DNA of 64,000 nt, taken from assembly GCF_900108065.1 (NCBI RefSeq), contig NZ_FNVQ01000007.1:1-64000 (forward strand), given 5' to 3'. Below, one piece after another: positions 1-64,000 of this stretch. The translations under genes and the position numbers were made by a program. Position 1 is the first letter of the stretch. Each line of letters begins with the position of its first letter. Below the pieces are notes generated by a model that was not told the origin of the DNA, did no database searches, and worked only from the letters and a program-made list of their open reading frames with translations. This DNA comes from Marinobacterium lutimaris (GTDB taxonomy: Bacteria; Pseudomonadota; Gammaproteobacteria; Pseudomonadales; Balneatricaceae).

Positions 1-204
1 AACCTGCCGATCTTCGCAGAACCGGCGCAGCGCTACTGCCCGGCCGGGGTTTACGAGATCGTCGAAGAGGCATCAGGCCCGCGCTTCCAGATCAATGCGC
101 AGAACTGCGTGCACTGCAAAACCTGCGATATCAAGGATCCTGCCCAGAACATCACCTGGGTGGTACCCGAGGGTAGTGGTGGGCCGAACTATCCCAATAT
201 GTGA
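1..204 (+). CDS. Electron transfer flavoprotein-ubiquinone oxidoreductase, C-terminal fragment
   Basis: This is the last 67 codons of a gene that begins before the window. The protein passes electrons from reduced ETF (fatty acid and amino acid oxidation) to ubiquinone at the membrane. The fragment shows the C-terminal ferredoxin part of the family: CPAGVYE near the start, then the [13 protein letters not shown] cluster-binding motif, and the usual ending PNYPNM. The cysteines C23, and the three in NCVHCKTC, would bind the 4Fe-4S cluster. Nothing is unusual in what is visible. It faces the lldD-like gene tail to tail, with about 200 bp between and no clear terminator. Confidence 0.93.
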
Positions 205-409
205 TCAGGATGAATAACCAACGAGGTATATTCGATTACACTGACTTTTCTGCGCTTTTGCTGGGTAATCTTTAACAAGAGGCAGATCGAGCTTTTATGG
301 ATTCAAGATACTAACTATCGCTGGAAGTAGTGCTTCTATCTCAACCTGTGTTTTTTGCCACAGAGCAACAGGTGCGCCGCTTCGAGACCCAAGTGTCGCT
401 GAGCCTTGA

Positions 410-1561
410 TTACTCAAGCCGACGGCTCAGCAGTATCCCCCGATCAACTGCGTTGATGTCAGTTCTGCCGCAGAATGCCATGGAAAGATCGAGTTCGTTT
501 CGGATGATTTCCAGAGCTTGGGTAACACCTTTTTCACCCATCGCGCCGAGCCCGTAAAGCATTGCGCGGCCGATATAGGTACCTTGAGCACCCAGTGCGG
601 TGGCTTTGAGTACGTCCTGGCCGGAGCGGATACCGCCATCAAGGTGTACCTCTACATCGTTTCCGACAGCAGCGACAATGGCCGGCAGGGCCGAGATCGA
701 GGAGGGCGCGCCGTCAAGTTGGCGACCGCCATGGTTAGAAACAACAATTGCGTCAGCGCCTGCTTGGACCGCGAGACGAGCGTCTTCCGCATCCATTATC
801 CCCTTGACGATCAATTTGCCGCCCCAGCGCTGTTTGATCCATTCCACGTCTGACCAGGACAGGGTGGGGTCAAACTGCTCTTCGGTCCACTCAACCAAAG
901 AGGCGATGTTATCCACACCTTTGGCGTGACCGAGAATATTGCCAAATTGACGATGCTTGGTACCCAGCATCTTCAGGCACCAGTGCGGCTTGGAGGCGAT
1001 ATTGAGGATGTTTGTCAGAGTCGGCTTGGGCGGCACGGAAAGACCGTTCTTCTTATCCTTGTGCCGTTGGCCGAACACCTGCAGATCCATGGTGACCACC
1101 AGAGCAGAACATTGAGCCTGACGGGCACGCTCGATCAGATCCGCGGTAAAACCTCTGTCTCTGGTGACATAAACCTGAAACCAGAAGGGGTGGTATCCGG
1201 TGGCTGAGGCCACCGCCTCAATAGAGCAGATGCTCATGGTGGAGAGGGTGAAAGGGATACCGAACGCTTTTGCGGCTCGTGCCGCCAGTATTTCTCCATC
1301 GGCATGCTGCATACCGGTCAGCCCCGTGGGCGCTATCGCCACGGGCATGGCCACTGGCTGGCCCAGCATGGTTGTGGCGGTGCTGCGGTGAGTGATATCG
1401 CAGGCGACGCGTTGACGGAATTTGATCTGCTGAAAATCAGCTTCATTGGCTCTGTAGGTGGATTCTGTCCAGGAGCCGCCATCGACGTAATCGTAGAAAA
1501 TGCGAGGTACACGTTTGCGTGCCAGGCGGTGCAGGTCTTCAATGCAGGTGATTTCGGACAT
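410..1561 (-). CDS. lldD: FMN-dependent L-2-hydroxyacid dehydrogenase, L-lactate dehydrogenase-like
   Basis: This 383-residue protein has the length of LldD and the glycolate oxidase family. It should oxidise an L-2-hydroxy acid, most simply L-lactate to pyruvate, and feed electrons to the respiratory chain. Visible family marks are FYDYVDGGSWTESTYR near the N-terminus, FQVYVTRDRG in the FMN-binding barrel, LIVKGI with the catalytic-side lysine, and SNHGGRQLDGAPSS, which carries the catalytic His and the substrate-binding Arg. Substrate choice between lactate, glycolate and mandelate cannot be read from the sequence. It lies downstream of a flavin monooxygenase gene on the same strand, separated by a hairpin with a T-run. 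Confidence 0.85.
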   Translation of the reverse strand: MSEITCIEDLHRLARKRVPRIFYDYVDGGSWTESTYRANEADFQQIKFRQRVACDITHRSTATTMLGQPVAMPVAIAPTGLTGMQHADGEILAARAAKAFGIPFTLSTMSICSIEAVASATGYHPFWFQVYVTRDRGFTADLIERARQAQCSALVVTMDLQVFGQRHKDKKNGLSVPPKPTLTNILNIASKPHWCLKMLGTKHRQFGNILGHAKGVDNIASLVEWTEEQFDPTLSWSDVEWIKQRWGGKLIVKGIMDAEDARLAVQAGADAIVVSNHGGRQLDGAPSSISALPAIVAAVGNDVEVHLDGGIRSGQDVLKATALGAQGTYIGRAMLYGLGAMGEKGVTQALEIIRNELDLSMAFCGRTDINAVDRGILLSRRLE

Positions 1562-1592
1562 AGATCAGCGACGCTCCAGACGGTAAAGGATA

Positions 1593-1631
1593 GAAAAATA
1601 AAAGCTGCTGAATCCGGTGGACGCAGCAGCT
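1593..1631 (-). terminator. Rho-independent terminator or attenuator between the monooxygenase gene and lldD
   Basis: On the minus strand AGCTGCTG and CAGCAGCT form an 8-bp stem with a 13-nt loop, followed by TTTATTTTT. It lies after the monooxygenase stop and ends about 30 bp before the lldD start. It should end the upstream transcript, and it leaves little room for a separate lldD promoter, so it could also act as an attenuator in the lldD leader. Confidence 0.75.
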
Positions 1632-1661
1632 CAGGTGGTTAGCTATCAGTGGGAAAAAGTC

Positions 1662-2915
1662 TCAAGGCTTTTCGTAGTTCATGTAGCCGTTCTGAAGCAC
1701 GATATGGTCGGCGATATATTTGGCATCGTGCCAGACACCGTAAATGAACGACGAAGCGCGGTTAACCAGGTTCGGAAGACCCAGGAAGTAGATACCGCCC
1801 TCTGCACTGATACCGCGCTTATGGAACGGCAGGCCATTCTCGTCAAAAGCGTTGTTGACCTGCAGCCAGCTGAAATCAAATTCAAAACCGGTGGCCCAGA
1901 GTACCGTCGTGATGCCGGCTGCCTTCATATCCAGGCTAAGAATCGGTTCCTTGATACATTCAGGGTCGTCCAACAGCTCCCAGGCCTCTGGCTCTTGCGG
2001 GAAAGGCAGGCCGTTCTGTTCGATGTAAGCATCGGCGTCACGCAGGACATCAAAATAGGCCTGATCCCCTGCGGCGATGTTTTTGGTCAGCCCCTCTTGA
2101 AACTCAAGGATGCCGTCTTTGTAGGCCTGAGTGATCCCCACCAGGTTGATACCCATTTGTGCAAGACGGCGGAAGTCCACGGTGCGCCCGCCTTCGTAAC
2201 CGCTGACGGCAAAGGCGACGTGCTGCTTTTTAGGCTTGATGCGGACCTCATCCCAAAGGCCCAGCGCACCCAGCCACCAGACGTAGTCGCGGCCACGGTA
2301 AGAGCGGGGCGGGCGGTAGTGTTCACCCACCGACAGGTAGACTTTTCTGCCGGCCTGACGCAGCTCTTCGGCGATCTGGGTACCGGACGCGCCTGCGCCG
2401 ACGACCAGTACAGCGCCTTGCGGAAGTTGTTCCGGGTTCTTGTAGGTCGACGAGTGGAGCTGATGGATCCCGCTCTCTTCAGGAACGATGTTCGGATAGC
2501 AGGGGCGCTGGAAAGGGCCGGTGGCAGCCACCACGTTATCGGCTTCGATCACACCCTCGGACGTGGTCACGGTAAAGCCGGGACGCCCTTCGTTGCGCAC
2601 AACCTGGGTAACGTTTACGCCGGTGCGGATCGGCGCCTTGAGCATGGTAGCGTACTCTTCGAAGTAGTCTGCGACACGCTCCTTCGGCGGAAAAGCTTCC
2701 GGATCCACACCTTCAAATTTCAAACCAGGAAAACGATCGTGCCAGGCCGGACCATTGGCTACCAGAGAGTCCCAGCGCTCTGAACGCCAGCGCTCTGCAA
2801 TCCGGTTCCGCTCCAGGACGATATGAGGGACGTCCATCTCGGTGAGGTGCTCGCTCATCGCGATGCCTGCCTGACCTGCACCAATAACTAAGGTGTTAAT
2901 TTTTTCCGCTGACAT
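1662..2915 (-). CDS. NAD(P)/FAD-dependent monooxygenase-like oxidoreductase (CzcO/YUCCA type)
   Basis: The 417-residue protein resembles small flavin-containing monooxygenases. It has an FAD-binding Rossmann motif VIGAGQAG at residues 11-18, a conserved segment around RWRSERWDSL, and a second dinucleotide motif VVGAGASG in the middle for NADPH, with ATGFEFDFSWL towards the end. Such proteins oxygenate soft nucleophiles or indole-3-pyruvate-like acids, and many are annotated loosely as K+ transport flavoproteins. The substrate is unknown here. ATG start at 2915. It is followed by a terminator-like hairpin and then the lldD-like gene. No membrane segment is visible. Confidence 0.8.
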   Translation of the reverse strand: MSAEKINTLVIGAGQAGIAMSEHLTEMDVPHIVLERNRIAERWRSERWDSLVANGPAWHDRFPGLKFEGVDPEAFPPKERVADYFEEYATMLKAPIRTGVNVTQVVRNEGRPGFTVTTSEGVIEADNVVAATGPFQRPCYPNIVPEESGIHQLHSSTYKNPEQLPQGAVLVVGAGASGTQIAEELRQAGRKVYLSVGEHYRPPRSYRGRDYVWWLGALGLWDEVRIKPKKQHVAFAVSGYEGGRTVDFRRLAQMGINLVGITQAYKDGILEFQEGLTKNIAAGDQAYFDVLRDADAYIEQNGLPFPQEPEAWELLDDPECIKEPILSLDMKAAGITTVLWATGFEFDFSWLQVNNAFDENGLPFHKRGISAEGGIYFLGLPNLVNRASSFIYGVWHDAKYIADHIVLQNGYMNYEKP

Positions 2916-3282
2916 TTGAAGTTCCTAAAAGTGGTAGGCCCTGATTAATTACGCCGACGTTTTACCGATCGACAGCCTGTCGACGACGCTCAGGAACCCT
3001 GACTGGATCTCGCATCGACCTTAAAAGTCTGAGCAAACCCTGAGCGGTTGAACATCACGCTTTTCGAAGCCAGAGCTTAGGAAAAAACAAACCGTCACTT
3101 TCGCGTCCTGTTTGGACAGAAAGCCACTTTTCCTTCCTGTGTCAGGCTTCGGTGTGTATTGCGTAAATCTCGTATCTATTTGTTAAGTAAAAAATATTTA
3201 AGCCGTTCGCTGGTTGAGCGACGCACAGGCACTAGGTATAGCCAAATAGACGCTTGGCTATCGGTAACGCTGGCTGGTTGGG
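2916..3282. other. Intergenic region with a hairpin downstream of the argE-like gene
   Basis: I see no convincing gene in these 367 bp. It should hold the promoter of the flavin monooxygenase gene and the 3' end of the argE-like transcript. At 3239-3260 TAGCCAA and TTGGCTA make a 7-bp stem with an 8-nt loop, 23 to 44 nt after the argE-like stop. It has no T-run, so termination is possible but not shown. The small plus-strand frame at 3159-3353 lacks a ribosome site and family resemblance. Confidence 0.5.
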
Positions 3283-4434
3283 TTAATGTGAACTCAGTGT
3301 CTGTATTAGCCGAGCAAGCATGGCGTCACAGGCATCCAGTTGTTCAACGCTGACGAACTCGTCGGGTTTATGGCCCTGATCCATGCTGCCTGGTCCGCAG
3401 ATCACTGTAGGAATGCCGATCGCGTCGAACAGGCCACCCTCGGTACCGAAGGCGACGGTGGAGAACTCCTCTGATCCGCAGATTTTTGCTACCAGCCTCG
3501 CAGCCTCGCTGTTGGCATCGGTGACCAGTCCGGGATAGGCCGAAAGTTCCGCAAAGCTGATGCTGCTTTCCGCATCGACGGTGTGCATCTTCGGCAGCAC
3601 CTGCAGCTCGGCATATTGCTCCAGCTGCTTGGCAACCTGCCAGGGATCCTGGGCGGGGAGGGCGCGAATTTCGAAGTCGAAGCGGCAGTCCGCAGGCACG
3701 ATATTCAGTGCCTTGCCACCGTTGATAACCCCGGTCTGAACCGTTGTGAACGGCGGGTCGAAACGGGCATCGCACAGTTCAGGGGCGCGCAGCTCCATGC
3801 CCAGGCGGCCAAGCTCTCCGATCAGCTCAGCGGCGTGCTCGATCGCGTTAACCCCTTGAGGGGCATAGGCGGAGTGGCAGGCGGCGCCGTGTACATCGCA
3901 GCGCATGGCCAGTTTGCCCTTGTGACCCAGTACCGGTTTGAGCTCGGTGGGTTCGCCGATAATGCAGACCAGTGGCTTATGGGGACGCTTTTCAAGTTCG
4001 GACAGCATGGAACGTACGCCCAGACAGCCCACTTCTTCATCATAGGAGAGGGCGATATGCACAGGCTTGTTCAGCGGTGCCTTGAGCAGGGCGGGAACGG
4101 CGGCGAGCACACAGGCGATGTAAGCCTTCATGTCGGCGGTGCCGCGACCATAGAGCCGCCCCTCTTTTTCACTCAACGAGAAGGGGGCAACGGTCCAGTT
4201 CTGGCCATCCACTGGAACCACATCGGTATGTCCGGAGAGCACGATACCGGGTCGGTCATCCGGGCCTATCGTGGCGAGCAGATTGGCCTTGCTGCGCTCA
4301 TCGTTGAAGATTAACTGGCACGACACATCGAGCTTGGCCAGGTAGTCGCAGACGAACTCAATCAGCTGCAGATTCGATTCGCGGCTGGTGGTGTCGAACG
4401 CGATCAGGGCCGAGAGGAGTTCTTTGCTGTTCAT
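3283..4434 (-). CDS. argE: M20 peptidase family deacylase, acetylornithine deacetylase-like
   Basis: This 383-residue cytoplasmic metallo-hydrolase removes an acyl group from an N-acyl amino acid. It has the M20 signatures: SGHTDVVPVDGQNW with the first metal ligand His and Asp, GRGTADMKAY with the bridging Asp, YDEEVGCLG with the catalytic Glu pair, GEPTELKPVLGHKG, and GPGSMDQGHKPDEFV with the C-terminal metal His. It matches ArgE in length and motifs. Because it sits at the end of an ABC-transporter operon behind a DUF1028 gene, 13 bp away, a catabolic role on an imported N-acylated compound is more likely than arginine biosynthesis. That role is inferred. Confidence 0.82.
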   Translation of the reverse strand: MNSKELLSALIAFDTTSRESNLQLIEFVCDYLAKLDVSCQLIFNDERSKANLLATIGPDDRPGIVLSGHTDVVPVDGQNWTVAPFSLSEKEGRLYGRGTADMKAYIACVLAAVPALLKAPLNKPVHIALSYDEEVGCLGVRSMLSELEKRPHKPLVCIIGEPTELKPVLGHKGKLAMRCDVHGAACHSAYAPQGVNAIEHAAELIGELGRLGMELRAPELCDARFDPPFTTVQTGVINGGKALNIVPADCRFDFEIRALPAQDPWQVAKQLEQYAELQVLPKMHTVDAESSISFAELSAYPGLVTDANSEAARLVAKICGSEEFSTVAFGTEGGLFDAIGIPTVICGPGSMDQGHKPDEFVSVEQLDACDAMLARLIQTLSSH

Positions 4435-4446
4435 CGATTTGTCCCT

Positions 4447-5121
4447 CTACTCATCACCCGGAACGCCATAGCTTGGCGCTGAGGTGGGATCCAGTGCCCG
4501 GGTGATGTAGTCCTGCATCTGCGGCTTATAGTCTTCCCAGAGTTTGGCCAGCACTGCGATTGGATCTTCATCTGCCCAGTCAACGCGCAGATCGACTACT
4601 TGCCAGCTCACGCTGTCCACAATCTTCAGCGCAGCGGAGTGAACCGGGCCTGCCTCACCGCCAGCCGCCACCGCCGCCTGCATGGCGGCGATCAGGCGAT
4701 CGCCTAGAGATCCTTTCGTGTTTTCAAAGGTGTCGACCAGCGTAGCGATAACTGCCTGATCGGCGAGCATATTGCCGGCGCCGACACACTGGATTCCTGT
4801 CACGGCGTTGTGGCATCCGAGGGTTTCGCTGCCGCTGAAGTGGGCCGCATTCCCCTGATTGTCGAGTGCGGTTACCTGGCGGTAGGCGCTGAAGCTATCG
4901 TTGCCAAGTGCCTTTTCAAGCGCCGCTTCCACCTCCAGGCCCCGCTCCATAGCGTTGAGTGTCTCCTGACCTAGAGCAGGCAGGGTGATGTTCTGCGTTG
5001 ATACGGCACCGACACCAGCCCGCAGCCAGGGGCAGCGTGCGCCCACGGCGATACTGGATGAGCTGATGGCGATACCGATCTGTCCTGTTTCGGCGCAGCG
5101 GCCGACGATAGAAAATGTCAT
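4447..5121 (-). CDS. DUF1028 family protein (putative Ntn-hydrolase-like)
   Basis: The 224-residue protein opens with MTFSIVGRCAETGQIGIA and continues with VGARCPWLRAGVGAVSTQN, the pattern of DUF1028 proteins, which are predicted to have an Ntn-hydrolase-like fold. No reaction is firmly established for the family, though its members often sit near amino acid or peptide catabolic genes. I chose the ATG at 5121 because an AAAGGAAA site lies just upstream; an earlier start at 5175 would add 18 residues outside the family pattern. It lies between the permease genes and the argE-like gene of the same operon, so it probably helps process the imported compound. Confidence 0.75.
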   Translation of the reverse strand: MTFSIVGRCAETGQIGIAISSSSIAVGARCPWLRAGVGAVSTQNITLPALGQETLNAMERGLEVEAALEKALGNDSFSAYRQVTALDNQGNAAHFSGSETLGCHNAVTGIQCVGAGNMLADQAVIATLVDTFENTKGSLGDRLIAAMQAAVAAGGEAGPVHSAALKIVDSVSWQVVDLRVDWADEDPIAVLAKLWEDYKPQMQDYITRALDPTSAPSYGVPGDE

Positions 5122-5209
5122 GACCTGTTTCCTTTGCGGCGCTGCCTGGCTCGTATTAACCAATTCAGGCAGCACCTGCTGTTACATAAATTGCTGCTTT
5201 GAGCCGCTG

Positions 5210-6025
5210 TTAACGGGAGGCGTCTACGTTCAGTACCCGTCCCAGTCCGAGGAACTTGTTTGCGAGGATCAGCAGCGTTGCGGTTACCGCGATATAGATC
5301 ACCGACAGGGCGGCCAGGGTGGGGTCGGCAAACTCACGCACGTAGTTGTACATCGCGACGGGCAGTGTCTGAGTGTTCTGTGTGGTGACAAACAGTGACG
5401 CGGTGAACTCGTTGAACGACAGAATGGCCGCAAACAACCAGCCGCCAAACAGACCCGGGATCATCAACGGCACGGTAATGGTCCAGACCACTCGCAGCGG
5501 CGAGGCGCCAAGGCTTGCGGCTGCCTGTTCGATACGTTGTTCCAGGTTCTGCAGCGATACATAGAGGCTGCGCAGAACAAAGGGTAGCACCAGGACGATG
5601 TGACAGAAGATCACCAGCGGATAGCCACGGCCAATATTGAGCTGGGCGACCAGCATCAAAAGGCCCAGACCGATGGTGAAGTGGGGAATAAACAGTGGCG
5701 ACAGCAGAATGCCCTCGAGCAGCTGCTTGAAGCGGAATTCGTAGCGGTTGATGGCGATGGCCAGGGTGGTGCCGATAACGACGGCGAGGGTTGAGGCCCA
5801 GGCTGTAACGATCAGGCCCGCGTAGAAGCCATCCTTGAAGTCGTCATAGGTCACTGCGCGCTCAAACCAGCGCAGCGACCAGCCCTTCGGCGGAAAGAAA
5901 AGTACCGAGGTGCTGCTGAACGACGAGATGATCACCACGATAGTGGGTAGCAGCACAAACAGCAGAATCAGTGCGACCAGCGTGCGGCCAGCATAGCCAA
6001 GCCATTTATCACGGGTATTGGTCAT
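5210..6025 (-). CDS. ABC transporter permease, PotC-like
   Basis: A 271-residue inner membrane permease of the spermidine/putrescine-type group. It has about six hydrophobic segments, starting with one at residues 12-34, and the cytoplasmic EAA loop EQAAASLGASPLRVVWTITV that docks the ATPase. It is two bases from the PotB-like gene, so the two are translated from one message. No ATPase is encoded in this operon; the likely partner is the ATP-binding gene at 12504-13658. Confidence 0.88.
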   Translation of the reverse strand: MTNTRDKWLGYAGRTLVALILLFVLLPTIVVIISSFSSTSVLFFPPKGWSLRWFERAVTYDDFKDGFYAGLIVTAWASTLAVVIGTTLAIAINRYEFRFKQLLEGILLSPLFIPHFTIGLGLLMLVAQLNIGRGYPLVIFCHIVLVLPFVLRSLYVSLQNLEQRIEQAAASLGASPLRVVWTITVPLMIPGLFGGWLFAAILSFNEFTASLFVTTQNTQTLPVAMYNYVREFADPTLAALSVIYIAVTATLLILANKFLGLGRVLNVDASR

Positions 6026-6026
6026 A

Positions 6027-6881
6027 TCAATGGGCTCCTACTCTTTGCAGGGGTTGAGTCATCCGTTTGAACGCGGATAGCAGCAGGAACGTCAGGATCA
6101 GGCCGGCGATACTCAGTGCCGCAGCGAACGGGAAATTCATTGACGAGAACCCGAGCTGATACACCATCGTGGCGATGGTGCTGACCTTGCCTCCGCCGAT
6201 CAGCTGCGGTGTCGCAAAAGCACTGAACGTCCAGGCGAAAGCCGTGGTGACACTGGCGATGATGCCAGGGATGGACAGTGGCAGTGTTACGGTAAGAAAT
6301 GAGCGGATAGGTCCGGCGCCAAGACTGGTCGCGGCACGGGCGTAAGCCGGGTCAATATGGGAAAGGCCGGTGGCGAGCATCAGCACCATGATCGGCATGG
6401 TGACGTGGACGAGTGCCAGCACTACGCCGGTCTCGGTGAACATCAGTTGCACTGGTTGATCGATCAATCCGATACCGATCAGGGCACTGTTCAGAAAGCC
6501 GCTGTTACCGAGCACGATAATCCAGGAATAGGTGCGTACCACCTCGCCGAGAAACAGCGGCGTGATGGCGATGATCAGAATGGTGGATTTCAACCAGCCG
6601 CTGCGGGTTTTCACCAGCGCATAGGCGAGCGGATAGCTCATCAACAGGCCGAATAGAGCGGTCTTGAAACTCAGAGAAACCGTGTTGAGGAAGGCGTTGA
6701 AATAGACGCTTTTGAACAGATCCTCAAAGTTACTGAGCGTGAAGCCACCGACGTCCAGGGATCCGGGGATGTAGGCGCGCACGCTGTACTGCAGCACTGT
6801 CAGCATCGCGATCGTCAGGCCCAGTGCGGTCAGCGCTGAAGGCAGCACAAACCACGGGACAAAGGCGGGTTTTCGAGTCAT
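6027..6881 (-). CDS. ABC transporter permease, PotB-like
   Basis: A 284-residue inner membrane permease. The first hydrophobic segment is near residues 8-30, more follow after residue 65, and the EAA loop reads YARAATSLGAGPIRSFLTVT. This matches the PotB/HisM-type subunit that pairs with the PotC-like permease next door. The gene follows the binding-protein gene after a strong hairpin and precedes the second permease with one base between. The substrate cannot be assigned; polyamine-type permeases also import opines, amino acids and carboxylates. Confidence 0.88.
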   Translation of the reverse strand: MTRKPAFVPWFVLPSALTALGLTIAMLTVLQYSVRAYIPGSLDVGGFTLSNFEDLFKSVYFNAFLNTVSLSFKTALFGLLMSYPLAYALVKTRSGWLKSTILIIAITPLFLGEVVRTYSWIIVLGNSGFLNSALIGIGLIDQPVQLMFTETGVVLALVHVTMPIMVLMLATGLSHIDPAYARAATSLGAGPIRSFLTVTLPLSIPGIIASVTTAFAWTFSAFATPQLIGGGKVSTIATMVYQLGFSSMNFPFAAALSIAGLILTFLLLSAFKRMTQPLQRVGAH

Positions 6882-6941
6882 AGGGGCTTCCGTTAAAAAG
6901 GCCGTTTAAGCAGGCCACTGGAAAATCGTGTCTTTGAAAGC

Positions 6942-6964
6942 GGTGCGAGGCGTTGCCTCGCACC
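6942..6964 (-). promoter_or_regulatory. mRNA hairpin between binding-protein and permease genes
   Basis: GGTGCGAGGC and GCCTCGCACC form a perfect 10-bp stem with a 3-nt loop just after the binding-protein stop. There is no T-run. Hairpins in this position commonly protect the upstream message and let the binding protein be made in excess over the permeases; that role is inferred. Confidence 0.7.
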
Positions 6965-6974
6965 CAACTGGCAC

Positions 6975-8003
6975 TTAGTTCGCCATGATGTTTTCAGAGA
7001 ACCACTTACGCCATTCGGAGGTTTTTTCTGCGCGCAGTTTCGGATCGGTGTCCAGGGTGGCATCCCACTGCTCAGCTGTTGTCAGCATGCCTGGCAGTTT
7101 GGCGATTTCCGGGTCAACCGTTGCGTTAGTGACAACCGGGCTACCACGGTTGATCTCGGCGATTTTCGCCTGGACTTCCGGAGACAGGGCGATGTCCATG
7201 AATTTGTAGGCAAGGTCAGCATGCTCGGTACCCTTATTGATACCCATCGCATCGATACCCAGAACCGCACCTTCTTTCGGCATCGCCAGCTTGATGTCTA
7301 CGCCTTCCTCCATCATGTGGTAGGCGTTCATGGACAGCAGAACCTGAACGGGAGTCTCACCGGTGGCGATCAGCTGCTGGCTGTTGGCATCGTTGGTGTA
7401 GAACGCCTTGATGTTCGGAATCAGTGACTTGAGCTTGTCCTGCCCCGCTTCCCAGTGTTCGGCGTCAGAGCCTGCCAGTTTGGCGGAAACGGCGATGATG
7501 TGGCTCGGATCCCAGTCCGGCAGAGCCAGGGAGCCTTTCATCTCAGGCTTCCAGAGATCTTCCCAGCTTTCGAAGGTTTCACCTTCAGGTACCAGCTCCG
7601 GGCGGTAGCCGATGGTGTAGACGTAACCCCAGACGCCGATATGGTTCGGGCTGAGTTGTGCCTGGTGCACCAGGTTGCTGGCGTTCGGGATCTTACTCAT
7701 ATCCAGATCTTCGAACAGTCCATCATTGGTGTACAACCAGCCTACGTGGGAAGTGGTGAAGGTCAGGTCAGTTTCCGCTGTACCGGCCAGCTTGGCCTTA
7801 TTCAGGCGATCGATGGTGCCGCCGGTAACGTACTCGACTTCTACGCCGGTCTGCTTGGTGAACTCCTGGCCGATCGCTTTATCGATCAGGTCCTTGAAGC
7901 TGCCGCCCCAGGTGCTGACGATCAGTTTGTCTGCCGCGCTGGCATTCGCTGCGGAAAGCAGGCTGGCACTTAACAGTGTCAAAGCAAGGGTGTTACGTAG
8001 CAT
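6975..8003 (-). CDS. ABC transporter periplasmic substrate-binding protein, PotD/F-like
   Basis: This 342-residue protein is exported: MLRNTLALTLLSASLLSAANASAA is a signal peptide and the mature part begins ADKLIVSTWGGSFKDLI, typical of the polyamine/opine/iron-type binding proteins. The ATG at 8003 is preceded by AGGAG at good spacing, so the longer upstream frame to 8177 is not used. It is the first gene of the operon with two permeases, the DUF1028 gene and the argE-like gene. It is divergent from a LysR gene, which probably regulates it. Confidence 0.88.
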   Translation of the reverse strand: MLRNTLALTLLSASLLSAANASAADKLIVSTWGGSFKDLIDKAIGQEFTKQTGVEVEYVTGGTIDRLNKAKLAGTAETDLTFTTSHVGWLYTNDGLFEDLDMSKIPNASNLVHQAQLSPNHIGVWGYVYTIGYRPELVPEGETFESWEDLWKPEMKGSLALPDWDPSHIIAVSAKLAGSDAEHWEAGQDKLKSLIPNIKAFYTNDANSQQLIATGETPVQVLLSMNAYHMMEEGVDIKLAMPKEGAVLGIDAMGINKGTEHADLAYKFMDIALSPEVQAKIAEINRGSPVVTNATVDPEIAKLPGMLTTAEQWDATLDTDPKLRAEKTSEWRKWFSENIMAN

Positions 8004-8406
8004 ATTGGTACTCCTACTGAGTGGTACAGCGGTTAGGTTATTTGGATGTTGCAATCTGTTTTTGTGCAAACAGTCGATGACCTTTCCAAGGAGCTCCCGC
8101 GGTATAAAGGCGAGACTCTTTGCTACCACGACTGCCCTGTTACGGGGCAAAGATCGTTGTGGCTTGATGTGGATCAATAATGGAATGGTGAGCCGCGTGG
8201 GGTAAAACAGGCTTTACCGTGCTACTGCGTCAGGATTTCTGATCCAAGCCCGTACTGCTGATCTGCCGGGTTTCTGGTACTCATTAATAACTGCATGCGC
8301 AAAGCAACAATGGAAACTCCTTTGCTTGGTGCGTTCTTTGCTTGCTGAGATGCGACAGCTGCTTGCTGATTTACGTCTTTTGCCCGGTTTGTTTCTGGAG
8401 TGCTTT
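8004..8406. promoter_or_regulatory. Divergent control region between ABC operon and LysR gene
   Basis: These 403 bp separate the binding-protein gene (minus) from the LysR gene (plus). No gene is convincing. Around 8126-8161 an imperfect nested inverted repeat is visible (CCACGA with TCGTTGTGG, enclosing GCCC and GGGC). The LysR product would be expected to bind here, by analogy with other divergent LysR pairs; I cannot point to a certain operator. Confidence 0.45.
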
Positions 8407-9381
8407 ATGCTCAGCCGTATTACCCAACGCCAATTAGAATATTTTGTCGCCTCTGGAGAGGCTGGAAGTATCCTCGGGGCTTCTGAACGTATTCATGTCT
8501 CGTCCCCCTCCATTTCCGCAGCCATCACCCATATTGAACAGGAGCTCGGTGTACAGCTGTTCATACGTCACCACGCCCAGGGGATAACGCTGACGGCGAT
8601 CGGCCAGCAGGTGTTGAAAGAAGCCAAAATTATTCTCGACCAGGTCAATAACCTGTACACCATCGCTTCGGAATCGTTGAATACCGTGCGTGGCCCTTTG
8701 CGTGTGGGCTGTCTCAATTCGCTGGCGCCGATGCTGACGCCTGAGCTGGTGTATGGCTTTGGCCGGGCGTTTCCGGGGGTGCGGATCACCCAGACTGAAG
8801 GGGATCACGAAGAGCTGCTGTCAAAGCTGCGCAGCGCCGATATCGATATCGCCCTCACGTACGATCTGGTGAGCAGTGACGATATGGACTTTCAGCCGCT
8901 GGCGCAGCTGCCACCGCATGTGATGGTGGGTGAACACCATCCGCTGGCGACCATGAAGGCGGTGACGATGAATGACCTGGAAACCTATCCGATGGTGCTG
9001 CTGGATATGCCCTGGAGCCGGGAGTACTTTCTCGGGCTTTTCATGCAGGCGGGGGTGACGCCCAATATCGCCATGCAGTCCGGCAATCTGGATGTTGTGC
9101 GCTCGATGGTGGCTAACGGCGCCGGGTACAGCATCGCCAATGTGCGTCCCAAGGCCAATCTTTCCCAGGATGGCAAGCGCTTGATACGTGTACGTCTGGC
9201 GGGAGAGCACCGGGCGATGCGTATCGGTTATATCACGGCAAAAAACACCCATCTGTCTCGTGTCGTCAGTGCGTTTGCCGAGCGTTGCCGCATGTTTGTC
9301 TCTGACCAGTACATTCCGGGAATGACGGCGCCGAGCTTTTTCGACCCGCATACCGTGCGCAGCATCAAGGGCGTGGCTTAA
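8407..9381 (+). CDS. LysR family transcriptional regulator
   Basis: A 324-residue regulator. The N-terminal helix-turn-helix spans about residues 1-60 (RITQRQLEYFVASGEAGSI through SAAITHIEQELGVQLFIRHH), followed by the LysR effector domain starting near TVRGPLRVGCLNSLAP. I chose the ATG at 8407 because GGAG sits at correct spacing and the family begins at this point. It is divergent from the ABC/DUF1028/argE operon and convergent with ghrA, so it most likely controls uptake and breakdown of the unknown substrate. Its stop shares the bases TTAA with the ghrA stop on the other strand. Confidence 0.9.
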   Translation: MLSRITQRQLEYFVASGEAGSILGASERIHVSSPSISAAITHIEQELGVQLFIRHHAQGITLTAIGQQVLKEAKIILDQVNNLYTIASESLNTVRGPLRVGCLNSLAPMLTPELVYGFGRAFPGVRITQTEGDHEELLSKLRSADIDIALTYDLVSSDDMDFQPLAQLPPHVMVGEHHPLATMKAVTMNDLETYPMVLLDMPWSREYFLGLFMQAGVTPNIAMQSGNLDVVRSMVANGAGYSIANVRPKANLSQDGKRLIRVRLAGEHRAMRIGYITAKNTHLSRVVSAFAERCRMFVSDQYIPGMTAPSFFDPHTVRSIKGVA

Positions 9382-10310
9382 TAGCCGCGCCCCGGATCAA
9401 CCTGATGCAATATGCTTTCACCCTGTTCCAGGCGCCGAATGTTATCCGCAATCTGCTGTGCAGCACTGGCGGGGATCGCCACTGAGGCCAGGTGAGGCGT
9501 GATCAGCACATTCTCCATCGCCCAGAGCGGATCTTCTGGCGGCAGGGGTTCACGGTCAAACACATCCAGTGTGGCAGCGCCAATTCGCCCTGAGGCCAGT
9601 GCCGCGGTCAGCGCCTGCTGATCGACGATTGCACCGCGGGAGACATTAATGAAACAGCTCCCCTCAGGCAGCAGCGCCAGGCGTTCGGCGTTTAAAAGTC
9701 CTTGGGTTTGTGGTGTCAGCGGCAGCATCACCACGAGGATATCGCTGCTGGCGATAAACCCATCGAGATTATCCATCCCGTTAACGCAGGTTAGGTTTTC
9801 CAGCTGCTTGGGCGAGCGTGACCAGCCGCGTACATCAAAGCCCTGACGCGCCAGTTCATTGGCGGCATAAGCGCCGAGTTCGCCAAGTCCCAGGACACCG
9901 ACGCGGGTACTTGAGGGGAGGCGGGGATGCAGATAGTGCCAGCGGTGCTCTCGCTGCGCCTTTTCAAAGGCGGGAATATCGCGTGCATAGCGCAGTACGG
10001 CAAAGAGCACGTAGCTGGCCATCATTCGGCCCATGTCGGGGTCGGAGATGCGGGTGATCGGCACCGCAGGCAGATCATCACGGTTCACCAGCGAATCGAC
10101 ACCGGCACCGAGATTGACCAGCAGTTTCAGATTGCGGTAGCTGGCGAAAAAGCCATGCGGTGGTTTCCACGCCAGCACGTAGTGCACGCTCTCCGGGTCT
10201 TCCACCTGCTCTGGCGTGCAGATCCTCACCTCAGGGAGCAGCGGCGCGAGCAGCGCTTTCCAGTCATCGAAGCTATCTACCTTGCTATAAAACACCAGCG
10301 TTGAGGTCAT
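9378..10310 (-). CDS. ghrA: D-2-hydroxyacid dehydrogenase, glyoxylate/hydroxypyruvate reductase A-like
   Basis: The 310-residue protein matches GhrA in length and pattern. It has the NAD(P)-binding motif GVLGLGELGAYAA, the segment INVSRGAIVDQQAL with the catalytic Arg region, FDREPLPPEDPLW with the catalytic Glu, and ITPHLASVA with the catalytic His. It would reduce glyoxylate, hydroxypyruvate or a related 2-keto acid to a D-hydroxy acid. It is the last gene of the operon that begins with RidA and overlaps the aroQ-like gene by 4 bp. The real substrate in this pathway is not known. Confidence 0.83.
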   Translation of the reverse strand: MTSTLVFYSKVDSFDDWKALLAPLLPEVRICTPEQVEDPESVHYVLAWKPPHGFFASYRNLKLLVNLGAGVDSLVNRDDLPAVPITRISDPDMGRMMASYVLFAVLRYARDIPAFEKAQREHRWHYLHPRLPSSTRVGVLGLGELGAYAANELARQGFDVRGWSRSPKQLENLTCVNGMDNLDGFIASSDILVVMLPLTPQTQGLLNAERLALLPEGSCFINVSRGAIVDQQALTAALASGRIGAATLDVFDREPLPPEDPLWAMENVLITPHLASVAIPASAAQQIADNIRRLEQGESILHQVDPGRGY

Positions 10311-10753
10311 GCCGGCTCCTCCAGCAGCTCAGCAACAGCGCTAAGGGCGAGACGATAGCCGCGCGCGCCGAGGCCCGCGATCACCCCGGTTGCCGCCTTG
10401 GAGACATAGGAGTGGTGGCGGAAGCTCTCGCGCTTCCAGACATTGCTCATGTGGGCCTCGATAATGGGGCCGTCAAAGGCGAGCAGGGCATCGAGTATCG
10501 GTATTGAGCTGTAGGTCAGGCCGGCGGCGTTGATGATGATGGCATCGCCGTTTAGGCGGGCTTCCTGAATCCAGTCCACCAGCACGCCTTCGTGGTTGCT
10601 CTGGCGAAACTCAAGATTCAGCCCCAGCTTCGCGGCATGCTGTTGGCAGCCTTCTTCAATGCTGGCGAAGCTCTCGCTGCCGTAGGTGCCGTTTTTGTCC
10701 AGCCCGTAAAGATTGGCATTGGGACCGTTAAGAAAGTAGACGGTGCGACTCAT
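10307..10753 (-). CDS. Type II 3-dehydroquinate dehydratase-like protein with altered active site
   Basis: This 148-residue protein has the flavodoxin-like fold pattern of AroQ: FLNGPNANLYG, a conserved SNHEG stretch, INAAGLTYSS, IEAHMSN and RESFRHHSY, ending GLGARGYRLAL. In M. tuberculosis AroQ numbering, Tyr24, Asn75, His101, Arg108 and Arg112 appear kept. The lid Arg19 is replaced (GLDKNGTYG where the family has GxREPxxYG) and His81 is a Tyr. It may therefore catalyse a different reaction from shikimate-pathway dehydration. It lies between a GST and ghrA in a catabolic-looking operon, overlapping ghrA by 4 bp. Function beyond the fold is uncertain. Confidence 0.75.
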   Translation of the reverse strand: MSRTVYFLNGPNANLYGLDKNGTYGSESFASIEEGCQQHAAKLGLNLEFRQSNHEGVLVDWIQEARLNGDAIIINAAGLTYSSIPILDALLAFDGPIIEAHMSNVWKRESFRHHSYVSKAATGVIAGLGARGYRLALSAVAELLEEPA

Positions 10754-10783
10754 GGCTGCTCCAAAAGAGTGAAAGGTGGAAAA

Positions 10784-11398
10784 TCAGACGAACGGACGGG
10801 TTGCCGCCATGGATGGCTGCTGATCGAACTTGGCAAACCAGAGCGCGGCTGCCGGGCAATCGCTGCGCCAGTCCAGTTCCGGAAAACGAAAGTCCAGGTA
10901 CCCCAGTGCACAGCCGATCGTGATCAGGCCGATATCCTCTGGCTCCGTGCTGAACCGAGCCACCTGAGCTTCGATCTCGGCCAGTGCCGCACGGATCTTG
11001 ATCAGCTGCGACTCGCGCCAGGTATGCCACTGTTTATCGGCGGGGCGGGCGACGCTCTCATAGCGGGCCAGCAGCGCCGCATCCAGCATTCCATCACCCA
11101 GCGCCTGACGGGTGAGGCTGGCCCAGCGTTGCGGTGCTGATTCGGGGAAAAGGGTGCCGCCTGCGTAGGTGTTCAGATACTCACAGATCACTCGGCTGTC
11201 GTAGAGTGCAATGCCGTCGGCTGTCTGCATGGCGGGCACTTTCGCCAGCGGATTGAACTCGGCGATCCGTTGGTCTCGCTCGACCGGATGGGCCGCCGAG
11301 TCGAGTTTCTCGATCTGCTCAACCAGGCCCAGTTGGTGGGCCGTCACCATGACTTTGCGCACGTAGGGCGAAGTCGATGCGTAAAACAGCTTAAACAT
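10784..11398 (-). CDS. Glutathione S-transferase family protein
   Basis: A 204-residue protein with the thioredoxin-like N-terminal domain of GSTs (MFKLFYASTSPYVRKVMVTAHQLG, and KVPAMQTADGIALYDSRVICEYLN with the cis-Pro and glutathione-contacting DS) and an all-helical C-terminal domain. The SPYVRK start resembles bacterial YibF-like or beta-type GSTs. It could conjugate glutathione to, or isomerise, an intermediate of the pathway. It sits between a quinone oxidoreductase-like gene and the aroQ-like gene, about 30 bp from the latter. Confidence 0.85.
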   Translation of the reverse strand: MFKLFYASTSPYVRKVMVTAHQLGLVEQIEKLDSAAHPVERDQRIAEFNPLAKVPAMQTADGIALYDSRVICEYLNTYAGGTLFPESAPQRWASLTRQALGDGMLDAALLARYESVARPADKQWHTWRESQLIKIRAALAEIEAQVARFSTEPEDIGLITIGCALGYLDFRFPELDWRSDCPAAALWFAKFDQQPSMAATRPFV

Positions 11399-11420
11399 GG
11401 TGGTTCCTTATTAGCGCCAC

Positions 11421-12425
11421 TCAGGCGGTCTTAATGCTTAGCAGGACTTTGCCCACGTTTTCGTTGGCCTCAAGGATACGGTGGGCTTCGCTGGCCTGTG
11501 CCAACGGCAGTTGCTTATGCACCAGTGGGCGCACGGCGCCTGATGCGATCCAGGGCAGCAGGTGTTCACGAATGGCCCCGGCCAGTCGCGCTTTTTCTGG
11601 GTGGCTTTTAGGACGCAGCGTCGAAGAGGTGAGGCTGAGGCCTTTCTGCATCACCAACAGCAGATCGACTTCGACCTTGGCACCGAGCAAAAAGGAGAGA
11701 CTGACGTGGCGGGCGCCAGCGGCCATGCAGCAGAGGTTACGCGCGACGTAGGCCCCGCCCACGTTATCCAGCACCACATCGACGCCACGGCCCTCGGTGC
11801 ATTCCGCTACAACCTCAACAAAATCCTCGCTGTAGCGGTCGACCGCACGCCAGACGCCCAGCTTATTTAACGCGGCGATCTTTTCGCTGCCACCTGCAGT
11901 CGCAATGACTCGCGCTCCGGCGGCCTGGGCGCACTGAATGGCAAAGCTGCCAACGCCACTGGCGGCCCCGTGAATCAATAGGGTATCGCCCTTGTTCAGA
12001 CGGCCCAGCTCAAACAGGTTGTGCCAGACGGTGAAGGCCGCCTCAGGAACGCCGGCGGCCAGTTGCAGCGAGAGTGTCTCTGGCACTGGCAGGCAGTGTT
12101 CCGCCTTGGCGGTGCAGTATTCGGCGTAACCGCCGCCGCTGAGCAGTGCCATCACTTTATCGCCAATAGCCAAAGTGCTGACTTCAGCCCCTACGGCGAC
12201 GACTGTGCCTGATGCCTCAAGGCCGAGTATGTCGGTGACGCCCGCTGGCGCTGGCATACCGCTGCGCTGCATCAGGTCTGGACGGTTAACGCCGGCAGCT
12301 GCAACCTCAATCAGTACCTCATCGCTTTGCAGCAAGGGCAGGGCACGTTCGACCTGCGTAAGTACCTCAGGGCCGCCCGGCTCGGTTGCGATGATGGCGT
12401 TCATCATTTCGGGGAGTCGGCTCAT
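11421..12425 (-). CDS. NAD(P)H-dependent quinone oxidoreductase, PIG3/QOR family of zinc-independent MDR
   Basis: A 334-residue member of the medium-chain dehydrogenase/reductase group without zinc ligands. It has a GroES-like first half (AAGVNRPDLMQRSGMPAPAG, LGLEASGTVV), a Rossmann motif HGAASGVGSFAIQ for NADPH, and the DVVLDNVGG segment of the quinone reductase group. The pattern is closest to PIG3-like reductases that reduce enones or quinones. It follows the ABC ATPase gene after a hairpin and precedes the GST gene by about 20 bp. Confidence 0.85.
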   Translation of the reverse strand: MSRLPEMMNAIIATEPGGPEVLTQVERALPLLQSDEVLIEVAAAGVNRPDLMQRSGMPAPAGVTDILGLEASGTVVAVGAEVSTLAIGDKVMALLSGGGYAEYCTAKAEHCLPVPETLSLQLAAGVPEAAFTVWHNLFELGRLNKGDTLLIHGAASGVGSFAIQCAQAAGARVIATAGGSEKIAALNKLGVWRAVDRYSEDFVEVVAECTEGRGVDVVLDNVGGAYVARNLCCMAAGARHVSLSFLLGAKVEVDLLLVMQKGLSLTSSTLRPKSHPEKARLAGAIREHLLPWIASGAVRPLVHKQLPLAQASEAHRILEANENVGKVLLSIKTA

Positions 12426-12456
12426 GGTTTTGTTTACTCCATATGGGTGTGGATCC

Positions 12457-12475
12457 GCCTGCCAGCACGGCAGGC
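12457..12475 (-). promoter_or_regulatory. Intercistronic hairpin after the ABC ATPase gene
   Basis: GCCTGCC and GGCAGGC form a perfect 7-bp stem with a 5-nt loop between the ATPase and quinone oxidoreductase genes. It has no T-run, so it is more likely a message-stabilising element or partial terminator than a full stop. Confidence 0.5.
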
Positions 12476-12503
12476 CGTCCGTGTGACGCGTGGCTCAACC
12501 GGG

Positions 12504-13658
12504 TCAGTTTGGCTGCGCCGCGGCAAAGGCGCAGACGCCCTCATCGTCAAAACTGAGCCCCGCCACTGATCCAACCGGCCAGCGACTAAGGGCGTTGAGT
12601 CCGGACTGGCGCACAAACAGCCGCGTATCGCCAAGCGCCGGCACGTCCAGATAAATATCCACGTGATCCCCCTGGAATACATGGGTCACGACGGTGGCGC
12701 TGAGCAGTGATTGAGGGCCCAGCGTATCCAACTGAATGTTTTCCGGGCGTACGTAGATATCCAGGCGGTCGCCGACATCGGCCTTAACCCGTTCGCTTGG
12801 CAGTCGGAACTGGCTGCTGCTCAGCTCCAGCGTGGCTTGGTCGCTGCGGCTCGAATAACGACCGGGGAGGATATTGACGTCGCCAACAAAGCTGGCGACG
12901 AACGGATCTTCCGGCTTTCGATAGATGGAATCAGGGTCGCCAATCTGGCGAATATGCCCGGCAGACATCACCACGACACGGTCGCTCATGCTCAGCGCTT
13001 CGCTCTGATCATGGGTGACGAAGACGGTGGTTACGCCCAGTTTGCGCTGGATCTCCTTGAGCTCGATCTGCATCGACATACGCAGGTTTTTATCCAGGGC
13101 GGAGAACGGCTCATCAAGCAGCAGCACTTTGGGCCGAATCACCAGAGCACGAGCCAGCGCCACGCGTTGCTGCTGGCCACCGGAAAGCTCGCTGGGCTTG
13201 CGCCCGCCGTAGCTCTCGAGCTTGACCAGCGCGAGAGCCTGGGCGACGCGCTCTTCGATCTCCGCTTTGGGCACGCCGCGCATGCGCAGGCCATAGCCCA
13301 CGTTCTTCGCCACGGTCATATGGGGGAACAGCGCATAGTTCTGGAAGACGATGCCTATCTCGCGCTGGTAAGGCGGGGTATCGGTGACCAGTTGACCGTC
13401 GATAAAAATCTCACCGGTATCGGCCTCGGCAAAGCCGGCAATCAGGTTGAGCAGTGTGGTCTTGCCGCAACCGGAAGGGCCCAGCAGGGTGATGAATTCA
13501 CCCTCCTGTATCTTTAAAGACACCTTTTGCAGCGCGATAGAATCGCCAAAGCGTTTCAGTACACCGTCCAGTTGAACCGCGGGTGTGGTTCTACGTGCCG
13601 ATGAGTGAGCGTCAACAGTGGTGTCAGAGGTAAATGCAGTTGCCTGTGCAGAGGTCAT
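12504..13658 (-). CDS. ABC transporter ATP-binding protein, PotA-like
   Basis: The 384-residue ATPase has Walker A ([18 protein letters not shown]), the signature [15 protein letters not shown], Walker B ([13 protein letters not shown]) and the H-loop [14 protein letters not shown]-terminal TOBE/MOP-like domain of about 120 residues follows, as in PotA. It carries a roughly 25-residue N-terminal tail before the domain. It lies in the RidA operon without permeases; the nearest permeases lacking an ATPase are at 5210-6881, which I infer are its partners. ATG at 13658 has GGAG upstream. Confidence 0.9.
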
Positions 13659-13687
13659 GGGCGCTCCAGTAAAAGAGAAAAAGGGCG

Positions 13688-14113
13688 TCAGGCCGGCGTG
13701 TAGTCATCCGGTACAACAGCGATTACGTCGATCTCCATCAGCCACTCGGGTTGACCGAGGCCCGCGACCACAAGGCCGGTAGAGATCGGGAAGACCCCCT
13801 TGAGCCACTTTCCGGTCTCGCGGTAAACCGCCTCGCGATAGCGCGGATCGGTGATGTAAGTGGTGGTCTTGACGATATGGGAAAGCTCAGAGCCTGCTTC
13901 TTCCAGCAGTTGCTTAACGTTTTTCATCGCCTGCTCAGTCTGAGCTTGCGGATCACCCAGACCCACCAGGTTACCTTCGAAGTCGGTGCCGATCTGACCG
14001 CGCACATAGATGGTGTTACCGGCCCGTACCGCCTGGCAGAGATCGTTATCCAGCGACTGGTTTGGGTAGGTGTCCTTGGTGTTGAACATGCGAATACGGG
14101 TATGGGTGGGCAT
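13688..14113 (-). CDS. RidA/YjgF/Rid family protein
   Basis: A 141-residue protein of the Rid family, which hydrolyses reactive enamine/imine intermediates formed by PLP enzymes or amine oxidation. The pattern includes AVRAGNTIYVRGQIGTD, the PQAQTEQAMKNVKQLLEEAG segment and TGLVVAGLGQPEWLMEIDVIAV. The Arg of the RidA active site, normally in a CIFV or similar motif near the C-terminus, is not in the standard place, so it may be a Rid2-7 type subgroup member. It starts the operon with the ABC ATPase. The start could also be the ATG at 14089. Confidence 0.8.
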   Translation of the reverse strand: MPTHTRIRMFNTKDTYPNQSLDNDLCQAVRAGNTIYVRGQIGTDFEGNLVGLGDPQAQTEQAMKNVKQLLEEAGSELSHIVKTTTYITDPRYREAVYRETGKWLKGVFPISTGLVVAGLGQPEWLMEIDVIAVVPDDYTPA

Positions 14114-14345
14114 AGCTCTTGACTCGTTGAGATTGATTCAAGTCAAGCTTCACATCGCTAGGCGAGAGAAGAAATGAGCATTTGGCGGGGTAGTGATTAG
14201 GAAAAACCGAAGCTTGATCGGCTGCCCGCATGGGGCCTTGTTTATGGCGTGTTTTACGGGAGGACGGTTGGAAAGTGTTGGTTTGTAGAGCGTGATCTGC
14301 GGTAACAAGCTTTGCTTTAGGCGGGAACTGGGCGTTTGGATGTAG

Positions 14346-14373
14346 AAACCGGCAGGAGTGTTCCTGCCGGTTT
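14346..14373 (-). terminator. Hairpin downstream of solitary dctP gene
   Basis: AAACCGGCAGGA and TCCTGCCGGTTT make a perfect 12-bp stem with a 4-nt loop, 11 bp after the dctP stop. The tail is poor in T, but the stem is long and located where a terminator is needed. The rest of 14114-14383 holds no visible gene. Confidence 0.7.
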
Positions 14374-14383
14374 AAAGGCTCGT

Positions 14384-15415
14384 TTACTCGGTCGGGCAGC
14401 TGTTGCTCAGCTCCAGCGCACGGGCGTAAACCTGGCGGCCTGGCAGGCCTTTCTCTTCGAGGGAAGCCAGGTAGCTCTCGGTGGCTTCATCCAGCACCGG
14501 TTTCCAGGCCGGGTTTTCGGCGCCGCCTTCAACGGTGTAGATCTCGTCGCCAGCGTCCAGCGCCTGTTGGCGGCCGGTATCGTCGGAGTTGTCGTAGTTA
14601 ACACCGGCGATCTTGGCCCAGGCCTGGCCTGAGGCGTGGTCAATCACCTGTTTCAGATCATCCGGCAGGCCGTTGTAGACATCTTTGTTCATGGTGGCGA
14701 TGAACGACAGGGAGTACAGACCGCCCACTTCGGTGTGGTAAGGGGTCAGTTCGTTCAGGCGGAAGGAAAGCTGACCTTCCCAGGGGAACATGATGCCGTT
14801 AATCACGCCACGCTGTGCGGATTGGTAGGTTTCCGGAGCCGGCATGCCGACCGGCTGTGCACCCAGACGGGAGAGCATGTCGCCCACCACGGTGGTCGGG
14901 CGGCGGATGCGCATCCCTTCGAGATCGGCCGGTACCTTAACCAGCTTGTCGGTGGAGTGCAGGTGGCCCTGGCCGTGGGTGAAAAAGAACAGCGGGTGGG
15001 TATCTTCATACTCGGAGGCGATCAGGCCTTCATCGTACAGGCTCTGCAGTACGCAGGAGCCCTGCACGGCGGTCTTGACCACGCCCGGCAGTTCGACAAC
15101 CTGAGTCAGAGGGAAGCGGTTGGCGGAGTAACCCTGGACGGTAGCGGTCACGTCCATGATGCGGTTTTTAACCGAGTCGTACTGGGCAGCCGGCTTGGCC
15201 AGGGTGCCTGACGGGTAGATCTCTACCTCGATGCGACCGTCGGACTCTTTCTGCACCTGGTCTGCCCAGGGCTGGAAGATGTTCTTGTGGGTGCCGGCCA
15301 CGGCGGGCCAGATATGGCCGAAGCGCAGGGTGACGTCCGCGGCCTGAGCCTGGACAGCGCCCAGGGTCAGAGTAGCGGTGGTGGCGACGGCGGCAGCAAG
15401 CTGTGTCAGTTTCAT
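14384..15415 (-). CDS. TRAP transporter periplasmic binding protein, DctP family (solitary)
   Basis: A 343-residue secreted protein with signal peptide MKLTQLAAAVATTATLTLGAVQAQA and a mature start ADVTLRFGHIWP. The DctP mark is the GMRIRRPTTVVG segment, whose second Arg normally pairs with the substrate carboxylate. No DctQ or DctM lies beside it; the TRAP permeases at 17968-19817 have their own DctP. Located right after vanB on the same strand, it probably binds an aromatic acid such as vanillate, but this is inferred from position. Confidence 0.88.
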   Translation of the reverse strand: MKLTQLAAAVATTATLTLGAVQAQAADVTLRFGHIWPAVAGTHKNIFQPWADQVQKESDGRIEVEIYPSGTLAKPAAQYDSVKNRIMDVTATVQGYSANRFPLTQVVELPGVVKTAVQGSCVLQSLYDEGLIASEYEDTHPLFFFTHGQGHLHSTDKLVKVPADLEGMRIRRPTTVVGDMLSRLGAQPVGMPAPETYQSAQRGVINGIMFPWEGQLSFRLNELTPYHTEVGGLYSLSFIATMNKDVYNGLPDDLKQVIDHASGQAWAKIAGVNYDNSDDTGRQQALDAGDEIYTVEGGAENPAWKPVLDEATESYLASLEEKGLPGRQVYARALELSNSCPTE

Positions 15416-15547
15416 TCGTTGATCCTGTTTATTGTTATAGAGCCCTGCTCAAAAGGTGTGAGCGATCGGGCGCGTTGTTGTTATGGGGTTGTAATTGTGG
15501 GTTGTCGTTATCGGTTGAAGTCACTTTAAGCATGGGGGCTTAAGGCT

Positions 15548-15565
15548 GCATGAACAGCTTCATGC
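15548..15565 (-). promoter_or_regulatory. Intercistronic hairpin between vanB and dctP
   Basis: GCATGAA and TTCATGC form a 7-bp stem with a 4-nt loop about 23 bp after the vanB stop. There is no T-run. It may stabilise the vanAB message or partly end it before the dctP gene. Confidence 0.45.
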
Positions 15566-15587
15566 TTTCCTTAGATATCCAATGCTC

Positions 15588-16541
15588 TCAAATATCTAAA
15601 ACAAGTCGTTTGCTTTTGGCGCGCGAGCAGCAAGGTGCGAACTCCTCGTTGCTGGCATGTTCCGCGGGTGTCATGAACACATCGCGGTGATCCGGTTCCC
15701 CTTCGAGAAGGCGCACGGCACAGGTGCCGCAGACGCCCTCTTCGCAGGAGAAGGGTACATCCATATCCTTCTCCAGCAGCACTTCGAGCACCGATTTGTC
15801 GGCCGGTATCTCGATCACTTCGCCACTGCTGGCGAGCTGTACCTCAAAGGCGCCGTCGTCATCGTGATTGATCGCCTCGGCGGCGAAGTATTCGCGATGC
15901 AGCTGGGTATCGCCCCAGCCGGCAGCCTGGGCAGTCTCCAATACGTGGTCCATGAACGGATTGGGGCCACAAACGTACAGGTGAGTGCCCGGTTTAGGGG
16001 AGGCCAGCAGTGCGGCAGCATCCATGCGAGTGGATGGCTCGTCGCGACTGTGGTGGAAGCTCACCCGGTCAGCAAAATCCGATTGCTCAATGCGTGTGCG
16101 GAATGCGGTCTGCTCGGCGTTGCGGGTGCAATAATGCATCTCGAACGAGGCGCCCTGATGGGCCAGGCGCTCCGCCATGCAGAGAATCGGCGTGACGCCG
16201 ATACCGCCGGCGATCAGCAGATGATGCTCGGCGCTGTGCTCCAGCGGGAAAAGGTTACGCGGCTCGCTGATCTGCAGCGTATCGCCCGCATTGACCTGGT
16301 CATGCACGGTGCTTGAACCACCGCGGGATTCGGGATCGCGCAGTACGCCGATCTCATAGCGGTGGCTCTCGCCGGGGTGATTGCAGAGGGAATACTGGCG
16401 CACCAGCCCGCCCGGCAGGTGCAGGTCGATATGTGCACCTGCGCTGAAGCTCGGCAGCGCGGAACCGTCCGGCCGGGCCAGTTCAAGCAGGCAGATATCG
16501 TCGGTTTCGTAGCGTTTACTGACGACCTTTACATCTATCAC
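15588..16541 (-). CDS. vanB: Vanillate O-demethylase reductase subunit
   Basis: The 317-residue protein matches VanB along its length. It has an FMN/flavin-binding segment RQYSLCNHP, an NAD-binding region GGIGVTPILCMAERL and LYVCGPNPFMDHVL, and a C-terminal plant-type 2Fe-2S domain with SCEEGVCGTC plus a last Cys in APCCSRA. It transfers electrons from NADH to the VanA oxygenase. The start is a GTG at 16541 with AGGAGA upstream. It lies 70 bp after vanA in the same direction. Confidence 0.93.
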   Translation of the reverse strand: MIDVKVVSKRYETDDICLLELARPDGSALPSFSAGAHIDLHLPGGLVRQYSLCNHPGESHRYEIGVLRDPESRGGSSTVHDQVNAGDTLQISEPRNLFPLEHSAEHHLLIAGGIGVTPILCMAERLAHQGASFEMHYCTRNAEQTAFRTRIEQSDFADRVSFHHSRDEPSTRMDAAALLASPKPGTHLYVCGPNPFMDHVLETAQAAGWGDTQLHREYFAAEAINHDDDGAFEVQLASSGEVIEIPADKSVLEVLLEKDMDVPFSCEEGVCGTCAVRLLEGEPDHRDVFMTPAEHASNEEFAPCCSRAKSKRLVLDI

Positions 16542-16611
16542 AGCACTGTCTCCTGTCCCGACATGCGGGCGGGCTTTTTTCTAGTTATATAGCCGATCCT
16601 GGCAGCCAGCG

Positions 16612-17673
16612 TCAGGCGCTGACGCTGACGCTGGTGATCTTGCTGTCCTGCTGCTCTTTTTCCAGCAGTTTGTCGATGATTCGGCGCGCCTGAACGCCTC
16701 CAGAATCGATGTCGAGTTTGAGCAGATTGCGCTCGGGGAACTCGAGAATGTTGCGCTGCTGGCGCTCCAGCATCTCCAGGTCTTCGGAGAAGATCTGGCC
16801 CTGGCCTTGGCGGATCTGGTCGGTAAGCGCACTGTCTTCCGGCTTGAAGTTGCGCGCCATACCCCAGAAGTACCAGTGGCTGGTCTCGGTTTCCGGGGTG
16901 ATAAAGTCGACCACGATGCTGCTGGCCTTGTGCTGGGCCTCGGCCTCGTAACCGCCGTTGCCGGCGATGGCGACACCCACCTCGATCATCACATGGCTGG
17001 GTGGGTTGAAGCGGCAGATCTGCCAGCGGTCCACATCGGCGTCAGCATCCAAGCCGTTGGCTGTAAGCGCAGCCTGCCAGAAGGGCGGAGCCTTGATGTT
17101 TTCCATATGGCGTACTGTCTGCACCTCACCATCGACCAGCTTGGTTTTGACCGGTGCCTCGTCGATCTCTTTCTGGCCGATGCTGGTGGAGTGGACGTAG
17201 GTCTCATGGGTCAGATCCATGAGGTTATCGATCATCAACTTGTAGTCGCAGTTGATGTGGTAGAGGCCGCCACCGTAGGCCCATTCGGGATCTTCGGCCC
17301 AGTGCAGCACGGGGATATCGTCGGTGTTGGCCAGGCTTGCATCGCCGGTCCAGACCCAGACAAAGCCGTAGCGCTCTTCAACGGGATAGCTTTTGACGCA
17401 GGGGAACCCGCCTACGCGCTGTTTCGGCATGGAGAGTGTCTTGCCGTCCGCGCCCATCTTCAGGCCGTGGTAGCCGCAGACCAGTCCGCCATCTTCAACA
17501 TACCCCAGAGAGAGAGGTGCGCCCCGGTGGGGGCAGAAATCCTGAACGGCGCCGACCTTGCCGTCGGTGTTGCGGAAAAATGCGATACGTTCGCCACAGA
17601 TCTGTCGGCCGAGCGGTTTCTCGGCGAATTCATCGGGTGTACAGGCCACGTACCAGCAGTTCTTGGTGAACAT
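16612..17673 (-). CDS. vanA: Vanillate O-demethylase oxygenase subunit
   Basis: The 353-residue Rieske oxygenase converts vanillate to protocatechuate and formaldehyde. The Rieske 2Fe-2S ligands are C47 and H49 (CPHRGAP) and C66 and H69 (CGYHG). The mononuclear iron site is seen in DNLMDLTHETYVH with H156 and H161. Segments such as NPEWAYGGGLYHI-like WAYGGGLYHINCDY and WQICRF follow known VanA proteins closely. ATG at 17673 has AAGGAG. Two TGGATCCA-centred palindromes upstream resemble VanR operators, so induction by vanillate through a GntR-type VanR encoded elsewhere is likely. Confidence 0.95.
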   Translation of the reverse strand: MFTKNCWYVACTPDEFAEKPLGRQICGERIAFFRNTDGKVGAVQDFCPHRGAPLSLGYVEDGGLVCGYHGLKMGADGKTLSMPKQRVGGFPCVKSYPVEERYGFVWVWTGDASLANTDDIPVLHWAEDPEWAYGGGLYHINCDYKLMIDNLMDLTHETYVHSTSIGQKEIDEAPVKTKLVDGEVQTVRHMENIKAPPFWQAALTANGLDADADVDRWQICRFNPPSHVMIEVGVAIAGNGGYEAEAQHKASSIVVDFITPETETSHWYFWGMARNFKPEDSALTDQIRQGQGQIFSEDLEMLERQQRNILEFPERNLLKLDIDSGGVQARRIIDKLLEKEQQDSKITSVSVSA

Positions 17674-17757
17674 GACAGACTCCTTCGATTGGTGTTTCTT
17701 GTATTTATGTATCCAACTTGAACCTATATTGCCCCATCTACCGAAGAAAAGGCCAGA

Positions 17758-17767
17758 ATGGATCCAT
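17758..17767. promoter_or_regulatory. VanR-like operator, downstream copy
   Basis: ATGGATCCAT is a perfect 10-bp palindrome 85 bp upstream of vanA. It shares the TGGATCCA core of the VanR operator known from Caulobacter (ATTGGATCCAAT). A partial half-site ATCCAA lies further down at 17711-17716. Confidence 0.65.
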
Positions 17768-17820
17768 AGTAATTAAGTATTAGGTATAAATTTTTTAGTT
17801 TGGTGTATGAGAGAGTTGTT

Positions 17821-17833
17821 TTGGATCCAATAG
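17821..17833. promoter_or_regulatory. VanR-like operator, upstream copy
   Basis: TTGGATCCAATAG matches the operator half reported for Caulobacter VanR (ATTGGATCCAATAG) at every base after the first A. The centre-to-centre distance to the second copy is 63 bp, six DNA turns, which would suit looping or two dimers on one face. The AT-rich vanA promoter lies between the two sites. Confidence 0.75.
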
Positions 17834-17882
17834 GTGGCGCTCTCGGTGGAGTAACGATAGTTCAGAACCGATAAAAAGGCAG

Positions 17883-17908
17883 AAAAAAGCCGGACTCTAG
17901 AGTCCGGC
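17883..17908 (-). terminator. Rho-independent terminator of the TRAP operon
   Basis: On the minus strand GCCGGACT and AGTCCGGC form an 8-bp stem (CTAG loop) followed by six T. It lies about 60 bp after the dctM stop and separates the TRAP operon from vanA. Confidence 0.9.
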
Positions 17909-17967
17909 CGGAAAGCTGCATCCCGAATTACCCGGGGCAGGGGAAGGTATATTTATCCGCTGGGCGA

Positions 17968-19272
17968 TCAGTTCATCATGGTGTCCGGCAGTATCAGTGC
18001 GATCTGCGGGAAGGCCACCAGCAGCACCATGGCCAGAATCATCACCAGCCAGAACGGTATGATGCCGGAGAAGATATCCTGCAGGCGGATATCCGGTGCC
18101 ACCGATTTCACGATAAATACGTTGATGCCCACCGGTGGGCTGATCAGCCCCATCTCCAGCGCCAGTACCACGACGACGCCAAACCAGATCGGGTCGAAGC
18201 CGAGGCTAGAGATGACCGGGAAGAAGATCGGCATGGTCAGCACCAGCATGGAGAACCCTTCCAGGAAGCAGCCCAACACGACATAGCAGGCGAGGATCAG
18301 GCACAGAATCAGGATCGGGCTTACATCCAGACCGGTGAGGAAGTGCCCCAGGTTCTGCGGAATATGGCTCAGTGCCAGGAACGGGTTCAGCAGATGGGCG
18401 GCTATCAGGATGATCATCACCGTGGAGGTGGTGGTGAGTGTGCTCTGTGCGGCGCGCCAGGTCGCTTTAAGACTCAGCTTGCGCATCGCCATTCCGAACA
18501 CGATCGCCAGGCCCGCGCCCACGGCTGCGGCTTCTACCGGGGAGAAAATACCGGTGTAGATACCGCCGATGGTCAGCAGAATGATCATCAGGATCGGCAC
18601 GGCGCCCAGCAGCCCGTCGCCTTTTTCGCGCCAGGTGGTTTTCGGGCCCGCCGGAGCGCTTTCCGGTTTAAGGTAGGACTGCACGAAGATCCAGGCGATA
18701 AACAGTACGCAGAGCAGTATCCCCGGCAGCACGCCAGCCAGGAACAGGCGGCCGATCGATTGTTCGGTAAGAATCGCGTAGATCACAAAGCCGGTGGAGG
18801 GCGGGATCAGAATACCCAGGGTGCCGCCTGCAGCCACGGCGCCGGCCGACAGCTTGGGCGAATAGTTGAAGCGGCGCATCTCCGCCAGAGACACCTTGCC
18901 CATGGTCAGCGCCGAGGCTACCGAGGATCCGCAGAGCGCTGCAAAGCCGGCGCAACCGATGACCGTGGCAGAGGCCAGACCACCGCGGACGGAGCCGATC
19001 AGCGCGTAAGCCGCATCGTAAAGTTTACGGCTCATGCCGGTTTCGGTGGCGATGTTGCCCATCAGGATAAACAGTGGGACAACGATCAAATCAGCGTTGG
19101 AGGCCAGGGTAAAACTTTCGCTGGCGAGCACGCTCATGGCCGAGGTGCTGCTGTCCAGGATGGTGATGCCCACCAGGCCGACAACGGCGATGGCAAAGGC
19201 CACAGGGATGCGCAGTACCATCAACAGCAGGAGCGCCAGGATGCCCAGCGCACCAATAATTTCACTACTCAT
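17968..19272 (-). CDS. dctM: TRAP transporter large permease subunit
   Basis: A 434-residue membrane protein with about 12 to 13 hydrophobic segments, the size and pattern of DctM/SiaM. Family marks are VPLFILMGNIATETGMSRKLYDAA, the GCAGFAALCGSSVASALTMG stretch, and GGTLGILIPPSTGFVIYAIL. It is the ion-driven translocation subunit. It overlaps dctQ by ATGA, so the two are translationally coupled. Its neighbours (vanAB on one side, ligAB on the other) suggest an aromatic acid as substrate; this is inference. Confidence 0.93.
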   Translation of the reverse strand: MSSEIIGALGILALLLLMVLRIPVAFAIAVVGLVGITILDSSTSAMSVLASESFTLASNADLIVVPLFILMGNIATETGMSRKLYDAAYALIGSVRGGLASATVIGCAGFAALCGSSVASALTMGKVSLAEMRRFNYSPKLSAGAVAAGGTLGILIPPSTGFVIYAILTEQSIGRLFLAGVLPGILLCVLFIAWIFVQSYLKPESAPAGPKTTWREKGDGLLGAVPILMIILLTIGGIYTGIFSPVEAAAVGAGLAIVFGMAMRKLSLKATWRAAQSTLTTTSTVMIILIAAHLLNPFLALSHIPQNLGHFLTGLDVSPILILCLILACYVVLGCFLEGFSMLVLTMPIFFPVISSLGFDPIWFGVVVVLALEMGLISPPVGINVFIVKSVAPDIRLQDIFSGIIPFWLVMILAMVLLVAFPQIALILPDTMMN

Positions 19273-19817
19273 TTATTGACCTCGTCATTCATCTCTTTAT
19301 TCACCCCGTTATCCACGTCTTGGGCGACAAACAGAGACAGCAGGCGGTTGAGGCATTTCAACAGCAGGCTAAGGGCGGTCAGCAGTGCAAAACCCGCCAG
19401 GGCGTACTGGAAAGGAGCTTTTTCGAGACCAAGAATGTTGGTGCTAAGCCCGAGCATCTGGGAGATCTCGGCAGCCTCGATCACGGTGTAGCCGATCGCG
19501 GCAAATAGCAGTCCGCCGATCAGGTGCCCCGCAATGTCGAGGAGTCGGTTCATCATTGGCGGGAACATTCTTTCGAACAGGTCTACTGCGATAAAACCAC
19601 TGTTCTTCTCGCAGTAAGCCATACCACCAAAGACGATCAACACCATCGCCATCTGAGTCAGGTCCTGAGAGCCTGACAGGGGAGAGCCGAAGAATCGGCC
19701 GATCACGTCCGTGAGGATAGTCAGCAGCACCAAAAGCAGCACTGCGGTGGAGAAAATGCTGGACAGGCTGATAAGCCTGTCCGTCATCACGATTAAGGGT
19801 TTTGTAAGCGATGCCAT
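19269..19817 (-). CDS. dctQ: TRAP transporter small permease subunit
   Basis: A 182-residue protein with four hydrophobic segments, as expected of DctQ. The motif GSPLSGSQDLTQMAMVLIVFGGMAY, followed by a charged loop VDLFERMFPP, is typical. It scaffolds the large permease and the binding protein. It is 17 bp from dctP and overlaps dctM by 4 bp. Confidence 0.9.
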   Translation of the reverse strand: MASLTKPLIVMTDRLISLSSIFSTAVLLLVLLTILTDVIGRFFGSPLSGSQDLTQMAMVLIVFGGMAYCEKNSGFIAVDLFERMFPPMMNRLLDIAGHLIGGLLFAAIGYTVIEAAEISQMLGLSTNILGLEKAPFQYALAGFALLTALSLLLKCLNRLLSLFVAQDVDNGVNKEMNDEVNK

Positions 19818-19834
19818 AGCTTTGATTGTCCGGC

Positions 19835-20833
19835 TTAGTGCTTGAGCATGGCGTCGAGCACGGCTTTACCGCCATCGATCTCTTCCAGGCTCTTTTCGAC
19901 AAACGGCTCGGCGATTGCGCTGAACGCCTGGACCTGCTCCGGCGTCAGGTCGACAACGGTGGATCCGGTATCGGCGCGCAGGCGATCCATGGTTTCACCG
20001 GCCAGCTTGTTCCAGGCCATCTCGCCGCTTTTGGAGAGTTCTCGACCGCTGCTTGCGTCGATGGCGGCCTTCTGTTCGTCGGAAAGGCTGTCGTATTTCT
20101 TCTGGTTCATCACCAGGTAGAACATGATGTGGCCAAGGGGCGCACCGACGGTGTAGGAGTTGGCCACCTCATCCAGCTTGAAGTCGTTGATCGCGCTGGC
20201 GCCGGTGGCGACCCCGTCGATCAGCCCAGTCTGAAGTGAGTTGTAGATCTCGCCGGCGCTCATCTGTACCGGGGTAGCGCCATAGGCTTCGATCAGTTTG
20301 CCGGTCATCGCGCCGGAAACGCGGATCTTCAGGCCCTTGAGATCTTCCGGTGAATGGATCTCCTTGTCTTTCATGATCAGCACATTGGGTTCGCTGACCC
20401 AAAGTGCCAACGGCTTGGTGCCGGGAAACTCGCCTTTCAGCTCAGAATCGTAAGCGTTCCAAAGCATGTCATAGCCGCTGGTGCCGTCCGGGATAACGCC
20501 GGGCAGCTCTACAACCATCGATTTCTTGAATTGGGATGAGGTATAGCCAGACAGGCCCCAGGTGATGTCGGCCACGCCCTGCAGCGCACGTACATATTGT
20601 TCCATCGGGCCGCTGCCGAGCTCACCGCCGGGGTAAACCTTGATGGTCAGGTCGCCGTTGGTGCGCGATTCGACCTGCTCTTTCAGCGGATCGATGATGG
20701 ATTTGTTGAGTACATGGGTAGTGGAAACAAAGTGGGCCAGCTTCAGCTCTTCGGCGGCCTGACCTACGTTAGCGGTCAGCAATGCTGCGCTGGAAGCAAG
20801 ACAGAGAAGGGCTTTACGCAGAGATAGGTCCAT
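19835..20833 (-). CDS. dctP: TRAP transporter periplasmic binding protein
   Basis: A 332-residue exported protein: MDLSLRKALLCLASSAALLTANVGQAA is the signal peptide and the mature part starts EELKLAHFVSTTH. The substrate-binding Arg lies in LKGLKIRVSGAMTG, followed by QMSAGEIYNSLQTGLIDG. It is the first gene of the dctPQM operon and is divergent from the hydrolase-ligAB operon, so both may share control by a ring-cleavage regulator. Confidence 0.93.
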   Translation of the reverse strand: MDLSLRKALLCLASSAALLTANVGQAAEELKLAHFVSTTHVLNKSIIDPLKEQVESRTNGDLTIKVYPGGELGSGPMEQYVRALQGVADITWGLSGYTSSQFKKSMVVELPGVIPDGTSGYDMLWNAYDSELKGEFPGTKPLALWVSEPNVLIMKDKEIHSPEDLKGLKIRVSGAMTGKLIEAYGATPVQMSAGEIYNSLQTGLIDGVATGASAINDFKLDEVANSYTVGAPLGHIMFYLVMNQKKYDSLSDEQKAAIDASSGRELSKSGEMAWNKLAGETMDRLRADTGSTVVDLTPEQVQAFSAIAEPFVEKSLEEIDGGKAVLDAMLKH

Positions 20834-21174
20834 TGAGGTGGCTCCTGTGTTTTTGTAGTTGTCAGGATGGGGCGTCTAGGGTGAGGCTCCCGGCATAAGA
20901 GGCCGGTTCTCATTCACAGCTTTGCGCCTATTTTCGAGCCTACTCTCTGGAGGTTAGCAATAACCAATGCAAAAACATCGATCAGATATACGTTTTTCCT
21001 ATTTGGCGTAGCGCGGTCGCGGTTAATAAGAAAAATGAATAGCGCCGATGGGGAAAACTATTGGTCCTCTGGCGTATCGCGGTGACAGTATGGAAAGGCA
21101 GCGGTGCCAGAATGGAAACAATGAAGCAGGGCCCGCGCGTTGGGTCGATGAATTGAACAGGACGAGGGTTGGGA
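20834..21174. promoter_or_regulatory. Divergent promoter region between TRAP operon and ligAB operon
   Basis: These 341 bp hold no visible gene. At 20952-20965 GGTTA and TAACC form an inverted repeat with a 4-nt spacer, a candidate operator. Nearby sequence is AT-rich (20966-21005). The position suits joint control of aromatic uptake and ring cleavage. Confidence 0.5.
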
Positions 21175-21891
21175 ATGCTTCCTCAGATGATGTTGCTGCC
21201 GGGGCTGATGTGCGATGGCGCGGTTTGGACAGAACAGGTAAAAGCGCTGGCGCCGATGATCGATTGTCAGATCGCAGATTACGGCATGGCCGACAGTATC
21301 GAAGCAATGGCGGATCTGGTGCTGGCGAGCGCGCCGCAGCGGTTCGTCCTTGCAGGGCACTCCATGGGCGGTCGCGTGGCGCTGGAAGTGTGCCGTAAGG
21401 CGCCGGAACGCGTAAGTCATCTGATCCTGATGGATACCGGCTACAAACCCCGCGCCGCAGGCGAGGCGGGCGATAAAGAGCAGGCGGGCCGCTTTGCACT
21501 GCTGAACAAGGCTCGGGAAGAGGGGATGCGTGTCATGGGCCAGCAGTGGGTTCAGGGCATGGTGCATCCCGAGCGTCTAGACGATCAGGCTCTCGTCGAG
21601 GAGATCCTGGCGATGATCGAGCGCAAAACGCCGGAGATCTTCGCTGCTCAGATCAACGCATTGCTGAATCGCCCCGATGCCACCCCGGTGCTGGAATCGC
21701 TGAGCTGCCCGACGTTGCTGCTGTGCGGTCGTCAGGATAGCTGGAGCCCGCTGGAGCGGCATGAAGAGATGGCGGAACTTGTGGCCAACGCCCAGTTGGG
21801 CGCTATCGAAGACGCCGGCCATATGAGCACCATGGAGCGCCCTGATGAGGTGTCCGCAGCGATCAAGCAGTGGCTGGAGACCGAGCTATGA
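21175..21891 (+). CDS. Alpha/beta-hydrolase
   Basis: A 238-residue hydrolase with oxyanion segment LPGLMCDGAVW, nucleophile elbow GHSMGG (Ser near residue 64), an Asp in RQDSWSP and a catalytic His in DAGHMSTMERP. The family acts on esters, enol lactones or meta-cleavage C-C bonds. As the first gene of the operon with ligAB it may process an aromatic ester upstream of protocatechuate or a ring-cleavage product. I took the ATG at 21175; an in-frame TTG at 21169 is possible. It ends in an ATGA overlap with the next gene. Confidence 0.82.
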   Translation: MLPQMMLLPGLMCDGAVWTEQVKALAPMIDCQIADYGMADSIEAMADLVLASAPQRFVLAGHSMGGRVALEVCRKAPERVSHLILMDTGYKPRAAGEAGDKEQAGRFALLNKAREEGMRVMGQQWVQGMVHPERLDDQALVEEILAMIERKTPEIFAAQINALLNRPDATPVLESLSCPTLLLCGRQDSWSPLERHEEMAELVANAQLGAIEDAGHMSTMERPDEVSAAIKQWLETEL

Positions 21892-22343
21892 GCGATCTGG
21901 ATCTTCTGCAGTTGCTCAAGATTGAGCGCGATCTGACTCGGCTGGTGCTGGATGCGGCGCATTTCGCCGACAGCCGCGAGTTCCGGCAGTTGGCGGAACT
22001 GTTTGTGGAGGAGGGCGTGCTTTACCGCCCGACGGCACCGGAAAAACCGCTGCTGGGTCGCGAAGCGATCTTCGAATCCTACAACGCCCGACCCGAACAC
22101 CGTTTGACCCGGCATCTCTGCAGCAACTTCCGTATCGATATCCAAAACGCCGAAAGCGCACGGGTGCGTTGCTATGCCCAGGTGTTTGGCGCCGACAAAC
22201 GTGAAGATGCCGGCGATCACCTTGGACCTCCGGCGGAGGCGAAAATCATGCTGGGTGAATTCGATGATCTCTGTGTATTCGAAGCGGGCCGCTGGCTGAT
22301 CGCCGAGCGTCGGGCCAGCTTTACTCTGCATCAACCCCTGTAA
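21888..22343 (+). CDS. NTF2/SnoaL-like protein
   Basis: A 151-residue protein with the SnoaL-type pattern: helical start DLLQLLKIERDLTRLVLDAA, FADSREFRQLAELFVEEGVLYRP, GREAIFESYNARPEHRLTRHL, and a C-terminal sheet ending GRWLIAERRASFTL. Such proteins are cyclases, isomerases, hydratases or small subunits of ring-hydroxylating dioxygenases. No catalytic role can be assigned, but the ATGA overlap with the hydrolase gene and the ligAB genes downstream place it in aromatic breakdown. Confidence 0.72.
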   Translation: MSDLDLLQLLKIERDLTRLVLDAAHFADSREFRQLAELFVEEGVLYRPTAPEKPLLGREAIFESYNARPEHRLTRHLCSNFRIDIQNAESARVRCYAQVFGADKREDAGDHLGPPAEAKIMLGEFDDLCVFEAGRWLIAERRASFTLHQPL

Positions 22344-22397
22344 ACGCAGGCTGCTTTTAAGCAAAGAAAGCAACGCGTTTCAGTTTCGGAGCAAACC

Positions 22398-22754
22398 ATG
22401 TCAGCAGACCAGGACCGCTGGGGAATACCCGGTACGTACGTGTTCGACCTGAATTTATCCCGCAAGGGATATGCCGTGAACAAAATGTGCAACTCACTGC
22501 GTTACGCCGAAAACCGCGAGGCTTATCTCGCCGATGAAGAGGCGTACATGGCACGTTACAACCTGTCAGAGGAGCAGAAGCAGGCGATCCGTGATCGCGA
22601 CTGGCTACAGCTGACCCGCCTCGGCGGCAACCTGTTCTTCTTTCTCAAGCTAGGTGCCACGGTTGGGCACGGACTCTATCCCATCGGCGCTCAGATGCGC
22701 GGTGAGAGTTACGAGGATTTTCTTAAAACGCGCAATGTACCGGAGGCAACCTGA
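22398..22754 (+). CDS. ligA: Protocatechuate 4,5-dioxygenase alpha subunit
   Basis: A 118-residue LigA-type protein, slightly shorter than the 139-residue Sphingobium LigA. It has the family lines NKMCNSLRYAENREAYLADE, RDWLQLTRLGGNLFFFLKLG and YPIGAQMRGESYEDFL. It forms the small subunit of the iron(II) extradiol dioxygenase. GGAG lies just before the ATG, and its TGA shares one base with the ligB start. Gallate or a substituted protocatechuate is also possible as substrate. Confidence 0.9.
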   Translation: MSADQDRWGIPGTYVFDLNLSRKGYAVNKMCNSLRYAENREAYLADEEAYMARYNLSEEQKQAIRDRDWLQLTRLGGNLFFFLKLGATVGHGLYPIGAQMRGESYEDFLKTRNVPEAT

Positions 22755-23611
22755 TGGCGAAGATAGTGGCAGGTATAGGCTCTTCCCATGTGCCTTCAAT
22801 TGGCCGGGCCTACGATCAAAACAAGCAGGCAGACCCAGCCTGGCAGCCGCTGTTTGACGGCTATGAGCCGGTCAAACGCTGGTTGGAAGAGGAGGTGAAA
22901 GCCGATGTGGTGATCCTGGTCTACAACGACCACGGAACCGAGTTCTTCCTCGACCGTTACCCTACCTTTGCCCTGGGCGTGGCGGATAGCTACCAGGTGG
23001 CCGATGAGGGTTATGGCAAGCGGCCGCTGCCGGACTTTCCGGGGGATGCAAACTTCTCTGAGCATTTGGCCAACTCGCTGGTGGCGGATGAGTTCGATAT
23101 GACCCTGTGCCAGGAGATGGCGCTGGATCACGGCTTCCTAACCGCCATGCCGCTGCTCTGGGAGCCGGGCGAAAATGAATGGCCGGTCAAAGTGGTGCCG
23201 CTGCTGGTGAACGTGATTCAGCACCCGCTGCCCACCGGACAACGCTGCTTCAAGCTTGGCCAGGCGTTGCGACGTGCCGTGGAGTCCTACCCCGAGGATC
23301 TGCGTGTGGCGATCGTCGGTACCGGCGGCTTGTCTCACCAGCTCAATGGTGAGCGCTTTGGCCTGATCAATGAGGAGTGGGATAAGGCCTGGCTGCAGAA
23401 CATCCAGGACGACCCCAAGGCGCTGGCGCAGCTTTCCCATAAAGAGGTGATGACCGCCGCGGGTGCTGAAGGTGGCGAGGTGATCATGTGGCTGGTGATG
23501 CGCGGCGCGATGACAGAGCAGGTGAAAGAGAGGCATCGCTTCTACTACGCACCGATGACCACCGGTATGGCGGTGCTGGCGCTGGAGAACGAGGGCAACA
23601 CCCCGGCCTAG
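22754..23611 (+). CDS. ligB: Protocatechuate 4,5-dioxygenase beta (catalytic) subunit
   Basis: A 285-residue catalytic subunit that opens the ring of protocatechuate between C4 and C5 to give 4-carboxy-2-hydroxymuconate semialdehyde. The iron ligands line up with LigB almost residue by residue: H12 in GSSHVPSI, H60 in VYNDHGTEF, E242 in AEGGEVIMW, plus the general base H195 in GTGGLSHQL. It is translationally coupled to ligA. The vanAB genes 5 kb away would make its substrate. The enzymes for the next steps (LigC, LigI, LigJ, LigK types) are not in the window. Confidence 0.93.
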   Translation: MAKIVAGIGSSHVPSIGRAYDQNKQADPAWQPLFDGYEPVKRWLEEEVKADVVILVYNDHGTEFFLDRYPTFALGVADSYQVADEGYGKRPLPDFPGDANFSEHLANSLVADEFDMTLCQEMALDHGFLTAMPLLWEPGENEWPVKVVPLLVNVIQHPLPTGQRCFKLGQALRRAVESYPEDLRVAIVGTGGLSHQLNGERFGLINEEWDKAWLQNIQDDPKALAQLSHKEVMTAAGAEGGEVIMWLVMRGAMTEQVKERHRFYYAPMTTGMAVLALENEGNTPA

Positions 23612-23621
23612 CCGGGGTGTT
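23597..23621. terminator. Bidirectional hairpin terminator between ligB and LysR gene
   Basis: AACACCCCGGC and GCCGGGGTGTT make a perfect 11-bp stem with a CTA loop that includes the ligB stop codon. The two genes converge here. A short TTT follows on the plus strand. Confidence 0.75.
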
Positions 23622-23647
23622 TGAGCGTTAGAAAGTAGCGTCGATTT

Positions 23648-24907
23648 CTAGTGGAAGCGGCGCTTATCACCACCGGTCAGACTCAGGTTGCTGCCGATAT
23701 CGGCCAGAATCTGGCAGAGGGTGTTCAGCGGCTGGGACGGCTTGCTGTCGTTGCGGATCAGCATGCCGATCTCGCGCTGACTGCCCTTCAGCGGCACCGG
23801 TAGCAGGGTCAGCTGGCCGCCGTGAACCTCGAAGTGAACCTGGTGCGGTGAGATTAGCGTGATCCGGTCGCTGTCCAGTAGCAGCGAGCGGATGGTGATC
23901 AGGTTGCCCGCTTCGATACCGATCTCCGGCGCTTCGAGACCGGCGTAGTGAAACTCCTTTTCGAAGCAGTTGCGTGCCGGCGTACCCAGACGTGGTGCGA
24001 TCCACTGGGCGTTGCGCAGATCCTTCAGGGTCAGATCATCACGGCGGGCCAGCGGATGGTCATGGCGGGCGACCACGGCCAGGCGATCCTCATAAAGCGC
24101 CGTCTGGGTGATTTCCGGGTAGGCCGGAGTCTCGCGCAGGGCGCCCACCAGAATATCGATCTCGCCGTTGCGCAGGGCGGTGAGCAGGGATTCATAAGTG
24201 CCATCGATCAGCGTGGCTTTCACGCCGGGCATCTCCCGGGTCAGTCGGTCCAGGGCGCGAGGCACGAGCAGTGAGCTGGACATCGGCAGCGCGCCGATTA
24301 CCAACTGGCCGCGGCCTTTGTCCTGCCAGGCGTGCAGGTCCTGAGAGATCAGGCAGAGTTCGCGCAGCGCCACCTTGGCGTGGTGAGTCAGCAGTGCACC
24401 GCACTGGGTAGGGCGCATCCCCTGCTGGGTGCGCAGGAACACGGCGATGCCAAGCTGCCGCTCAAGATCGCGCAGGTTGCTACTGATGGCGGGCTGGGTC
24501 AGGTTCAGGTGGGCGGCGGCCATAGGTTCCACCCGGAAGTCGGACAGGGCGACCAGTACCGTAAGCTGCCGGTAGGAGAGCCGCTGCGCCAGGCGCTCGA
24601 AGTTGCCTGTGGGCTCCAGCGCGGCGAGGCCTGCTTCGGCATCGGTCAGGTGGCCCAGTGCGCGGCGCAGGCGGCGCACCACGATCTCGCCGATCTCGGT
24701 GCAGATCATGCCGTTGCGGTGGCGCTGGAACAGCTCAACGCCAAGGGATGATTCCAGTTCGCGAACAGCACGGGTCACCGATGGCTGAGACAGGTGCAGC
24801 GCTTCGGCGGCACGCATAACGCCGCCGATCTCGGCGACGGTGACTACGGCGCGCAGGCGACGCATGTTGGGTTTGAAATCGGGGTTGGTGCTCAGAGTGG
24901 ACTGCAT
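23648..24907 (-). CDS. LysR-type regulator with two tandem helix-turn-helix domains
   Basis: The 419-residue protein is about 110 residues longer than usual LysR proteins. The first helix-turn-helix spans about residues 14-75 (RAAEALHLSQPSVTRAVREL, then LGVELFQRHRNGMICTEIG). A second, full one spans about 108-172 (AAAHLNLTQPAISSNLRDLE, then LGIAVFLRTQQGMRPTQCG). The effector domain follows from about residue 195 (GQLVIGALPMSSS). It is convergent with ligAB and divergent from another LysR gene. By position it probably controls protocatechuate cleavage or uptake. It reads through without a frameshift, so the double domain is real in this sequence. Confidence 0.9.
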   Translation of the reverse strand: MQSTLSTNPDFKPNMRRLRAVVTVAEIGGVMRAAEALHLSQPSVTRAVRELESSLGVELFQRHRNGMICTEIGEIVVRRLRRALGHLTDAEAGLAALEPTGNFERLAQRLSYRQLTVLVALSDFRVEPMAAAHLNLTQPAISSNLRDLERQLGIAVFLRTQQGMRPTQCGALLTHHAKVALRELCLISQDLHAWQDKGRGQLVIGALPMSSSLLVPRALDRLTREMPGVKATLIDGTYESLLTALRNGEIDILVGALRETPAYPEITQTALYEDRLAVVARHDHPLARRDDLTLKDLRNAQWIAPRLGTPARNCFEKEFHYAGLEAPEIGIEAGNLITIRSLLLDSDRITLISPHQVHFEVHGGQLTLLPVPLKGSQREIGMLIRNDSKPSQPLNTLCQILADIGSNLSLTGGDKRRFH

Positions 24908-25091
24908 GGGGCCCCTCCGGGAAGCTGATTGTTATATTTATTGATCTGGGTCAAAGCCTAATCGATCACCGCTGGAATCAAAATGTCTTATTTGCGCATT
25001 CATTGAGCGCGAAAAGGAATTAATATGTTCTAGTGCTCCGTTTCAGCGGAGATCTTTGCAGGTAGACAGAGGCTTAGCTGAGGGACTGCTT

Positions 25092-26015
25092 ATGGACATG
25101 ATTACCAATCTGCGTACCTTTCTCGCCGTGGCCAGCCATGGCAGTTTTGCCTCGGCTGCACGGCATCTGCACGTGGTGCCCTCGGTGGTGGCGAAGCGGA
25201 TAGCGCAGCTTGAGAAGTCAGTGGGCTCGCGTCTTTTCGAGCGCTCCACCCGTACCATCACCATTACCGATGCCGGCCAGCGGCTGCTGCCAAGGGTGCG
25301 TCATTCGCTGATGGAGTTTGAGGAACTGCTCAAGGATGCCCGGCGTGATGATGGCAAGCTGGAGGGGCACCTGCGACTGATGCTGCCGACGACACTATCG
25401 ATGGCGCACCTGTCCAATGCCATCGTCGAGTTCATGAGGGTGCATGACCGTATCACGGTGGAAACTGTGCTGGCGGATCGCTCGGTGAGCCCGCTGGAGG
25501 AGGATGTGGATATCATGGTCAGTGGCCGCCTGGCCCACTATGACGGTGTCAGCCAGGTGCCGCTGGCGCCCACTAATGTGCTGCTCTGCGCCTCGCCGGA
25601 ATACCTGGCCAAGGCGCCGCCGATTGATCATCCCAGTGATCTGGTGGACCACACCTGTCTTATATTCAGCCCCCAGGGCACCACCTGGGCGTTCGAGTCC
25701 GAGCGCGGGCCGCTGTATGTGGATGTGCAGGCGCGGCTGGCATCGGATGACAACCATACCCTGAGCCGCGGAGTAGAGCGTGGACTCGGAATCTCGGTAT
25801 TGCCGCGCTATATCGCCCGCAAGGGGCTGGATGCAGGCACCATCGTGCCGCTGCTGGAGCATTTTCCGCCCCAGGATCGCTGGTACAAGGCGTATATACC
25901 ACGTCGCAAAGAGCGTCTGGCCCGGGTCGAAGCGATGTGCGAATGGCTCAGGCTGGCGATCGAGCAGCTTAACGCCCTGGGCGCCTGCAACCCGATCTTC
26001 GGACACTGTGATTAA
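25092..26015 (+). CDS. LysR family transcriptional regulator
   Basis: A 307-residue LysR protein: winged helix at residues 1-60 (MDMITNLRTFLAVASHGSFASAARHL, VVAKRIAQLEKSVGSRLFERS), effector domain from about residue 90 (GHLRLMLPTTLS). GAGGGA precedes the ATG at 25092. It is divergent from the tandem-HTH LysR gene and ends in a TTAA overlap with the Lrp-type gene. The target is unknown; it could act on itself and the neighbouring LysR gene, or elsewhere. Confidence 0.9.
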   Translation: MDMITNLRTFLAVASHGSFASAARHLHVVPSVVAKRIAQLEKSVGSRLFERSTRTITITDAGQRLLPRVRHSLMEFEELLKDARRDDGKLEGHLRLMLPTTLSMAHLSNAIVEFMRVHDRITVETVLADRSVSPLEEDVDIMVSGRLAHYDGVSQVPLAPTNVLLCASPEYLAKAPPIDHPSDLVDHTCLIFSPQGTTWAFESERGPLYVDVQARLASDDNHTLSRGVERGLGISVLPRYIARKGLDAGTIVPLLEHFPPQDRWYKAYIPRRKERLARVEAMCEWLRLAIEQLNALGACNPIFGHCD

Positions 26016-26464
26016 CCACGTGTGTCCTTCACATTTTCCATCACCACAAAAGTACTGGTCTGAAGCACGTGGGGCAGAGAGGAGATCTGTTCACCCAGCA
26101 CAGCCCGGTACTCCTCCATGTTGCGGGTTCTGACCTTCAACAGATAGTCGAAGTTACCGGCGATCATATGACACTCCTCCACTGCTGAGATCTTCCTGGC
26201 GGCCGCATTAAACGCTTCCAGCGCGGCGGTGCTGGTGTCGTTCAGCGTCACCTGGGCAAAGGCGATATGATCCAGCCCCATCTTTTTCTGATCGATCAGC
26301 GCGGTATAGCCGCGGATATAACCCTGTTCCTCCAGGCGTCGCATGCGGATCTGGCAGGGAGTCTTGGACAAACCCACCTTTGAGGCCAGGCCGGTGACCG
26401 TAATCCGGGCGTCGAGCTGCAGCTCCTTGATGATGGCCCGGTCGAATTTATCCAGATCGTTCAT
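26012..26464 (-). CDS. Lrp/AsnC family regulator, probable putA regulator
   Basis: A 150-residue feast/famine regulator. The N-terminal helix-turn-helix is LDKFDRAIIKELQLDARITVTGLA with SKVGLSKTPCQIRMRRLEEQG; the C-terminal RAM ligand domain includes EECHMIAGNFDYLLKVRTRNMEEYR. An in-frame GTG at 26482 would add six residues. It is divergent from putA, the arrangement of PutR and related activators that sense proline. That fits because PutA here has no DNA-binding domain of its own. Confidence 0.88.
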   Translation of the reverse strand: MNDLDKFDRAIIKELQLDARITVTGLASKVGLSKTPCQIRMRRLEEQGYIRGYTALIDQKKMGLDHIAFAQVTLNDTSTAALEAFNAAARKISAVEECHMIAGNFDYLLKVRTRNMEEYRAVLGEQISSLPHVLQTSTFVVMENVKDTRG

Positions 26465-26482
26465 GGTGTTGGTACTGCTCAC

Positions 26483-26644
26483 TGGTGAAATAGACTATTT
26501 AAGCTAATTTTACAGGACGAAAGTATTTTTGATATTTGAATAAAAGTCGATATACGACGTTGATGTTTTCTATATAGGAAAAGTGTATGCGATAGCTTGC
26601 GTAGAATGCATCGGCAAGAGAACGTATAAGGAGGAGCGACGATC
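26483..26644. promoter_or_regulatory. Divergent lrp-putA promoter region
   Basis: The AT-rich stretch 26500-26580 holds the putA and lrp-type promoters, with a possible -10 box TATATA at about 26572. Lrp-type proteins bind such AT-rich, weakly palindromic DNA. AAGGAGGAG precedes the putA start. Confidence 0.5.
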
Positions 26645-29600
26645 ATGGCTCAGGTGCAGACTACACAACCGACAATGGAAGCAAGCCGCGAAGCGATGCG
26701 GGCCAACTATCTGGCCGACGAGCATCGTGTCATCAGCGAGCTGATTGCCGGTGCAAACCTCTCGGAACAGGTGCGCAAGGCGATCTCCGACCGCGCGGCC
26801 GATCTGGTCCGCGATGTGCGCGGTAACTCCAAGCCGACCATGATGGAGAAGTTCCTCGCTGAGTACGGCCTGACTACCAAGGAGGGCGTGGCGCTGATGT
26901 GCCTGGCCGAAGCGCTGCTGCGTGTGCCGGACAACGTCACCATCCATGAGCTGATCGAGGATAAGATCTCCTCCGGCAAGTGGAGCGAACACCGAGGCAA
27001 ATCCAACTCATCCCTGATCAATACCACCACCTGGGGCCTGATGATGGCCGGCAAGGTGATCAGCCCGTCCGATACCCGCAGCCTGGTAGAAACCCTGCGC
27101 CAGCTGGTGAAGCGCATGGGTGATCCGATGGTGCGCACCGTGGCGAATCAGGCGATGAAAGAGATGGGGCGCCAGTTTGTGCTCGGCCGCACCATTGAAG
27201 AGGCGCAGAAAAACGCCCGTAAGTATGAATCCAAGGGTTACACCTACTCCTACGACATGCTCGGCGAAGCGGCACGCACCGATGCCGATGCACTGCGCTA
27301 CCAGCGTGACTACGCCAGCGCTATCAAGGCGCTGGCGCTGAACTGCAAGCATGATGATATCCGTGATAATCCTGGTATCTCTGTAAAACTTTCCGCCCTG
27401 CATGCACGCTACGAATATGGTCAGCGCGACCGTGTGATGAACGAGCTGGTGCCGCGTGCGCTGGAGCTGGTGAAACAGGCCAAAGCCGCCAACATGGGCT
27501 TCAATATTGACGCGGAAGAGGCGGATCGTCTGGATCTCTCCTTCGATGTGATCGAAGCGATTCTTTCCGATCCGGAACTGGCCGGCTGGGACGGCTTTGG
27601 TGTCGTGGTCCAGGCGTTCGGCAAGCGCGCGTCCCACGCGCTGGACTGGCTTTATGCCCTGGCGGAAAAACTGGATCGCCGCATCATGGTGCGTCTGGTT
27701 AAGGGCGCGTACTGGGATGCAGAGATCAAGCGTGCCCAGGTGATGGGGCTGGATGGGTTTCCGGTTTATACCCGCAAGGCGTGCAGCGATGTGTCTTACC
27801 TGGCCTGTGCGAAAAAGCTGCTGGGCATGACCGATCGCATCTATCCGCAGTTCGCCACACATAATGCTCACTCCGTCTCCGCTATCGTTGAGCTGGCCAA
27901 GGGGCGTGACTGCTTCGAATTCCAGCGTCTGCACGGCATGGGTGAATCCCTGCACGAAGCGCTGATGAACGGTGACGGCAAACGCTGCCGCATCTACGCA
28001 CCCGTAGGTGCACACCAGGATCTGCTGGCGTACCTGGTGCGTCGTCTGCTGGAAAACGGTGCCAACAGCTCCTTCGTGAACCAGATTGTCGATACCCGTA
28101 TCACGCCGGCACAGATCGCCCGTGATCCCGTGGCGCTGGTGCAGTCGCTGGGCGAAAACGTCTCCAGCAACAAGATTGTCCGTCCGCAGGACCTGTTCGG
28201 TGAAGGTCGTCGTAACTCCAAGGGCTGGGATGTGACCGATCCGGTGGAAGTGGAGTTTATGGAAGCCCAGCGTGGCGCTTTCCGCAGCTCCATCTGGAAA
28301 GGCGGCCCGGTACTGGCCGGTGAAGTGGTAGGTGGCGAGCAGAAAGAGGTACGCAACCCGGCCGATCCGAACGACCTGGTTGGTCATCTGACCCTGTCTG
28401 CGCCTGAAGATATAGAGACCGCGATTGTCGCTTCGCAGTCAGGCTATGAGAGCTGGTCCAAGCTTTCTGCCAAGGAGCGTGCCGCGAGTATCGATCGCGT
28501 TGCCGACCTGTATGAACAGAACACCCACGAGCTGTTTGCCCTGACCTCCCGCGAGGCGGGCAAGACGCTGCTCGACGCTATCGCCGAGGTGCGCGAGGCT
28601 GTGGACTTCGCCCGTTTCTATGCCAACGAAGGCGTACGTATTGAAGGTGAAGGCGACGCCCGTGGTGTGATCACCTGTATCTCGCCGTGGAACTTCCCGC
28701 TGGCGATCTTCACCGGTCAGGTACTGGCCGCGCTGGCGGCGGGTAACACCGTATTGGCTAAGCCGGCCGACCAGACACCGCTGATCGCGACCCGCGCTGT
28801 CGAACTGATGCACGAGGCGGGCATTCCGAAAGAAGTGGTTCAGCTGCTGCCAGGTGCCGGTGCATCGGTGGGCGCCGCGCTGACTTCCGATCCGCGCATC
28901 AACGGCGTCTGCTTCACCGGTTCTACCGGTACAGCACAGATCATCAACCGCGTGATGGCCGAGAAAATGGCGCCGGACGCACCGCTGGTGGCGGAAACCG
29001 GTGGCCTCAACGCCATGATCGTTGACTCCACGGCGCTGCCGGAACAGGTGGTACGCGATGTGCTGGCGTCCTCTTTCCAGAGTGCCGGCCAGCGCTGCTC
29101 CGCGCTGCGTATGCTCTATGTACAGAAAGATATCGCCGATCATCTGCTGGAGATGCTGTTCGGCGCCATGGATGAGCTGCGCATGGGTAATCCCTGGGAG
29201 CTCTCCACCGACGTGGGCCCGGTGATCGACAAGGCCGCTCAGGCGAAGATCGAGACTCATTGCGAGAAGTTCGCTCAGAAAGGCCGTGTGCTGAAGTCTT
29301 TGGCGAAGCCGGAAGAGGGGATCTTCGTTGCGCCGACGGTGATACGTCTTGAGGGTATCGAAGAACTCGAAGAGGAGATCTTCGGACCGGTGCTGCATGT
29401 GGCGACCTTTGAAGCCAACGAGCTGATCAAGGTGGTGGACGATATCAACGCCAAGGGCTTTGGGCTCACCTTCGGTCTGCACACCCGTGTGGATAGCCGT
29501 GTGAACCGCATCGTAAACCGGATCAAGGTGGGCAACACCTACGTGAACCGTAACCAGATCGGCGCCATTGTCGGCTCCCAGCCGTTCGGTGGCGAAGGCC

Positions 29601-30268
29601 TTTCCGGTACCGGTCCTAAGGCGGGGGGGCCGCACTATGTGCGCCGCTTCAAGAACAGCGCAACTGCTGCACGCACTGCCGAGAGCACTTCGATGGTCGG
29701 CAGCGATGCTCTGAGTATGGCGATCGGTCAGCTCTCCGCCCTGGAAGCGCCGCTGGCCGAGGCACGGGCCCAGGCTCTGAAGCCGTTCTTCAACCAGGTA
29801 CCTGCGGCGCTGGATGCCGAACCTGAGTTACTCCCGGGACCGACCGGTGAGCTGAACCGCCTGTCCAACTGCGCCCGTGGCCTGATTCTCTGCCTTGGCC
29901 CTGACAAGGCGAGCGCCATGGAGCAGGCTGCCGTTGCCCTGTCTCAGGGTAACAAGGCGGTTGTGATCGCGCCGGGTGCCGACAAACTGCTGGCCGATGC
30001 CAGCAAGGCTGGTCTGCCGGTGGTGGGTCTGGATGGCCAGCTGCAGCCGGAAGCCCTGATCCGTGCCAACGGCTTTGAGGCGGTGATCAGCTGCGCAGGG
30101 GCTGAGATGCTTAAAGAGTACCGCCAGGCACTGGCCGAGCGCACAGGCGCGCTGCTGCCGCTGCTGACCGAACATCTGCTGGCCGAGCGTTACGTGATCG
30201 AGCGTCACCTCTGTGTGGATACCACTGCCGCCGGCGGTAACGCCAGCCTGATCGCCCAGTCGGAGTAA
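26645..30268 (+). CDS. putA: Bifunctional proline dehydrogenase / glutamate-semialdehyde dehydrogenase
   Basis: A 1207-residue enzyme that oxidises proline to glutamate in two steps, FAD- then NAD-dependent. The proline dehydrogenase barrel spans about residues 190-480 (RLVKGAYWDAEIKRAQ, YPQFATHNAHSV, FQRLHGMGE). The aldehyde dehydrogenase part spans about 560-1020, with catalytic Glu in ETGGLNAM (about 784) and Cys in SAGQRCSALRM (about 815). A C-terminal domain of about 180 residues follows, as in long type B PutA proteins. The ribbon-helix-helix DNA-binding domain of E. coli PutA is missing, so regulation must come from elsewhere, probably the divergent Lrp-type gene. Confidence 0.96.
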   Translation: MAQVQTTQPTMEASREAMRANYLADEHRVISELIAGANLSEQVRKAISDRAADLVRDVRGNSKPTMMEKFLAEYGLTTKEGVALMCLAEALLRVPDNVTIHELIEDKISSGKWSEHRGKSNSSLINTTTWGLMMAGKVISPSDTRSLVETLRQLVKRMGDPMVRTVANQAMKEMGRQFVLGRTIEEAQKNARKYESKGYTYSYDMLGEAARTDADALRYQRDYASAIKALALNCKHDDIRDNPGISVKLSALHARYEYGQRDRVMNELVPRALELVKQAKAANMGFNIDAEEADRLDLSFDVIEAILSDPELAGWDGFGVVVQAFGKRASHALDWLYALAEKLDRRIMVRLVKGAYWDAEIKRAQVMGLDGFPVYTRKACSDVSYLACAKKLLGMTDRIYPQFATHNAHSVSAIVELAKGRDCFEFQRLHGMGESLHEALMNGDGKRCRIYAPVGAHQDLLAYLVRRLLENGANSSFVNQIVDTRITPAQIARDPVALVQSLGENVSSNKIVRPQDLFGEGRRNSKGWDVTDPVEVEFMEAQRGAFRSSIWKGGPVLAGEVVGGEQKEVRNPADPNDLVGHLTLSAPEDIETAIVASQSGYESWSKLSAKERAASIDRVADLYEQNTHELFALTSREAGKTLLDAIAEVREAVDFARFYANEGVRIEGEGDARGVITCISPWNFPLAIFTGQVLAALAAGNTVLAKPADQTPLIATRAVELMHEAGIPKEVVQLLPGAGASVGAALTSDPRINGVCFTGSTGTAQIINRVMAEKMAPDAPLVAETGGLNAMIVDSTALPEQVVRDVLASSFQSAGQRCSALRMLYVQKDIADHLLEMLFGAMDELRMGNPWELSTDVGPVIDKAAQAKIETHCEKFAQKGRVLKSLAKPEEGIFVAPTVIRLEGIEELEEEIFGPVLHVATFEANELIKVVDDINAKGFGLTFGLHTRVDSRVNRIVNRIKVGNTYVNRNQIGAIVGSQPFGGEGLSGTGPKAGGPHYVRRFKNSATAARTAESTSMVGSDALSMAIGQLSALEAPLAEARAQALKPFFNQVPAALDAEPELLPGPTGELNRLSNCARGLILCLGPDKASAMEQAAVALSQGNKAVVIAPGADKLLADASKAGLPVVGLDGQLQPEALIRANGFEAVISCAGAEMLKEYRQALAERTGALLPLLTEHLLAERYVIERHLCVDTTAAGGNASLIAQSE

Positions 30269-30295
30269 TTTTCAGGACTGGCTGCAAAGAGCACC

Positions 30296-30325
30296 GGCAG
30301 AGGGGGCTGAGATAGCCCTTCTGCC
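30296..30325 (+). promoter_or_regulatory. Hairpin after putA
   Basis: GGCAGAGGGGGCT and AGCCCTTCTGCC form a stem with one internal mismatch region about 30 bp after the putA stop. It lies just before the true terminator and may protect the message end. Confidence 0.5.
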
Positions 30326-30347
30326 TCCTAACCGATCCACTGTTTTC

Positions 30348-30373
30348 AAACCGACCTAAGGGTCGGTTTTTTT
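30348..30373 (+). terminator. Rho-independent terminator of putA
   Basis: AAACCGACC and GGTCGGTTT form a perfect 9-bp stem with a 4-nt loop followed by a T-run. It also lies in the 3' region of the convergent permease gene. Confidence 0.92.
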
Positions 30374-30389
30374 ATGCCTGATCACTCAG

Positions 30390-31244
30390 TCAATCCACAT
30401 CCCCAGCACGCATCTTCTCGCCGCGGGCACGCAGGTACTCCATGGTCAGCAGCAGCAGACCGGAGATGATTACCAGCAGGGTGGCGACGGCAAGGATGGT
30501 CGGGTTGATCTCCTCTCGCAGGCCAGAGAACATCTGGCGCGGGATGGTGCGCTGCTCAGGGCCGGCAAGGAAGAGCACGACGATGACCTCGTCAAAGGAG
30601 GTAACGAAGGCGAACAGTGCGCCGGAGATAACGCCGGGACGGATCAGCGGCATGATCACCTTGAAGAAGGTGTACACAGGTTTTGCGCCCATCCCCAGCG
30701 AGGCGCGGACCAGCGAGTAATCGAAGCCCGCCAATGCCGCGTTCACCGTGATCACCACAAAGGGTGTCCCCAGGGCAGCGTGGGCGAGTATGACGCCCAT
30801 ATAGCTGCCGGCGATATCCAGCTGGGTGTAGAAGAAGAACATGCCCGCCGCGGTGATGATCAGCGGTACGATCATCGGTGACAGCAGCAGCGCCATGATC
30901 ATGCGCTGGAACGGCATCTGGCCGCTGGTCAGGCCGATGGCTGCGGTGGTGCCGAGTACGGTGGCGATCAGTGTGGCCATCAGGCCGATGTAGAAACTGT
31001 TCTTGATCGCCAGAATCCATTTTTGATCCGCCAGGATCTCCTCGTACCACTTCATCGAGTAGGCGCTAGGGTCCAGTGCCAGCATCCCTTCGGTGAAGGT
31101 GAAATAGGGCTCGGCATTGAACGACAGAGGAATGATCACCAGGATCGGCGCCATCAGGAACAGCAGCACCAGGTAGGCGGTGAGCTTGACCCCGGACAGG
31201 CCCAGCTTCTGCCAGATGGTGAAATAGCGTGGAAATTTACCCAT
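30390..31244 (-). CDS. ABC transporter permease, PotC-like
   Basis: A 284-residue inner membrane permease with about six hydrophobic segments and the EAA loop LVRASLGMGAKPVYTFFKVI. It is the last gene of the potA-D-B-C-like operon 34819-30390. The substrate is not set by sequence; the place next to putA hints at an amino acid, betaine or polyamine. Confidence 0.9.
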   Translation of the reverse strand: MGKFPRYFTIWQKLGLSGVKLTAYLVLLFLMAPILVIIPLSFNAEPYFTFTEGMLALDPSAYSMKWYEEILADQKWILAIKNSFYIGLMATLIATVLGTTAAIGLTSGQMPFQRMIMALLLSPMIVPLIITAAGMFFFYTQLDIAGSYMGVILAHAALGTPFVVITVNAALAGFDYSLVRASLGMGAKPVYTFFKVIMPLIRPGVISGALFAFVTSFDEVIVVLFLAGPEQRTIPRQMFSGLREEINPTILAVATLLVIISGLLLLTMEYLRARGEKMRAGDVD

Positions 31245-31257
31245 GGTCTCGTGCTCC

Positions 31258-32499
31258 TCAGCCCAGCTTCAGGTTGCTGATGCCTACCAGGCGGTCGTAC
31301 AGCCAGTAGAGCAGGGTGATCAGCAGTAGCAACAGAGAACCGAGCGCGGCGGCGAGCTCCCAGTTGTTGGACGACTGCATATGGAAAGCGATGATGTTGG
31401 AGATCATCTGTCCGTCGGTGCCGCCGACCAGTGCCGGGGTGATGTAGTAGCCGATGGAGATGATGAACACCAGCAGCGCACCGGCGCTGAGTCCCGGAAT
31501 CGTCATCGGCATATAGATGCGGATAAACGCCGGTATAGGTTTGGCGCCCAGTGACAGGGCAGCACGGAAATAGCTCGGGTCGATCCCCTTCATGACGCTG
31601 TACAGCGGCAGAATCATAAACGGCATCAGAATGTGGGTCATCGCGATCACCGTAGCGAACTGGGTATAGAGCATCTCCAGTGGCTCATCGGTGATGTGCA
31701 GAGACATCAGTATCGAGTTGACCACGCCGTTGGTCTGCAGCAGCGCGATCCAGGCCGTGGTACGTACCAGCAGCGAGGTCCAGAACGGCAGTAGCACGAA
31801 AATCATCAGGGTGTTGGCGATTCGCGAGGGTGCGTTGGCCAGATACCAGGCCAGCGGAAAGCCGATGATCGCGGTTAACACCGTGATATAGAAAGCGATC
31901 TTGAGACTCTTCCAGTACAGGTCCAGATAGATCTGTGTGTCGCGCTGGATGATCTCTCCCTGGGGGCTACGCTCCAGGTCGAGGGCAGTCAGGTAGAAGT
32001 CGTCCTTAAAGACGGAGCCGGACTTTTTCATCGCCCGCCAGACGTTTACGTCCGACCACTTCTTGTTGGCATCCAGCACCAGTTGTCCGCCGCTGCTTTG
32101 CAGTTCGGCCAGATCCACGCGGCGCACGGCGCGTGCGGTGGATTTGATCAGGCTGGAGGCGCCGGGATAGCCACGGTTGACCTCCTCGGCCAGTTTGCCG
32201 GAGAGGCGTTCAGCTGCCAGAGCCTGCAGTTCCACGGCAAAGGCATTGAGTGCTGCCGGTGGTGGCAGGTCACCCGATTCCTCGCTCCACTCATCCAGCT
32301 GCGTGAGCGTATCCGGGATCAGCTCCGCTACGGTGGGATGGTAGAAACTGCGGTACAGCATCGTCCCGATCGGGGCGACGAAGGTGACGAAAATAAACAG
32401 CAGCAGCGGAGCGACGAACATGATCGCCAGCCATTTGCGGCGGCGGATATTGCGGTCGGCCTGCCTGATCTCGTCTTGCGTCAACTCTGGGTTGGACAT
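31258..32499 (-). CDS. ABC transporter permease, PotB-like with large periplasmic insertion
   Basis: A 413-residue permease, about 120 residues longer than PotB. The extra part follows the first hydrophobic segment (residues 23-48): a hydrophilic, mostly helical domain at about 50-190, then the usual transmembrane core from about 195 with EAA loop YFRAALSLGAKPIPAFIRIY. Permeases of this longer form are known in marine and pseudomonad ABC operons; the insertion could contact the binding protein. It lies 13 bp upstream of the PotC-like gene. Confidence 0.88.
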   Translation of the reverse strand: MSNPELTQDEIRQADRNIRRRKWLAIMFVAPLLLFIFVTFVAPIGTMLYRSFYHPTVAELIPDTLTQLDEWSEESGDLPPPAALNAFAVELQALAAERLSGKLAEEVNRGYPGASSLIKSTARAVRRVDLAELQSSGGQLVLDANKKWSDVNVWRAMKKSGSVFKDDFYLTALDLERSPQGEIIQRDTQIYLDLYWKSLKIAFYITVLTAIIGFPLAWYLANAPSRIANTLMIFVLLPFWTSLLVRTTAWIALLQTNGVVNSILMSLHITDEPLEMLYTQFATVIAMTHILMPFMILPLYSVMKGIDPSYFRAALSLGAKPIPAFIRIYMPMTIPGLSAGALLVFIISIGYYITPALVGGTDGQMISNIIAFHMQSSNNWELAAALGSLLLLLITLLYWLYDRLVGISNLKLG

Positions 32500-32518
32500 G
32501 CGTTAGAACCCTGTCAGG

Positions 32519-32544
32519 CCGGGCCGCCCGAAGGGGCAGCCCGG
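32519..32544 (-). promoter_or_regulatory. mRNA hairpin between binding-protein and permease genes
   Basis: CCGGGCxGCCC and GGGCxGCCCGG make an 11-step stem with one mismatch and a 4-nt GAAG-type loop, right after the binding-protein gene. It has no T-run and probably stabilises the upstream message. Confidence 0.65.
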
Positions 32545-32580
32545 TTTAGTGCGCGTTTGATAGCTTTATGGCTCAGCGAA

Positions 32581-33639
32581 TTACTGCAGCAGCCATTCGT
32601 TGAACTTCTCGCCGAGAGACTCGCCGTAGTCAGCCCAGAAGAGGGAAGAGGCTTTCAGACCTTCATCCAGGTGGGCAGACGGCAGTTTCGGTACGATCGA
32701 TTCATCGATATACGCGTAGGAGGACTGACGGGTCGGGCCGTAGGCTACGTCAGGCATGCCGGACAGCGGCTTGGAACCGGTGGCAAACTTGATGAAGTCG
32801 ATCGCCAGATCCTTCTTGTCGGTGCCTTTGACGATGGCCCAGACGTCCAGGTCGAAGACGTGACCGTCCCAAACCATTTCAAACGGCTTGTTCTCTTCCT
32901 GGATAGCGGCGAAGAAACGGCCGTTAGCGGACTGAACCATGACTGCGCCGCCGTCGTTCAGCAGCTGCGGAGCCTGAGACCAGCTGTCGAACCAGACGAT
33001 GTCGTCTTTGATGCTGTCGAGCTTGGCGAACGCACGCGCCTGACCTTCGTCGGTGGCCAGTACGTCGTAGACTTCGGCCTTGGGAACGCCGTCAGCCAGC
33101 AGTGCCCATTCCATGTTGACCTGCGGACGCTTACGCATGGCGCGCTTGCCCGGGAAGGTGGCGGTGTCGAAGAAGTCGGTCATCGAGGTCGGCTCGCCGC
33201 CTTCGATGGTGTCGTGGTTGTAAGCGTAGAGTACGGTCCAGACGATGTTGCCGACGCCACACTCGTTGGCCAGGGCCTCTTCACTGAAATCCTCGGCGGC
33301 GGGGGTACCGTCATCGCCAGGAGGCAGTTGATCCTGAGGGAAGACTTCAAGCAGACCTTCGGAGCAGGCGCGCTCCAGATCGATCACTTCCATGTCGATC
33401 ACATCCCAGAGAACATTGCCGCTCTCGACCTGGGCCTTGAGCTCGGCGACGCCGCCTGAGTAGTTCTCGAACAGGATGTTATTACCGGTTTTCTCCATGT
33501 ACGGGTCGATCATATGCTTCTGCTGCGCTGCTCCGTAGGAGCCCCCGAAGGACACCGCAGTCAGTTCGTCAGCGCTTGCCAGGCTGGCAGTCATGCCGAC
33601 AGCTGCAGCGGCCGCCAGGGTTAACAGTTTCTTCTTCAT
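32581..33639 (-). CDS. ABC transporter periplasmic substrate-binding protein, PotD/F-like
   Basis: A 352-residue exported protein: MKKKLLTLAAAAAVGMTASLASA is the signal peptide, and the mature part begins DELTAVSFGGSYGAAQ, as in binding proteins of the polyamine/opine/carboxylate class. The ATG at 33639 is chosen because GAGGTGA sits before it; the longer frame to 33708 runs through the intergenic space. It is the second gene of the operon after the ATPase gene. Confidence 0.9.
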   Translation of the reverse strand: MKKKLLTLAAAAAVGMTASLASADELTAVSFGGSYGAAQQKHMIDPYMEKTGNNILFENYSGGVAELKAQVESGNVLWDVIDMEVIDLERACSEGLLEVFPQDQLPPGDDGTPAAEDFSEEALANECGVGNIVWTVLYAYNHDTIEGGEPTSMTDFFDTATFPGKRAMRKRPQVNMEWALLADGVPKAEVYDVLATDEGQARAFAKLDSIKDDIVWFDSWSQAPQLLNDGGAVMVQSANGRFFAAIQEENKPFEMVWDGHVFDLDVWAIVKGTDKKDLAIDFIKFATGSKPLSGMPDVAYGPTRQSSYAYIDESIVPKLPSAHLDEGLKASSLFWADYGESLGEKFNEWLLQ

Positions 33640-33691
33640 TGGATCACCTCTTCCAGACATTGAGTCATTGGTCCATAGACGTCGGGCTGCC

Positions 33692-34819
33692 TCATGCCGC
33701 CGCGACACTATCCTTATCTGCCGGTTTATCGAGCGCCAGACCGCGGTCTGTGGCCCAGGTCAGTCGAGCCTGGGAGCCGGGGTCGATGACCGGTGCATCC
33801 TGATCGTTGAGCATTTTCACCATCAGCTGGGCGCCATCGCTCATCTTGAAGAAGTAGCGGATCGAGTCGCCCACGTAGAGCCGGGTGATGAATTCAGCGC
33901 TGATGACGTTATCGAACTCCCGTCCCGGCCCCGCTATGAACAGGTTCTCGGGACGTACCGCGAGGATGCAGGGCTCACCCTTGGGCGGGCAGTTGATATT
34001 CAGCGCGCTGACCTTGTCGCCGCGGGACAGGCTGATGGTGGCGGTCTGCTCGTTGCAATCTTCAACGGTGCCGTGAATATGGTTGTTCTCACCGATAAAG
34101 TCGGCGACAAAGGAGTTGGCCGGTGTTTCGTACAGCGCTGAAGGGTGTGAGCACTGCTGCACCACGCCGTCGTTGAACACGGCGATGCGGTCGGACATGG
34201 TCAGCGCTTCGGTCTGATCGTGAGTCACGTAGATGGCGGTAAAACCGAGCTGCTCGTGCAGACGTTTGATCTCGTACTGCATGTGTTCACGCAGGTTCTT
34301 ATCCAGTGCGCCGAGCGGTTCATCCATCAGCACGATGCTGGGTTCGAAGATCAGCGAGCGGGCCAGGGCGACACGCTGTTTCTGGCCGCCAGAGAGCTGT
34401 CCAGGATAGCGTTTGCCAAAGGCATCAAGCTCCACCAGTGCCAGGGCGTCCTTGACCTTCTGGTTAACCTCGGATGTCGGCAGCTTGCGCACCTTCAACG
34501 GATAAGCCAGGTTCTCGGCGATGGTCATGTGCGGGAACAGCGCGTAGTGCTGAAACACCATGCCGATATTGCGGTGGTAGGGCGCCACATCCTGAACCGA
34601 TTTGCCGTTGATCTCGATGGCGCCGCTGGTGACGTCCTCGAAGCCGGCCAGCATCATCAGGCAGGTGGTCTTACCTGAACCTGAGGGGCCCAGCAGGGTG
34701 ACGAATTCACCTTTACGGATATCCAGGTTGAAGTTCTTCACCACCAGATTCTTCTGGTCGTAGCTCTTCTTCACATTGATGAAGCGAACGTATTTGTCGT
34801 TGACGTCGGAACCTGACAC
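33692..34819 (-). CDS. ABC transporter ATP-binding protein, PotA-like
   Basis: A 375-residue ATPase with Walker A (LLGPSGSGKTTCLMMLAG), signature LSGGQKQRVALARSL, Walker B (SIVLMDEPLGALD) and H-loop IYVTHDQTEAL, then a TOBE domain from about residue 280. It begins with a GTG at 34819 behind AAGGGG. It is the first gene of a complete four-gene importer operon, in contrast to the split system at 5210-13658. Confidence 0.92.
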   Translation of the reverse strand: MSGSDVNDKYVRFINVKKSYDQKNLVVKNFNLDIRKGEFVTLLGPSGSGKTTCLMMLAGFEDVTSGAIEINGKSVQDVAPYHRNIGMVFQHYALFPHMTIAENLAYPLKVRKLPTSEVNQKVKDALALVELDAFGKRYPGQLSGGQKQRVALARSLIFEPSIVLMDEPLGALDKNLREHMQYEIKRLHEQLGFTAIYVTHDQTEALTMSDRIAVFNDGVVQQCSHPSALYETPANSFVADFIGENNHIHGTVEDCNEQTATISLSRGDKVSALNINCPPKGEPCILAVRPENLFIAGPGREFDNVISAEFITRLYVGDSIRYFFKMSDGAQLMVKMLNDQDAPVIDPGSQARLTWATDRGLALDKPADKDSVAAA

Positions 34820-35168
34820 TGAGTAACCCCTTACATTGCTTTGCTATCCGTGGAAGCGCGTTGCTGCAGCTATGGTGTACTTACGATCTAGTTGAAAGGC
34901 AATCTGCGTACCAGTTTGATATGAACCAACGTGATACAGCTGTTTCAGCCAGAAAGCCGTTTTCTGTTTCATCCAGTCTAGGCAGAAATGCACTGTTTTT
35001 GGGCCTTAGGCGCACTTTTTTAGTTTGGTGGGTATTTCCAGAAAAGATAGCTTTTAATGCCGGGAACGGAGGGGAAATTCCCTGAGTAAAAGGGTCGGGA
35101 TATAAATGTTTCTTTTTGTAACGTCTGTTACCTGATGTTTTTTCGTTACCGGAAACAGTCGCTTAATC
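34820..35168. promoter_or_regulatory. Promoter region of the PotA-like operon
   Basis: No gene is visible in these 349 bp. The stretch should carry the promoter of the ABC operon and the 3' end of the draT transcript. GTAAC and GTTAC form a 5-bp hairpin at 35118-35131 without a T-run. I could not assign a clear promoter. Confidence 0.45.
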
Positions 35169-36023
35169 TTACTGGTGCTGTTCCGCGCTGGTGACGCCCC
35201 GATAAGGTGCCACCCGGTAAAGGCCACCGAGAACCATGTACTCCTTTTCGCCGTGCAGCTGTCCGGGTAACAGACTGTCGAAGCAGACGATTTTGGTCAG
35301 CGGAACTTCCACCTCAAGAATCTTATGGCCAAAGCGCAGCGCCTCTTCGGGGTCGAGGCTGAACGAGCTTAAATTGTTGAACAGCTTCAGCGGTTGGTTA
35401 TCTGAAAGCTCGCCGAACAGTTTGCCGACGCTGCCACGGTAAAGCCGCAGATGAGTGCGTCCAGGATACTGCCGCACCAGTTCATGCTGGCAAAAGGTGT
35501 AGAGCAGGTCGAGCTGGGTATCCAGGGCGTTGGTGTTATAGATGCCGCGTATCCGCTCCTCCATGAAACGGTCGTAGGCATCGCTTTCCGGTCCCGGGAT
35601 CGGCTCCTTGTGAAACCGGGTCAGCAGCCCGAAGCGTGATTCCACCCAGCCCTTCCAGACAGCACCTTCGCGGCTGTCGGAGTCGAAAAACCAGCCTCGC
35701 AGCAGGCGGTTATAGTTCGCCTTCGGCCTGGGCTGGGGCTCCGCCAGATCCGATTCTGGCAGGTCATCGGCCGGCAGGCGGAATCTCAATGTCATATAGT
35801 TGCGAAAGGCCTGGAGGCGGGGTTCGGGGCTTTCCTCCTGTGCCAGGTGTTCCAGCAGATCGGCGTAGAGTGCGCGCACGCCATCGAGCTCCAGCGGCGC
35901 CGGTTTTTGCTGGTATTCCAGGCTGGCGATCACCCGCGCCGGCAGGTTGCAGCGATTCAGCGACAGCAGGGCGCTTTTCGGTGCCCGGGGCAGATCGTAT
36001 TCAGGCAAAAGTAGCTCAGGCAA
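35169..36023 (-). CDS. draT: DraT-type NAD-dependent ADP-ribosyltransferase
   Basis: A 284-residue protein that matches dinitrogenase reductase ADP-ribosyltransferase: NRCNLPARVIASLEYQ near the start, REGAVWKGWVESRFGLL, NALDTQLDLLYTFCQHEL, and the R-S-E type active site as R196 in LRLYRG, S219-S222 in NNLSSFS, and E259/E261 in HGEKEYMVLGG. DraT inactivates nitrogenase iron protein in diazotrophs. No nif gene and no draG hydrolase lie in the window, so the target may be NifH elsewhere or another protein. The start appears to be a TTG at 36023. It is the last gene of a run with a UspA-like and a Lon-like gene. Confidence 0.87.
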   Translation of the reverse strand: MPELLLPEYDLPRAPKSALLSLNRCNLPARVIASLEYQQKPAPLELDGVRALYADLLEHLAQEESPEPRLQAFRNYMTLRFRLPADDLPESDLAEPQPRPKANYNRLLRGWFFDSDSREGAVWKGWVESRFGLLTRFHKEPIPGPESDAYDRFMEERIRGIYNTNALDTQLDLLYTFCQHELVRQYPGRTHLRLYRGSVGKLFGELSDNQPLKLFNNLSSFSLDPEEALRFGHKILEVEVPLTKIVCFDSLLPGQLHGEKEYMVLGGLYRVAPYRGVTSAEQHQ

Positions 36024-36094
36024 GGGAGCGTTCCGGTTGTGGTGGTTCTCGGATCTTACCGGCTAGTTCGAACTGTTGTCCTGATCTGGGTCGA

Positions 36095-36802
36095 TCAGGG
36101 AGTGATCAAGGTGGCCACCGGCGGCAGGCTTTCATCCTCATTGAGCAGGCTGGCGGGCAGCACCAGCAGGCTGACCTGCCAGGCGCGCAGTAGGGGTAGC
36201 AGTTGCTCCCGTTGCGGCACCGCCAGATCGGTGCGTACGGCAACCCCGGCAGGCAGACCGTGTGTCTGATGCCAGGGGGAGGCGGGCAGGGCGAGAAGGA
36301 CGATCGGCAACGCCAGCTGGGAGGCGATTCTGCGGGCGCTCTCCAGGGCGTGCTCCGAGGCTTCATCTCCGTTGTGGATAACCGCAATATGCGGCTGGCT
36401 CGCTGACTTGGCGAGCACGCCGGCCTTAAACAGTGGCTGGCCGCTGCGAAGCTGCAGCAGAGCGGTGTCGGCGGCCGGGCGAACTGAACTCTGGTGACTG
36501 ATCCGCGTAACCTGCCAGTTCAGCGGCTGATTGCGGGCAATCTCCGCCAGCAGTTGATTAAGCACCCTGATATTGCGTTCTGTCCGGCGGTCGAGATTGG
36601 CGGTATTCAAAGGGCGGGTGGTCGCGCTGGCGCGACAGATCTCGGTGCTGAACGGCAGCCCTGCCAGGGTGCTGAGCGCTTCATCCTCTTCCAGCTGTGC
36701 CAGCAGGTCAGCATCCAGAGCCTGGGCCAGCGCCACCCAGTCGGTCAGTTCTTTAGGGTCCGGCAGGCGGGTGTCGAGCCGAATCAGCAGTTGCCGGATC
36801 AT
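36095..36802 (-). CDS. UspA-like protein of uncertain function
   Basis: A 235-residue protein. The first half is leucine-rich and helical (ELTDWVALAQALDADLLAQLEED). The second half resembles a universal stress protein fold: HIAVIHNGDEASEHALESARRIA, an alternation of short strands such as PIVLLALPAS, and SLLVLPASLL. The usual nucleotide-binding GxxGxxG(S/T) is not evident. It lies 27 bp after the Lon-like gene and 71 bp before draT, so it is probably co-expressed with them. No function can be given. Confidence 0.6.
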   Translation of the reverse strand: MIRQLLIRLDTRLPDPKELTDWVALAQALDADLLAQLEEDEALSTLAGLPFSTEICRASATTRPLNTANLDRRTERNIRVLNQLLAEIARNQPLNWQVTRISHQSSVRPAADTALLQLRSGQPLFKAGVLAKSASQPHIAVIHNGDEASEHALESARRIASQLALPIVLLALPASPWHQTHGLPAGVAVRTDLAVPQREQLLPLLRAWQVSLLVLPASLLNEDESLPPVATLITP

Positions 36803-36829
36803 GCCTTCCTCCTCGTCCGCCGGGGCCTG

Positions 36830-39238
36830 TTATTGTTCACTTTTGCCACTCAGCTTGCGCGCTTGTTCGGTCCAGTCGAGCAGCTGCTGCTGTACCCGGC
36901 CGTTGACGCTGGCGGGCGGGTAACGGCCGTCATCATCGGCCTTGCCCGGTTCACGACCGAATAGCAGGCTGATCAGCTCGTCCAGCGTGCTGACCGCGTA
37001 GATGTTGAACTGACCGTCGGCACAGGCTGTAACCACCTCCTGATCGAGAATCAGGTGATCCACATTGGTTTTGGGAATGATCACGCCCTGGTCGCCGCTG
37101 AGGCCGCGGTTACGGCAAAGCTCAAAGAAGCCCTCTATCTTCTCATTCACGCCGCCGATCGCCTGGATCTCGCCCTGCTGGTTGATCGAGCCGGTGACGG
37201 CAAAGGATTGCTTGATCGGCAGGCCGGAAATGGCGGAAAGCAGTACGCAGAGTTCCATGGCGGAGGCGCTGTCGCCATCGACCATACCGTAGGACTGCTC
37301 GAACACCAGGCTGGCATGCAGCGACAGGGGCGCGTTGCGGGCGTAGCGCGCACCGATGCAGTTGGCCAGGATCATCACGCCCTTGGTGTGGATTGGCCCA
37401 CCGAGCTCGGTTTCACGCTCGATATCGATCAGTTTGCCGCTGCCCAGGCGCGCGGTGGCGCTGATTCGCGCCGGTTTGCCGAAGCGCTGGTCGCCCAGCT
37501 GGAATACCGTCAGGCCGTTGCCCTGGCCCACTGCGGCGCCACTGGAGGCAAGCATTACGGTACCGCGCTCGATCTGCTCCTGCATCAGTTCGGAATACTG
37601 GGCGCTGCGGGTGCGCGCCAGTTTCAGGGCGCGACTGACATGGGCTGCATCAACTTCGCTGGCGCCGACCTGGGTGGCGCAGTAACTGGCCTCACGCAGC
37701 AGATCGACGAGTTGACCGCGGTTCAGCGACAGCTTGGCGCTGTCGTCGACGCGGCGGGAGCTTTGTTCGACGATTCGCTCCAGGCCCGTAAGCGTGAAGG
37801 GTGCCAGCGCCTCCTCCTGCACCAGTTGGGTGATAAGACCGAGGTAGCTCTCGACATTCTCCCGGGAGCGGTCCAGCTGTTCGTTGAAGTCAGCGTAGAT
37901 CTTGAACAGCGAACTGAACTCCGGATCGTAGGCTTTGAGCAGGTAATAAAGACGCCGCTCACCGATCAGAATTACTTTGACCTTCAGCGGTATCGGTTCC
38001 GCCTCCAGTGAGCGGGTGCCGCTGATGCCGTACATCTTTTCCAGCGGGTCGATGCGGATCTCGTGATTGCGCAGCGCCCGTTTCAGGCCCTCCCAGGCGA
38101 AGGGATAGGTGAGCAGCTTCTGCGCGTCGACGATCAGATAGCCGCCGTTGGCACGGTGCAGGGCGCCCGGCTGGATCAGGCTGAAGTCGGTGCTCAGGGT
38201 ACCGAAAGAGGAGCGGTACTCGATCCGCCCCACCAGGTTCTGGTAACTGGGAATATCTTCGACCACCACAGGCGAGCCGCCGTCGTTGTCGTGACTGACC
38301 AGCAGGTTGATATGGTAGCGGCGGAAGGCGTCGCTCTTGGCGAGTTTGTGTAACGGTGTCTTGGCGTTGTCGTCCTTCTCCGGTGCGAAAAAGTCGTCCA
38401 CGTTTTCGATCATGTCCTGATGCACCTGATCGAGAAACGTCAGCACCTCGGTCTGGGCGCCATATTTTTCACGCAGCACCGACAGCGCCGGGTCGATGAT
38501 CGAGTGCGTGATCTCATCCTCCAGCGCCTTGATCGCCTCGCGTTGCTCCTGCTGTAGCTTGGGAAGATCCCGCACCAGGCTGGTCAGCTCTGCGTTGAGG
38601 CGTTCCAGCGCTGCCTTGATCCGCTCTTTCTCCTCGTTCGGCAGCGCCTTGAACTGATCCGGCGTCATCAGCTTGCCTTCTCTGAGAGGGCCAAGGGTAT
38701 AACCGGAAGGGGTACGCATCAGGGTGATCTGTTCTTCATGGGCTTTCTCGCCCAGGCCCTTGAAGGCGTTTTCCTCGCGCTGTTCAAACTCGTCGGTGAG
38801 CTCCTGAACGCGGTTGCGATAGTCGTCGCTTTTGAAGGTGGCGGGAATCTGTATCAGTAGCTGCTCAACCAGCTTTTGCATATCCCGTGACAGTGCACGG
38901 CCCAGCCCTTGGGGCAGGCTGAGCATGCAGGGTTCATGGCTGCGCTCGAAGTTATGCACATAGACCCAGTCCAGTGGCGCCTCGCCCTTTGCGGCACGCT
39001 CATTGATGGTGCGAGCCACCAGCTCACGACGGCCTATGCCGGTGGATCCGCTGACAAACAGGTTGTAGCCGGGATGGGGCATGCCGACGGCAAAATTGAT
39101 TGCGTCCATGGCCCGTTCCTGGCCCAGCGCGGAGAAGTCCGGCGACAGATCGGCCGTGGATCTGAAGCCAAACCGGCTCAGATCACAGCGGTGGTAAAGT
39201 TGCTCCACTCCCAGCGGTTTCAGATCTTTCGCAGCCAT
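36830..39238 (-). CDS. Lon-like ATP-dependent protease (AAA_32/Lon_C type)
   Basis: An 802-residue protein of the Lon-related group with a non-canonical ATPase part. The P-loop reads SGSTGIGRREL, with Arg in place of the usual Lys, as is common in this group. A long coiled-coil insertion lies at about residues 155-245. The C-terminal serine protease domain has catalytic Ser in GDSASAMEL (about residue 655) and Lys in NEKIEGFFEL (about 698). Relatives in Pseudomonas affect stress and antibiotic tolerance. It starts the possible operon with the UspA-like gene and draT. Confidence 0.92.
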   Translation of the reverse strand: MAAKDLKPLGVEQLYHRCDLSRFGFRSTADLSPDFSALGQERAMDAINFAVGMPHPGYNLFVSGSTGIGRRELVARTINERAAKGEAPLDWVYVHNFERSHEPCMLSLPQGLGRALSRDMQKLVEQLLIQIPATFKSDDYRNRVQELTDEFEQREENAFKGLGEKAHEEQITLMRTPSGYTLGPLREGKLMTPDQFKALPNEEKERIKAALERLNAELTSLVRDLPKLQQEQREAIKALEDEITHSIIDPALSVLREKYGAQTEVLTFLDQVHQDMIENVDDFFAPEKDDNAKTPLHKLAKSDAFRRYHINLLVSHDNDGGSPVVVEDIPSYQNLVGRIEYRSSFGTLSTDFSLIQPGALHRANGGYLIVDAQKLLTYPFAWEGLKRALRNHEIRIDPLEKMYGISGTRSLEAEPIPLKVKVILIGERRLYYLLKAYDPEFSSLFKIYADFNEQLDRSRENVESYLGLITQLVQEEALAPFTLTGLERIVEQSSRRVDDSAKLSLNRGQLVDLLREASYCATQVGASEVDAAHVSRALKLARTRSAQYSELMQEQIERGTVMLASSGAAVGQGNGLTVFQLGDQRFGKPARISATARLGSGKLIDIERETELGGPIHTKGVMILANCIGARYARNAPLSLHASLVFEQSYGMVDGDSASAMELCVLLSAISGLPIKQSFAVTGSINQQGEIQAIGGVNEKIEGFFELCRNRGLSGDQGVIIPKTNVDHLILDQEVVTACADGQFNIYAVSTLDELISLLFGREPGKADDDGRYPPASVNGRVQQQLLDWTEQARKLSGKSEQ

Positions 39239-39363
39239 CCCTTATCCCATCCTGTTCAACGACCTACAGACAAAGCGTAGATCAGTTAACCGGGTGCGGG
39301 TGACATTTCTGTGATGCAGTTTACGCAGATCAAGCGCAGGGTGAATTGCACATTGGGCCAGGC

Positions 39364-40611
39364 TCAGATCAGTAGCAGAAGGCCGCCGACCAGCATGCTA
39401 AGACCCAGCCCTGGTACCAGCGTCTTCAATAGCGTAGCGCCACCGGCCGCGCCGGCGAGAATCCCCTTCACCAGCGTATTGCTGATCGCTGCCAGGGTGA
39501 TACCGACGATAGCAATCTGCTGGCCGATGCCGTTATCGGTCATACGGGTCAGCGTGAGGGTAATGGCGTCCACGTCGGTGAGCCCGGCTACCAGGGAAAC
39601 TATCCACAGCCCCTGCTCGCCCATCTCCGCTCTGATCCCCTCTGCAGCCAGCATGATGACTGCCAGCAGTGCGCCGAATTTCAGCGCGGGGCCGATCTGA
39701 AACGGCTTCTGGTTCAACTGGCTGCTGTCGAATTCGCCGTCGGCTTCGGTTTTACGCCAGAGCCAGAGTGCCATGGCGAAGCTGGTCAGGCTCATGCCGC
39801 CCAGAGGAATCGACAGCTGCTGTACTAGCTCCACATTCAATACCGCCACCAGCAGCAGAATACGTGGGTACATGATGGCGCTGGCCAGCAGAATACCGCC
39901 GGCCAGCAGCCGATACATCGGCAGTTGCTGGCTCATGCGGGCCAGGCTTAGCGTGGTAGCGGTGCTGGAGGCGATGCCACCAAAGGCGCTGGTAATCATG
40001 ATTCCCTTACCGGCACCCGCCAGGCGCATGGCGAAGTATCCCGCCAGGCTGATAGCGGAGATCAGCACCACCATCAGCCAGATTTCGTAGGGGTTCAGCG
40101 TGTCCCAGGGGCCGAAGGTTTCGTTGGGCAGCACCGGTAGCAGCACCGCCGAGATCAGTCCCAACTGCAGGATGCCGCGCAGCTCTTCGGCGTTAAGGCC
40201 GTAGATCCAGCCGTGCAGGGTTTCCTTGAAGTGCAACAGCACGGTGACGATCACCGCAGCACCCACCGCCAGTGTGGATTCGCCGATGGAGACCAGCAGG
40301 CCAAGCAGAAAGGTGAGCAGCGCCGCGATGACGGTAGTGGTGCCAAAATCCCGATCTTCGTCGCTGTTGAGCCGGTAACCCAGAGCCAGTAGCAGCGACA
40401 GCCCCAACAGAGCTGCGACCGGAATCCAGGGAGTCAGCAGGGTGCCGAGCATACCGGCCACCTGACCGGCTACCGCCACCAGCGCGAAGGTGCGAATACC
40501 GGCAACGCGGCCACCGGCGCGCATCATGCGTTCATGCCAGCCGCGTTCCAGGCCGATCAGCAGCCCGAGGGCCAGAGCGGTGAGCAGTTGGACAATCGGT
40601 TGATCGATCAT
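39364..40611 (-). CDS. MgtC/SapB and DUF4010 family membrane protein
   Basis: A 415-residue membrane protein with about 12 hydrophobic segments. The N-terminal third matches MgtC/SapB (ALALGLLIGLERGWHERM, AGIRTFALVAVAGQVAG), and the rest matches DUF4010 (SAFGGIASSTATTLSLARMS, AGLTDVDAITLTLTRM). The family is linked to magnesium limitation or membrane energetics, but this fused type has no established function. It stands alone, with a repeat region upstream. Confidence 0.87.
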   Translation of the reverse strand: MIDQPIVQLLTALALGLLIGLERGWHERMMRAGGRVAGIRTFALVAVAGQVAGMLGTLLTPWIPVAALLGLSLLLALGYRLNSDEDRDFGTTTVIAALLTFLLGLLVSIGESTLAVGAAVIVTVLLHFKETLHGWIYGLNAEELRGILQLGLISAVLLPVLPNETFGPWDTLNPYEIWLMVVLISAISLAGYFAMRLAGAGKGIMITSAFGGIASSTATTLSLARMSQQLPMYRLLAGGILLASAIMYPRILLLVAVLNVELVQQLSIPLGGMSLTSFAMALWLWRKTEADGEFDSSQLNQKPFQIGPALKFGALLAVIMLAAEGIRAEMGEQGLWIVSLVAGLTDVDAITLTLTRMTDNGIGQQIAIVGITLAAISNTLVKGILAGAAGGATLLKTLVPGLGLSMLVGGLLLLI

Positions 40612-40720
40612 GGGTGGGGCTCCTTGCCTGGCTCTTTTTTTCTATATTAAGCGTAGAAAAAAATGGCGCTCATAGAGAGCGCTCAAGGCTTAGAGCAAAC
40701 TCTTGTCAGGCTTACGGGCT

Positions 40721-40912
40721 GTCCCGCTCTCTGCGTTGGACTTTCTCGACGTAGCACCACTACGCCTTCAAAAGCCCGCCTTGATAGCGAACCAGCCCGT
40801 AAGCCTGCCAGGGCCGGGTTGCTGGTTACCGCTTCTCGACAGGCCACCAGCCTGCCTTCAAAGTGGCGCCGCGATCAGGGTCCGCTCAGCAACCCAGTGT
40901 CAGGAGATGGTT
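40721..40912. repeat. 192-bp tandem repeat, copy 1
   Basis: This unit is repeated at once by 40913-41101 with only a few changes. Each unit contains two hairpin modules 90 bp apart that share the frame TTCTCGAC, stem, CACCA loop, stem, CCTTCAAA. In copy 1 the stems are GTAG/CTAC (40751-40763) and CAGGC/GCCTG (40840-40854). The unit is a multiple of three, so a frame stays open across it, but the lack of a start site and family match argue against coding. Confidence 0.85.
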
Positions 40913-41101
40913 GTCCCGCTCTCTGCGTTGGACTTTCTCGACGTAGCACCACTACGCCTTCAAAAGTCCGCCTTGATAGCGAACCAGCCCGTAAGCCTGG
41001 CAGGGCCGGGGTTTTGGTTACCGCTTTTCGACAGGCCTCCAGCCTGACTTCAAAGTGGCGCCGCGATCAGGGTCCGCTCAGCAACCCAGTGTCAGGAGAT
41101 A
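40913..41101. repeat. 192-bp tandem repeat, copy 2
   Basis: The second copy is offset by exactly 192 bp. Here the first module has an extended outer stem GGACTTT with AAAGTCC (about 40930-40969), and the second module has loop CTCCA in place of CACCA. A short inverted motif (CAGGCTTACGGGCTG at 40708 and CAGCCCGTAAGCCTG at 40793 and 40985) also recurs. It looks like a REP-type element in the gap between two convergent or tandem transcription units. Confidence 0.85.
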
Positions 41102-41148
41102 GCCGGTCCGCCTCGATACCGGAACGGCTGGCAGCCTGACGGGACGTG

Positions 41149-42663
41149 TTACATCTGCCCCTGAGTTTCGTAACGCACGTGCCAGCTCAGTGCTTCTTCC
41201 AGCAGGTGCGGGGTGTGCATGCCGCGGCCGGAGTGCAGAGCGCGTTCGTAGTAGTCCATCAGCGCCGGGCGGAAGTCCGGGTGAGCGCAGTTGTTGATGA
41301 TCTCGTGGGCGCGCTGGCGCGGTGACAGGCCGCGAAGGTCCGCCAGACCCTGTTCGGTGACGACGATCTTTACATCGTGCTCGGTGTGGTCCACATGGGA
41401 AACCATAGGCACGATAGCGGAGATAGCGCCATCTTTAGCGGTGGACGGTGATACGAAGATCGACAGATAACCGTTACGGGCGAAGTCGCCGGAACCGCCG
41501 ATACCGTTCATCATCCGCGTACCCATCACATGGGTAGAGTTGATGTTGCCGTAGATATCCGCCTCGATCAGGCCATTCATGGCGATCACGCCCAGGCGGC
41601 GGGCCAGCTCCGGATGGTTGCTGATATCCTGCTGGCGCAGAATGATCTTGTCGCGGTAGAGGTCGATGTTGTTATCGAACTCGGCGATTCCTTCCGGGCT
41701 CAGTGAAAACGCGGTGGCCGATGCGGTCGCCAGGGTGCCGGATTTGAGCATTTTCAGCATGCCGTCCTGGATCACCTCGGTGAAGGCGGTCAGGTTCTTG
41801 AACGGACCTGCGTCCAGCCCTTCGAGCACAGCGTTGGGGATGTTACCCACACCAGATTGAATCGGCAGCAGCTCTTTCGGCAGGCGACCCAGCTCGATCT
41901 CGCGGTGGAAGAAGTTGAGAATGTGCTCCGCGATCTTACGGGAAGTCTCGTCCGGTGCCTTGAACGGGGTGTTGCGATCAGGGGCGGAGGTTTCCACCAC
42001 GGCGATCACTTTATCCATCGGGCAGGCCAGGTAAGGCTCGCCGATACGGTCGGCCGGATCGGTGATCATGATCGGCTTGCGGTTCGGCGGCAGCGCGGTG
42101 CCGTAGTAAACGTCGTGCATCCCTTCCAGCTTGGCGTTCTGCTTGCTGTTGACCTCGAGGATGATCTTGTCCGCCTGCTCGATCCAGGTCTTGTTGTTGC
42201 CCACGGATGAGGAGGGGATCAGGCTGCCGTCTTCGCGGATTCCGGCCACTTCGATTACTGCCAGATCCATCTTGCCAAGGAAGCCGGACCAGGCGTACTG
42301 GGACACTTCAGAAAGGTGGATATCCACGTAATCCATCTTGCCGGTGTTGATGCGGTCGCGGCAGATTGGATCGCTCTGAAACGGCAGGCGCATTTCGATA
42401 CCGTCCACTTCGGCCAGCACACCGTCCAGTTCCGGCGCGGTGGATGCGCCGGTCCAGACGCTGATTCGGAACGGCGGTTCGCCGGCGGCGTTCAGTTTAC
42501 GGATACGCTCGGCCAGGGCGCCAGGAACAGCCTTGGGATAACCCGCGCCGGTAAAACCGCTCATGCCCACATTGATACCCGCAGGGATCAGCTCGGCCGC
42601 AGCTTCGGCGCTCATGACGCGATCGCGCAGAGCCGCGCAACGAATGCGTGATTCGGAAGACAT
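41149..42663 (-). CDS. Acetyl-CoA hydrolase/transferase family, succinyl-CoA:acetate CoA-transferase-like
   Basis: A 504-residue CoA-transferase of the Cat1/AarC group. It has MSGFTGAGYPKAVPGALAE at the start, FTEVIQDGMLKMLKSG in the region of the catalytic Glu, and NGIGGSGDFARNGYLSIF near the CoA site. It moves CoA between succinyl-CoA and acetate or propionate, linking acetate handling to the TCA cycle. Two TTGTCGACAA-like palindromes upstream suggest control by a GntR-type repressor. It is a single-gene unit. Confidence 0.9.
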   Translation of the reverse strand: MSSESRIRCAALRDRVMSAEAAAELIPAGINVGMSGFTGAGYPKAVPGALAERIRKLNAAGEPPFRISVWTGASTAPELDGVLAEVDGIEMRLPFQSDPICRDRINTGKMDYVDIHLSEVSQYAWSGFLGKMDLAVIEVAGIREDGSLIPSSSVGNNKTWIEQADKIILEVNSKQNAKLEGMHDVYYGTALPPNRKPIMITDPADRIGEPYLACPMDKVIAVVETSAPDRNTPFKAPDETSRKIAEHILNFFHREIELGRLPKELLPIQSGVGNIPNAVLEGLDAGPFKNLTAFTEVIQDGMLKMLKSGTLATASATAFSLSPEGIAEFDNNIDLYRDKIILRQQDISNHPELARRLGVIAMNGLIEADIYGNINSTHVMGTRMMNGIGGSGDFARNGYLSIFVSPSTAKDGAISAIVPMVSHVDHTEHDVKIVVTEQGLADLRGLSPRQRAHEIINNCAHPDFRPALMDYYERALHSGRGMHTPHLLEEALSWHVRYETQGQM

Positions 42664-42686
42664 AGGACTTTCCTCAGATCTTATGG

Positions 42687-42698
42687 ATTGTCGACAAT
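42687..42698. promoter_or_regulatory. Palindromic operator upstream of CoA-transferase, proximal copy
   Basis: ATTGTCGACAAT is a perfect 12-bp palindrome 24 bp upstream of the start. Its TTGT-NN-ACAA form resembles operators of GntR-type repressors such as MdcY (ATTGTATACAAT). A weaker relative, GATGTCGACGAA, is at 42717-42728. Confidence 0.6.
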
Positions 42699-42816
42699 TG
42701 TGGAGTTGGAGTTATTGATGTCGACGAAGGGGTAGTTATTAGAAGTGCGATTATAAAGGGCTGGGGTCCAGGCTCTAGGGCTGTTGCCTAGTCTATTAGT
42801 CTAAATATGCAACAAA

Positions 42817-42828
42817 ATTGTCGACATT
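42817..42828. promoter_or_regulatory. Palindromic operator upstream of CoA-transferase, distal copy
   Basis: ATTGTCGACATT differs from the proximal palindrome at one position. The two lie 130 bp apart, so the intervening promoter may be looped or doubly blocked by the same regulator. Confidence 0.55.
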
Positions 42829-42888
42829 GTGCTGTTTTTTGCATCAAAGTGTTGCTGCCGTGATGGGCTTTCGAACCTGTAGACAGGT

Positions 42889-42920
42889 AACAAAAAGCCC
42901 CGCCTTTTCAGGCAGGGCTT
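42889..42920 (-). terminator. Rho-independent terminator of the helicase gene
   Basis: On the minus strand AAGCCCTGCC and GGCGGGGCTT form a 10-bp stem, with one G-T pair and a TGAAAA loop, followed by TTTGTT. It lies 25 bp after the helicase stop. Confidence 0.9.
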
Positions 42921-42944
42921 GGTGTTGCGGCATGGCTGCTGAAA

Positions 42945-44273
42945 TTACTTCTTCTTCAGCGGAGCAAAGCCGTCATTGCTGATCGGAGTCGGTGCTGCGG
43001 GCTCGGCGCGGCGTTTGCCGATCTGCTTTTTATCCCGGGCGCGTTTCTTCTCTTTCGGCTTATCCCCAGCCTTTTTGCTGTCCTTCTTCTTGCGCGTACC
43101 GGCGGCCTTGCCGTTGCTCTTGAGCTTTTTCGGGCCTCGGTAGCTGCCTTCGATGCCCTTCAGCGTGCGGGATTCGAATTTAACCCGCAGATAGCGTTCG
43201 ATGCTGGCTTTCAGGTTCCATTCGTTCGGAGCGATCAGGCTGATCGCCAGGCCTTCGCGGCCGCTGCGACCGGTGCGGCCGACGCGGTGCACGTGTTCGT
43301 CGCCGCTGCGGGCCAGGTCGAAGTTAACGACCAGGTCGATCCCTTCGATATCCAGGCCACGTGCCGCCACATCGGTGGTGATCAGGATATTGATGCGGCC
43401 CTCGCGCAGCAGGTTGAGTACGCGGGTACGTTCCGGCTGACTGAGTTCACCATGCAGCACACCCACGCGCAGTCCCTTGGTCTGCAGCTTGGAATTCAGT
43501 GACTCGCTCAGGGCGCGGTAGTTGGTGAAGACGATCGCCTTGTCGTACTGCTCGTTCTTCAGCAGCCACTCAAGTTGGCGCTCCTTGAGCTTGGCGTCGT
43601 CCGCCAGGATAACCTGCTGACGGATGTGGGTCAGTTCCGTCTGGGCGGTGCTGAGCTGAATCGTTTCCGGATCGCGCAGCACGCGGTCAAGAATATCGCC
43701 CACGCCACGATGGGTCAGGGTCGCGGAGAACAGCATGCTCTGACGCTCTGGGCGGCAGGCGTCGGTGACGAACAGCACCTCTTCGCGGAAGCCCATGTCG
43801 AGCATCCGGTCCGCTTCATCGAGAACCAGGAATTCGAGATCGTCAAAATCCAGGGTCCTGCGCTCCAGGTGCTCCTTGATGCGTCCCGGGGTGCCGACGA
43901 TGATCTCCGGGTTCTTGCGGATTTTGGCCGCCTGATTGTCATAGTTCTCGCCACCGCAGACCGACAGGGCTGTGACGCGCGTAAAAGCGGCGAGCTTTTC
44001 GCACATGGTCGTAACCTGTTCGGCGAGCTCGCGGGTCGGCGTCAGGATCAGGCCTCGAGTCCCGCTGCGCGGCGCTGAAACTTCAACGCAGCGCTGCAGA
44101 ATCGGCAGCAGAAACGCCAGAGTTTTGCCGCTACCGGTCTCGGCACTGACCATCAGGTCCTTGCCTTCGAGTGCGGGGGGCAGTGCAGTGGCCTGCACTT
44201 CGGTGGGCTTGGTGAAACCCAGGGCATCGATCGCCTTCATCAGGCGCTCATGAAGAGATAACTCATCGAACAC
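42945..44273 (-). CDS. DEAD-box RNA helicase, SrmB-like
   Basis: A 442-residue helicase with Q motif FTKPTEVQATALP, motif I AETGSGKT, Ia PTRELAEQ, II VLDEADRMLDMGF, III SATLTHR, V RGLDIEGIDLVVNFD and VI HRVGRTGRSG. The tail after residue 370 is very basic (runs of Lys and Arg), typical of RNA-binding extensions. The NEWNLKASIERYLRVKFESR segment and PKKLK resemble SrmB, a ribosome large-subunit assembly factor. The start is GTG at 44273 with GGAG somewhat far upstream. Confidence 0.9.
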   Translation of the reverse strand: MFDELSLHERLMKAIDALGFTKPTEVQATALPPALEGKDLMVSAETGSGKTLAFLLPILQRCVEVSAPRSGTRGLILTPTRELAEQVTTMCEKLAAFTRVTALSVCGGENYDNQAAKIRKNPEIIVGTPGRIKEHLERRTLDFDDLEFLVLDEADRMLDMGFREEVLFVTDACRPERQSMLFSATLTHRGVGDILDRVLRDPETIQLSTAQTELTHIRQQVILADDAKLKERQLEWLLKNEQYDKAIVFTNYRALSESLNSKLQTKGLRVGVLHGELSQPERTRVLNLLREGRINILITTDVAARGLDIEGIDLVVNFDLARSGDEHVHRVGRTGRSGREGLAISLIAPNEWNLKASIERYLRVKFESRTLKGIEGSYRGPKKLKSNGKAAGTRKKKDSKKAGDKPKEKKRARDKKQIGKRRAEPAAPTPISNDGFAPLKKK

Positions 44274-44491
44274 GGGGGGGTATTTCTCCGCAAAATGGGA
44301 TAGCGCTGAAGGAGGCTCTGCGCTTTGTGTATGTAAAGACGAATCCTAGCAGAAAAGCGGCGTAACGCCGATCAATGGATGAACAGAGTTTGCCAAGGCG
44401 CCGGGTTTGCGCGCTTGGCGGAGTTGCCCCCGTACTCTTCCAGTGCTTATCCACAGATAACGGGGATAAGTTTAACGGCTTCTTTATAGTG

Positions 44492-44528
44492 ATAGCTCAA
44501 AACTATCGTAGGTTTATCTATAATTAAT
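44492..44528 (+). promoter_or_regulatory. OxyR-like binding site and promoter of the peroxiredoxin-glutaredoxin gene
   Basis: ATAGCTCAAAACTAT (44492-44506) fits the OxyR half-site pattern ATAGnTnnnAnCTAT at every fixed base. After the expected 7-bp spacer, a weaker second half follows at 44514-44528. A TATAAT -10 box lies inside at 44519-44524, with a poor -35, as expected of an activator-dependent promoter. The start codon is about 70 bp further on. Confidence 0.7.
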
Positions 44529-44595
44529 TTTTCCCTGATCACCTCCATGGGTAATCTGAATCCAGTTGCAAATCATTGAATCCGAGGAGAAGCAG

Positions 44596-45330
44596 ATGTT
44601 GGAAAATCGTGAAGGTCAGCGCGTCCCAGAAGTCACTTTCCCCACCCGCGTTAACAACGAGTGGGTTAATGTCACCACCGAAGAGCTGTTTGCCGGCAAG
44701 ACCGTGATCCTGTTCGCGCTGCCTGGCGCCTATACACCGACCTGCTCAAGCACTCACCTGCCGCGCTATAACGAACTGGCGCCGGTGTTCAAACGTGAGG
44801 GTGTGGACAGCATCATCTGCCTGTCGGTGAACGATCCGTTCGTGATGGCCGCCTGGGCGGGAGATCAGAGCGCTGCCAACATCGATATGCTGCCGGATGG
44901 TAACGGTGAGTTCTCTGAAGGTATGGGGATGCTGGTTGAAAAACGCGACCTTGGCTTCGGCAAGCGTAGCTGGCGTTACTCCATGCTGGTCAAGGATGGT
45001 GTGATCGAGAAGATGTTCATCGAGCCGGATGTGCCGGGTGATCCGTTCGAGGTTTCTGATGCCGATACCATGCTCGACTACATCAACCCCAAGGCGGAGC
45101 TGCCGAATCGGGTATCGATGATCACCAAGCCGGGTTGCCCGCACTGCATGCGTGCCAAGAAACTGCTTAAAGAGAAGGGTATGGCCTATGAAGAGATCGA
45201 ACTGGGCCAGCACGGCATCACCTATTCGACGCTGACGGCGATCAGTGGCCGTGGCACCGTGCCGCAGATCTTTATCGATGGCGAGCATGTGGGCGGAGCC
45301 GACGAGCTGGAACACTGGATGGCGCGCTAA
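44596..45330 (+). CDS. Peroxiredoxin-glutaredoxin fusion (hybrid Prx5)
   Basis: A 244-residue protein that reduces hydroperoxides with glutathione. Residues 1-160 are a Prx5 domain with the peroxidatic Cys in PGAYTPTCSSTHLPRY. Residues about 172-244 are a glutaredoxin with active site KPGCPHCMRAKKLL and the GTVPQIFIDG segment that carries the cis-Pro. This is the known Haemophilus-type hybrid. ATG at 44596 has GAGGAGA at good spacing; the earlier CTG-type start is not needed. An OxyR-like site lies upstream and a strong terminator downstream. Confidence 0.93.
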   Translation: MLENREGQRVPEVTFPTRVNNEWVNVTTEELFAGKTVILFALPGAYTPTCSSTHLPRYNELAPVFKREGVDSIICLSVNDPFVMAAWAGDQSAANIDMLPDGNGEFSEGMGMLVEKRDLGFGKRSWRYSMLVKDGVIEKMFIEPDVPGDPFEVSDADTMLDYINPKAELPNRVSMITKPGCPHCMRAKKLLKEKGMAYEEIELGQHGITYSTLTAISGRGTVPQIFIDGEHVGGADELEHWMAR

Positions 45331-45357
45331 TACGAGCAGGCTACTCCTTCTATAGAA

Positions 45358-45384
45358 AACAGCGCCCGGGTGGCGCTGTTTTTT
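45358..45384 (+). terminator. Rho-independent terminator
   Basis: AACAGCGCC and GGCGCTGTT form a perfect 9-bp stem with a 5-nt loop, followed by TTTT. It ends the peroxiredoxin-glutaredoxin transcript. Confidence 0.92.
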
Positions 45385-45385
45385 G

Positions 45386-45817
45386 TTGTCGCTCTTAAAC
45401 CACCTCTATGCAGGTGGTGTTCGTTGGGTCGGGGCTATGCGTTTCTCATGCCTTGTTGATAACGGGGCTCTATCTCTTATGGCTGCCAGTGCGCAGCAAT
45501 CCATCCCCTTTGGCCCAGAGCCGTCGGCAGAAGCTGAAACCGGCCTAGGCAAGGAAGCGGATATGAGGGATCCCGGCATTCGTCGGTCGGTCAATCCAGG
45601 CACCTCTAACCTGGCATCCAAACAGGGAACTATTAAAGAAAGAGTTATCCAATGCTTAGCGAGCTAACCGGGGAGAAATATGCGTTCCAAGGCAGGAGGT
45701 GCCGCGCCGGCGATGATAGACACTAAGAGTGCAAACTTGCGTTCCCCTGCACTTTTGAATACAAAAGCTTAGACGTCCGTTATTAAAGTTAAATCTACGG
45801 ACCTCAGGGAGAGTCTG
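45386..45817. other. Intergenic region without a clear gene
   Basis: A frame of 94 codons is open at 45383-45667, but it has no good ribosome site, a composition unlike its neighbours and no resemblance I recognise. ACCACCT and AGGTGGT form a 7-bp hairpin at 45399-45418. The rest should hold the promoter of the NlpC/P60 gene. A small RNA cannot be excluded. Confidence 0.5.
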
Positions 45818-46291
45818 ATGCGAGTCTACATTGCCGCCTTGATTCTGGCGTTGCTGGCCGGTTGCAGCAGTAACGGGCCGCGCTATTACTCGCCTGATCT
45901 GCCGGCGTCGGAATACTCCCTGCGTGCCGATCTTGAACAGCAGTACCTTGCCTGGAAAGGCACGCCCTACCGTCTTGGCGGCATGAGCCGGCGCGGCGTC
46001 GACTGCTCCGGGTTTGTCTCCCGCGTCTTTGATGACCTTTACGGTATGGATCTTCCCCGCACCACCGAGCATCAGGCAGACCTTGGCTACAGCATCGATC
46101 GCGATGAGTTGCAGGTGGCGGATCTGGTGTTTTTCAAGACCGGCTGGCGGACCCGCCATGTCGGCATCTATATGGGGGGAGGGGAGTTTCTTCACGCCTC
46201 CACCAGCCGCGGCGTCATCATCTCCTCTCTGGATAATCCCTATTGGCGCAGCCACTACTGGACCTCTCGTCGTTTCGCCGTGCGTGACTGA
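45818..46291 (+). CDS. NlpC/P60 family lipoprotein (peptidoglycan endopeptidase)
   Basis: A 157-residue lipoprotein: the signal MRVYIAALILALLAGC ends in a lipobox with C16. The NlpC/P60 domain follows with catalytic Cys in VDCSGFVSRVFDDL, His in RHVGIYMGGGEF and a third polar residue in LHASTSRGV. It resembles Spr/MepS-type enzymes that cut cross-links between stem peptides. GGGAGAG stands before the ATG. It is a single gene. Confidence 0.92.
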   Translation: MRVYIAALILALLAGCSSNGPRYYSPDLPASEYSLRADLEQQYLAWKGTPYRLGGMSRRGVDCSGFVSRVFDDLYGMDLPRTTEHQADLGYSIDRDELQVADLVFFKTGWRTRHVGIYMGGGEFLHASTSRGVIISSLDNPYWRSHYWTSRRFAVRD

Positions 46292-46920
46292 TACCGGTGG
46301 ATAACCCGCTTATTCGTCTATTCTTTGCTCATCTTCTGCAGTGTAAACAGGCTTTGGCGACCTCCTCATATCCGGTTTTACACTGGGGATAACCTTTCTT
46401 GGATTTTGCTGTGAGTAATCCTTGGGGATAAAGGGGATAGATCAACAAGGTAAGAGGTTGTAAACAGCGAAATTGAACCGATTTGGCGGTTGACATTTTC
46501 CCCCTCAGCAAAACTTTTCCCAAGCTGTATGATAAATAACCGCTTTTCTTCAGGCCAGTAACTACGGGTCTTTGGTTGTTGATTCCTCGTGCTGTCCAAA
46601 ACTTATCCTCACTGTTGTGCACAGATTCTGTTTGCAACTGGGGATTGATTCACACGAAGGTCATAACAGGCTATGAAGCTGTGAATATCCGCCTGGAGAC
46701 ACTGTTATCCAGGTGTAGATAACTCGGGATATCCAGATCTACCTGGGCTTTGTCAGGGGATAAAGTGGATGCTGTGCATATCTTTATATTAGAACTTTGT
46801 TCTGAATTGGGGACGAAGCTCTGGCCGGAGCCCCTGGCCTGGGGTAGATTTAACTTAAGTTCCTGGCCGCTGTTTTATTCGAGCGGGCCATCTACAGCGT
46901 TAAACAATACGGAATTCCGG
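46292..46920. other. Non-coding region with a cluster of DnaA-box-like nonamers
   Basis: No gene is convincing in these 629 bp. At least five nonamers fit TTATCCACA with one mismatch: 46296-46304, 46384-46392, 46423-46431, 46603-46611 and 46714-46722; two more at 46705 and 46756 fit with two. Further AT-rich DNA lies at 46515-46545. It may be a DnaA-titrating or DnaA-regulated site. The promoter of the gene at 46921 should also be here. Confidence 0.5.
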
Positions 46921-47865
46921 ATGAGCACTCTTCGCCGTTTACTGGCGCCTCTGTTGATCATGCTGGTGTTGTCGGGCTGCGCTGATGATGCCGAACCACT
47001 GCGGCTGGGGGCTGTGCTCTGGCCCGGTTACGAGCCGCTGTTTCTGGCACGCTCTCAGGGTTACCTGGATGAAGAACAGATCGGCCTTGTGGAGTTGATG
47101 TCCGCCGGTGAGGTGATGCGCGGATTTCGCAACGGCGCGCTGGATTTGGCGGCGCTGACCCTCGATGAGGTATTGCTGCTGGCCCAGGATGTGGACGATC
47201 TGCAGATACTGCTGGTGACCGACACCTCCTATGGCGCCGATGCGATACTGGCTTCTAAAGCGATCACCATGGCGCAACTGAAAGGGCAGAGGGTCGGTGT
47301 TGACTCGACGGCGCTGGGAGCTTATTTCCTGTCCCGGGCGCTGGCGGTATCGGGGATGAGAGAGTCCGATATCCAGCTTGTCACCCTGTCGGTGGATATG
47401 CATGAAAATGCCTTCCTGAAGGGCGAGGTCGATGCCGTAGTTACCTTTGAGCCGGTGCGCTCAAAACTGATGGCCAAGGGGGCCAGCGAGGTCTTCAGCA
47501 GCAGGGATATCCCCAATGAAATCATCGACCTGCTCGTTGTGCGCGGTGCTATACTGAAAGACCGTAAGGAGTCTGTCAGGCACCTTGTCGATGCCTGGTA
47601 TCAGGGCGTTGGGTTTCTTCAGCAGCAACCGCAACAGGCCTATGGCGTGATGAGCGGGCGCCTGGGGCTTTCCGAGCTGCAGATCGCCGCAGCGCTGGAA
47701 GGTCTCTCCATTCCAGGTCGGTCGCAGGTACGCGACATGCTGTATGACAAGGGCGAGATTCGTGCCCAGGCGGAGCGGCTGGAGAGCATCATGAGCAAAG
47801 AGGGATTACTCAGCCAAGACGTCAATCTGGATGACATCGTAGCAGACCAGGATCTATGGGATTGA
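46921..47865 (+). CDS. ABC-type periplasmic binding lipoprotein, NMT1/SsuA-like
   Basis: A 314-residue lipoprotein with signal MSTLRRLLAPLLIMLVLSGC and C20 as lipidation site. The mature part (EPLRLGAVLWPGYEPLFLARSQGYL) matches the NMT1/taurine/nitrate-type binding fold. No ABC permease or ATPase is near. It overlaps the GGDEF-EAL gene by 10 bp, which suggests it is the ligand sensor of that membrane protein instead of a transport component. The ATG at 46921 is taken because the lipoprotein signal starts there. Confidence 0.88.
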   Translation: MSTLRRLLAPLLIMLVLSGCADDAEPLRLGAVLWPGYEPLFLARSQGYLDEEQIGLVELMSAGEVMRGFRNGALDLAALTLDEVLLLAQDVDDLQILLVTDTSYGADAILASKAITMAQLKGQRVGVDSTALGAYFLSRALAVSGMRESDIQLVTLSVDMHENAFLKGEVDAVVTFEPVRSKLMAKGASEVFSSRDIPNEIIDLLVVRGAILKDRKESVRHLVDAWYQGVGFLQQQPQQAYGVMSGRLGLSELQIAAALEGLSIPGRSQVRDMLYDKGEIRAQAERLESIMSKEGLLSQDVNLDDIVADQDLWD

Positions 47866-50648
47866 AGTTGGCCTACCCTCCACTACGACTGTTGCTGCCG
47901 CTGCTGATTCTGATCGGTGGCTCGCTGGCATTGTTATTTGTGCTCTTTGTGGCACGTCCCTACCTGCTTTATCTCACCGACAATAACGCCCGTACCGAGA
48001 TCAGCTATTCCGTCAACCGGCTGCAGGGAACCCTGGAATACATGCTGCTGCGTGGCGACGAGGAGGGGGTGCAGCGTGAGATTGCCGCCGCCAGCATGCG
48101 CCGCTACGTCAAGCATCTGGTGGTGCTCGATAACGAAAACAGGGTACTTGCCTCCTCTAGCCTGGCGGACCGGGGCCAGACCTTTGATCAGCTTTTCCTC
48201 CATCTCCCGGATAGTTTTATCCAGCAGATCCAGAGTTCCGGCAGCCTGAGTTTTTACGATTCACCGGAAGAAGACACCATTTACGGCGCCGCGCCCGTTT
48301 CCCTGCCGGATGCAGACAAGCCGCGTCAGATGGCCCGTGGCACGGTGGTGATTGAGGTGGACACGCGCTTACTGGGGAATAACCTGCTGGGCCGGATCGA
48401 TAATTTCTTTCTCTGGATCGCGGGCTTCATTCTGCTCAGCGCGCCCCTGGTCTGGTACGCCGGTGAACGCTACATCAACCGCCGTCTGGCGCGGATCATG
48501 GGTAGCATCGAGGCGATGGAAGCGGGTGATTATGACCGGGAGGTCAAGCTCGGCGGTGGCGACGAACTTGGCCAGATAGCCAACGCACTTAACCGCCTGG
48601 CGACATCAATCCGCAGCAGCCGGGAAGAGCTGAAAAAACAGAATGCCCTGTTTGATGAGGTGATGCGGCATATTCCGGCGCTGGTCAGCATCGTTAGCGA
48701 AGATGGGCATTTTGTTTACGCCAACCGGCGCTTCCAGGCGTTCTACAAGGTGGACCCCGCAAAGAACGGGCTCGACCTGGATGCCACGTTTAACACAGGC
48801 ATCACCCGACGACACCGCGAACTGAACCGGCAGGTGCTGGCCCGCGGTGGCCCTATGCAGCTGCATCTGACCACGGAGTTCGAGGGGCGTGAAACCACCT
48901 GGTTCATGGTCAAATTTCCGCTGTTGCGCGGGGAGGTCCGTTCGGTCTGTACAGTTTCCTTGGATATCACCGAGCAGGAGACCAACGAGCAACTGGTCAA
49001 CATCTCCCGGCGCATCTTCGAGAACACCTCCGAAGGGATCGTTATCTCCGACCGGGAGCAGCGTATCGTGGAGGTCAATGACTCCTTTGCCAGGATGAAT
49101 GGCAGCAGCAAGGAGGAGTTGATCGGCCGCCGCATGGAGCTTGTCGACAGCTCGCTGAGCGGTGCCGGGGTGAAAGAGCGGGTCGAGGCAGCCATTGCCG
49201 TGAAAGGAAGCTGGCAGGGGGAATTGAGCTGCCGTCGCAGCGATGGCTCCACCTACCCGGCAAGACTCTCGGTCAGCGCTATCCGCGATCGCCATAACCG
49301 CCAGGATGGCTTCTTTGCCATCTACCAGGATATCAGTTCGGAAAAAGCGGCCGAGGAGTCACTGCAGCAGCTTGCCTACAACGATGCCCTGACAGGCCTC
49401 TACAACCGCGCCTCGTTCAAACGCCACCTGCAGGAAGCGCTGGAGCGGATGAAGCGCTACGACGAGCAGTTTGCCGTGCTGTTTATCGATCTGGACAGGT
49501 TCAAGGAGGTTAACGACTCTTTCGGCCATGAGTGCGGCGATAGTCTGCTGGAGCTGGTGGCGGACCGGCTGCGTGATCAACTGCGCGAAGTGGACCTCGC
49601 CTGCCGCCTGGGAGGTGATGAGTTCACGGTACTGGTGCCTCACGTGGATCAGACCGAAGGCCTTGCGGTGATCGCCAACAAGCTCATAGCAGCGATCAGC
49701 GAGCCCTATCTGGTTGATGGCCATGAGCTGTTCATCGGCTGCAGTATCGGTATCGCGGTGGCGCCGGCAGACGGTGAAGAAAGCGATCTGCTGATGCGTA
49801 ATGCGGATGCGGCGATGTACCACGCCAAGGAGAGTGGGCGTGGATGTCACGCCTTCTTCGATAGCGAGATCGATGACCGTAACCGGCGCCGTATCCAGAT
49901 CAAAAATGGCCTGCGTCTCGCGCGGGCGAGGGGAGAGTTGAGCCTGGCCTATCAGCCAGAGGTGGATCCGGTCAGCGGTGAGGTGAAGATCTACGAAGCC
50001 TTGATGCGCTGGTACAGCAACGAGATCGGTTTTGTCTCGCCGGTGGAGTTTATCGCTGTGGCGGAGGAATCGGAGCTGATCGAAGATCTCACCGAGTGGC
50101 TGATCGGGCAGGTGGCCGAGGATTGCCGCCAGGCGCCGCTGAACGCTGCCAAGATCAGTATCAACCTGTCACCGCGACAGTTCCGCAGTGAAAGCTGGCT
50201 GCGCCAGATAAACGCCGCGGTAGCCTCCGGGGCGGTAGACCCGCGCCGCCTCTGTATCGAGGTGACCGAGAGCGCACTGGTGGAAGATTTTAGTCGCGCC
50301 CATGCCCAGCTGCAGCAGATGAAGAAGCTGGGGATCGAGGTTGCCATCGATGATTTCGGCACCGGTTACTCCTCTTTGTCCTATCTCAAGCGTATGCCGA
50401 TCGATTATCTGAAGATCGATCGCTCCTTCGTGGCCGATATCGGCCAGGACACCGATGACCAGACCATTGTTGAGACAGTGATCGTCATGGCCCACGCTCT
50501 GGGCCTCAAGGTGGTGGCGGAAGGTGCCGAGAATGAGCAGCAGGTGGCATTCCTGAGGAAGAACCACTGTGACCTGATTCAGGGCTATTACTACGCTAAA
50601 CCGGCCCTTTTACACGACCTGGCGAGAGAACAACTGAACACTCATTGA
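47856..50648 (+). CDS. Membrane GGDEF-EAL protein with HAMP and PAS domains
   Basis: A 930-residue inner membrane protein that makes or breaks cyclic di-GMP. Hydrophobic segments lie at about 10-34 and 186-208, with a periplasmic domain between. HAMP follows at about 208-262, two PAS domains at about 265-490, GGDEF at about 500-670 with an intact RLGGDEF (near 584), and EAL at about 680-925 with YEALMRW (near 712), DDFGTGYSSLSYL and EGAEN. Both active sites look intact. The coupled binding lipoprotein upstream probably signals to its periplasmic domain. Confidence 0.95.
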   Translation: MGLKLAYPPLRLLLPLLILIGGSLALLFVLFVARPYLLYLTDNNARTEISYSVNRLQGTLEYMLLRGDEEGVQREIAAASMRRYVKHLVVLDNENRVLASSSLADRGQTFDQLFLHLPDSFIQQIQSSGSLSFYDSPEEDTIYGAAPVSLPDADKPRQMARGTVVIEVDTRLLGNNLLGRIDNFFLWIAGFILLSAPLVWYAGERYINRRLARIMGSIEAMEAGDYDREVKLGGGDELGQIANALNRLATSIRSSREELKKQNALFDEVMRHIPALVSIVSEDGHFVYANRRFQAFYKVDPAKNGLDLDATFNTGITRRHRELNRQVLARGGPMQLHLTTEFEGRETTWFMVKFPLLRGEVRSVCTVSLDITEQETNEQLVNISRRIFENTSEGIVISDREQRIVEVNDSFARMNGSSKEELIGRRMELVDSSLSGAGVKERVEAAIAVKGSWQGELSCRRSDGSTYPARLSVSAIRDRHNRQDGFFAIYQDISSEKAAEESLQQLAYNDALTGLYNRASFKRHLQEALERMKRYDEQFAVLFIDLDRFKEVNDSFGHECGDSLLELVADRLRDQLREVDLACRLGGDEFTVLVPHVDQTEGLAVIANKLIAAISEPYLVDGHELFIGCSIGIAVAPADGEESDLLMRNADAAMYHAKESGRGCHAFFDSEIDDRNRRRIQIKNGLRLARARGELSLAYQPEVDPVSGEVKIYEALMRWYSNEIGFVSPVEFIAVAEESELIEDLTEWLIGQVAEDCRQAPLNAAKISINLSPRQFRSESWLRQINAAVASGAVDPRRLCIEVTESALVEDFSRAHAQLQQMKKLGIEVAIDDFGTGYSSLSYLKRMPIDYLKIDRSFVADIGQDTDDQTIVETVIVMAHALGLKVVAEGAENEQQVAFLRKNHCDLIQGYYYAKPALLHDLAREQLNTH

Positions 50649-50666
50649 TCACTTTAAACAATGAGT
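50640..50666 (+). promoter_or_regulatory. Hairpin at the end of the GGDEF-EAL gene
   Basis: ACTCATTG and CAATGAGT form an 8-bp stem with an 11-nt loop that includes the stop codon. There is no T-run, so termination is not certain. Confidence 0.4.
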
Positions 50667-50688
50667 TACAGAAAGTTGAGATAAGCTG

Positions 50689-50716
50689 TTGACACTCAAA
50701 ATTTTGAAGGTAATAT
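50689..50716 (+). promoter_or_regulatory. Sigma-70 promoter of the tRNA cluster
   Basis: A perfect -35 TTGACA (50689-50694), a 16-bp spacer and a -10 TAATAT (50711-50716) lie just upstream of the tRNA-Ser gene. A GC-rich GCGCCC follows the -10, as in stringently controlled stable-RNA promoters. Confidence 0.8.
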
Positions 50717-50732
50717 TTGCGCCCATCCTTAC

Positions 50733-50820
50733 GGAGGGATGGCTGAGTGGTTGAAAGCACCGGTCTTGAAAACCGACGAGTCGCGAGGCTCCCAGGGTTC
50801 GAATCCCTGTCCCTCCGCCA
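50733..50820 (+). tRNA. tRNA-Ser (TGA)
   Basis: 88 nt with an encoded CCA end. The acceptor GGAGGGA pairs with TCCCTCC, the anticodon loop is CTTGAAA with TGA, the long variable arm typical of Ser is present, and the T loop GGTTCGAATCC is normal. Confidence 0.97.
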
Positions 50821-50874
50821 TTTAAGGATGCGCTTCTAGCAAGCGGGCTTATTGAAAGATAAGCAAAGGGTTAT

Positions 50875-50950
50875 TCCTCGATAGCTCAGTTGGTAGAGCA
50901 GTAGACTGTTAATCTATTGGTCGCTGGTTCGAGTCCAGCTCGAGGAGCCA
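50875..50950 (+). tRNA. tRNA-Asn (GTT)
   Basis: 76 nt with CCA. The acceptor TCCTCGA pairs with TCGAGGA, the D arm AGCTCAGTTGGTAGAGC is regular, and the anticodon loop is CTGTTAA with GTT. Confidence 0.97.
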
Positions 50951-51010
50951 ACCCCTGACTCTCTAGCAATTAGAGAGTTGGAAAGTGAAAAGGTAAAAAA
51001 GAGTTTGAGC

Positions 51011-51086
51011 GGGTCGTTAGCTCAGTTGGTAGAGCAGTTGGCTTTTAACCAATTGGTCATAGGTTCGAATCCTATACGACCCACCA
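51011..51086 (+). tRNA. tRNA-Lys (TTT), copy 1
   Basis: 76 nt with CCA. The acceptor GGGTCGT pairs with ACGACCC, and the anticodon loop is CTTTTAA with TTT. It is identical to the next copy. Confidence 0.97.
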
Positions 51087-51104
51087 CTCTCAACTCTTAT
51101 CCAT

Positions 51105-51180
51105 GGGTCGTTAGCTCAGTTGGTAGAGCAGTTGGCTTTTAACCAATTGGTCATAGGTTCGAATCCTATACGACCCACCA
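51105..51180 (+). tRNA. tRNA-Lys (TTT), copy 2
   Basis: An identical copy 18 bp after the first. All four tRNA genes likely form one transcript from the promoter at 50689. No integrase or attachment-site duplication is seen downstream. Confidence 0.97.
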
Positions 51181-51266
51181 CTTTCCCCATCCTGTTATTC
51201 TTCCCGCTGTTTCTGAATTTACCCCGCCCTGTTTGTTTTGCCTGCTGTGCTTAGATCTGAGTGACC

Positions 51267-53099
51267 TCAGTCCTGATTCAGTGTTGTCGGCACGACATTG
51301 CGCGCGATCGCATCCTTCACCTTGCGGATATCCACAGGCTTGGTCAGATAATCGTTCATGCCGGCTTCCAGGGCTTTGTGATGGTCATCCTGCATGGCGT
51401 TGGCGCTAAGCCCGATGATCGGCAGGGTCGCGCAGGAATCGATGCTGCGCAGCCTGCGAGTGGCCTCCAGGCCGTCCATCTCCGGCATCTGGATATCCAT
51501 CAGTATCAGGTCGTACGGGTCCTGTTGCGCCTTTTTAAGCGCTTCCAGGCCATTACCCGCCAGCTCCACCTGATGGCCGCAGCGGCTCAGCAGACCCTTG
51601 ATCACCGCCTGATTCACCCGGTTATCCTCAGCGACCAGTATTTTAAGGGGCTGGGTTTCATCGACCGGCTGGCTGGTGGGCAGTTGTGCCGGTTCTACCT
51701 CCTCTCTCTGCGCCTCTTTCAGTGGCACTTCAAACCAGAAGCGGCTGCCCTTGCCCTCTTCGCTGATAAAGCCGATCTGGCCATCCATCAGTTCGACCAG
51801 ACGTTTGCTGATCGCCAGCCCGAGCCCGGTGCCGCCATAGTTTCGCGAGGTCGAGGTATCAACCTGGGTAAACATGCCGAACAGCTTGTCTTTGGAGCAT
51901 TCGGGGATGCCGATACCGGTATCGGTGACTGCGAACAGCAGGCCCCGTTCGCCCTGGCTGACTTCCAGCAGCACCTGGCCTTTTTCGGTGAACTTGATGG
52001 CGTTACCAACCAGGTTAAGCAGAATTTGCCGTATCCGGCTGGGATCGCCCTGGTAGAAACGGTTGAGCTTGGGACTGAGGTGGGTGCTGAGCTCAAGCTG
52101 TTTTTCACTGGTGCGGGGGCGCAGCAGCCGGGCAATATCTTGGACTAATTGACTCAGGTCGAAAGGCTCGACGCTGAGATCGAACCGGCCTGCTTCGAGT
52201 TTCGAAATATCGAGCACGTCATTGATGATGCCCAGCAGCGCGTTAGCCGATTTCCGGATTGTTTCGCTGTACTCGCGCTGTTCCTGGCTAAGTTGAGTAT
52301 GCTCCAGCAGGCTGGTCATGCCGGTAATGCCGTTCATCGGTGTGCGGATCTCATGGCTCATCATCGCCAGGAATTCCGACTTGGTGCGGTTGGCTTTTTC
52401 CGCCCTTTCAGCGGTGCGGCGCAGGCGCCTGGCGAGATGTTCGGCGTGTTTGCGCTGGCGCAGCGCTTCGGTGTGGCGGCGGAACACCATCACGATGATG
52501 CTGACCATCGTGATCAGCATCAGGCCTATCAGCAGGGCAAGCCAGTTGAACATGCTGAGGGTGTAGTCGCGCTCGTAGGTCTTGTCGGCGGCGCGTCGCT
52601 CCAGCGTTTTCAGCAGCAGCTTTTCGGCGACCGGCTCCAGTGAGCTGGCCCTCTGCAGCACAAACTCCCTGGAGGCGGGATTGTTCTGAATCTCGGTTAT
52701 CTGTCCGTCTATCGCCTGTACCAGCGGGATGAAGCTATTGATCAGGTCGGCGCTGGCAGGATCCTCCGCGAACAGCTTCTGCAGCTGTCCTTTTTGTAAC
52801 AGGTCCATGCGGCTGTAAAGGATATCGAAACGCAGCAGAACGCTGTCAAACTGGTCGCTGTCATCGGGGGTAAAGGTGAAGACATGAAGCTCGCGCTGGA
52901 AACGCTGGGTTTCACGGTCAATCTGATAGGCGGCCCAGAGCATATCCTCGCGGATCGAGGCCAGCAGTTCGGTCTCGCGTTTGATCAGGGTGACATAAAG
53001 CACCAGCACGACCGTCAGGAAAGCCAGCGACAGGGCCGAGAGCAGCCATATCGCTTTGCTTCGTCCTAACAGGCCGAGCTGTGGAAGCTTCAGTCTCAT
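51267..53099 (-). CDS. Hybrid sensor histidine kinase with receiver domain
   Basis: A 610-residue membrane kinase. Hydrophobic segments lie at about 16-40 and 182-206, with a mainly helical periplasmic sensor between. The phospho-acceptor His is in [15 protein letters not shown] (about residue 247); the ATPase domain has [17 protein letters not shown] and [10 protein letters not shown]; the receiver at about 490-605 has [14 protein letters not shown] with its phospho-Asp and a TKP Lys. ATG at 53099 is likely, though a TTG at 53111 is also in frame. It follows the periplasmic protein gene and probably signals to the Hpt protein at 53865. Confidence 0.93.
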
Positions 53100-53126
53100 C
53101 GGCGTTATCAAGTATGCGTCAGGCGT

Positions 53127-53633
53127 TTACTTGATGTCGATCGCTTTGATCTGCCATACCGAGCGGTTGTGGATAATCTCGGAGCTCAGCTCTGGCTTTT
53201 CATCAAAGGGGTAGATGATGAACAGCGGGCCTTTGTCGCGAACGCGCATGTACTTACCGTCGGCTTTGAGGGCCAGAATGACCTCATGATCGTAGAAATC
53301 GGATACCGGTACTTCGGCTGAATAGTCGTTGATGGCGGTGACCTGCATGGTTTCGCCGCTGGCGCCCACAGCGTCAAGCAGGGCGCTTCCCAGAGGTCCC
53401 TCGAAGCTCACCACGCCCTCATGCCAGGGGGTGGCGGTTTCGGTGGTACGCTGCTGCAGGGCTTCGAGCATCGCCTTGTCGAAACGGGCCACACCGTCGC
53501 CGTTGGTGTTCTCAATAGCACCTGATACGGTCAGAATGACGGAACCCTGAGGGGATTCCAGTGTACCGGCGTTAGCCAGGCTAGCAGCCATGCCAAAGGT
53601 CAGGGTGAGTACCAGCGCGGTGAACAGTTTCAT
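53127..53633 (-). CDS. Putative periplasmic molybdopterin-oxidoreductase-like protein
   Basis: A 168-residue exported protein with signal MKLFTALVLTLTFGMAASLANA. The mature part resembles the small periplasmic proteins annotated as molybdopterin-dependent oxidoreductase-like (SVILTVSGAIENTN, FDKAMLEALQQ, TPWHEGVVSFEGPLGSALLDAVGA, INDYSAEVPVSDFYDHEVILAL, GPLFIIYPFD). The cofactor-binding Cys of YedY is not seen, so it may be a sensor rather than an enzyme. It is directly upstream of the histidine kinase gene and likely its periplasmic partner. ATG at 53633 has AGAGGA. Confidence 0.72.
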   Translation of the reverse strand: MKLFTALVLTLTFGMAASLANAGTLESPQGSVILTVSGAIENTNGDGVARFDKAMLEALQQRTTETATPWHEGVVSFEGPLGSALLDAVGASGETMQVTAINDYSAEVPVSDFYDHEVILALKADGKYMRVRDKGPLFIIYPFDEKPELSSEIIHNRSVWQIKAIDIK

Positions 53634-53864
53634 CTTGGTATCCTCTTGGTGCACCATCCTCAGGATGGAGGTGGGCGTTTTTTATTACTATCTTAGCTTG
53701 TACGAAGTCTGCTATTAACCCTTTTTAAAAGGGGAAATTGACCCGATTAGCGGGCGCTATATTAGGTTTTTGTCGCAAATAAGTAACCCTATTTCCTGTA
53801 TATAATTTATACTCGCGGAAATTGGGATCAGGCATTCAGATAGAACACCGATGCGGGAACCGTT

Positions 53865-54203
53865 ATGAGTCAGACGCTTTACTATGACTGGACACAGGCG
53901 CTGGAACTGACCGGAGGCGATGAAGAACTTCTGGTTTCGGTGCTGGAGATGTTTCTCGAGGAAGCCCCCGATCATATGGCGGCCATGCAGCGCAGCCATG
54001 CGGCGGGCGATACTGCAGAGCTATCAGCCGCTGCGCATACCCTCAAGGGGCTGCTGGGTACCTTCGGGGCCGAATCCACCGTGCAGCTTGCGCTGGAAGT
54101 TGAGCAGGGCGCCCGACGGGCGGAAGATGTGCGGCCGGCACTGTCCCAGCTAGAATCCCGTATGAAGGTATTGCTGGAACAGCTACGCCGGCACTGCGCT
54201 TAA
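53865..54203 (+). CDS. Hpt domain phosphotransfer protein
   Basis: A 112-residue four-helix protein with the phospho-His motif AAAHTLKGLLGTFGA (His near residue 58). It transfers phosphate between receivers. It is divergent from the periplasmic protein and histidine kinase genes, so it likely completes their His-Asp-His-Asp relay. The final response regulator is not in the window. Confidence 0.92.
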   Translation: MSQTLYYDWTQALELTGGDEELLVSVLEMFLEEAPDHMAAMQRSHAAGDTAELSAAAHTLKGLLGTFGAESTVQLALEVEQGARRAEDVRPALSQLESRMKVLLEQLRRHCA

Positions 54204-54213
54204 TAATCAGGGA

Positions 54214-54714
54214 TCAGCGGTAGCTGATCTCGATAATTTCAAACCACTCTTCTGAGCCGTCCGGCTTTTTCAGCCAGATCTCATCGCCTACCTGTTTCTT
54301 CAGCATCTGTCGCGCCAGGGGCGCGTCCACGCTGATGTAACCAGGTTTATCGCCGATCTCATCGGCGCCGACGATGCGGTGTTCGCGAGTCTCACCTTCT
54401 TCATCCTCCAGGGTAACCCAGGCGCCGAAGAACACGGTGCCCTGGTCTTCCGGTATCCGGTTCACCACGTTGATATTGTCGAGCCGCTTGGAGAGGTAGC
54501 GAACCCGGCGGTCGATCTCGCGCAGTTGCTTCTTGCCGTAGATATATTCGGCGTTCTCCGAGCGGTCGCCCTGGGCTGCAGCTTCCTTCACCGCCTGGGT
54601 CACCTCAGGACGTTTTTCCTTCCACAGGTACTTCAGCTCGGCGCTGAGGCGGTCGTAGCCTTCCTGGGTGATATAGGGCGCGCTGCGGGGCGCGGGTGGA
54701 CGCCAGCGGGACAT
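54214..54714 (-). CDS. greB: Transcription elongation factor GreB
   Basis: A 166-residue GreA/GreB protein. The N-terminal coiled coil (ITQEGYDRLSAELKYLWKEKRPEV through GDRSENAEYIYGKKQLREIDRRVRYL) carries the acidic tip DRSENAEY that enters the RNA polymerase channel to rescue backtracked complexes. The YGKKQLREIDRR segment marks GreB over GreA. ATG at 54714 has AGGAAG; the longer frame to 55107 is antisense noise. Confidence 0.95.
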   Translation of the reverse strand: MSRWRPPAPRSAPYITQEGYDRLSAELKYLWKEKRPEVTQAVKEAAAQGDRSENAEYIYGKKQLREIDRRVRYLSKRLDNINVVNRIPEDQGTVFFGAWVTLEDEEGETREHRIVGADEIGDKPGYISVDAPLARQMLKKQVGDEIWLKKPDGSEEWFEIIEISYR

Positions 54715-54792
54715 TGCAACTTCCTGAATTAATAAAAGAATTAAAGGATAACCCCGTCCGGCCGATAGAGAAATGGTGGCTTGGGAGCGATG

Positions 54793-55227
54793 ATGCAGAC
54801 AGAACATATTCAGCAACGGATAGAGACCTATACGGCGGATCTGCCTCAGGCGGTACAGTCCTCCAATGGCGCCCGTTTCGCGATGCTGCTGAGTCTGATC
54901 GCCTCGAATCAGGAGGCGTATACGCCGCTGCGTCAGCCGGTTACAGCTGAGGGTGGTTTCGAACTTCCCGAGTCTAAACCGTTGAGCTACCCCAACCCCA
55001 ATGAGTTTTATACCAGTGAAGTGGTGGGGCGCCTCAATGGTTCGGTGAATAACTGTCAACGCGGTGAGTTCGCCTACCTGGTCAGTCATGTGGATACCCA
55101 GGCCCACATCCCCAATCAGGCGCAGTCTGCCGCCGATAATTTCGCCCAGGTTGCACTCATGTCCAGTGGACGTATGATGCTGGAATCTATTGCGCAGTCC
55201 CGGCGGTCGATTTCCGCGACCGCCTGA
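54793..55227 (+). CDS. Conserved hypothetical protein
   Basis: A 144-residue soluble protein with no signal peptide. It begins with a helical part (HIQQRIETYTADLPQAV, ARFAMLLSLIASNQEAY), then a polar middle with PESKPLSYPNPNEF, and ends with NQAQSAADNFAQVALMSSGRMMLESIAQSRR. I chose the second of two adjacent ATGs because GGGAG sits 5 nt before it. I do not recognise a family with confidence. It is divergent from greB and followed 40 bp later by a DMT exporter gene. Confidence 0.7.
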   Translation: MQTEHIQQRIETYTADLPQAVQSSNGARFAMLLSLIASNQEAYTPLRQPVTAEGGFELPESKPLSYPNPNEFYTSEVVGRLNGSVNNCQRGEFAYLVSHVDTQAHIPNQAQSAADNFAQVALMSSGRMMLESIAQSRRSISATA

Positions 55228-55267
55228 AACTGAACTGCACCCCAGTTTTCAGCCCAGAGCTCAATTC

Positions 55268-56194
55268 ATGTCTGAGAAAAATCAGCCCCGAGCGATGCTG
55301 CTCGCCGGACTCGCTGTCTTTTTATGGTCCACCGTCGCGACCGCGTTCAAGCTGTCCCTGGCGTTGCTGACGCCTTTGCAACTGCTGGCCTGGGCGAGCC
55401 TCTTTTCCATGCTGTTTCTGATGGCGGTGGTCAGCTGGCAGAAGCAGTGGGGCGCGCTGTTCACCTTTTTTCGCGAGCAACCGGCCTATGCGGTGCTGCT
55501 CGGTGTCATCAATCCGGCGGTTTATTATCTGGTGCTGTTCCGCGCCTACGATCTGTTGCCGGCGCAGCAGGCGCAGACCATCAACTACACCTGGGCGCTG
55601 ACGCTGTCGCTGCTGGCGGTGCCTTTCCTGAAGCAGTCGCTGCGCCCGAGGGATATGATCGCCCTGGCCGGCGGTTACTTCGGGGCGCTGATTATCGCCA
55701 CCCGCGGCAACCTGCTGGCGCTGGACTTCGATAGTATCGAGGGCGTACTGCTGGCGATGCTCAGTACCCTGTTCTGGGCGATGTACTGGATACTCAACAC
55801 CCGCGCCACCGCGCCAGCCACCGCGTCTCTGCTGGCCTGCTTTATGGTCGGTACGCCGTTGGTGTGGGCGCTGATGGTCTGGCAGGGCGAGCTGCATCTA
55901 CCTGAGCCTAAGGCGCTGGCTGGGGCGGTCTATGTGGGTCTGTTCGAGATGGGGGTGACCTTTATGCTCTGGCTGGGCGCCATGCGCTCGGCGGTGCATG
56001 TGAGCCGCGTCAGCAACCTGATCTTCCTGTCACCTTTCCTGTCGCTGGTGTTCATCCGCTATTTCCTCAACGAGCCGATCGCCCCGGCCACCTTTATTGG
56101 CCTGGCGATGATTATCTGTGCAGTGATCTATCAGCAGCGGGGCGGCTCGGATGAGACCCCCGAGGCGGCGGCAGAGGCTCAGAACCAGCGTTGA
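55268..56194 (+). CDS. DMT superfamily (EamA) transporter
   Basis: A 308-residue membrane protein with ten hydrophobic segments in two EamA repeats. The first repeat begins AMLLAGLAVFLWSTVATAFKLSL and the second SIEGVLLAMLSTLFWAMYWILNTRATA. Such proteins export amino acids or metabolites. ATG at 55268 is the start that fits the family; the 26 codons upstream overlap the previous gene. The stop lies inside a strong hairpin. Confidence 0.9.
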   Translation: MSEKNQPRAMLLAGLAVFLWSTVATAFKLSLALLTPLQLLAWASLFSMLFLMAVVSWQKQWGALFTFFREQPAYAVLLGVINPAVYYLVLFRAYDLLPAQQAQTINYTWALTLSLLAVPFLKQSLRPRDMIALAGGYFGALIIATRGNLLALDFDSIEGVLLAMLSTLFWAMYWILNTRATAPATASLLACFMVGTPLVWALMVWQGELHLPEPKALAGAVYVGLFEMGVTFMLWLGAMRSAVHVSRVSNLIFLSPFLSLVFIRYFLNEPIAPATFIGLAMIICAVIYQQRGGSDETPEAAAEAQNQR

Positions 56195-56222
56195 GAGGCG
56201 CTGCCCTCTCACTGGTTCTGAG
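56178..56222. terminator. Bidirectional hairpin between DMT transporter and amidase genes
   Basis: CTCAGAACCAG and CTGGTTCTGAG form an 11-bp outer stem, and TGAGAGG with CCTCTCA an inner 7-bp stem. It spans the DMT stop and faces the convergent amidase gene. No T-run follows, but such long convergent hairpins usually end both transcripts. Confidence 0.65.
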
Positions 56223-56245
56223 TTGGTTAAACCCGGCTAAAAGCT

Positions 56246-57529
56246 TCAGCCAAGCTGGTTATGAATCCAGCGTGCCGCTTTCAAAAGCCGTGTGTCATCG
56301 CCAAAACGCCCCACAACCTGCAAGCCTACCGGCAGGTTATTGGGGCCCTTCAGACCCGGAACGTTAATGCAGGGAACGCCTGAGAAGGTCCAGATACGGT
56401 TGAAAACCGGATCGCCGGTGGCGTCCAGCCCTTCAGGGGCCTCTCCTGGTGCGCTGGGGCAGATCAGCACATCACAACCGCTGCTGGCAGCGTCCATCGC
56501 CATGGTGAGAGCGGCTCTGGCCCGCTGTGCTTTTTGCAGTGCCGAGTCGTAGTCGCGGGTTGCCGTGGCTTGTCCCGCTGCAAAGCGTTCACGAAATCTC
56601 GCGCTGACCTGGTCGGCGTGGTTGGTCACTTCAAACAGACCGGTAACGCTGACCTCATAGTCCATGGCCAGCTGGTGTGCTTCGCCAAGGTCTGAAAACT
56701 CCTCGGGCAGGTTGAACTCTTGCACGACTGCTCCCGCGCTGCGCAATGACTGCGCCGCATCACGAAGAAGAGCCTGGGTAGATGGCTCGGCCTGCTGCCA
56801 CTGCGGCGTCTCACAGAAGCCGATTTTCGGTACCCAATCGTCGTCCTCCGACTGGATATCAAGCTCTGGCCTGCGGCCCAGAATAGCCGCCAGAAAACCT
56901 GCGTCCTCAACGGTTCGCGTTAAAGTGCCCAGGTGATCCATGGAGGGCGCGAGGGCGCGAATTCCGGTGAGTGGCAAAAGTCCGTAGCTGGGTTTGTAAC
57001 CCACGACACCGCAGAACGAAGCGGGGCGGATGATCGACCCCGCTGTCTGGGTGCCAAGCGCTGCAGGCACATGAAAGTCCGCGACTGCTGCGGCAGAACC
57101 GCTGGACGAGCCGCCGGGCGTTCTCTTCAGGTCCTGAGGATTCGCCGTTTTTCCGGGCTGGAAGTAGGCAAACTCGGTCGAGACTGTTTTCCCCAGCAGG
57201 ATAGCGCCTGCGTTACGAAGCTCCGAAACGCAAGCGGCATCGCGGCATGGGAAATGATCGCTATAGATCGGTGAGCCATATCCGGTGGGCATATCGACGG
57301 TATCGATCAGATCCTTGATGCCGACTGGGATGCCGCAGAGTGGCCCGGCACCGGGGTGCCGTGCCGATGCCTCTGCGTTAGCCCGGTCAAGATGCCTCCA
57401 GGCGCCCACCTGGGTTTCCCGTTCATCGATACGCTCGAGACAGCTCGCCAGCAGGGCTTCGCTGGTGAGCCGTCCGCTGGAGATCGCGCGGACGGCCTCA
57501 ATCAGTGACAGTTGATTGGCGCTACTCAC
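56246..57529 (-). CDS. Amidase (amidase signature family)
   Basis: A 427-residue serine amidase. The Ser-cisSer-Lys triad is visible: Lys in GIPVGIKDLID, cis-Ser in GGSSSGSAAAV and nucleophile Ser in GTQTAGSIIRPASF. It splits an amide to acid and ammonia or amine. I place the start at the GTG in a GTGA overlap with the M20 gene; a GTG at 57541 would add four residues. It is the last gene of the livJHMGF-M20-amidase operon, so it should act on the imported compound. Confidence 0.88.
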   Translation of the reverse strand: MSSANQLSLIEAVRAISSGRLTSEALLASCLERIDERETQVGAWRHLDRANAEASARHPGAGPLCGIPVGIKDLIDTVDMPTGYGSPIYSDHFPCRDAACVSELRNAGAILLGKTVSTEFAYFQPGKTANPQDLKRTPGGSSSGSAAAVADFHVPAALGTQTAGSIIRPASFCGVVGYKPSYGLLPLTGIRALAPSMDHLGTLTRTVEDAGFLAAILGRRPELDIQSEDDDWVPKIGFCETPQWQQAEPSTQALLRDAAQSLRSAGAVVQEFNLPEEFSDLGEAHQLAMDYEVSVTGLFEVTNHADQVSARFRERFAAGQATATRDYDSALQKAQRARAALTMAMDAASSGCDVLICPSAPGEAPEGLDATGDPVFNRIWTFSGVPCINVPGLKGPNNLPVGLQVVGRFGDDTRLLKAARWIHNQLG

Positions 57530-58659
57530 TGTTGATTCCACTGCTTGGCCAGTTCCTTGAAAACCTCCACCGCCTGGGGAATCCGGTCCACGTAGCAGTA
57601 CTCATCGGTCTGGTGTGCCATGGCGGCTTCGCCGGGGCCGAGAATAATGGTCGGGGCAAAATCGTAAACCGGCGTCAGCACCGAGGCGTCGGTAAAGTAG
57701 GTGGCGGTCTTGTGCTCGATCGGTTGCTCCAGCACCTTCTCCATCAGCGAGAAAACAGACTGAATCCAGGGGTTCTCGGGTGCGGTCCAGACACCCTCAA
57801 GATTGACCATGGGGGAGAGGCTGACCTCTTCGCCAAGGTAAGAGGTCAGATCGCCCAGTACCGCCTCGTTTTTCTGTCCCGGAATGGTGCGGATATCCAC
57901 GCCGATCTTGGCCCGGTTAGGGACGGAGTTAACGTTGATGCCGCCCTCGATAGTGCCGACATTCAGTGTCGGCGGGCCCATCACCGGGTGCGGGGTCGCT
58001 TTGAAGTCGAATGTCTCCAGCTTGTTGACTGCCTTGGAGGCCTTGTAGATCGCGTTGACGCCCAGCTCCGGCATGGAACCGTGAGCGGTCACACCATCGG
58101 TCTGGGCATTTATCCACAGGGCGCCTTTATGACCGACAAAGGGATAGTTGGAGGTGGGCTCGGCGACAACAATGGCGCCCGCCTTACCCAGTACGCCATC
58201 CAGGTTCGCCATATGGGCGGCGCCCTCACAACCGGTTTCTTCACCTGCGGTGACAACCAGGACCACACCGGGGCCCTGGGCCAGCTCGTCGGCCAGCTCG
58301 ATCACGGCGGCGACGAAGGCAGCCACGCCGGATTTCATATCGCTGGTGCCGCGGCCATAAAGCTTGCCGTCGATAATATCGGCATTAAAGGGGGATACGG
58401 ACCATTCCTTGTGACCCAGGGGTACGGTGTCCAGGTGTCCGGTAAAACAGAGTGGCAGCTTCTTGTCAGAGCCGCCGATACGGGCGACCAGGCTGGGGCG
58501 ACCGGGCGCGAACTCGTGGTACGAGATCTCGAAGCCGTGCTCCGCCAGCAGGTTTCCTACATATTCCACGCAGCCCTGTTCCGGGTTGATCGGGTTGACT
58601 GTCTCGAAGCGGACCAGTGTGCGGGTCAGCTCGACGGCATCAATCTTGGTATTAGACAT
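57526..58659 (-). CDS. M20 peptidase family deacylase, ArgE/DapE-like
   Basis: A 377-residue metallo-hydrolase with FTGHLDTVPLGHKEW (metal His and Asp), GRGTSDMKSG (bridging Asp), TAGEETGCEG (catalytic Glu pair), VAEPTSNYPFVGHKG and the C-terminal ILGPGEAAMAHQTDEY. It removes acyl groups from N-acyl amino acids or splits dipeptides. It lies between livF and the amidase gene, which points to stepwise hydrolysis of an imported amide-containing amino acid or peptide. It is a separate paralogue of the deacylase at 3283-4434. Confidence 0.87.
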   Translation of the reverse strand: MSNTKIDAVELTRTLVRFETVNPINPEQGCVEYVGNLLAEHGFEISYHEFAPGRPSLVARIGGSDKKLPLCFTGHLDTVPLGHKEWSVSPFNADIIDGKLYGRGTSDMKSGVAAFVAAVIELADELAQGPGVVLVVTAGEETGCEGAAHMANLDGVLGKAGAIVVAEPTSNYPFVGHKGALWINAQTDGVTAHGSMPELGVNAIYKASKAVNKLETFDFKATPHPVMGPPTLNVGTIEGGINVNSVPNRAKIGVDIRTIPGQKNEAVLGDLTSYLGEEVSLSPMVNLEGVWTAPENPWIQSVFSLMEKVLEQPIEHKTATYFTDASVLTPVYDFAPTIILGPGEAAMAHQTDEYCYVDRIPQAVEVFKELAKQWNQQ

Positions 58660-58688
58660 ATTGCATATCCTGTTGTTGGTAGTCGGGC

Positions 58689-59405
58689 TTAACCGAAATA
58701 GGCTTCGTGGACTTCTGCATTTTCGGAAAGCTCTTTCGCGGTGCCCTGAGCAACCACGTGACCCTGCGACAGCACATAACCATAGTGCGCAATCGCCAGG
58801 GTCTGGTGAACGTTCTGCTCGACCAGAAAGACGGTGATGCCCTGTTCGTTGATGCGGCGGATGATGTTGAAGTTCTCCTTAACGAACAGCGGCGACAGGC
58901 CCAGAGAAGGCTCATCGATCAGCAGAACCTTGGGGGCAGCCATCAGGCCACGGCCGATAGAAACCATCGCCTGTTCACCGCCGGACATGGTGCCCGCCAG
59001 CTGGCCTTTGCGCTCTTTCAGGCGTGGGAAAATCTCAAACACCTGATCGATACGGTCGCGGATCACCGACTCGGAGCTCTCCTGAAACGCGCCCAGACGC
59101 AGGTTTTCCACCACCGTCATCTTCGGGAACACCTTGCGGCCTTCCGGGATGCAGGCGATGCCAGCGGAGATCACCTTATGGGTGGGCAGGCCGATCAGGC
59201 TCTCGCCATCGACCAGAATGTCGCCGGAGCGGGGCGGAGTCAGGCCCAGAATGGAACGGATAATGGTGGATTTGCCGGCGCCGTTCGAGCCCAGCAGGCA
59301 GGTGATCTTGCCGGCCGGAACCGAGAGGGATACGTCCTCAAGCACGTCGGCGGAATCATAAGCTGCATAGATGTTTTTCAGTTCAAGTGCGCTTGCCGTC
59401 GCCAT
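58689..59405 (-). CDS. livF: Branched-chain amino acid-type ABC transporter ATPase, LivF-like
   Basis: A 238-residue ATPase with Walker A CLLGSNGAGKSTIIRSIL, signature MSGGEQAMVSIGRGL, Walker B KVLLIDEPSLGLSP and H-loop VEQNVHQTLAI. The short length and the YVLSQGHVVAQGTA end are typical of LivF. It is two bases from livG and 29 bp upstream of the M20 gene. Confidence 0.92.
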   Translation of the reverse strand: MATASALELKNIYAAYDSADVLEDVSLSVPAGKITCLLGSNGAGKSTIIRSILGLTPPRSGDILVDGESLIGLPTHKVISAGIACIPEGRKVFPKMTVVENLRLGAFQESSESVIRDRIDQVFEIFPRLKERKGQLAGTMSGGEQAMVSIGRGLMAAPKVLLIDEPSLGLSPLFVKENFNIIRRINEQGITVFLVEQNVHQTLAIAHYGYVLSQGHVVAQGTAKELSENAEVHEAYFG

Positions 59406-59407
59406 GC

Positions 59408-60193
59408 TTATTCTCCCCCCAGGTAGGCTTCTTGTACGAGTTTGTTGGAGGCGACTTCGCGGTAAGCACCTTCACAGATTTTCTGGCCGAAGTTCAGCAC
59501 GATGCACTTGTCGGTGACGCGCTCGATCATGCCCATCTCGTGTTCGACCAGAATGATCGACAGGCCGTCGATCATCTCGCGCACCTCAAGGATGTCATCC
59601 ATCAGCTCGCGGGTTTCCTCGTGGGTCATCCCTGCGGAGGGTTCGTCGAGCAGCAGTAGTCGGGGATGGCTGATCAGGGCGCGGCAGATCTCGATACGAC
59701 GACGGTCGATCATGCGCAGCGAGCCGACCGGCTCAAACATCTTGTCGGCCAGTTCCGGATCAAAGATCGTCAGCAGCTTGCGCGCTTCCTCGTAGTTCTC
59801 CTTGATCTGTTGCTGTAGCGCCTTGCGCTTGAACACGTTGAACATAAAGCCATGGTTCAGGCGTTTGTGGGCGCCGATCATGATGTTGTCGAAAATCGAC
59901 AGCTCAAGGCAGAGGCGTGAACGCTGGAAGGTGCGTGCAACCCCGGCTTCATAAACCTTCTGTGCCGGCCAGCTGGTGATGTCCTGACCGAGAAACTCGA
60001 TGCTGCCGCCGTTGGCTTCGTAGATGCCGGTCAGCACGTTGAACGAGGTGGTCTTTCCCGAGCCGTTCGGCCCGATAAGTCCCACGATCTGGCCGTTGGT
60101 CAGCTCCATGTCGAACTCGTTGAGCGCGACCACGCCGCCGAAACGTCGGGTCAGTCCCTTAAAGGCCAATACGGTTTCCTGTTGCTGTTCCAT
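59408..60193 (-). CDS. livG: Branched-chain amino acid-type ABC transporter ATPase, LivG-like
   Basis: A 261-residue ATPase with Walker A LIGPNGSGKTTSFNVLTG, Walker B RLLLLDEPSAGMTHEE and H-loop LVEHEMGMIERV. The signature motif is altered: where LSGGQ is expected it reads GSLRMIDRRRIEICRAL, with no LSGGQ. The heterodimer with LivF keeps one standard signature, so the pair may have one active composite site. It is one base from livM. Confidence 0.9.
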   Translation of the reverse strand: MEQQQETVLAFKGLTRRFGGVVALNEFDMELTNGQIVGLIGPNGSGKTTSFNVLTGIYEANGGSIEFLGQDITSWPAQKVYEAGVARTFQRSRLCLELSIFDNIMIGAHKRLNHGFMFNVFKRKALQQQIKENYEEARKLLTIFDPELADKMFEPVGSLRMIDRRRIEICRALISHPRLLLLDEPSAGMTHEETRELMDDILEVREMIDGLSIILVEHEMGMIERVTDKCIVLNFGQKICEGAYREVASNKLVQEAYLGGE

Positions 60194-60194
60194 A

Positions 60195-61346
60195 TCAACC
60201 CCTCCAGCCTGGAATGTAAGAGCGCAGGTTGCGCGGCAGTACGCCCTGCGGGCGGAATAGCAGGATCAGGATCATCACCACCGCGTAGAGCAGGAAGCGG
60301 TATTCCTGGATTACCTGAAGTTTCTCCGGCAGCAGAACCACGAGTCCCGCCGCGAGGATGGTGCCCCAGATGCTTCCCATGCCGCCGAGCAGAACGATGG
60401 AGACAAGGATCAGCGAGTCGGAAAAGGCGAAGTTGGACGGTGCAATAAAGCCCAGCATCATCGCGAACAGCGCACCGGCGGTACCGGCCAGGAAGTTGCC
60501 CAGCGTGAACGACAGGATCTTCCAGCGCTTGATGTTGATGCCGTAGCAGGCGGCGGCGGTTTCATCGAGGCGTACCGCATCGAAGTTGAGACCGATCCAG
60601 GAGCGCTCGATCCGGCGCATCAGGATGAAGGTCAGGATTACCATGATCAGCGCCAGGATGACGTAGTTCATGTAGAACGAGAACTCGATATTCTCGGTGA
60701 TCTGGATGTTGCTGTTGAAGTCCCAGCCGAACAGGTTCATGCCGGAAACCGGAAGCCCCTGAGGTCCGCCGAGGGTGTCGTTAACCTCGAGAAAGGTTCG
60801 AAACAGCAGGCCAAAGGCGATGGTGACCACGGCGGCGTAATGCCCGCGGGTACGCAGCACCGGGATAATCAGAATCGAGCCGATAATCGCAGCCATCACG
60901 CCACCCAGCGCGATAACCAGCAGCAGTGGGGTGCCAGTGCCGCCGAGAACCGCTGCGGTGTAGCAGCCGACGCCGAAGAAGGCGGCTCCTGCAAAGTTCA
61001 CCACGCCGGTATAGCCGAACTGCATGTTCAGGCCGCAGCAGGCAACGACATAAAGCAGTACGGTGGCGATCATCAACAGAGGAAAGTGATCCTCATGGAA
61101 CCAGAAAATGACCACCAGCATCGCCGCGATGACTGACAGGTTCAGCAATCGCTCATTGCGGGAAAGGCTTTGGGAGATTTTATCGGTCAGGCCGAGTTTG
61201 GCGCTGGCGATGATAAGCACGCCGGCAAACACCAGCAGGGCAAAGATCTCTGCCTGCTCTTCTATGGCGATAAAGGTCACCAGAAAGGCGGCGCCCAGGG
61301 CAGCCAGCAAAAGAATAATCAGCTTGTCTTTCAATGATTGCGTCAT
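60195..61346 (-). CDS. livM: Branched-chain amino acid-type ABC transporter permease, LivM-like
   Basis: A 383-residue permease with about ten hydrophobic segments. The LivM core reads LNMQFGYTGVVNFAGAAFFGVGCYT, with the coupling helix region around ARI-like DAVRLDETAAACYGINIKRWK. The N-terminal 80 residues add two more hydrophobic segments than E. coli LivM needs. It is six bases from livH. Confidence 0.92.
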   Translation of the reverse strand: MTQSLKDKLIILLLAALGAAFLVTFIAIEEQAEIFALLVFAGVLIIASAKLGLTDKISQSLSRNERLLNLSVIAAMLVVIFWFHEDHFPLLMIATVLLYVVACCGLNMQFGYTGVVNFAGAAFFGVGCYTAAVLGGTGTPLLLVIALGGVMAAIIGSILIIPVLRTRGHYAAVVTIAFGLLFRTFLEVNDTLGGPQGLPVSGMNLFGWDFNSNIQITENIEFSFYMNYVILALIMVILTFILMRRIERSWIGLNFDAVRLDETAAACYGINIKRWKILSFTLGNFLAGTAGALFAMMLGFIAPSNFAFSDSLILVSIVLLGGMGSIWGTILAAGLVVLLPEKLQVIQEYRFLLYAVVMILILLFRPQGVLPRNLRSYIPGWRG

Positions 61347-61351
61347 GTGAA

Positions 61352-62272
61352 TTAAACCCTTTCGCTGGTTTTTTCGGCGATCAAACCGGTGGGACGCCAG
61401 GCGATAAGTGCGATAACAACGGCAAAGGCGAACACGTCTTTGTAAGCGCTGGCAAAGGGCAGAGCGACCGCTCCGAGCGTCTGCAGAGCGGCAAAGATAA
61501 AGCCGCCGAGAATGGCTCCATAGATATTGCCGAGGCCGCCGATAATCGCGGCGCTAAAGCCGATCACGCCCAGCAGCAGGCCCATGCCGAAGTTGATTTC
61601 GTTGTAGTAGAGCCCGTTCATGACACCGGCGAAAGCAGCCACAGCGGAGCCGAGTCCGAAGGTGAGCAGGACGATCATCTTGAAGTTGATCCCCATGCAC
61701 TTGGCTGTTTCTTCATCCTGCGCCACGGCGCGGATAGCCATCCCCAGACGGGTACGGTTGATCAATACGTGAACCCCGACGATCACCAGCAGGCCGCCGA
61801 CCAGAAGGATCACGCTGTCGGCGCGCAGGTTGAAGGAGCCGATGGTCCAGGAGTCGGTCGGCAGCAGCGACGGAAAGCGCTTCGGGTTGGAGCCGTCCGG
61901 ATAAAACAGGCGGATCGCTTCACGCAGCACGGTACCTAGCATCAGGGTGACGAGCAGGGTATTCAGCGGTGGCGCTGATTTCAGTGGAAGTACCAGATAA
62001 CGGGCGATGATGGCGCCGAGGATTGCCATCGAGCCGATAGCGACAACGAGAACACCGATCAACTGTACAAAGGCGTTATCGATGCCGATGGCGCCGAGTC
62101 CAAGGTAGGTTGAAAAACCTGCGAAGGTGCCGACCATCAAGACATCGCCGTGGGAGAACTTGATGACATCCAGCACCCCGAAAAACAGGGTGAATCCAAC
62201 GGCTACCAGCGCATACATCATGCCCAGCATCATGCCGTTGACAATAAACTGACCGAGAAGGCCCATATCCAT
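61352..62272 (-). CDS. livH: Branched-chain amino acid-type ABC transporter permease, LivH-like
   Basis: A 306-residue permease with about eight hydrophobic segments and the LivH pattern QFIVNGMMLGMMYALVAVGF, FGVLDVIKFSHGDVLMVG, and the coupling segment MAIRAVAQDEETAKCMGINF. It follows the binding-protein gene after a hairpin. Confidence 0.92.
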   Translation of the reverse strand: MDMGLLGQFIVNGMMLGMMYALVAVGFTLFFGVLDVIKFSHGDVLMVGTFAGFSTYLGLGAIGIDNAFVQLIGVLVVAIGSMAILGAIIARYLVLPLKSAPPLNTLLVTLMLGTVLREAIRLFYPDGSNPKRFPSLLPTDSWTIGSFNLRADSVILLVGGLLVIVGVHVLINRTRLGMAIRAVAQDEETAKCMGINFKMIVLLTFGLGSAVAAFAGVMNGLYYNEINFGMGLLLGVIGFSAAIIGGLGNIYGAILGGFIFAALQTLGAVALPFASAYKDVFAFAVVIALIAWRPTGLIAEKTSERV

Positions 62273-62327
62273 GGTTACCTGCCTCTTTTAATTATGAAGA
62301 GAAGTTTTTAAAGCGCGCGGAGAGGCC

Positions 62328-62363
62328 TTTTTAGCCCGTCCCGTTTAGGGGCCGGGCTAAAAA
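62328..62363 (-). promoter_or_regulatory. mRNA hairpin between livJ-like and livH genes
   Basis: TTTTTAGCCCG and CGGGCTAAAAA form an 11-bp stem with a 14-nt loop just after the binding-protein gene. As an RNA it is not followed by a T-run, so it probably protects or partly ends the livJ message rather than ending the operon. Confidence 0.65.
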
Positions 62364-62381
62364 GTCACGCAGGAGCGTTGA

Positions 62382-63551
62382 TCAGAGACCCGAAAGTTTG
62401 CGGGTTCCGTCAGCGTATTCACTGTCTTCCCAGACAACCCATTTACCGTCCTGGATTACGTAGGGAGTGATGGCCGCCACGGTATTCTGGCCGTGATCGT
62501 CAAAGGAGATTTTGCCAACCACAGAGTCATGGTCCTGGATATTACCGAGGTATTCGGTCAGGGCTTTACGGTTAGGTCCAACCTCTTCGATACCATCCAG
62601 AATCAGGTTCATGGCTGAAAACGCGAATGGACCGTAGGCTTCTTCGGATTCGGTAAAGCCGGCTGCCTTGTATTTTTCCGAGAAGTATTGGCCACCAGGA
62701 AGTTTCTCAAGTGGTGCGCCTTCAAGGAAGCTGACGACGCCCTCGGCCAGTTCGCCGGTACCGTCGATAAAGGAGTCAGACTTGATGCCGGATACACCCT
62801 GGAACTGGGACTCGATACCAAGCTTGTCCATCTGTGCGCGGATACGTACGCCCAGCGGTGTCAGGCCGCCGAAGTAGATAACATCCGGGTTGAGCTGCTT
62901 GGCCTTGGTCAGCTCGGCGGTGAAGTCCTGCTGGTCGGCCGGTACACCGAAGTCCGCCAGAATCTCACCACCGTTGGCGGTCAGGTATTCGCTGAAGTAC
63001 TTGTTGTGGCCTTTGCCGTAGTCGGTGGTGTCGTGAATGATGACCCAGGTTTTGTAACCCTGGTCGGTCATGAACTTCGCGGCGACTTCGTTCTGGTTGA
63101 TCATCGTGCCGTTTACACGATGGATCTCTTTGTAGTCGTTTGCGTAGGTGATCTCGGGAAGAACTGCGCCCCAGACTGACATCGGCAGGTTAAAGCGGTG
63201 GTAGATATCCACGGCGCCCATGGCAACCGCAGAGCAGTAGTGGCCGACCAGGCCGATGATGGAGCGGTCGGCAGCGATCTTGGTGGCGATTTGCACGCCC
63301 ACATTCGGCTTACATTCAGAATCTTGCGTAACGAGTTCGTACTCGTACTTGGCGTTCGGGTCGGCATTGCGCAGTTGAACAGCGAGTTCGGCAGAGTTGC
63401 GTCCGCCGACGCCTACCGCGGAAACACCGCCGGTCAGTGGGCCGATAAAGGCGACTTTCACAGTGTCTTTGGCGTTTGCTACGCCGGTACCCAGTGCAGC
63501 GGTAATTGCGAGAGTGAGCAGTGGTGCTGTGGTTTTACGTAAGATTCCCAT
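62382..63551 (-). CDS. ABC transporter periplasmic binding protein, LivJ/Peripla_BP_6 type
   Basis: A 389-residue exported protein: signal peptide MGILRKTTAPLLTLAITAALGTGVANA, mature start KDTVKVAFIGPLTGGVSAVG. The fold marks are AELAVQLRNADP, a Cys pair region around SECKPNVG, and KQLNPDVIYFGGLTPLGVRI. It is the first gene of the operon. The ATG at 63551 has AGGGGGC upstream; the TTG one codon earlier is unlikely. The ligand is not known; the two hydrolase genes at the operon end suggest an amide- or acyl-bearing amino acid. Confidence 0.9.
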   Translation of the reverse strand: MGILRKTTAPLLTLAITAALGTGVANAKDTVKVAFIGPLTGGVSAVGVGGRNSAELAVQLRNADPNAKYEYELVTQDSECKPNVGVQIATKIAADRSIIGLVGHYCSAVAMGAVDIYHRFNLPMSVWGAVLPEITYANDYKEIHRVNGTMINQNEVAAKFMTDQGYKTWVIIHDTTDYGKGHNKYFSEYLTANGGEILADFGVPADQQDFTAELTKAKQLNPDVIYFGGLTPLGVRIRAQMDKLGIESQFQGVSGIKSDSFIDGTGELAEGVVSFLEGAPLEKLPGGQYFSEKYKAAGFTESEEAYGPFAFSAMNLILDGIEEVGPNRKALTEYLGNIQDHDSVVGKISFDDHGQNTVAAITPYVIQDGKWVVWEDSEYADGTRKLSGL

Positions 63552-63739
63552 CAAGTAAGCCCCCTATTTGGCTTGATTCAACGCTCGATTCAAAACAAGT
63601 CGCACGAAACCTAAAGGCTGAGGGGTGTCTGCTTGCCATCCTTTTGTTTTGATTATTTGTGCTGTCGTAACCTGGGCTTTAGTGCCCGGCCGCTTATTGC
63701 GATCTAAAGGTGCGACATGGCCAGCGCATTCATACTGAC

Positions 63740-63770
63740 CAAAGCACTTTGCTTAGTCAAGTGACTTGAC
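63740..63770. promoter_or_regulatory. Inverted repeats in the promoter of the liv-amidase operon
   Basis: CAAAG-CA-CTTTG (63740-63751) and GTCAAG-TGA-CTTGAC (63756-63770) are two perfect inverted repeats side by side. On the minus strand TTGACT in the second one could be the -35 box of the operon, so a protein bound here would block it. The cupin-domain regulator gene 38 bp away is the natural candidate. Confidence 0.55.
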
Positions 63771-63807
63771 CAATGGGAAAGTGGTTTTCTTTTTGGATGT
63801 ATTTTGA

Positions 63808-64000
63808 TCAGAAAGTGGAGGGAGTGTTCACCCAGAGTACCCGGGTATCCTTGTCGGTAGGGTTACGATACCCGTGGGGGAGGCGGGACTGAAAGAAAAA
63901 CGAGTCGCCGGGATAGAGGTGATATTCGGTGCCGTCTACGTTCAACTCAAGCTCGCCCTCGAGCACATAGCCGACCTCTTCACCCTCATGGGATATTGGA
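63808..64000 (-). CDS. Cupin-domain transcriptional regulator, C-terminal fragment
   Basis: The last 63 residues of a protein whose start lies outside the window. The sequence HEGEEVGYVLEGELELNVDG, then YHLYPGDSFFFQS, PHGYRNPTD and VLWVNTPSTF, is the C-terminal cupin of XRE-type repressors such as PuuR and SutR relatives. The His-Glu-Glu of the cupin metal motif and the PHGYRNP line are kept. The DNA-binding part is inferred. It lies directly upstream of the liv-M20-amidase operon on the same strand and probably controls it. Confidence 0.85.
   Translation of the reverse strand, partial: PISHEGEEVGYVLEGELELNVDGTEYHLYPGDSFFFQSRLPHGYRNPTDKDTRVLWVNTPSTF

Follow-up and report, generated by a model that had tools for sequence, protein, structure and literature searches.

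In Pseudomonas, the histamine breakdown product imidazole-4-acetate is converted to aspartate by the products of hinFLHG (P. putida U; PA5393-PA5390 in P. aeruginosa). Within this pathway of histamine catabolism, hinF is reported to encode an FAD monooxygenase (EC 1.14.13.5), hinL an enamine deaminase, hinH an amidase and hinG an amidase (EC 3.5.1.8), and hinI is reported to encode an aspartate ammonia-lyase. The genes are ordered F-L-H-G in PAO1. Among the matches listed in our literature search, hinFLHG and the corresponding PA gene terms occur in PMC8231116 alone.

We analyzed a 64,000-nucleotide stretch of Marinobacterium lutimaris DNA (hereafter, the window) and identified a locus that combines a hinFLHG-like core with a second set of enzymes. 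Two minus-strand operons flank a plus-strand gene for a LysR-type regulator (8407..9381, likely start ATG 8407), which is divergent from the first operon. Operon 1 encodes a PotD-related ABC solute-binding protein (SBP; 6975..8003), a PotB-like permease (6027..6881), a PotC-like permease (5210..6025), a DUF1028 protein (4447..5121, likely start MTFS; PF06267, 219 bits) and an ArgE-like M20 deacylase (3283..4434; PRK07522 and TIGR01892 above cut-off), and contains no ATPase. Operon 2 encodes a Rid-family protein (13688..14113; TIGR00004 match under cut-off), a PotA-like ABC ATPase (12504..13658), a PIG3-type NAD(P)H quinone oxidoreductase (QOR; 11421..12425; TIGR02824 above cut-off), a glutathione S-transferase family protein (GST; 10784..11398), an AroQ-like protein of the type II dehydroquinase family (10307..10753) and a GhrA-like D-2-hydroxyacid dehydrogenase (9378..10310; PF02826, with PRK15469 the best match yet below cut-off), the last two genes overlapping by 4 bases. 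The twelve genes that the initial annotation placed here are all open and where it put them, and its description of two operons around the LysR gene, the first lacking an ATPase, agrees with the gene content. Its limits for the cluster (3283-14113) proved too narrow: directly downstream on the minus strand lie genes for a flavin-dependent monooxygenase (FMO; 1662..2915; MSMEG_0569 family match under cut-off) and an FMN-dependent alpha-hydroxy-acid oxidase of the LldD/lactate dehydrogenase family (410..1561; PRK11197 above cut-off), with homologues in 19/25 and, for the optional oxidase, 4/25 (window counted) of the loci that carry the AroQ-like gene. We found no shared regulator site between the promoters; the best-matching 17-mers differ at 3 or 4 positions, compared with 3 to 6 in shuffles.

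The window thus encodes FMO, Rid, DUF1028 and M20 proteins together, a gene content like that of hinFLHG, and the cassette order FMO-Rid-DUF1028-ArgE equals F-L-H-G. Judged by function and order, not by hin sequences, the Rid protein would be HinL-like and the ArgE-like protein HinG-like, even though the NCBIfam name for the latter would be acetylornithine deacetylase; gene order, conservation and elimination suggest that DUF1028 corresponds to HinH. This match makes oxidation and opening of an imidazole ring the most likely chemistry, rather than catabolism of N-acyl or imine compounds in general. Core cassettes adjoin an aspartate ammonia-lyase gene in Arthrobacter, Streptomyces, Aminobacter and genomes G127 and G099, as well as at a second core copy in the M. 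lutimaris genome itself, which has an FMO of the clade found in loci without AroQ and an aspartase scoring above the TIGR00839 cut-off. The aspartase gene is absent from the window locus and adjoins only one of the 25 loci with the AroQ-like gene. The Arthrobacter cassette also neighbors a primary-amine oxidase gene, and a Pseudomonas cassette (L083) neighbors genes for an aldehyde dehydrogenase, an amino acid permease and an aminotransferase. Unlike hinFLHG, the window locus has no adjoining hinC- or hinD-like genes, and it has its own ABC importer along with AroQ-like, QOR, GST, GhrA-like and hydroxy-acid oxidase genes. The earlier statement that no described pathway has this content therefore fails for the four core enzymes and stands for the AroQ-like, QOR, GST and GhrA-like part, which is undescribed in the literature we searched. 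That part, a second module found in 25 of 113 examined loci, is what is new here.

Flavin oxygenase, amidohydrolase and Rid-family deaminase also work in a similar way in the Rut pyrimidine pathway (RutA-RutB-RutC), but there the oxygenase and hydrolase belong to other families and the ring is a different one. RutC is among the weak profile matches of the window proteins, and cytosine permeases adjoin some core cassettes, which suggested a Rut-like pyrimidine pathway; we dropped it because aspartase and histamine-type genes were found beside core cassettes. Homarine catabolism found no support as the pathway.

We next considered DUF1028, a family whose name gave no match in the literature searched; the main text of a Rid-family genomics paper (PMC4433059) likewise has no mention of 1028, flavin, monooxygenase, ABC transporter or deacetylase. 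A Met-Thr pair at the likely start is invariant in all 111 aligned DUF1028 proteins. In a Foldseek search, the predicted model of the window protein matched 2IMH (SPO2555, a DUF1028 protein from Silicibacter pomeroyi; 6.6e-20), with which it shares family and fold, although the two are only about 33% identical and the 2IMH entry title names no function. The next matches, among the best 50 of 371, are Anbu, 20S proteasome chains, MTH1020/PurO and EcAIII, which are weak (E 2e-4 to 7e-3, query TM-score 0.34-0.47) and all of one fold class, so that the predicted fold appears to be of the Ntn type. The invariant Met-Thr and this weak likeness to Ntn hydrolases together fit a ring-opening amidase, giving DUF1028 a testable function as a putative imidazolone-opening Ntn amidase.

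To define the second module, we compared the 113 loci with this Rid type, 25 of which (window included) have the AroQ-like gene (AroQ-type) and 88 of which do not. QOR occurs in 22/25 AroQ-type loci, GST in 16/25 and GhrA in 10/25, compared with 0/88 of the others in each case. The contrast for QOR argues that the arrangement is not due to chance, even with QOR absent from three AroQ-type loci and GST from nine. DUF1028 and ArgE were not seen in 3/25 and 4/25 AroQ-type loci, respectively. Homologues of the PotD-related SBP are present in exactly the 10 loci with GhrA, and the ABC importer is likewise found in 10/25. A PhyH dioxygenase, a class II aldolase and an amino-acid importer replace GhrA and the ABC importer in 12/25 AroQ-type loci, which fall outside what the scheme proposed below explains; PhyH and class II aldolase each occur in 2/88 loci without AroQ, both together in L028. 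The 80 best loci have Rid proteins 85-92% identical to that of the window, with FMO homologues in 76 and ArgE-like homologues in 70, and Rid identity is 51-61% in alphaproteobacterial plasmids. A class-wide survey of 369 genomes detected FMO in nine (E <= 1e-100) and the AroQ-like protein in two (E <= 1e-50), too sparse for a co-occurrence test. Cassette FMOs are mostly 58% or more identical to one another. In a tree of 19 AroQ-linked FMOs and 86 from loci without AroQ, which contained no P. putida U HinF, the 19 form one clade (SH-aLRT 100) that is sister to the FMOs of core cassettes lacking AroQ. An assignment of the FMO to Nit1C/NitH (MSMEG_0569) was rejected, since it scores below the NCBIfam cut-off and shares only 35-41% identity with plasmid proteins bearing that name.

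The AroQ-like protein belongs to the type II 3-dehydroquinate dehydratase family by sequence (PF01220, 167.5 bits; three PRK05395 subfamily models above cut-off), but its TIGR01088 score of 156.4 is below the cut-off of 169.85. Alignment to 1D0I revealed an altered active site, with Asp19 and Tyr81 in the window protein. None of the 25 cluster proteins has Arg19, a residue essential to dehydroquinase, or His81: position 19 is Asp in 23, Gly in one and Glu in one, and position 81 is Tyr throughout. In contrast, both residues are present in 9/9 AroQ proteins that do not come from the cluster, including a second AroQ encoded in the M. lutimaris genome (C18:337969). Tyr24, Asn75, Asp88, His101, Ser103, Arg108 and Arg112 are retained in 25/25, and the retained residues include those that bind the carboxylate and eject the alpha-hydroxyl. 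We infer that the protein dehydrates an alpha-hydroxylated imidazolone carboxylate and that the oxidoreductase then reduces the product, feeding it into the hin route; with Arg19 gone, catalysis could also be lost. A set of proteins that carry the annotation type II 3-dehydroquinate dehydratase, many of them plasmid-borne (134 of 393 matching plasmid records reach 60% identity or more), thus probably does not consist of shikimate enzymes.

Comparison with other loci supports one complete importer split between the two operons, as the initial annotation had proposed. An orthologous LysR gene separates the block with the ATPase from the block with the SBP and permeases in genome G130 (L027), in three genomes of Pseudomonas (L047, L048 and L110) and in plasmids of Klebsiella (L130) and Pantoea (L131), so the same gene blocks recur across genomes and plasmids. 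In the two plasmids, the LysR protein is 78% identical to that of the window, and DUF1028 and ArgE belong to the Rid block. On plasmids of Rhizobium and Roseinatronobacter, the ATPase gene comes directly after the permease genes. Each of the seven other PotB-like permeases found in the M. lutimaris genome at E <= 1e-15 is encoded no more than about 4 kb from a PotA-like ATPase, leaving the ATPase at 12504-13658 as the only obvious partner of the permeases in operon 1. The ATPase passes TIGR01187, and the SBP and permeases are related to those of PotABCD-type polyamine importers, but every component scores below its equivalog cut-off (PotA 402/482, PotB 149/348, PotC 147/326, PotD 85.5/582 bits).

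These data suggest that proteins of the locus import an imidazole carboxylate and degrade it completely, through a hinFLHG-type lower half and a variant-specific upper half, a reading to which we assign a probability of roughly 0.6. The imported compound is most likely an imidazole related to imidazole acetate, and the end product aspartate; we considered imidazole lactate, methylated imidazole acetate and ergothioneine-derived thiols as candidate substrates. The split importer would take up a compound related to imidazole acetate whose side chain is, or becomes, an alpha-hydroxy acid. GhrA (a proposed 2-oxo-acid reductase) and the alpha-hydroxy-acid oxidase would interconvert the 2-oxo and 2-hydroxy forms of this compound, and FMO would hydroxylate the ring to an imidazolone. 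After ring hydroxylation, the AroQ-like protein would eliminate water (O=C-CH-C(OH)-COOH to O=C-C=C-COOH), the arrangement that dehydroquinase handles. GST, as a proposed E/Z isomerase, would then isomerize the double bond, and QOR, as a proposed enone reductase, would reduce it to imidazolone acetate, the entry to the hin route. DUF1028, acting as a hydrolase of the Ntn type whose N-terminal residue is Thr, would open the imidazolone ring, the Rid protein would take ammonia off the formimino group, and the ArgE-like enzyme, as an N-formyl-aspartate deformylase, would release formate to leave aspartate, which an aspartase encoded elsewhere could convert to fumarate. The imine hydrolysis and deacylation foreseen in the initial annotation fit as the formimino and formyl steps. 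The specific version of this scheme, a new imidazole route spread on Pseudomonadota chromosomes and plasmids in which a dehydroquinase was recruited to dehydrate a ring-hydroxylated, alpha-hydroxylated imidazole acetate ahead of GST isomerization and enone reduction, we offer only tentatively; alpha-hydroxylated imidazole acetate was not found in the literature searched, nor was an AroQ-type cluster described among the matches listed in searches on pathway content or hin genes. The locus would point to an unrecognized imidazole nutrient for enteric bacteria as well as those of soil and sea.

The four core enzymes are the same as in hinFLHG, and QOR and GST are not universal in AroQ-type loci, as expected if this were an ordinary imidazole-acetate (histamine) locus whose FMO acts like HinF and whose AroQ-like, QOR, GST and GhrA proteins detoxify side products or hitchhike. 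We consider this unlikely, given the separate clade of AroQ-linked FMOs, the restriction of QOR, GST and GhrA to AroQ-type loci, and the second core copy, with its own FMO type and aspartase, already present in the genome. The aldehyde dehydrogenase and aminotransferase of L083 also have homologues in 30/88 and 22/88 loci without AroQ, respectively, but in 0/25 AroQ-type loci. The substrate may instead contain a different five-membered N-heterocycle, or an imidazole that is N-methylated or thiolated, with the AroQ-like protein acting as a tautomerase or hydratase and not as a dehydratase. An HpaB-type monooxygenase and flavin reductase in loci L144 and, in part, L037, and arylmalonate-decarboxylase-like and PhyH proteins near some loci, are consistent with such a ring, but the retained AroQ residues are those that handle carboxylate and hydroxyl, and Rid proteins of gamma- and betaproteobacterial loci are about equally similar (mostly 85-92%) with or without AroQ, which speaks for shared late intermediates; we regard this reading, too, as improbable. 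Most doubtful is the initial proposal of N-acylated amino acid, opine or polyamine catabolism unrelated to imidazoles: although the M20 family, the PotD-related importer and a score above the NCBIfam ArgE cut-off would suit it, the core cassette matches an imidazole pathway and has aspartase neighbors, and importer type differs from locus to locus while the core enzymes stay constant.

Some loci depart from the common gene content. In Aminobacter L144, an HpaB-type monooxygenase and a flavin reductase occupy the place of the missing FMO. The edge of L037 encodes the C-terminal part of an HpaB-type monooxygenase (71% identical) and a flavin reductase, and arylmalonate-decarboxylase-like and PhyH proteins are encoded beside some loci.

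The twelve genes within 3283-14113 are all open and lie on the strands first assigned to them, with small intra-operon gaps and a four-base overlap between the GhrA-like (9378-10310) and AroQ-like (10307-10753) genes. The gene calls of the initial annotation hold except for two starts: DUF1028 (4447-5121) most likely begins from 5121 (MTFS), and LysR (8407-9381) from the ATG at 8407. The stretch it delimited stands but is too narrow, as the conserved cassette also takes in a flavin monooxygenase (FMO, 1662-2915). The locus is real, conserved, and bigger than first noted. We looked for a motif shared between the promoters and found none. Searching the 293 genomes of the order gave DUF1028 matches in 21 (E <= 1e-10), and mapping the window proteins onto these loci defined a core cassette of FMO, a Rid protein (13688-14113), DUF1028, and an ArgE-like M20 deacylase (3283-4434). 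Among the best 80 of 575 Rid loci, close relatives by construction (85-92% Rid identity), homologues at >= 44% identity were found for FMO in 76, DUF1028 in 76, and ArgE in 70. Rid identity is 51-61% in alphaproteobacterial plasmids. Plasmid records at E <= 1e-30 number 246 for Rid and 241 for DUF1028 with genus counts much alike, and 105 of each are from Klebsiella, many being near copies.

The cassette shares functions and gene order with hinFLHG, which converts imidazole-4-acetate to aspartate in histamine catabolism (PMC8231116). HinF is an FAD monooxygenase (EC 1.14.13.5), HinL an enamine deaminase, HinH an amidase, HinG an amidase (EC 3.5.1.8), and HinI an aspartate ammonia-lyase (PMC6467879). 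From function and gene order, rather than from a sequence match, we strongly infer that HinH corresponds to DUF1028. Homologues in the actinobacterium Arthrobacter are 61% (FMO), 63% (Rid), 46% (DUF1028), and 53% (aspartase) identical to the query proteins, distances similar to those reported between Pseudomonas and Brevibacterium (HinF 60-63%, HinL 61-65%, HinH 48-50%, HinG 40-43%, HinI 54-56%; PMC6467879); the M20 protein of Arthrobacter gave no match at the threshold that found these four. Neighboring genes provide independent support for a hin-type core: the Arthrobacter core is adjoined by aspartate ammonia-lyase, primary-amine oxidase, and aldehyde dehydrogenase genes, and a Pseudomonas core (L083) is followed by aldehyde dehydrogenase, amino acid permease, and class III aminotransferase genes. 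Aspartate ammonia-lyase also adjoins the core in Streptomyces, Aminobacter, and two further genomes (G127, G099), and the second core copy of the M. lutimaris genome itself (21 contigs, 5.57 Mb; the window is on contig 19). The ArgE-like protein scores over the acetylornithine deacetylase cut-off, so family names alone give a formyl-aspartate role no support.

At the second core copy (G000:C18:1096051-1102479, or L026:3052-9480), genes for aldehyde dehydrogenase and aspartate ammonia-lyase, the latter with an N-terminal extension of roughly 150 residues, are divergent from FMO-Rid-DUF1028; no ArgE-like gene was found in the 19 kb stretch.

Met-Thr at the likely start of DUF1028 is invariant in 111/111 aligned sequences. 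Its predicted structure (pLDDT 90.8) matches 2IMH, and the other matches among the 50 listed of 371 (Anbu, proteasome chains, MTH1020/PurO, and asparaginase EcAIII) are weak (E 2e-4 to 7e-3) yet all Ntn-type. An N-terminal threonine amidase acting on a cyclic amide would suit the ring-opening step, for which DUF1028 is the putative enzyme.

The proposal that both operons encode a single importer is supported. At seven loci including the window, the block with the PotA-like ATPase (12504-13658) and the block with the PotD-related binding protein (6975-8003) and permeases are conserved together, flanking an orthologous LysR gene, and all seven other PotB-like permeases in the genome have their own ATPase nearby. 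Klebsiella and Pantoea plasmids carry DUF1028 and ArgE in the opposite block from the window's; in Rhizobium and Roseinatronobacter the ATPase directly follows the permeases, and on an E. coli plasmid (L127) just the Rid-to-AroQ part is seen. In Roseinatronobacter (L132, 13379-14987) the binding-protein gene is missing from the gene table and its tblastn match contains a stop; a damaged gene or a sequencing error may account for this. The window also contains a further pair of PotB-like permease and PotA-like ATPase genes, at 31288-34750.

The initial annotation knew of no described pathway with this content; the lower pathway is of a known kind, and the upper module is a variant undescribed in the literature we searched. 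Across 113 loci with a Rid protein at >= 50% identity, window included (an uneven sample with near copies, combining the best 80 Rid loci, order genomes chosen by DUF1028, and hand-picked plasmid regions), 25 encode an AroQ-like protein. A PIG3-type quinone oxidoreductase (QOR; 11421-12425 in the window) occurs in 22/25 of these versus 0/88 others, a GST (10784-11398) in 16/25 versus 0/88, and GhrA in 10/25 versus 0/88, with P values that ignore relatedness; the loci with GhrA are the same 10 that have a PotD-related binding protein, counting the stop-containing match in L132. Counting against the proposed pathway, QOR and GST are not universal in AroQ-type loci, aspartase adjoins 1/25 of them versus 5/88 others, and, in the stretches examined, DUF1028 was not seen at three of the 25 (L049, L051, and L067), nor ArgE at these three and L027. 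FMOs are seen in 19/25 AroQ-type loci, and these 19 form a single clade (SH-aLRT 100) separate from 86 other FMOs, in a tree built by a quick method with a long-branch warning. Of the remaining six loci, the sequence available for L047, L048, and L110 breaks off inside the ArgE gene, and L127 lies at the end of a linearized circular record. A two-component HpaB-type monooxygenase is present in L144, and the edge of L037 holds a flavin reductase with the C-terminal part of an HpaB protein (71% identity, 182 residues). AroQ matches above 70% identity occur in 3/293 order genomes (M. lutimaris, G130, and G073), all within this cluster; the next best (56%) is on a different M. lutimaris contig. 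PhyH and class II aldolase are found in 12/25 AroQ-type loci and each in 2/88 others, together in L028; the AroQ step therefore does not explain them.

Aligned to 1D0I (M. tuberculosis numbering), all 25 AroQ-like proteins keep Asn12, Tyr24, Asn75, Asp88, His101, Ser103, Arg108, and Arg112, all have His81 changed to Tyr, and all have Arg19 replaced (Asp 23, Gly 1, Glu 1). All nine AroQ proteins encoded away from the cluster keep Arg19 and His81; seven are from the order, one is the second M. lutimaris AroQ, and one lies by shikimate-type genes in Shinella. PMC6011038 assigns binding of the C1 carboxylate in dehydroquinase to Asn75, Ser103, and main-chain amides, protonation of the C1 hydroxyl to His101, and the hold on the C5 hydroxyl to His81 and Arg112; Arg19, the stabilizer of tyrosinate and enolate, is described there as essential. 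By this pattern and these roles, the alpha-hydroxy-carboxylate grip is kept, and residues fitting the cyclohexane ring and aiding a hard deprotonation are changed. Given the loss of essential Arg19, the AroQ-like protein could instead be dead as an enzyme. If it is active, an imidazolone with a CH(OH)-COOH side chain, a compound named nowhere in the literature searched, would present the dehydroquinase-like O=C-CH-C(OH)-COOH unit, with a proton expected to be more acidic. Dehydration by the AroQ-like protein would leave an exocyclic alkene; the enzymes expected to follow are a GST isomerase and an enone reductase, and the end product would be imidazolone acetate, which is an intermediate of the hin route. 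Any of GhrA, the hydroxy-acid oxidase (410-1561), and PhyH, found at other loci, could introduce or take away the alpha-hydroxyl. These steps are put forward on chemical reasoning, as candidate activities.

AroQ-type clusters are carried by E. coli plasmid L127 and Klebsiella plasmid L130, whose GhrA homologue was detected by tblastn and is absent from the gene table; AroQ-like plasmid matches (E <= 1e-20) comprise 393 records, 106 from Klebsiella and 7 from Escherichia. An arylmalonate-decarboxylase-like protein and a TRAP transporter adjoin two AroQ-type clusters (L037:6725-7531, assigned by Pfam; L133:7909-8715, 68% identical). In the window, TRAP genes (two DctP-type binding proteins, DctM-like, DctQ-like) adjoin the Rid operon at 14384-20833 and surround genes for a Rieske protein and a ferredoxin-type reductase; a Rieske protein also adjoins the core cassette in Caballeronia (L139). 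A Ser-Asn-Lys-Lys tRNA cluster lies at 50733-51180.
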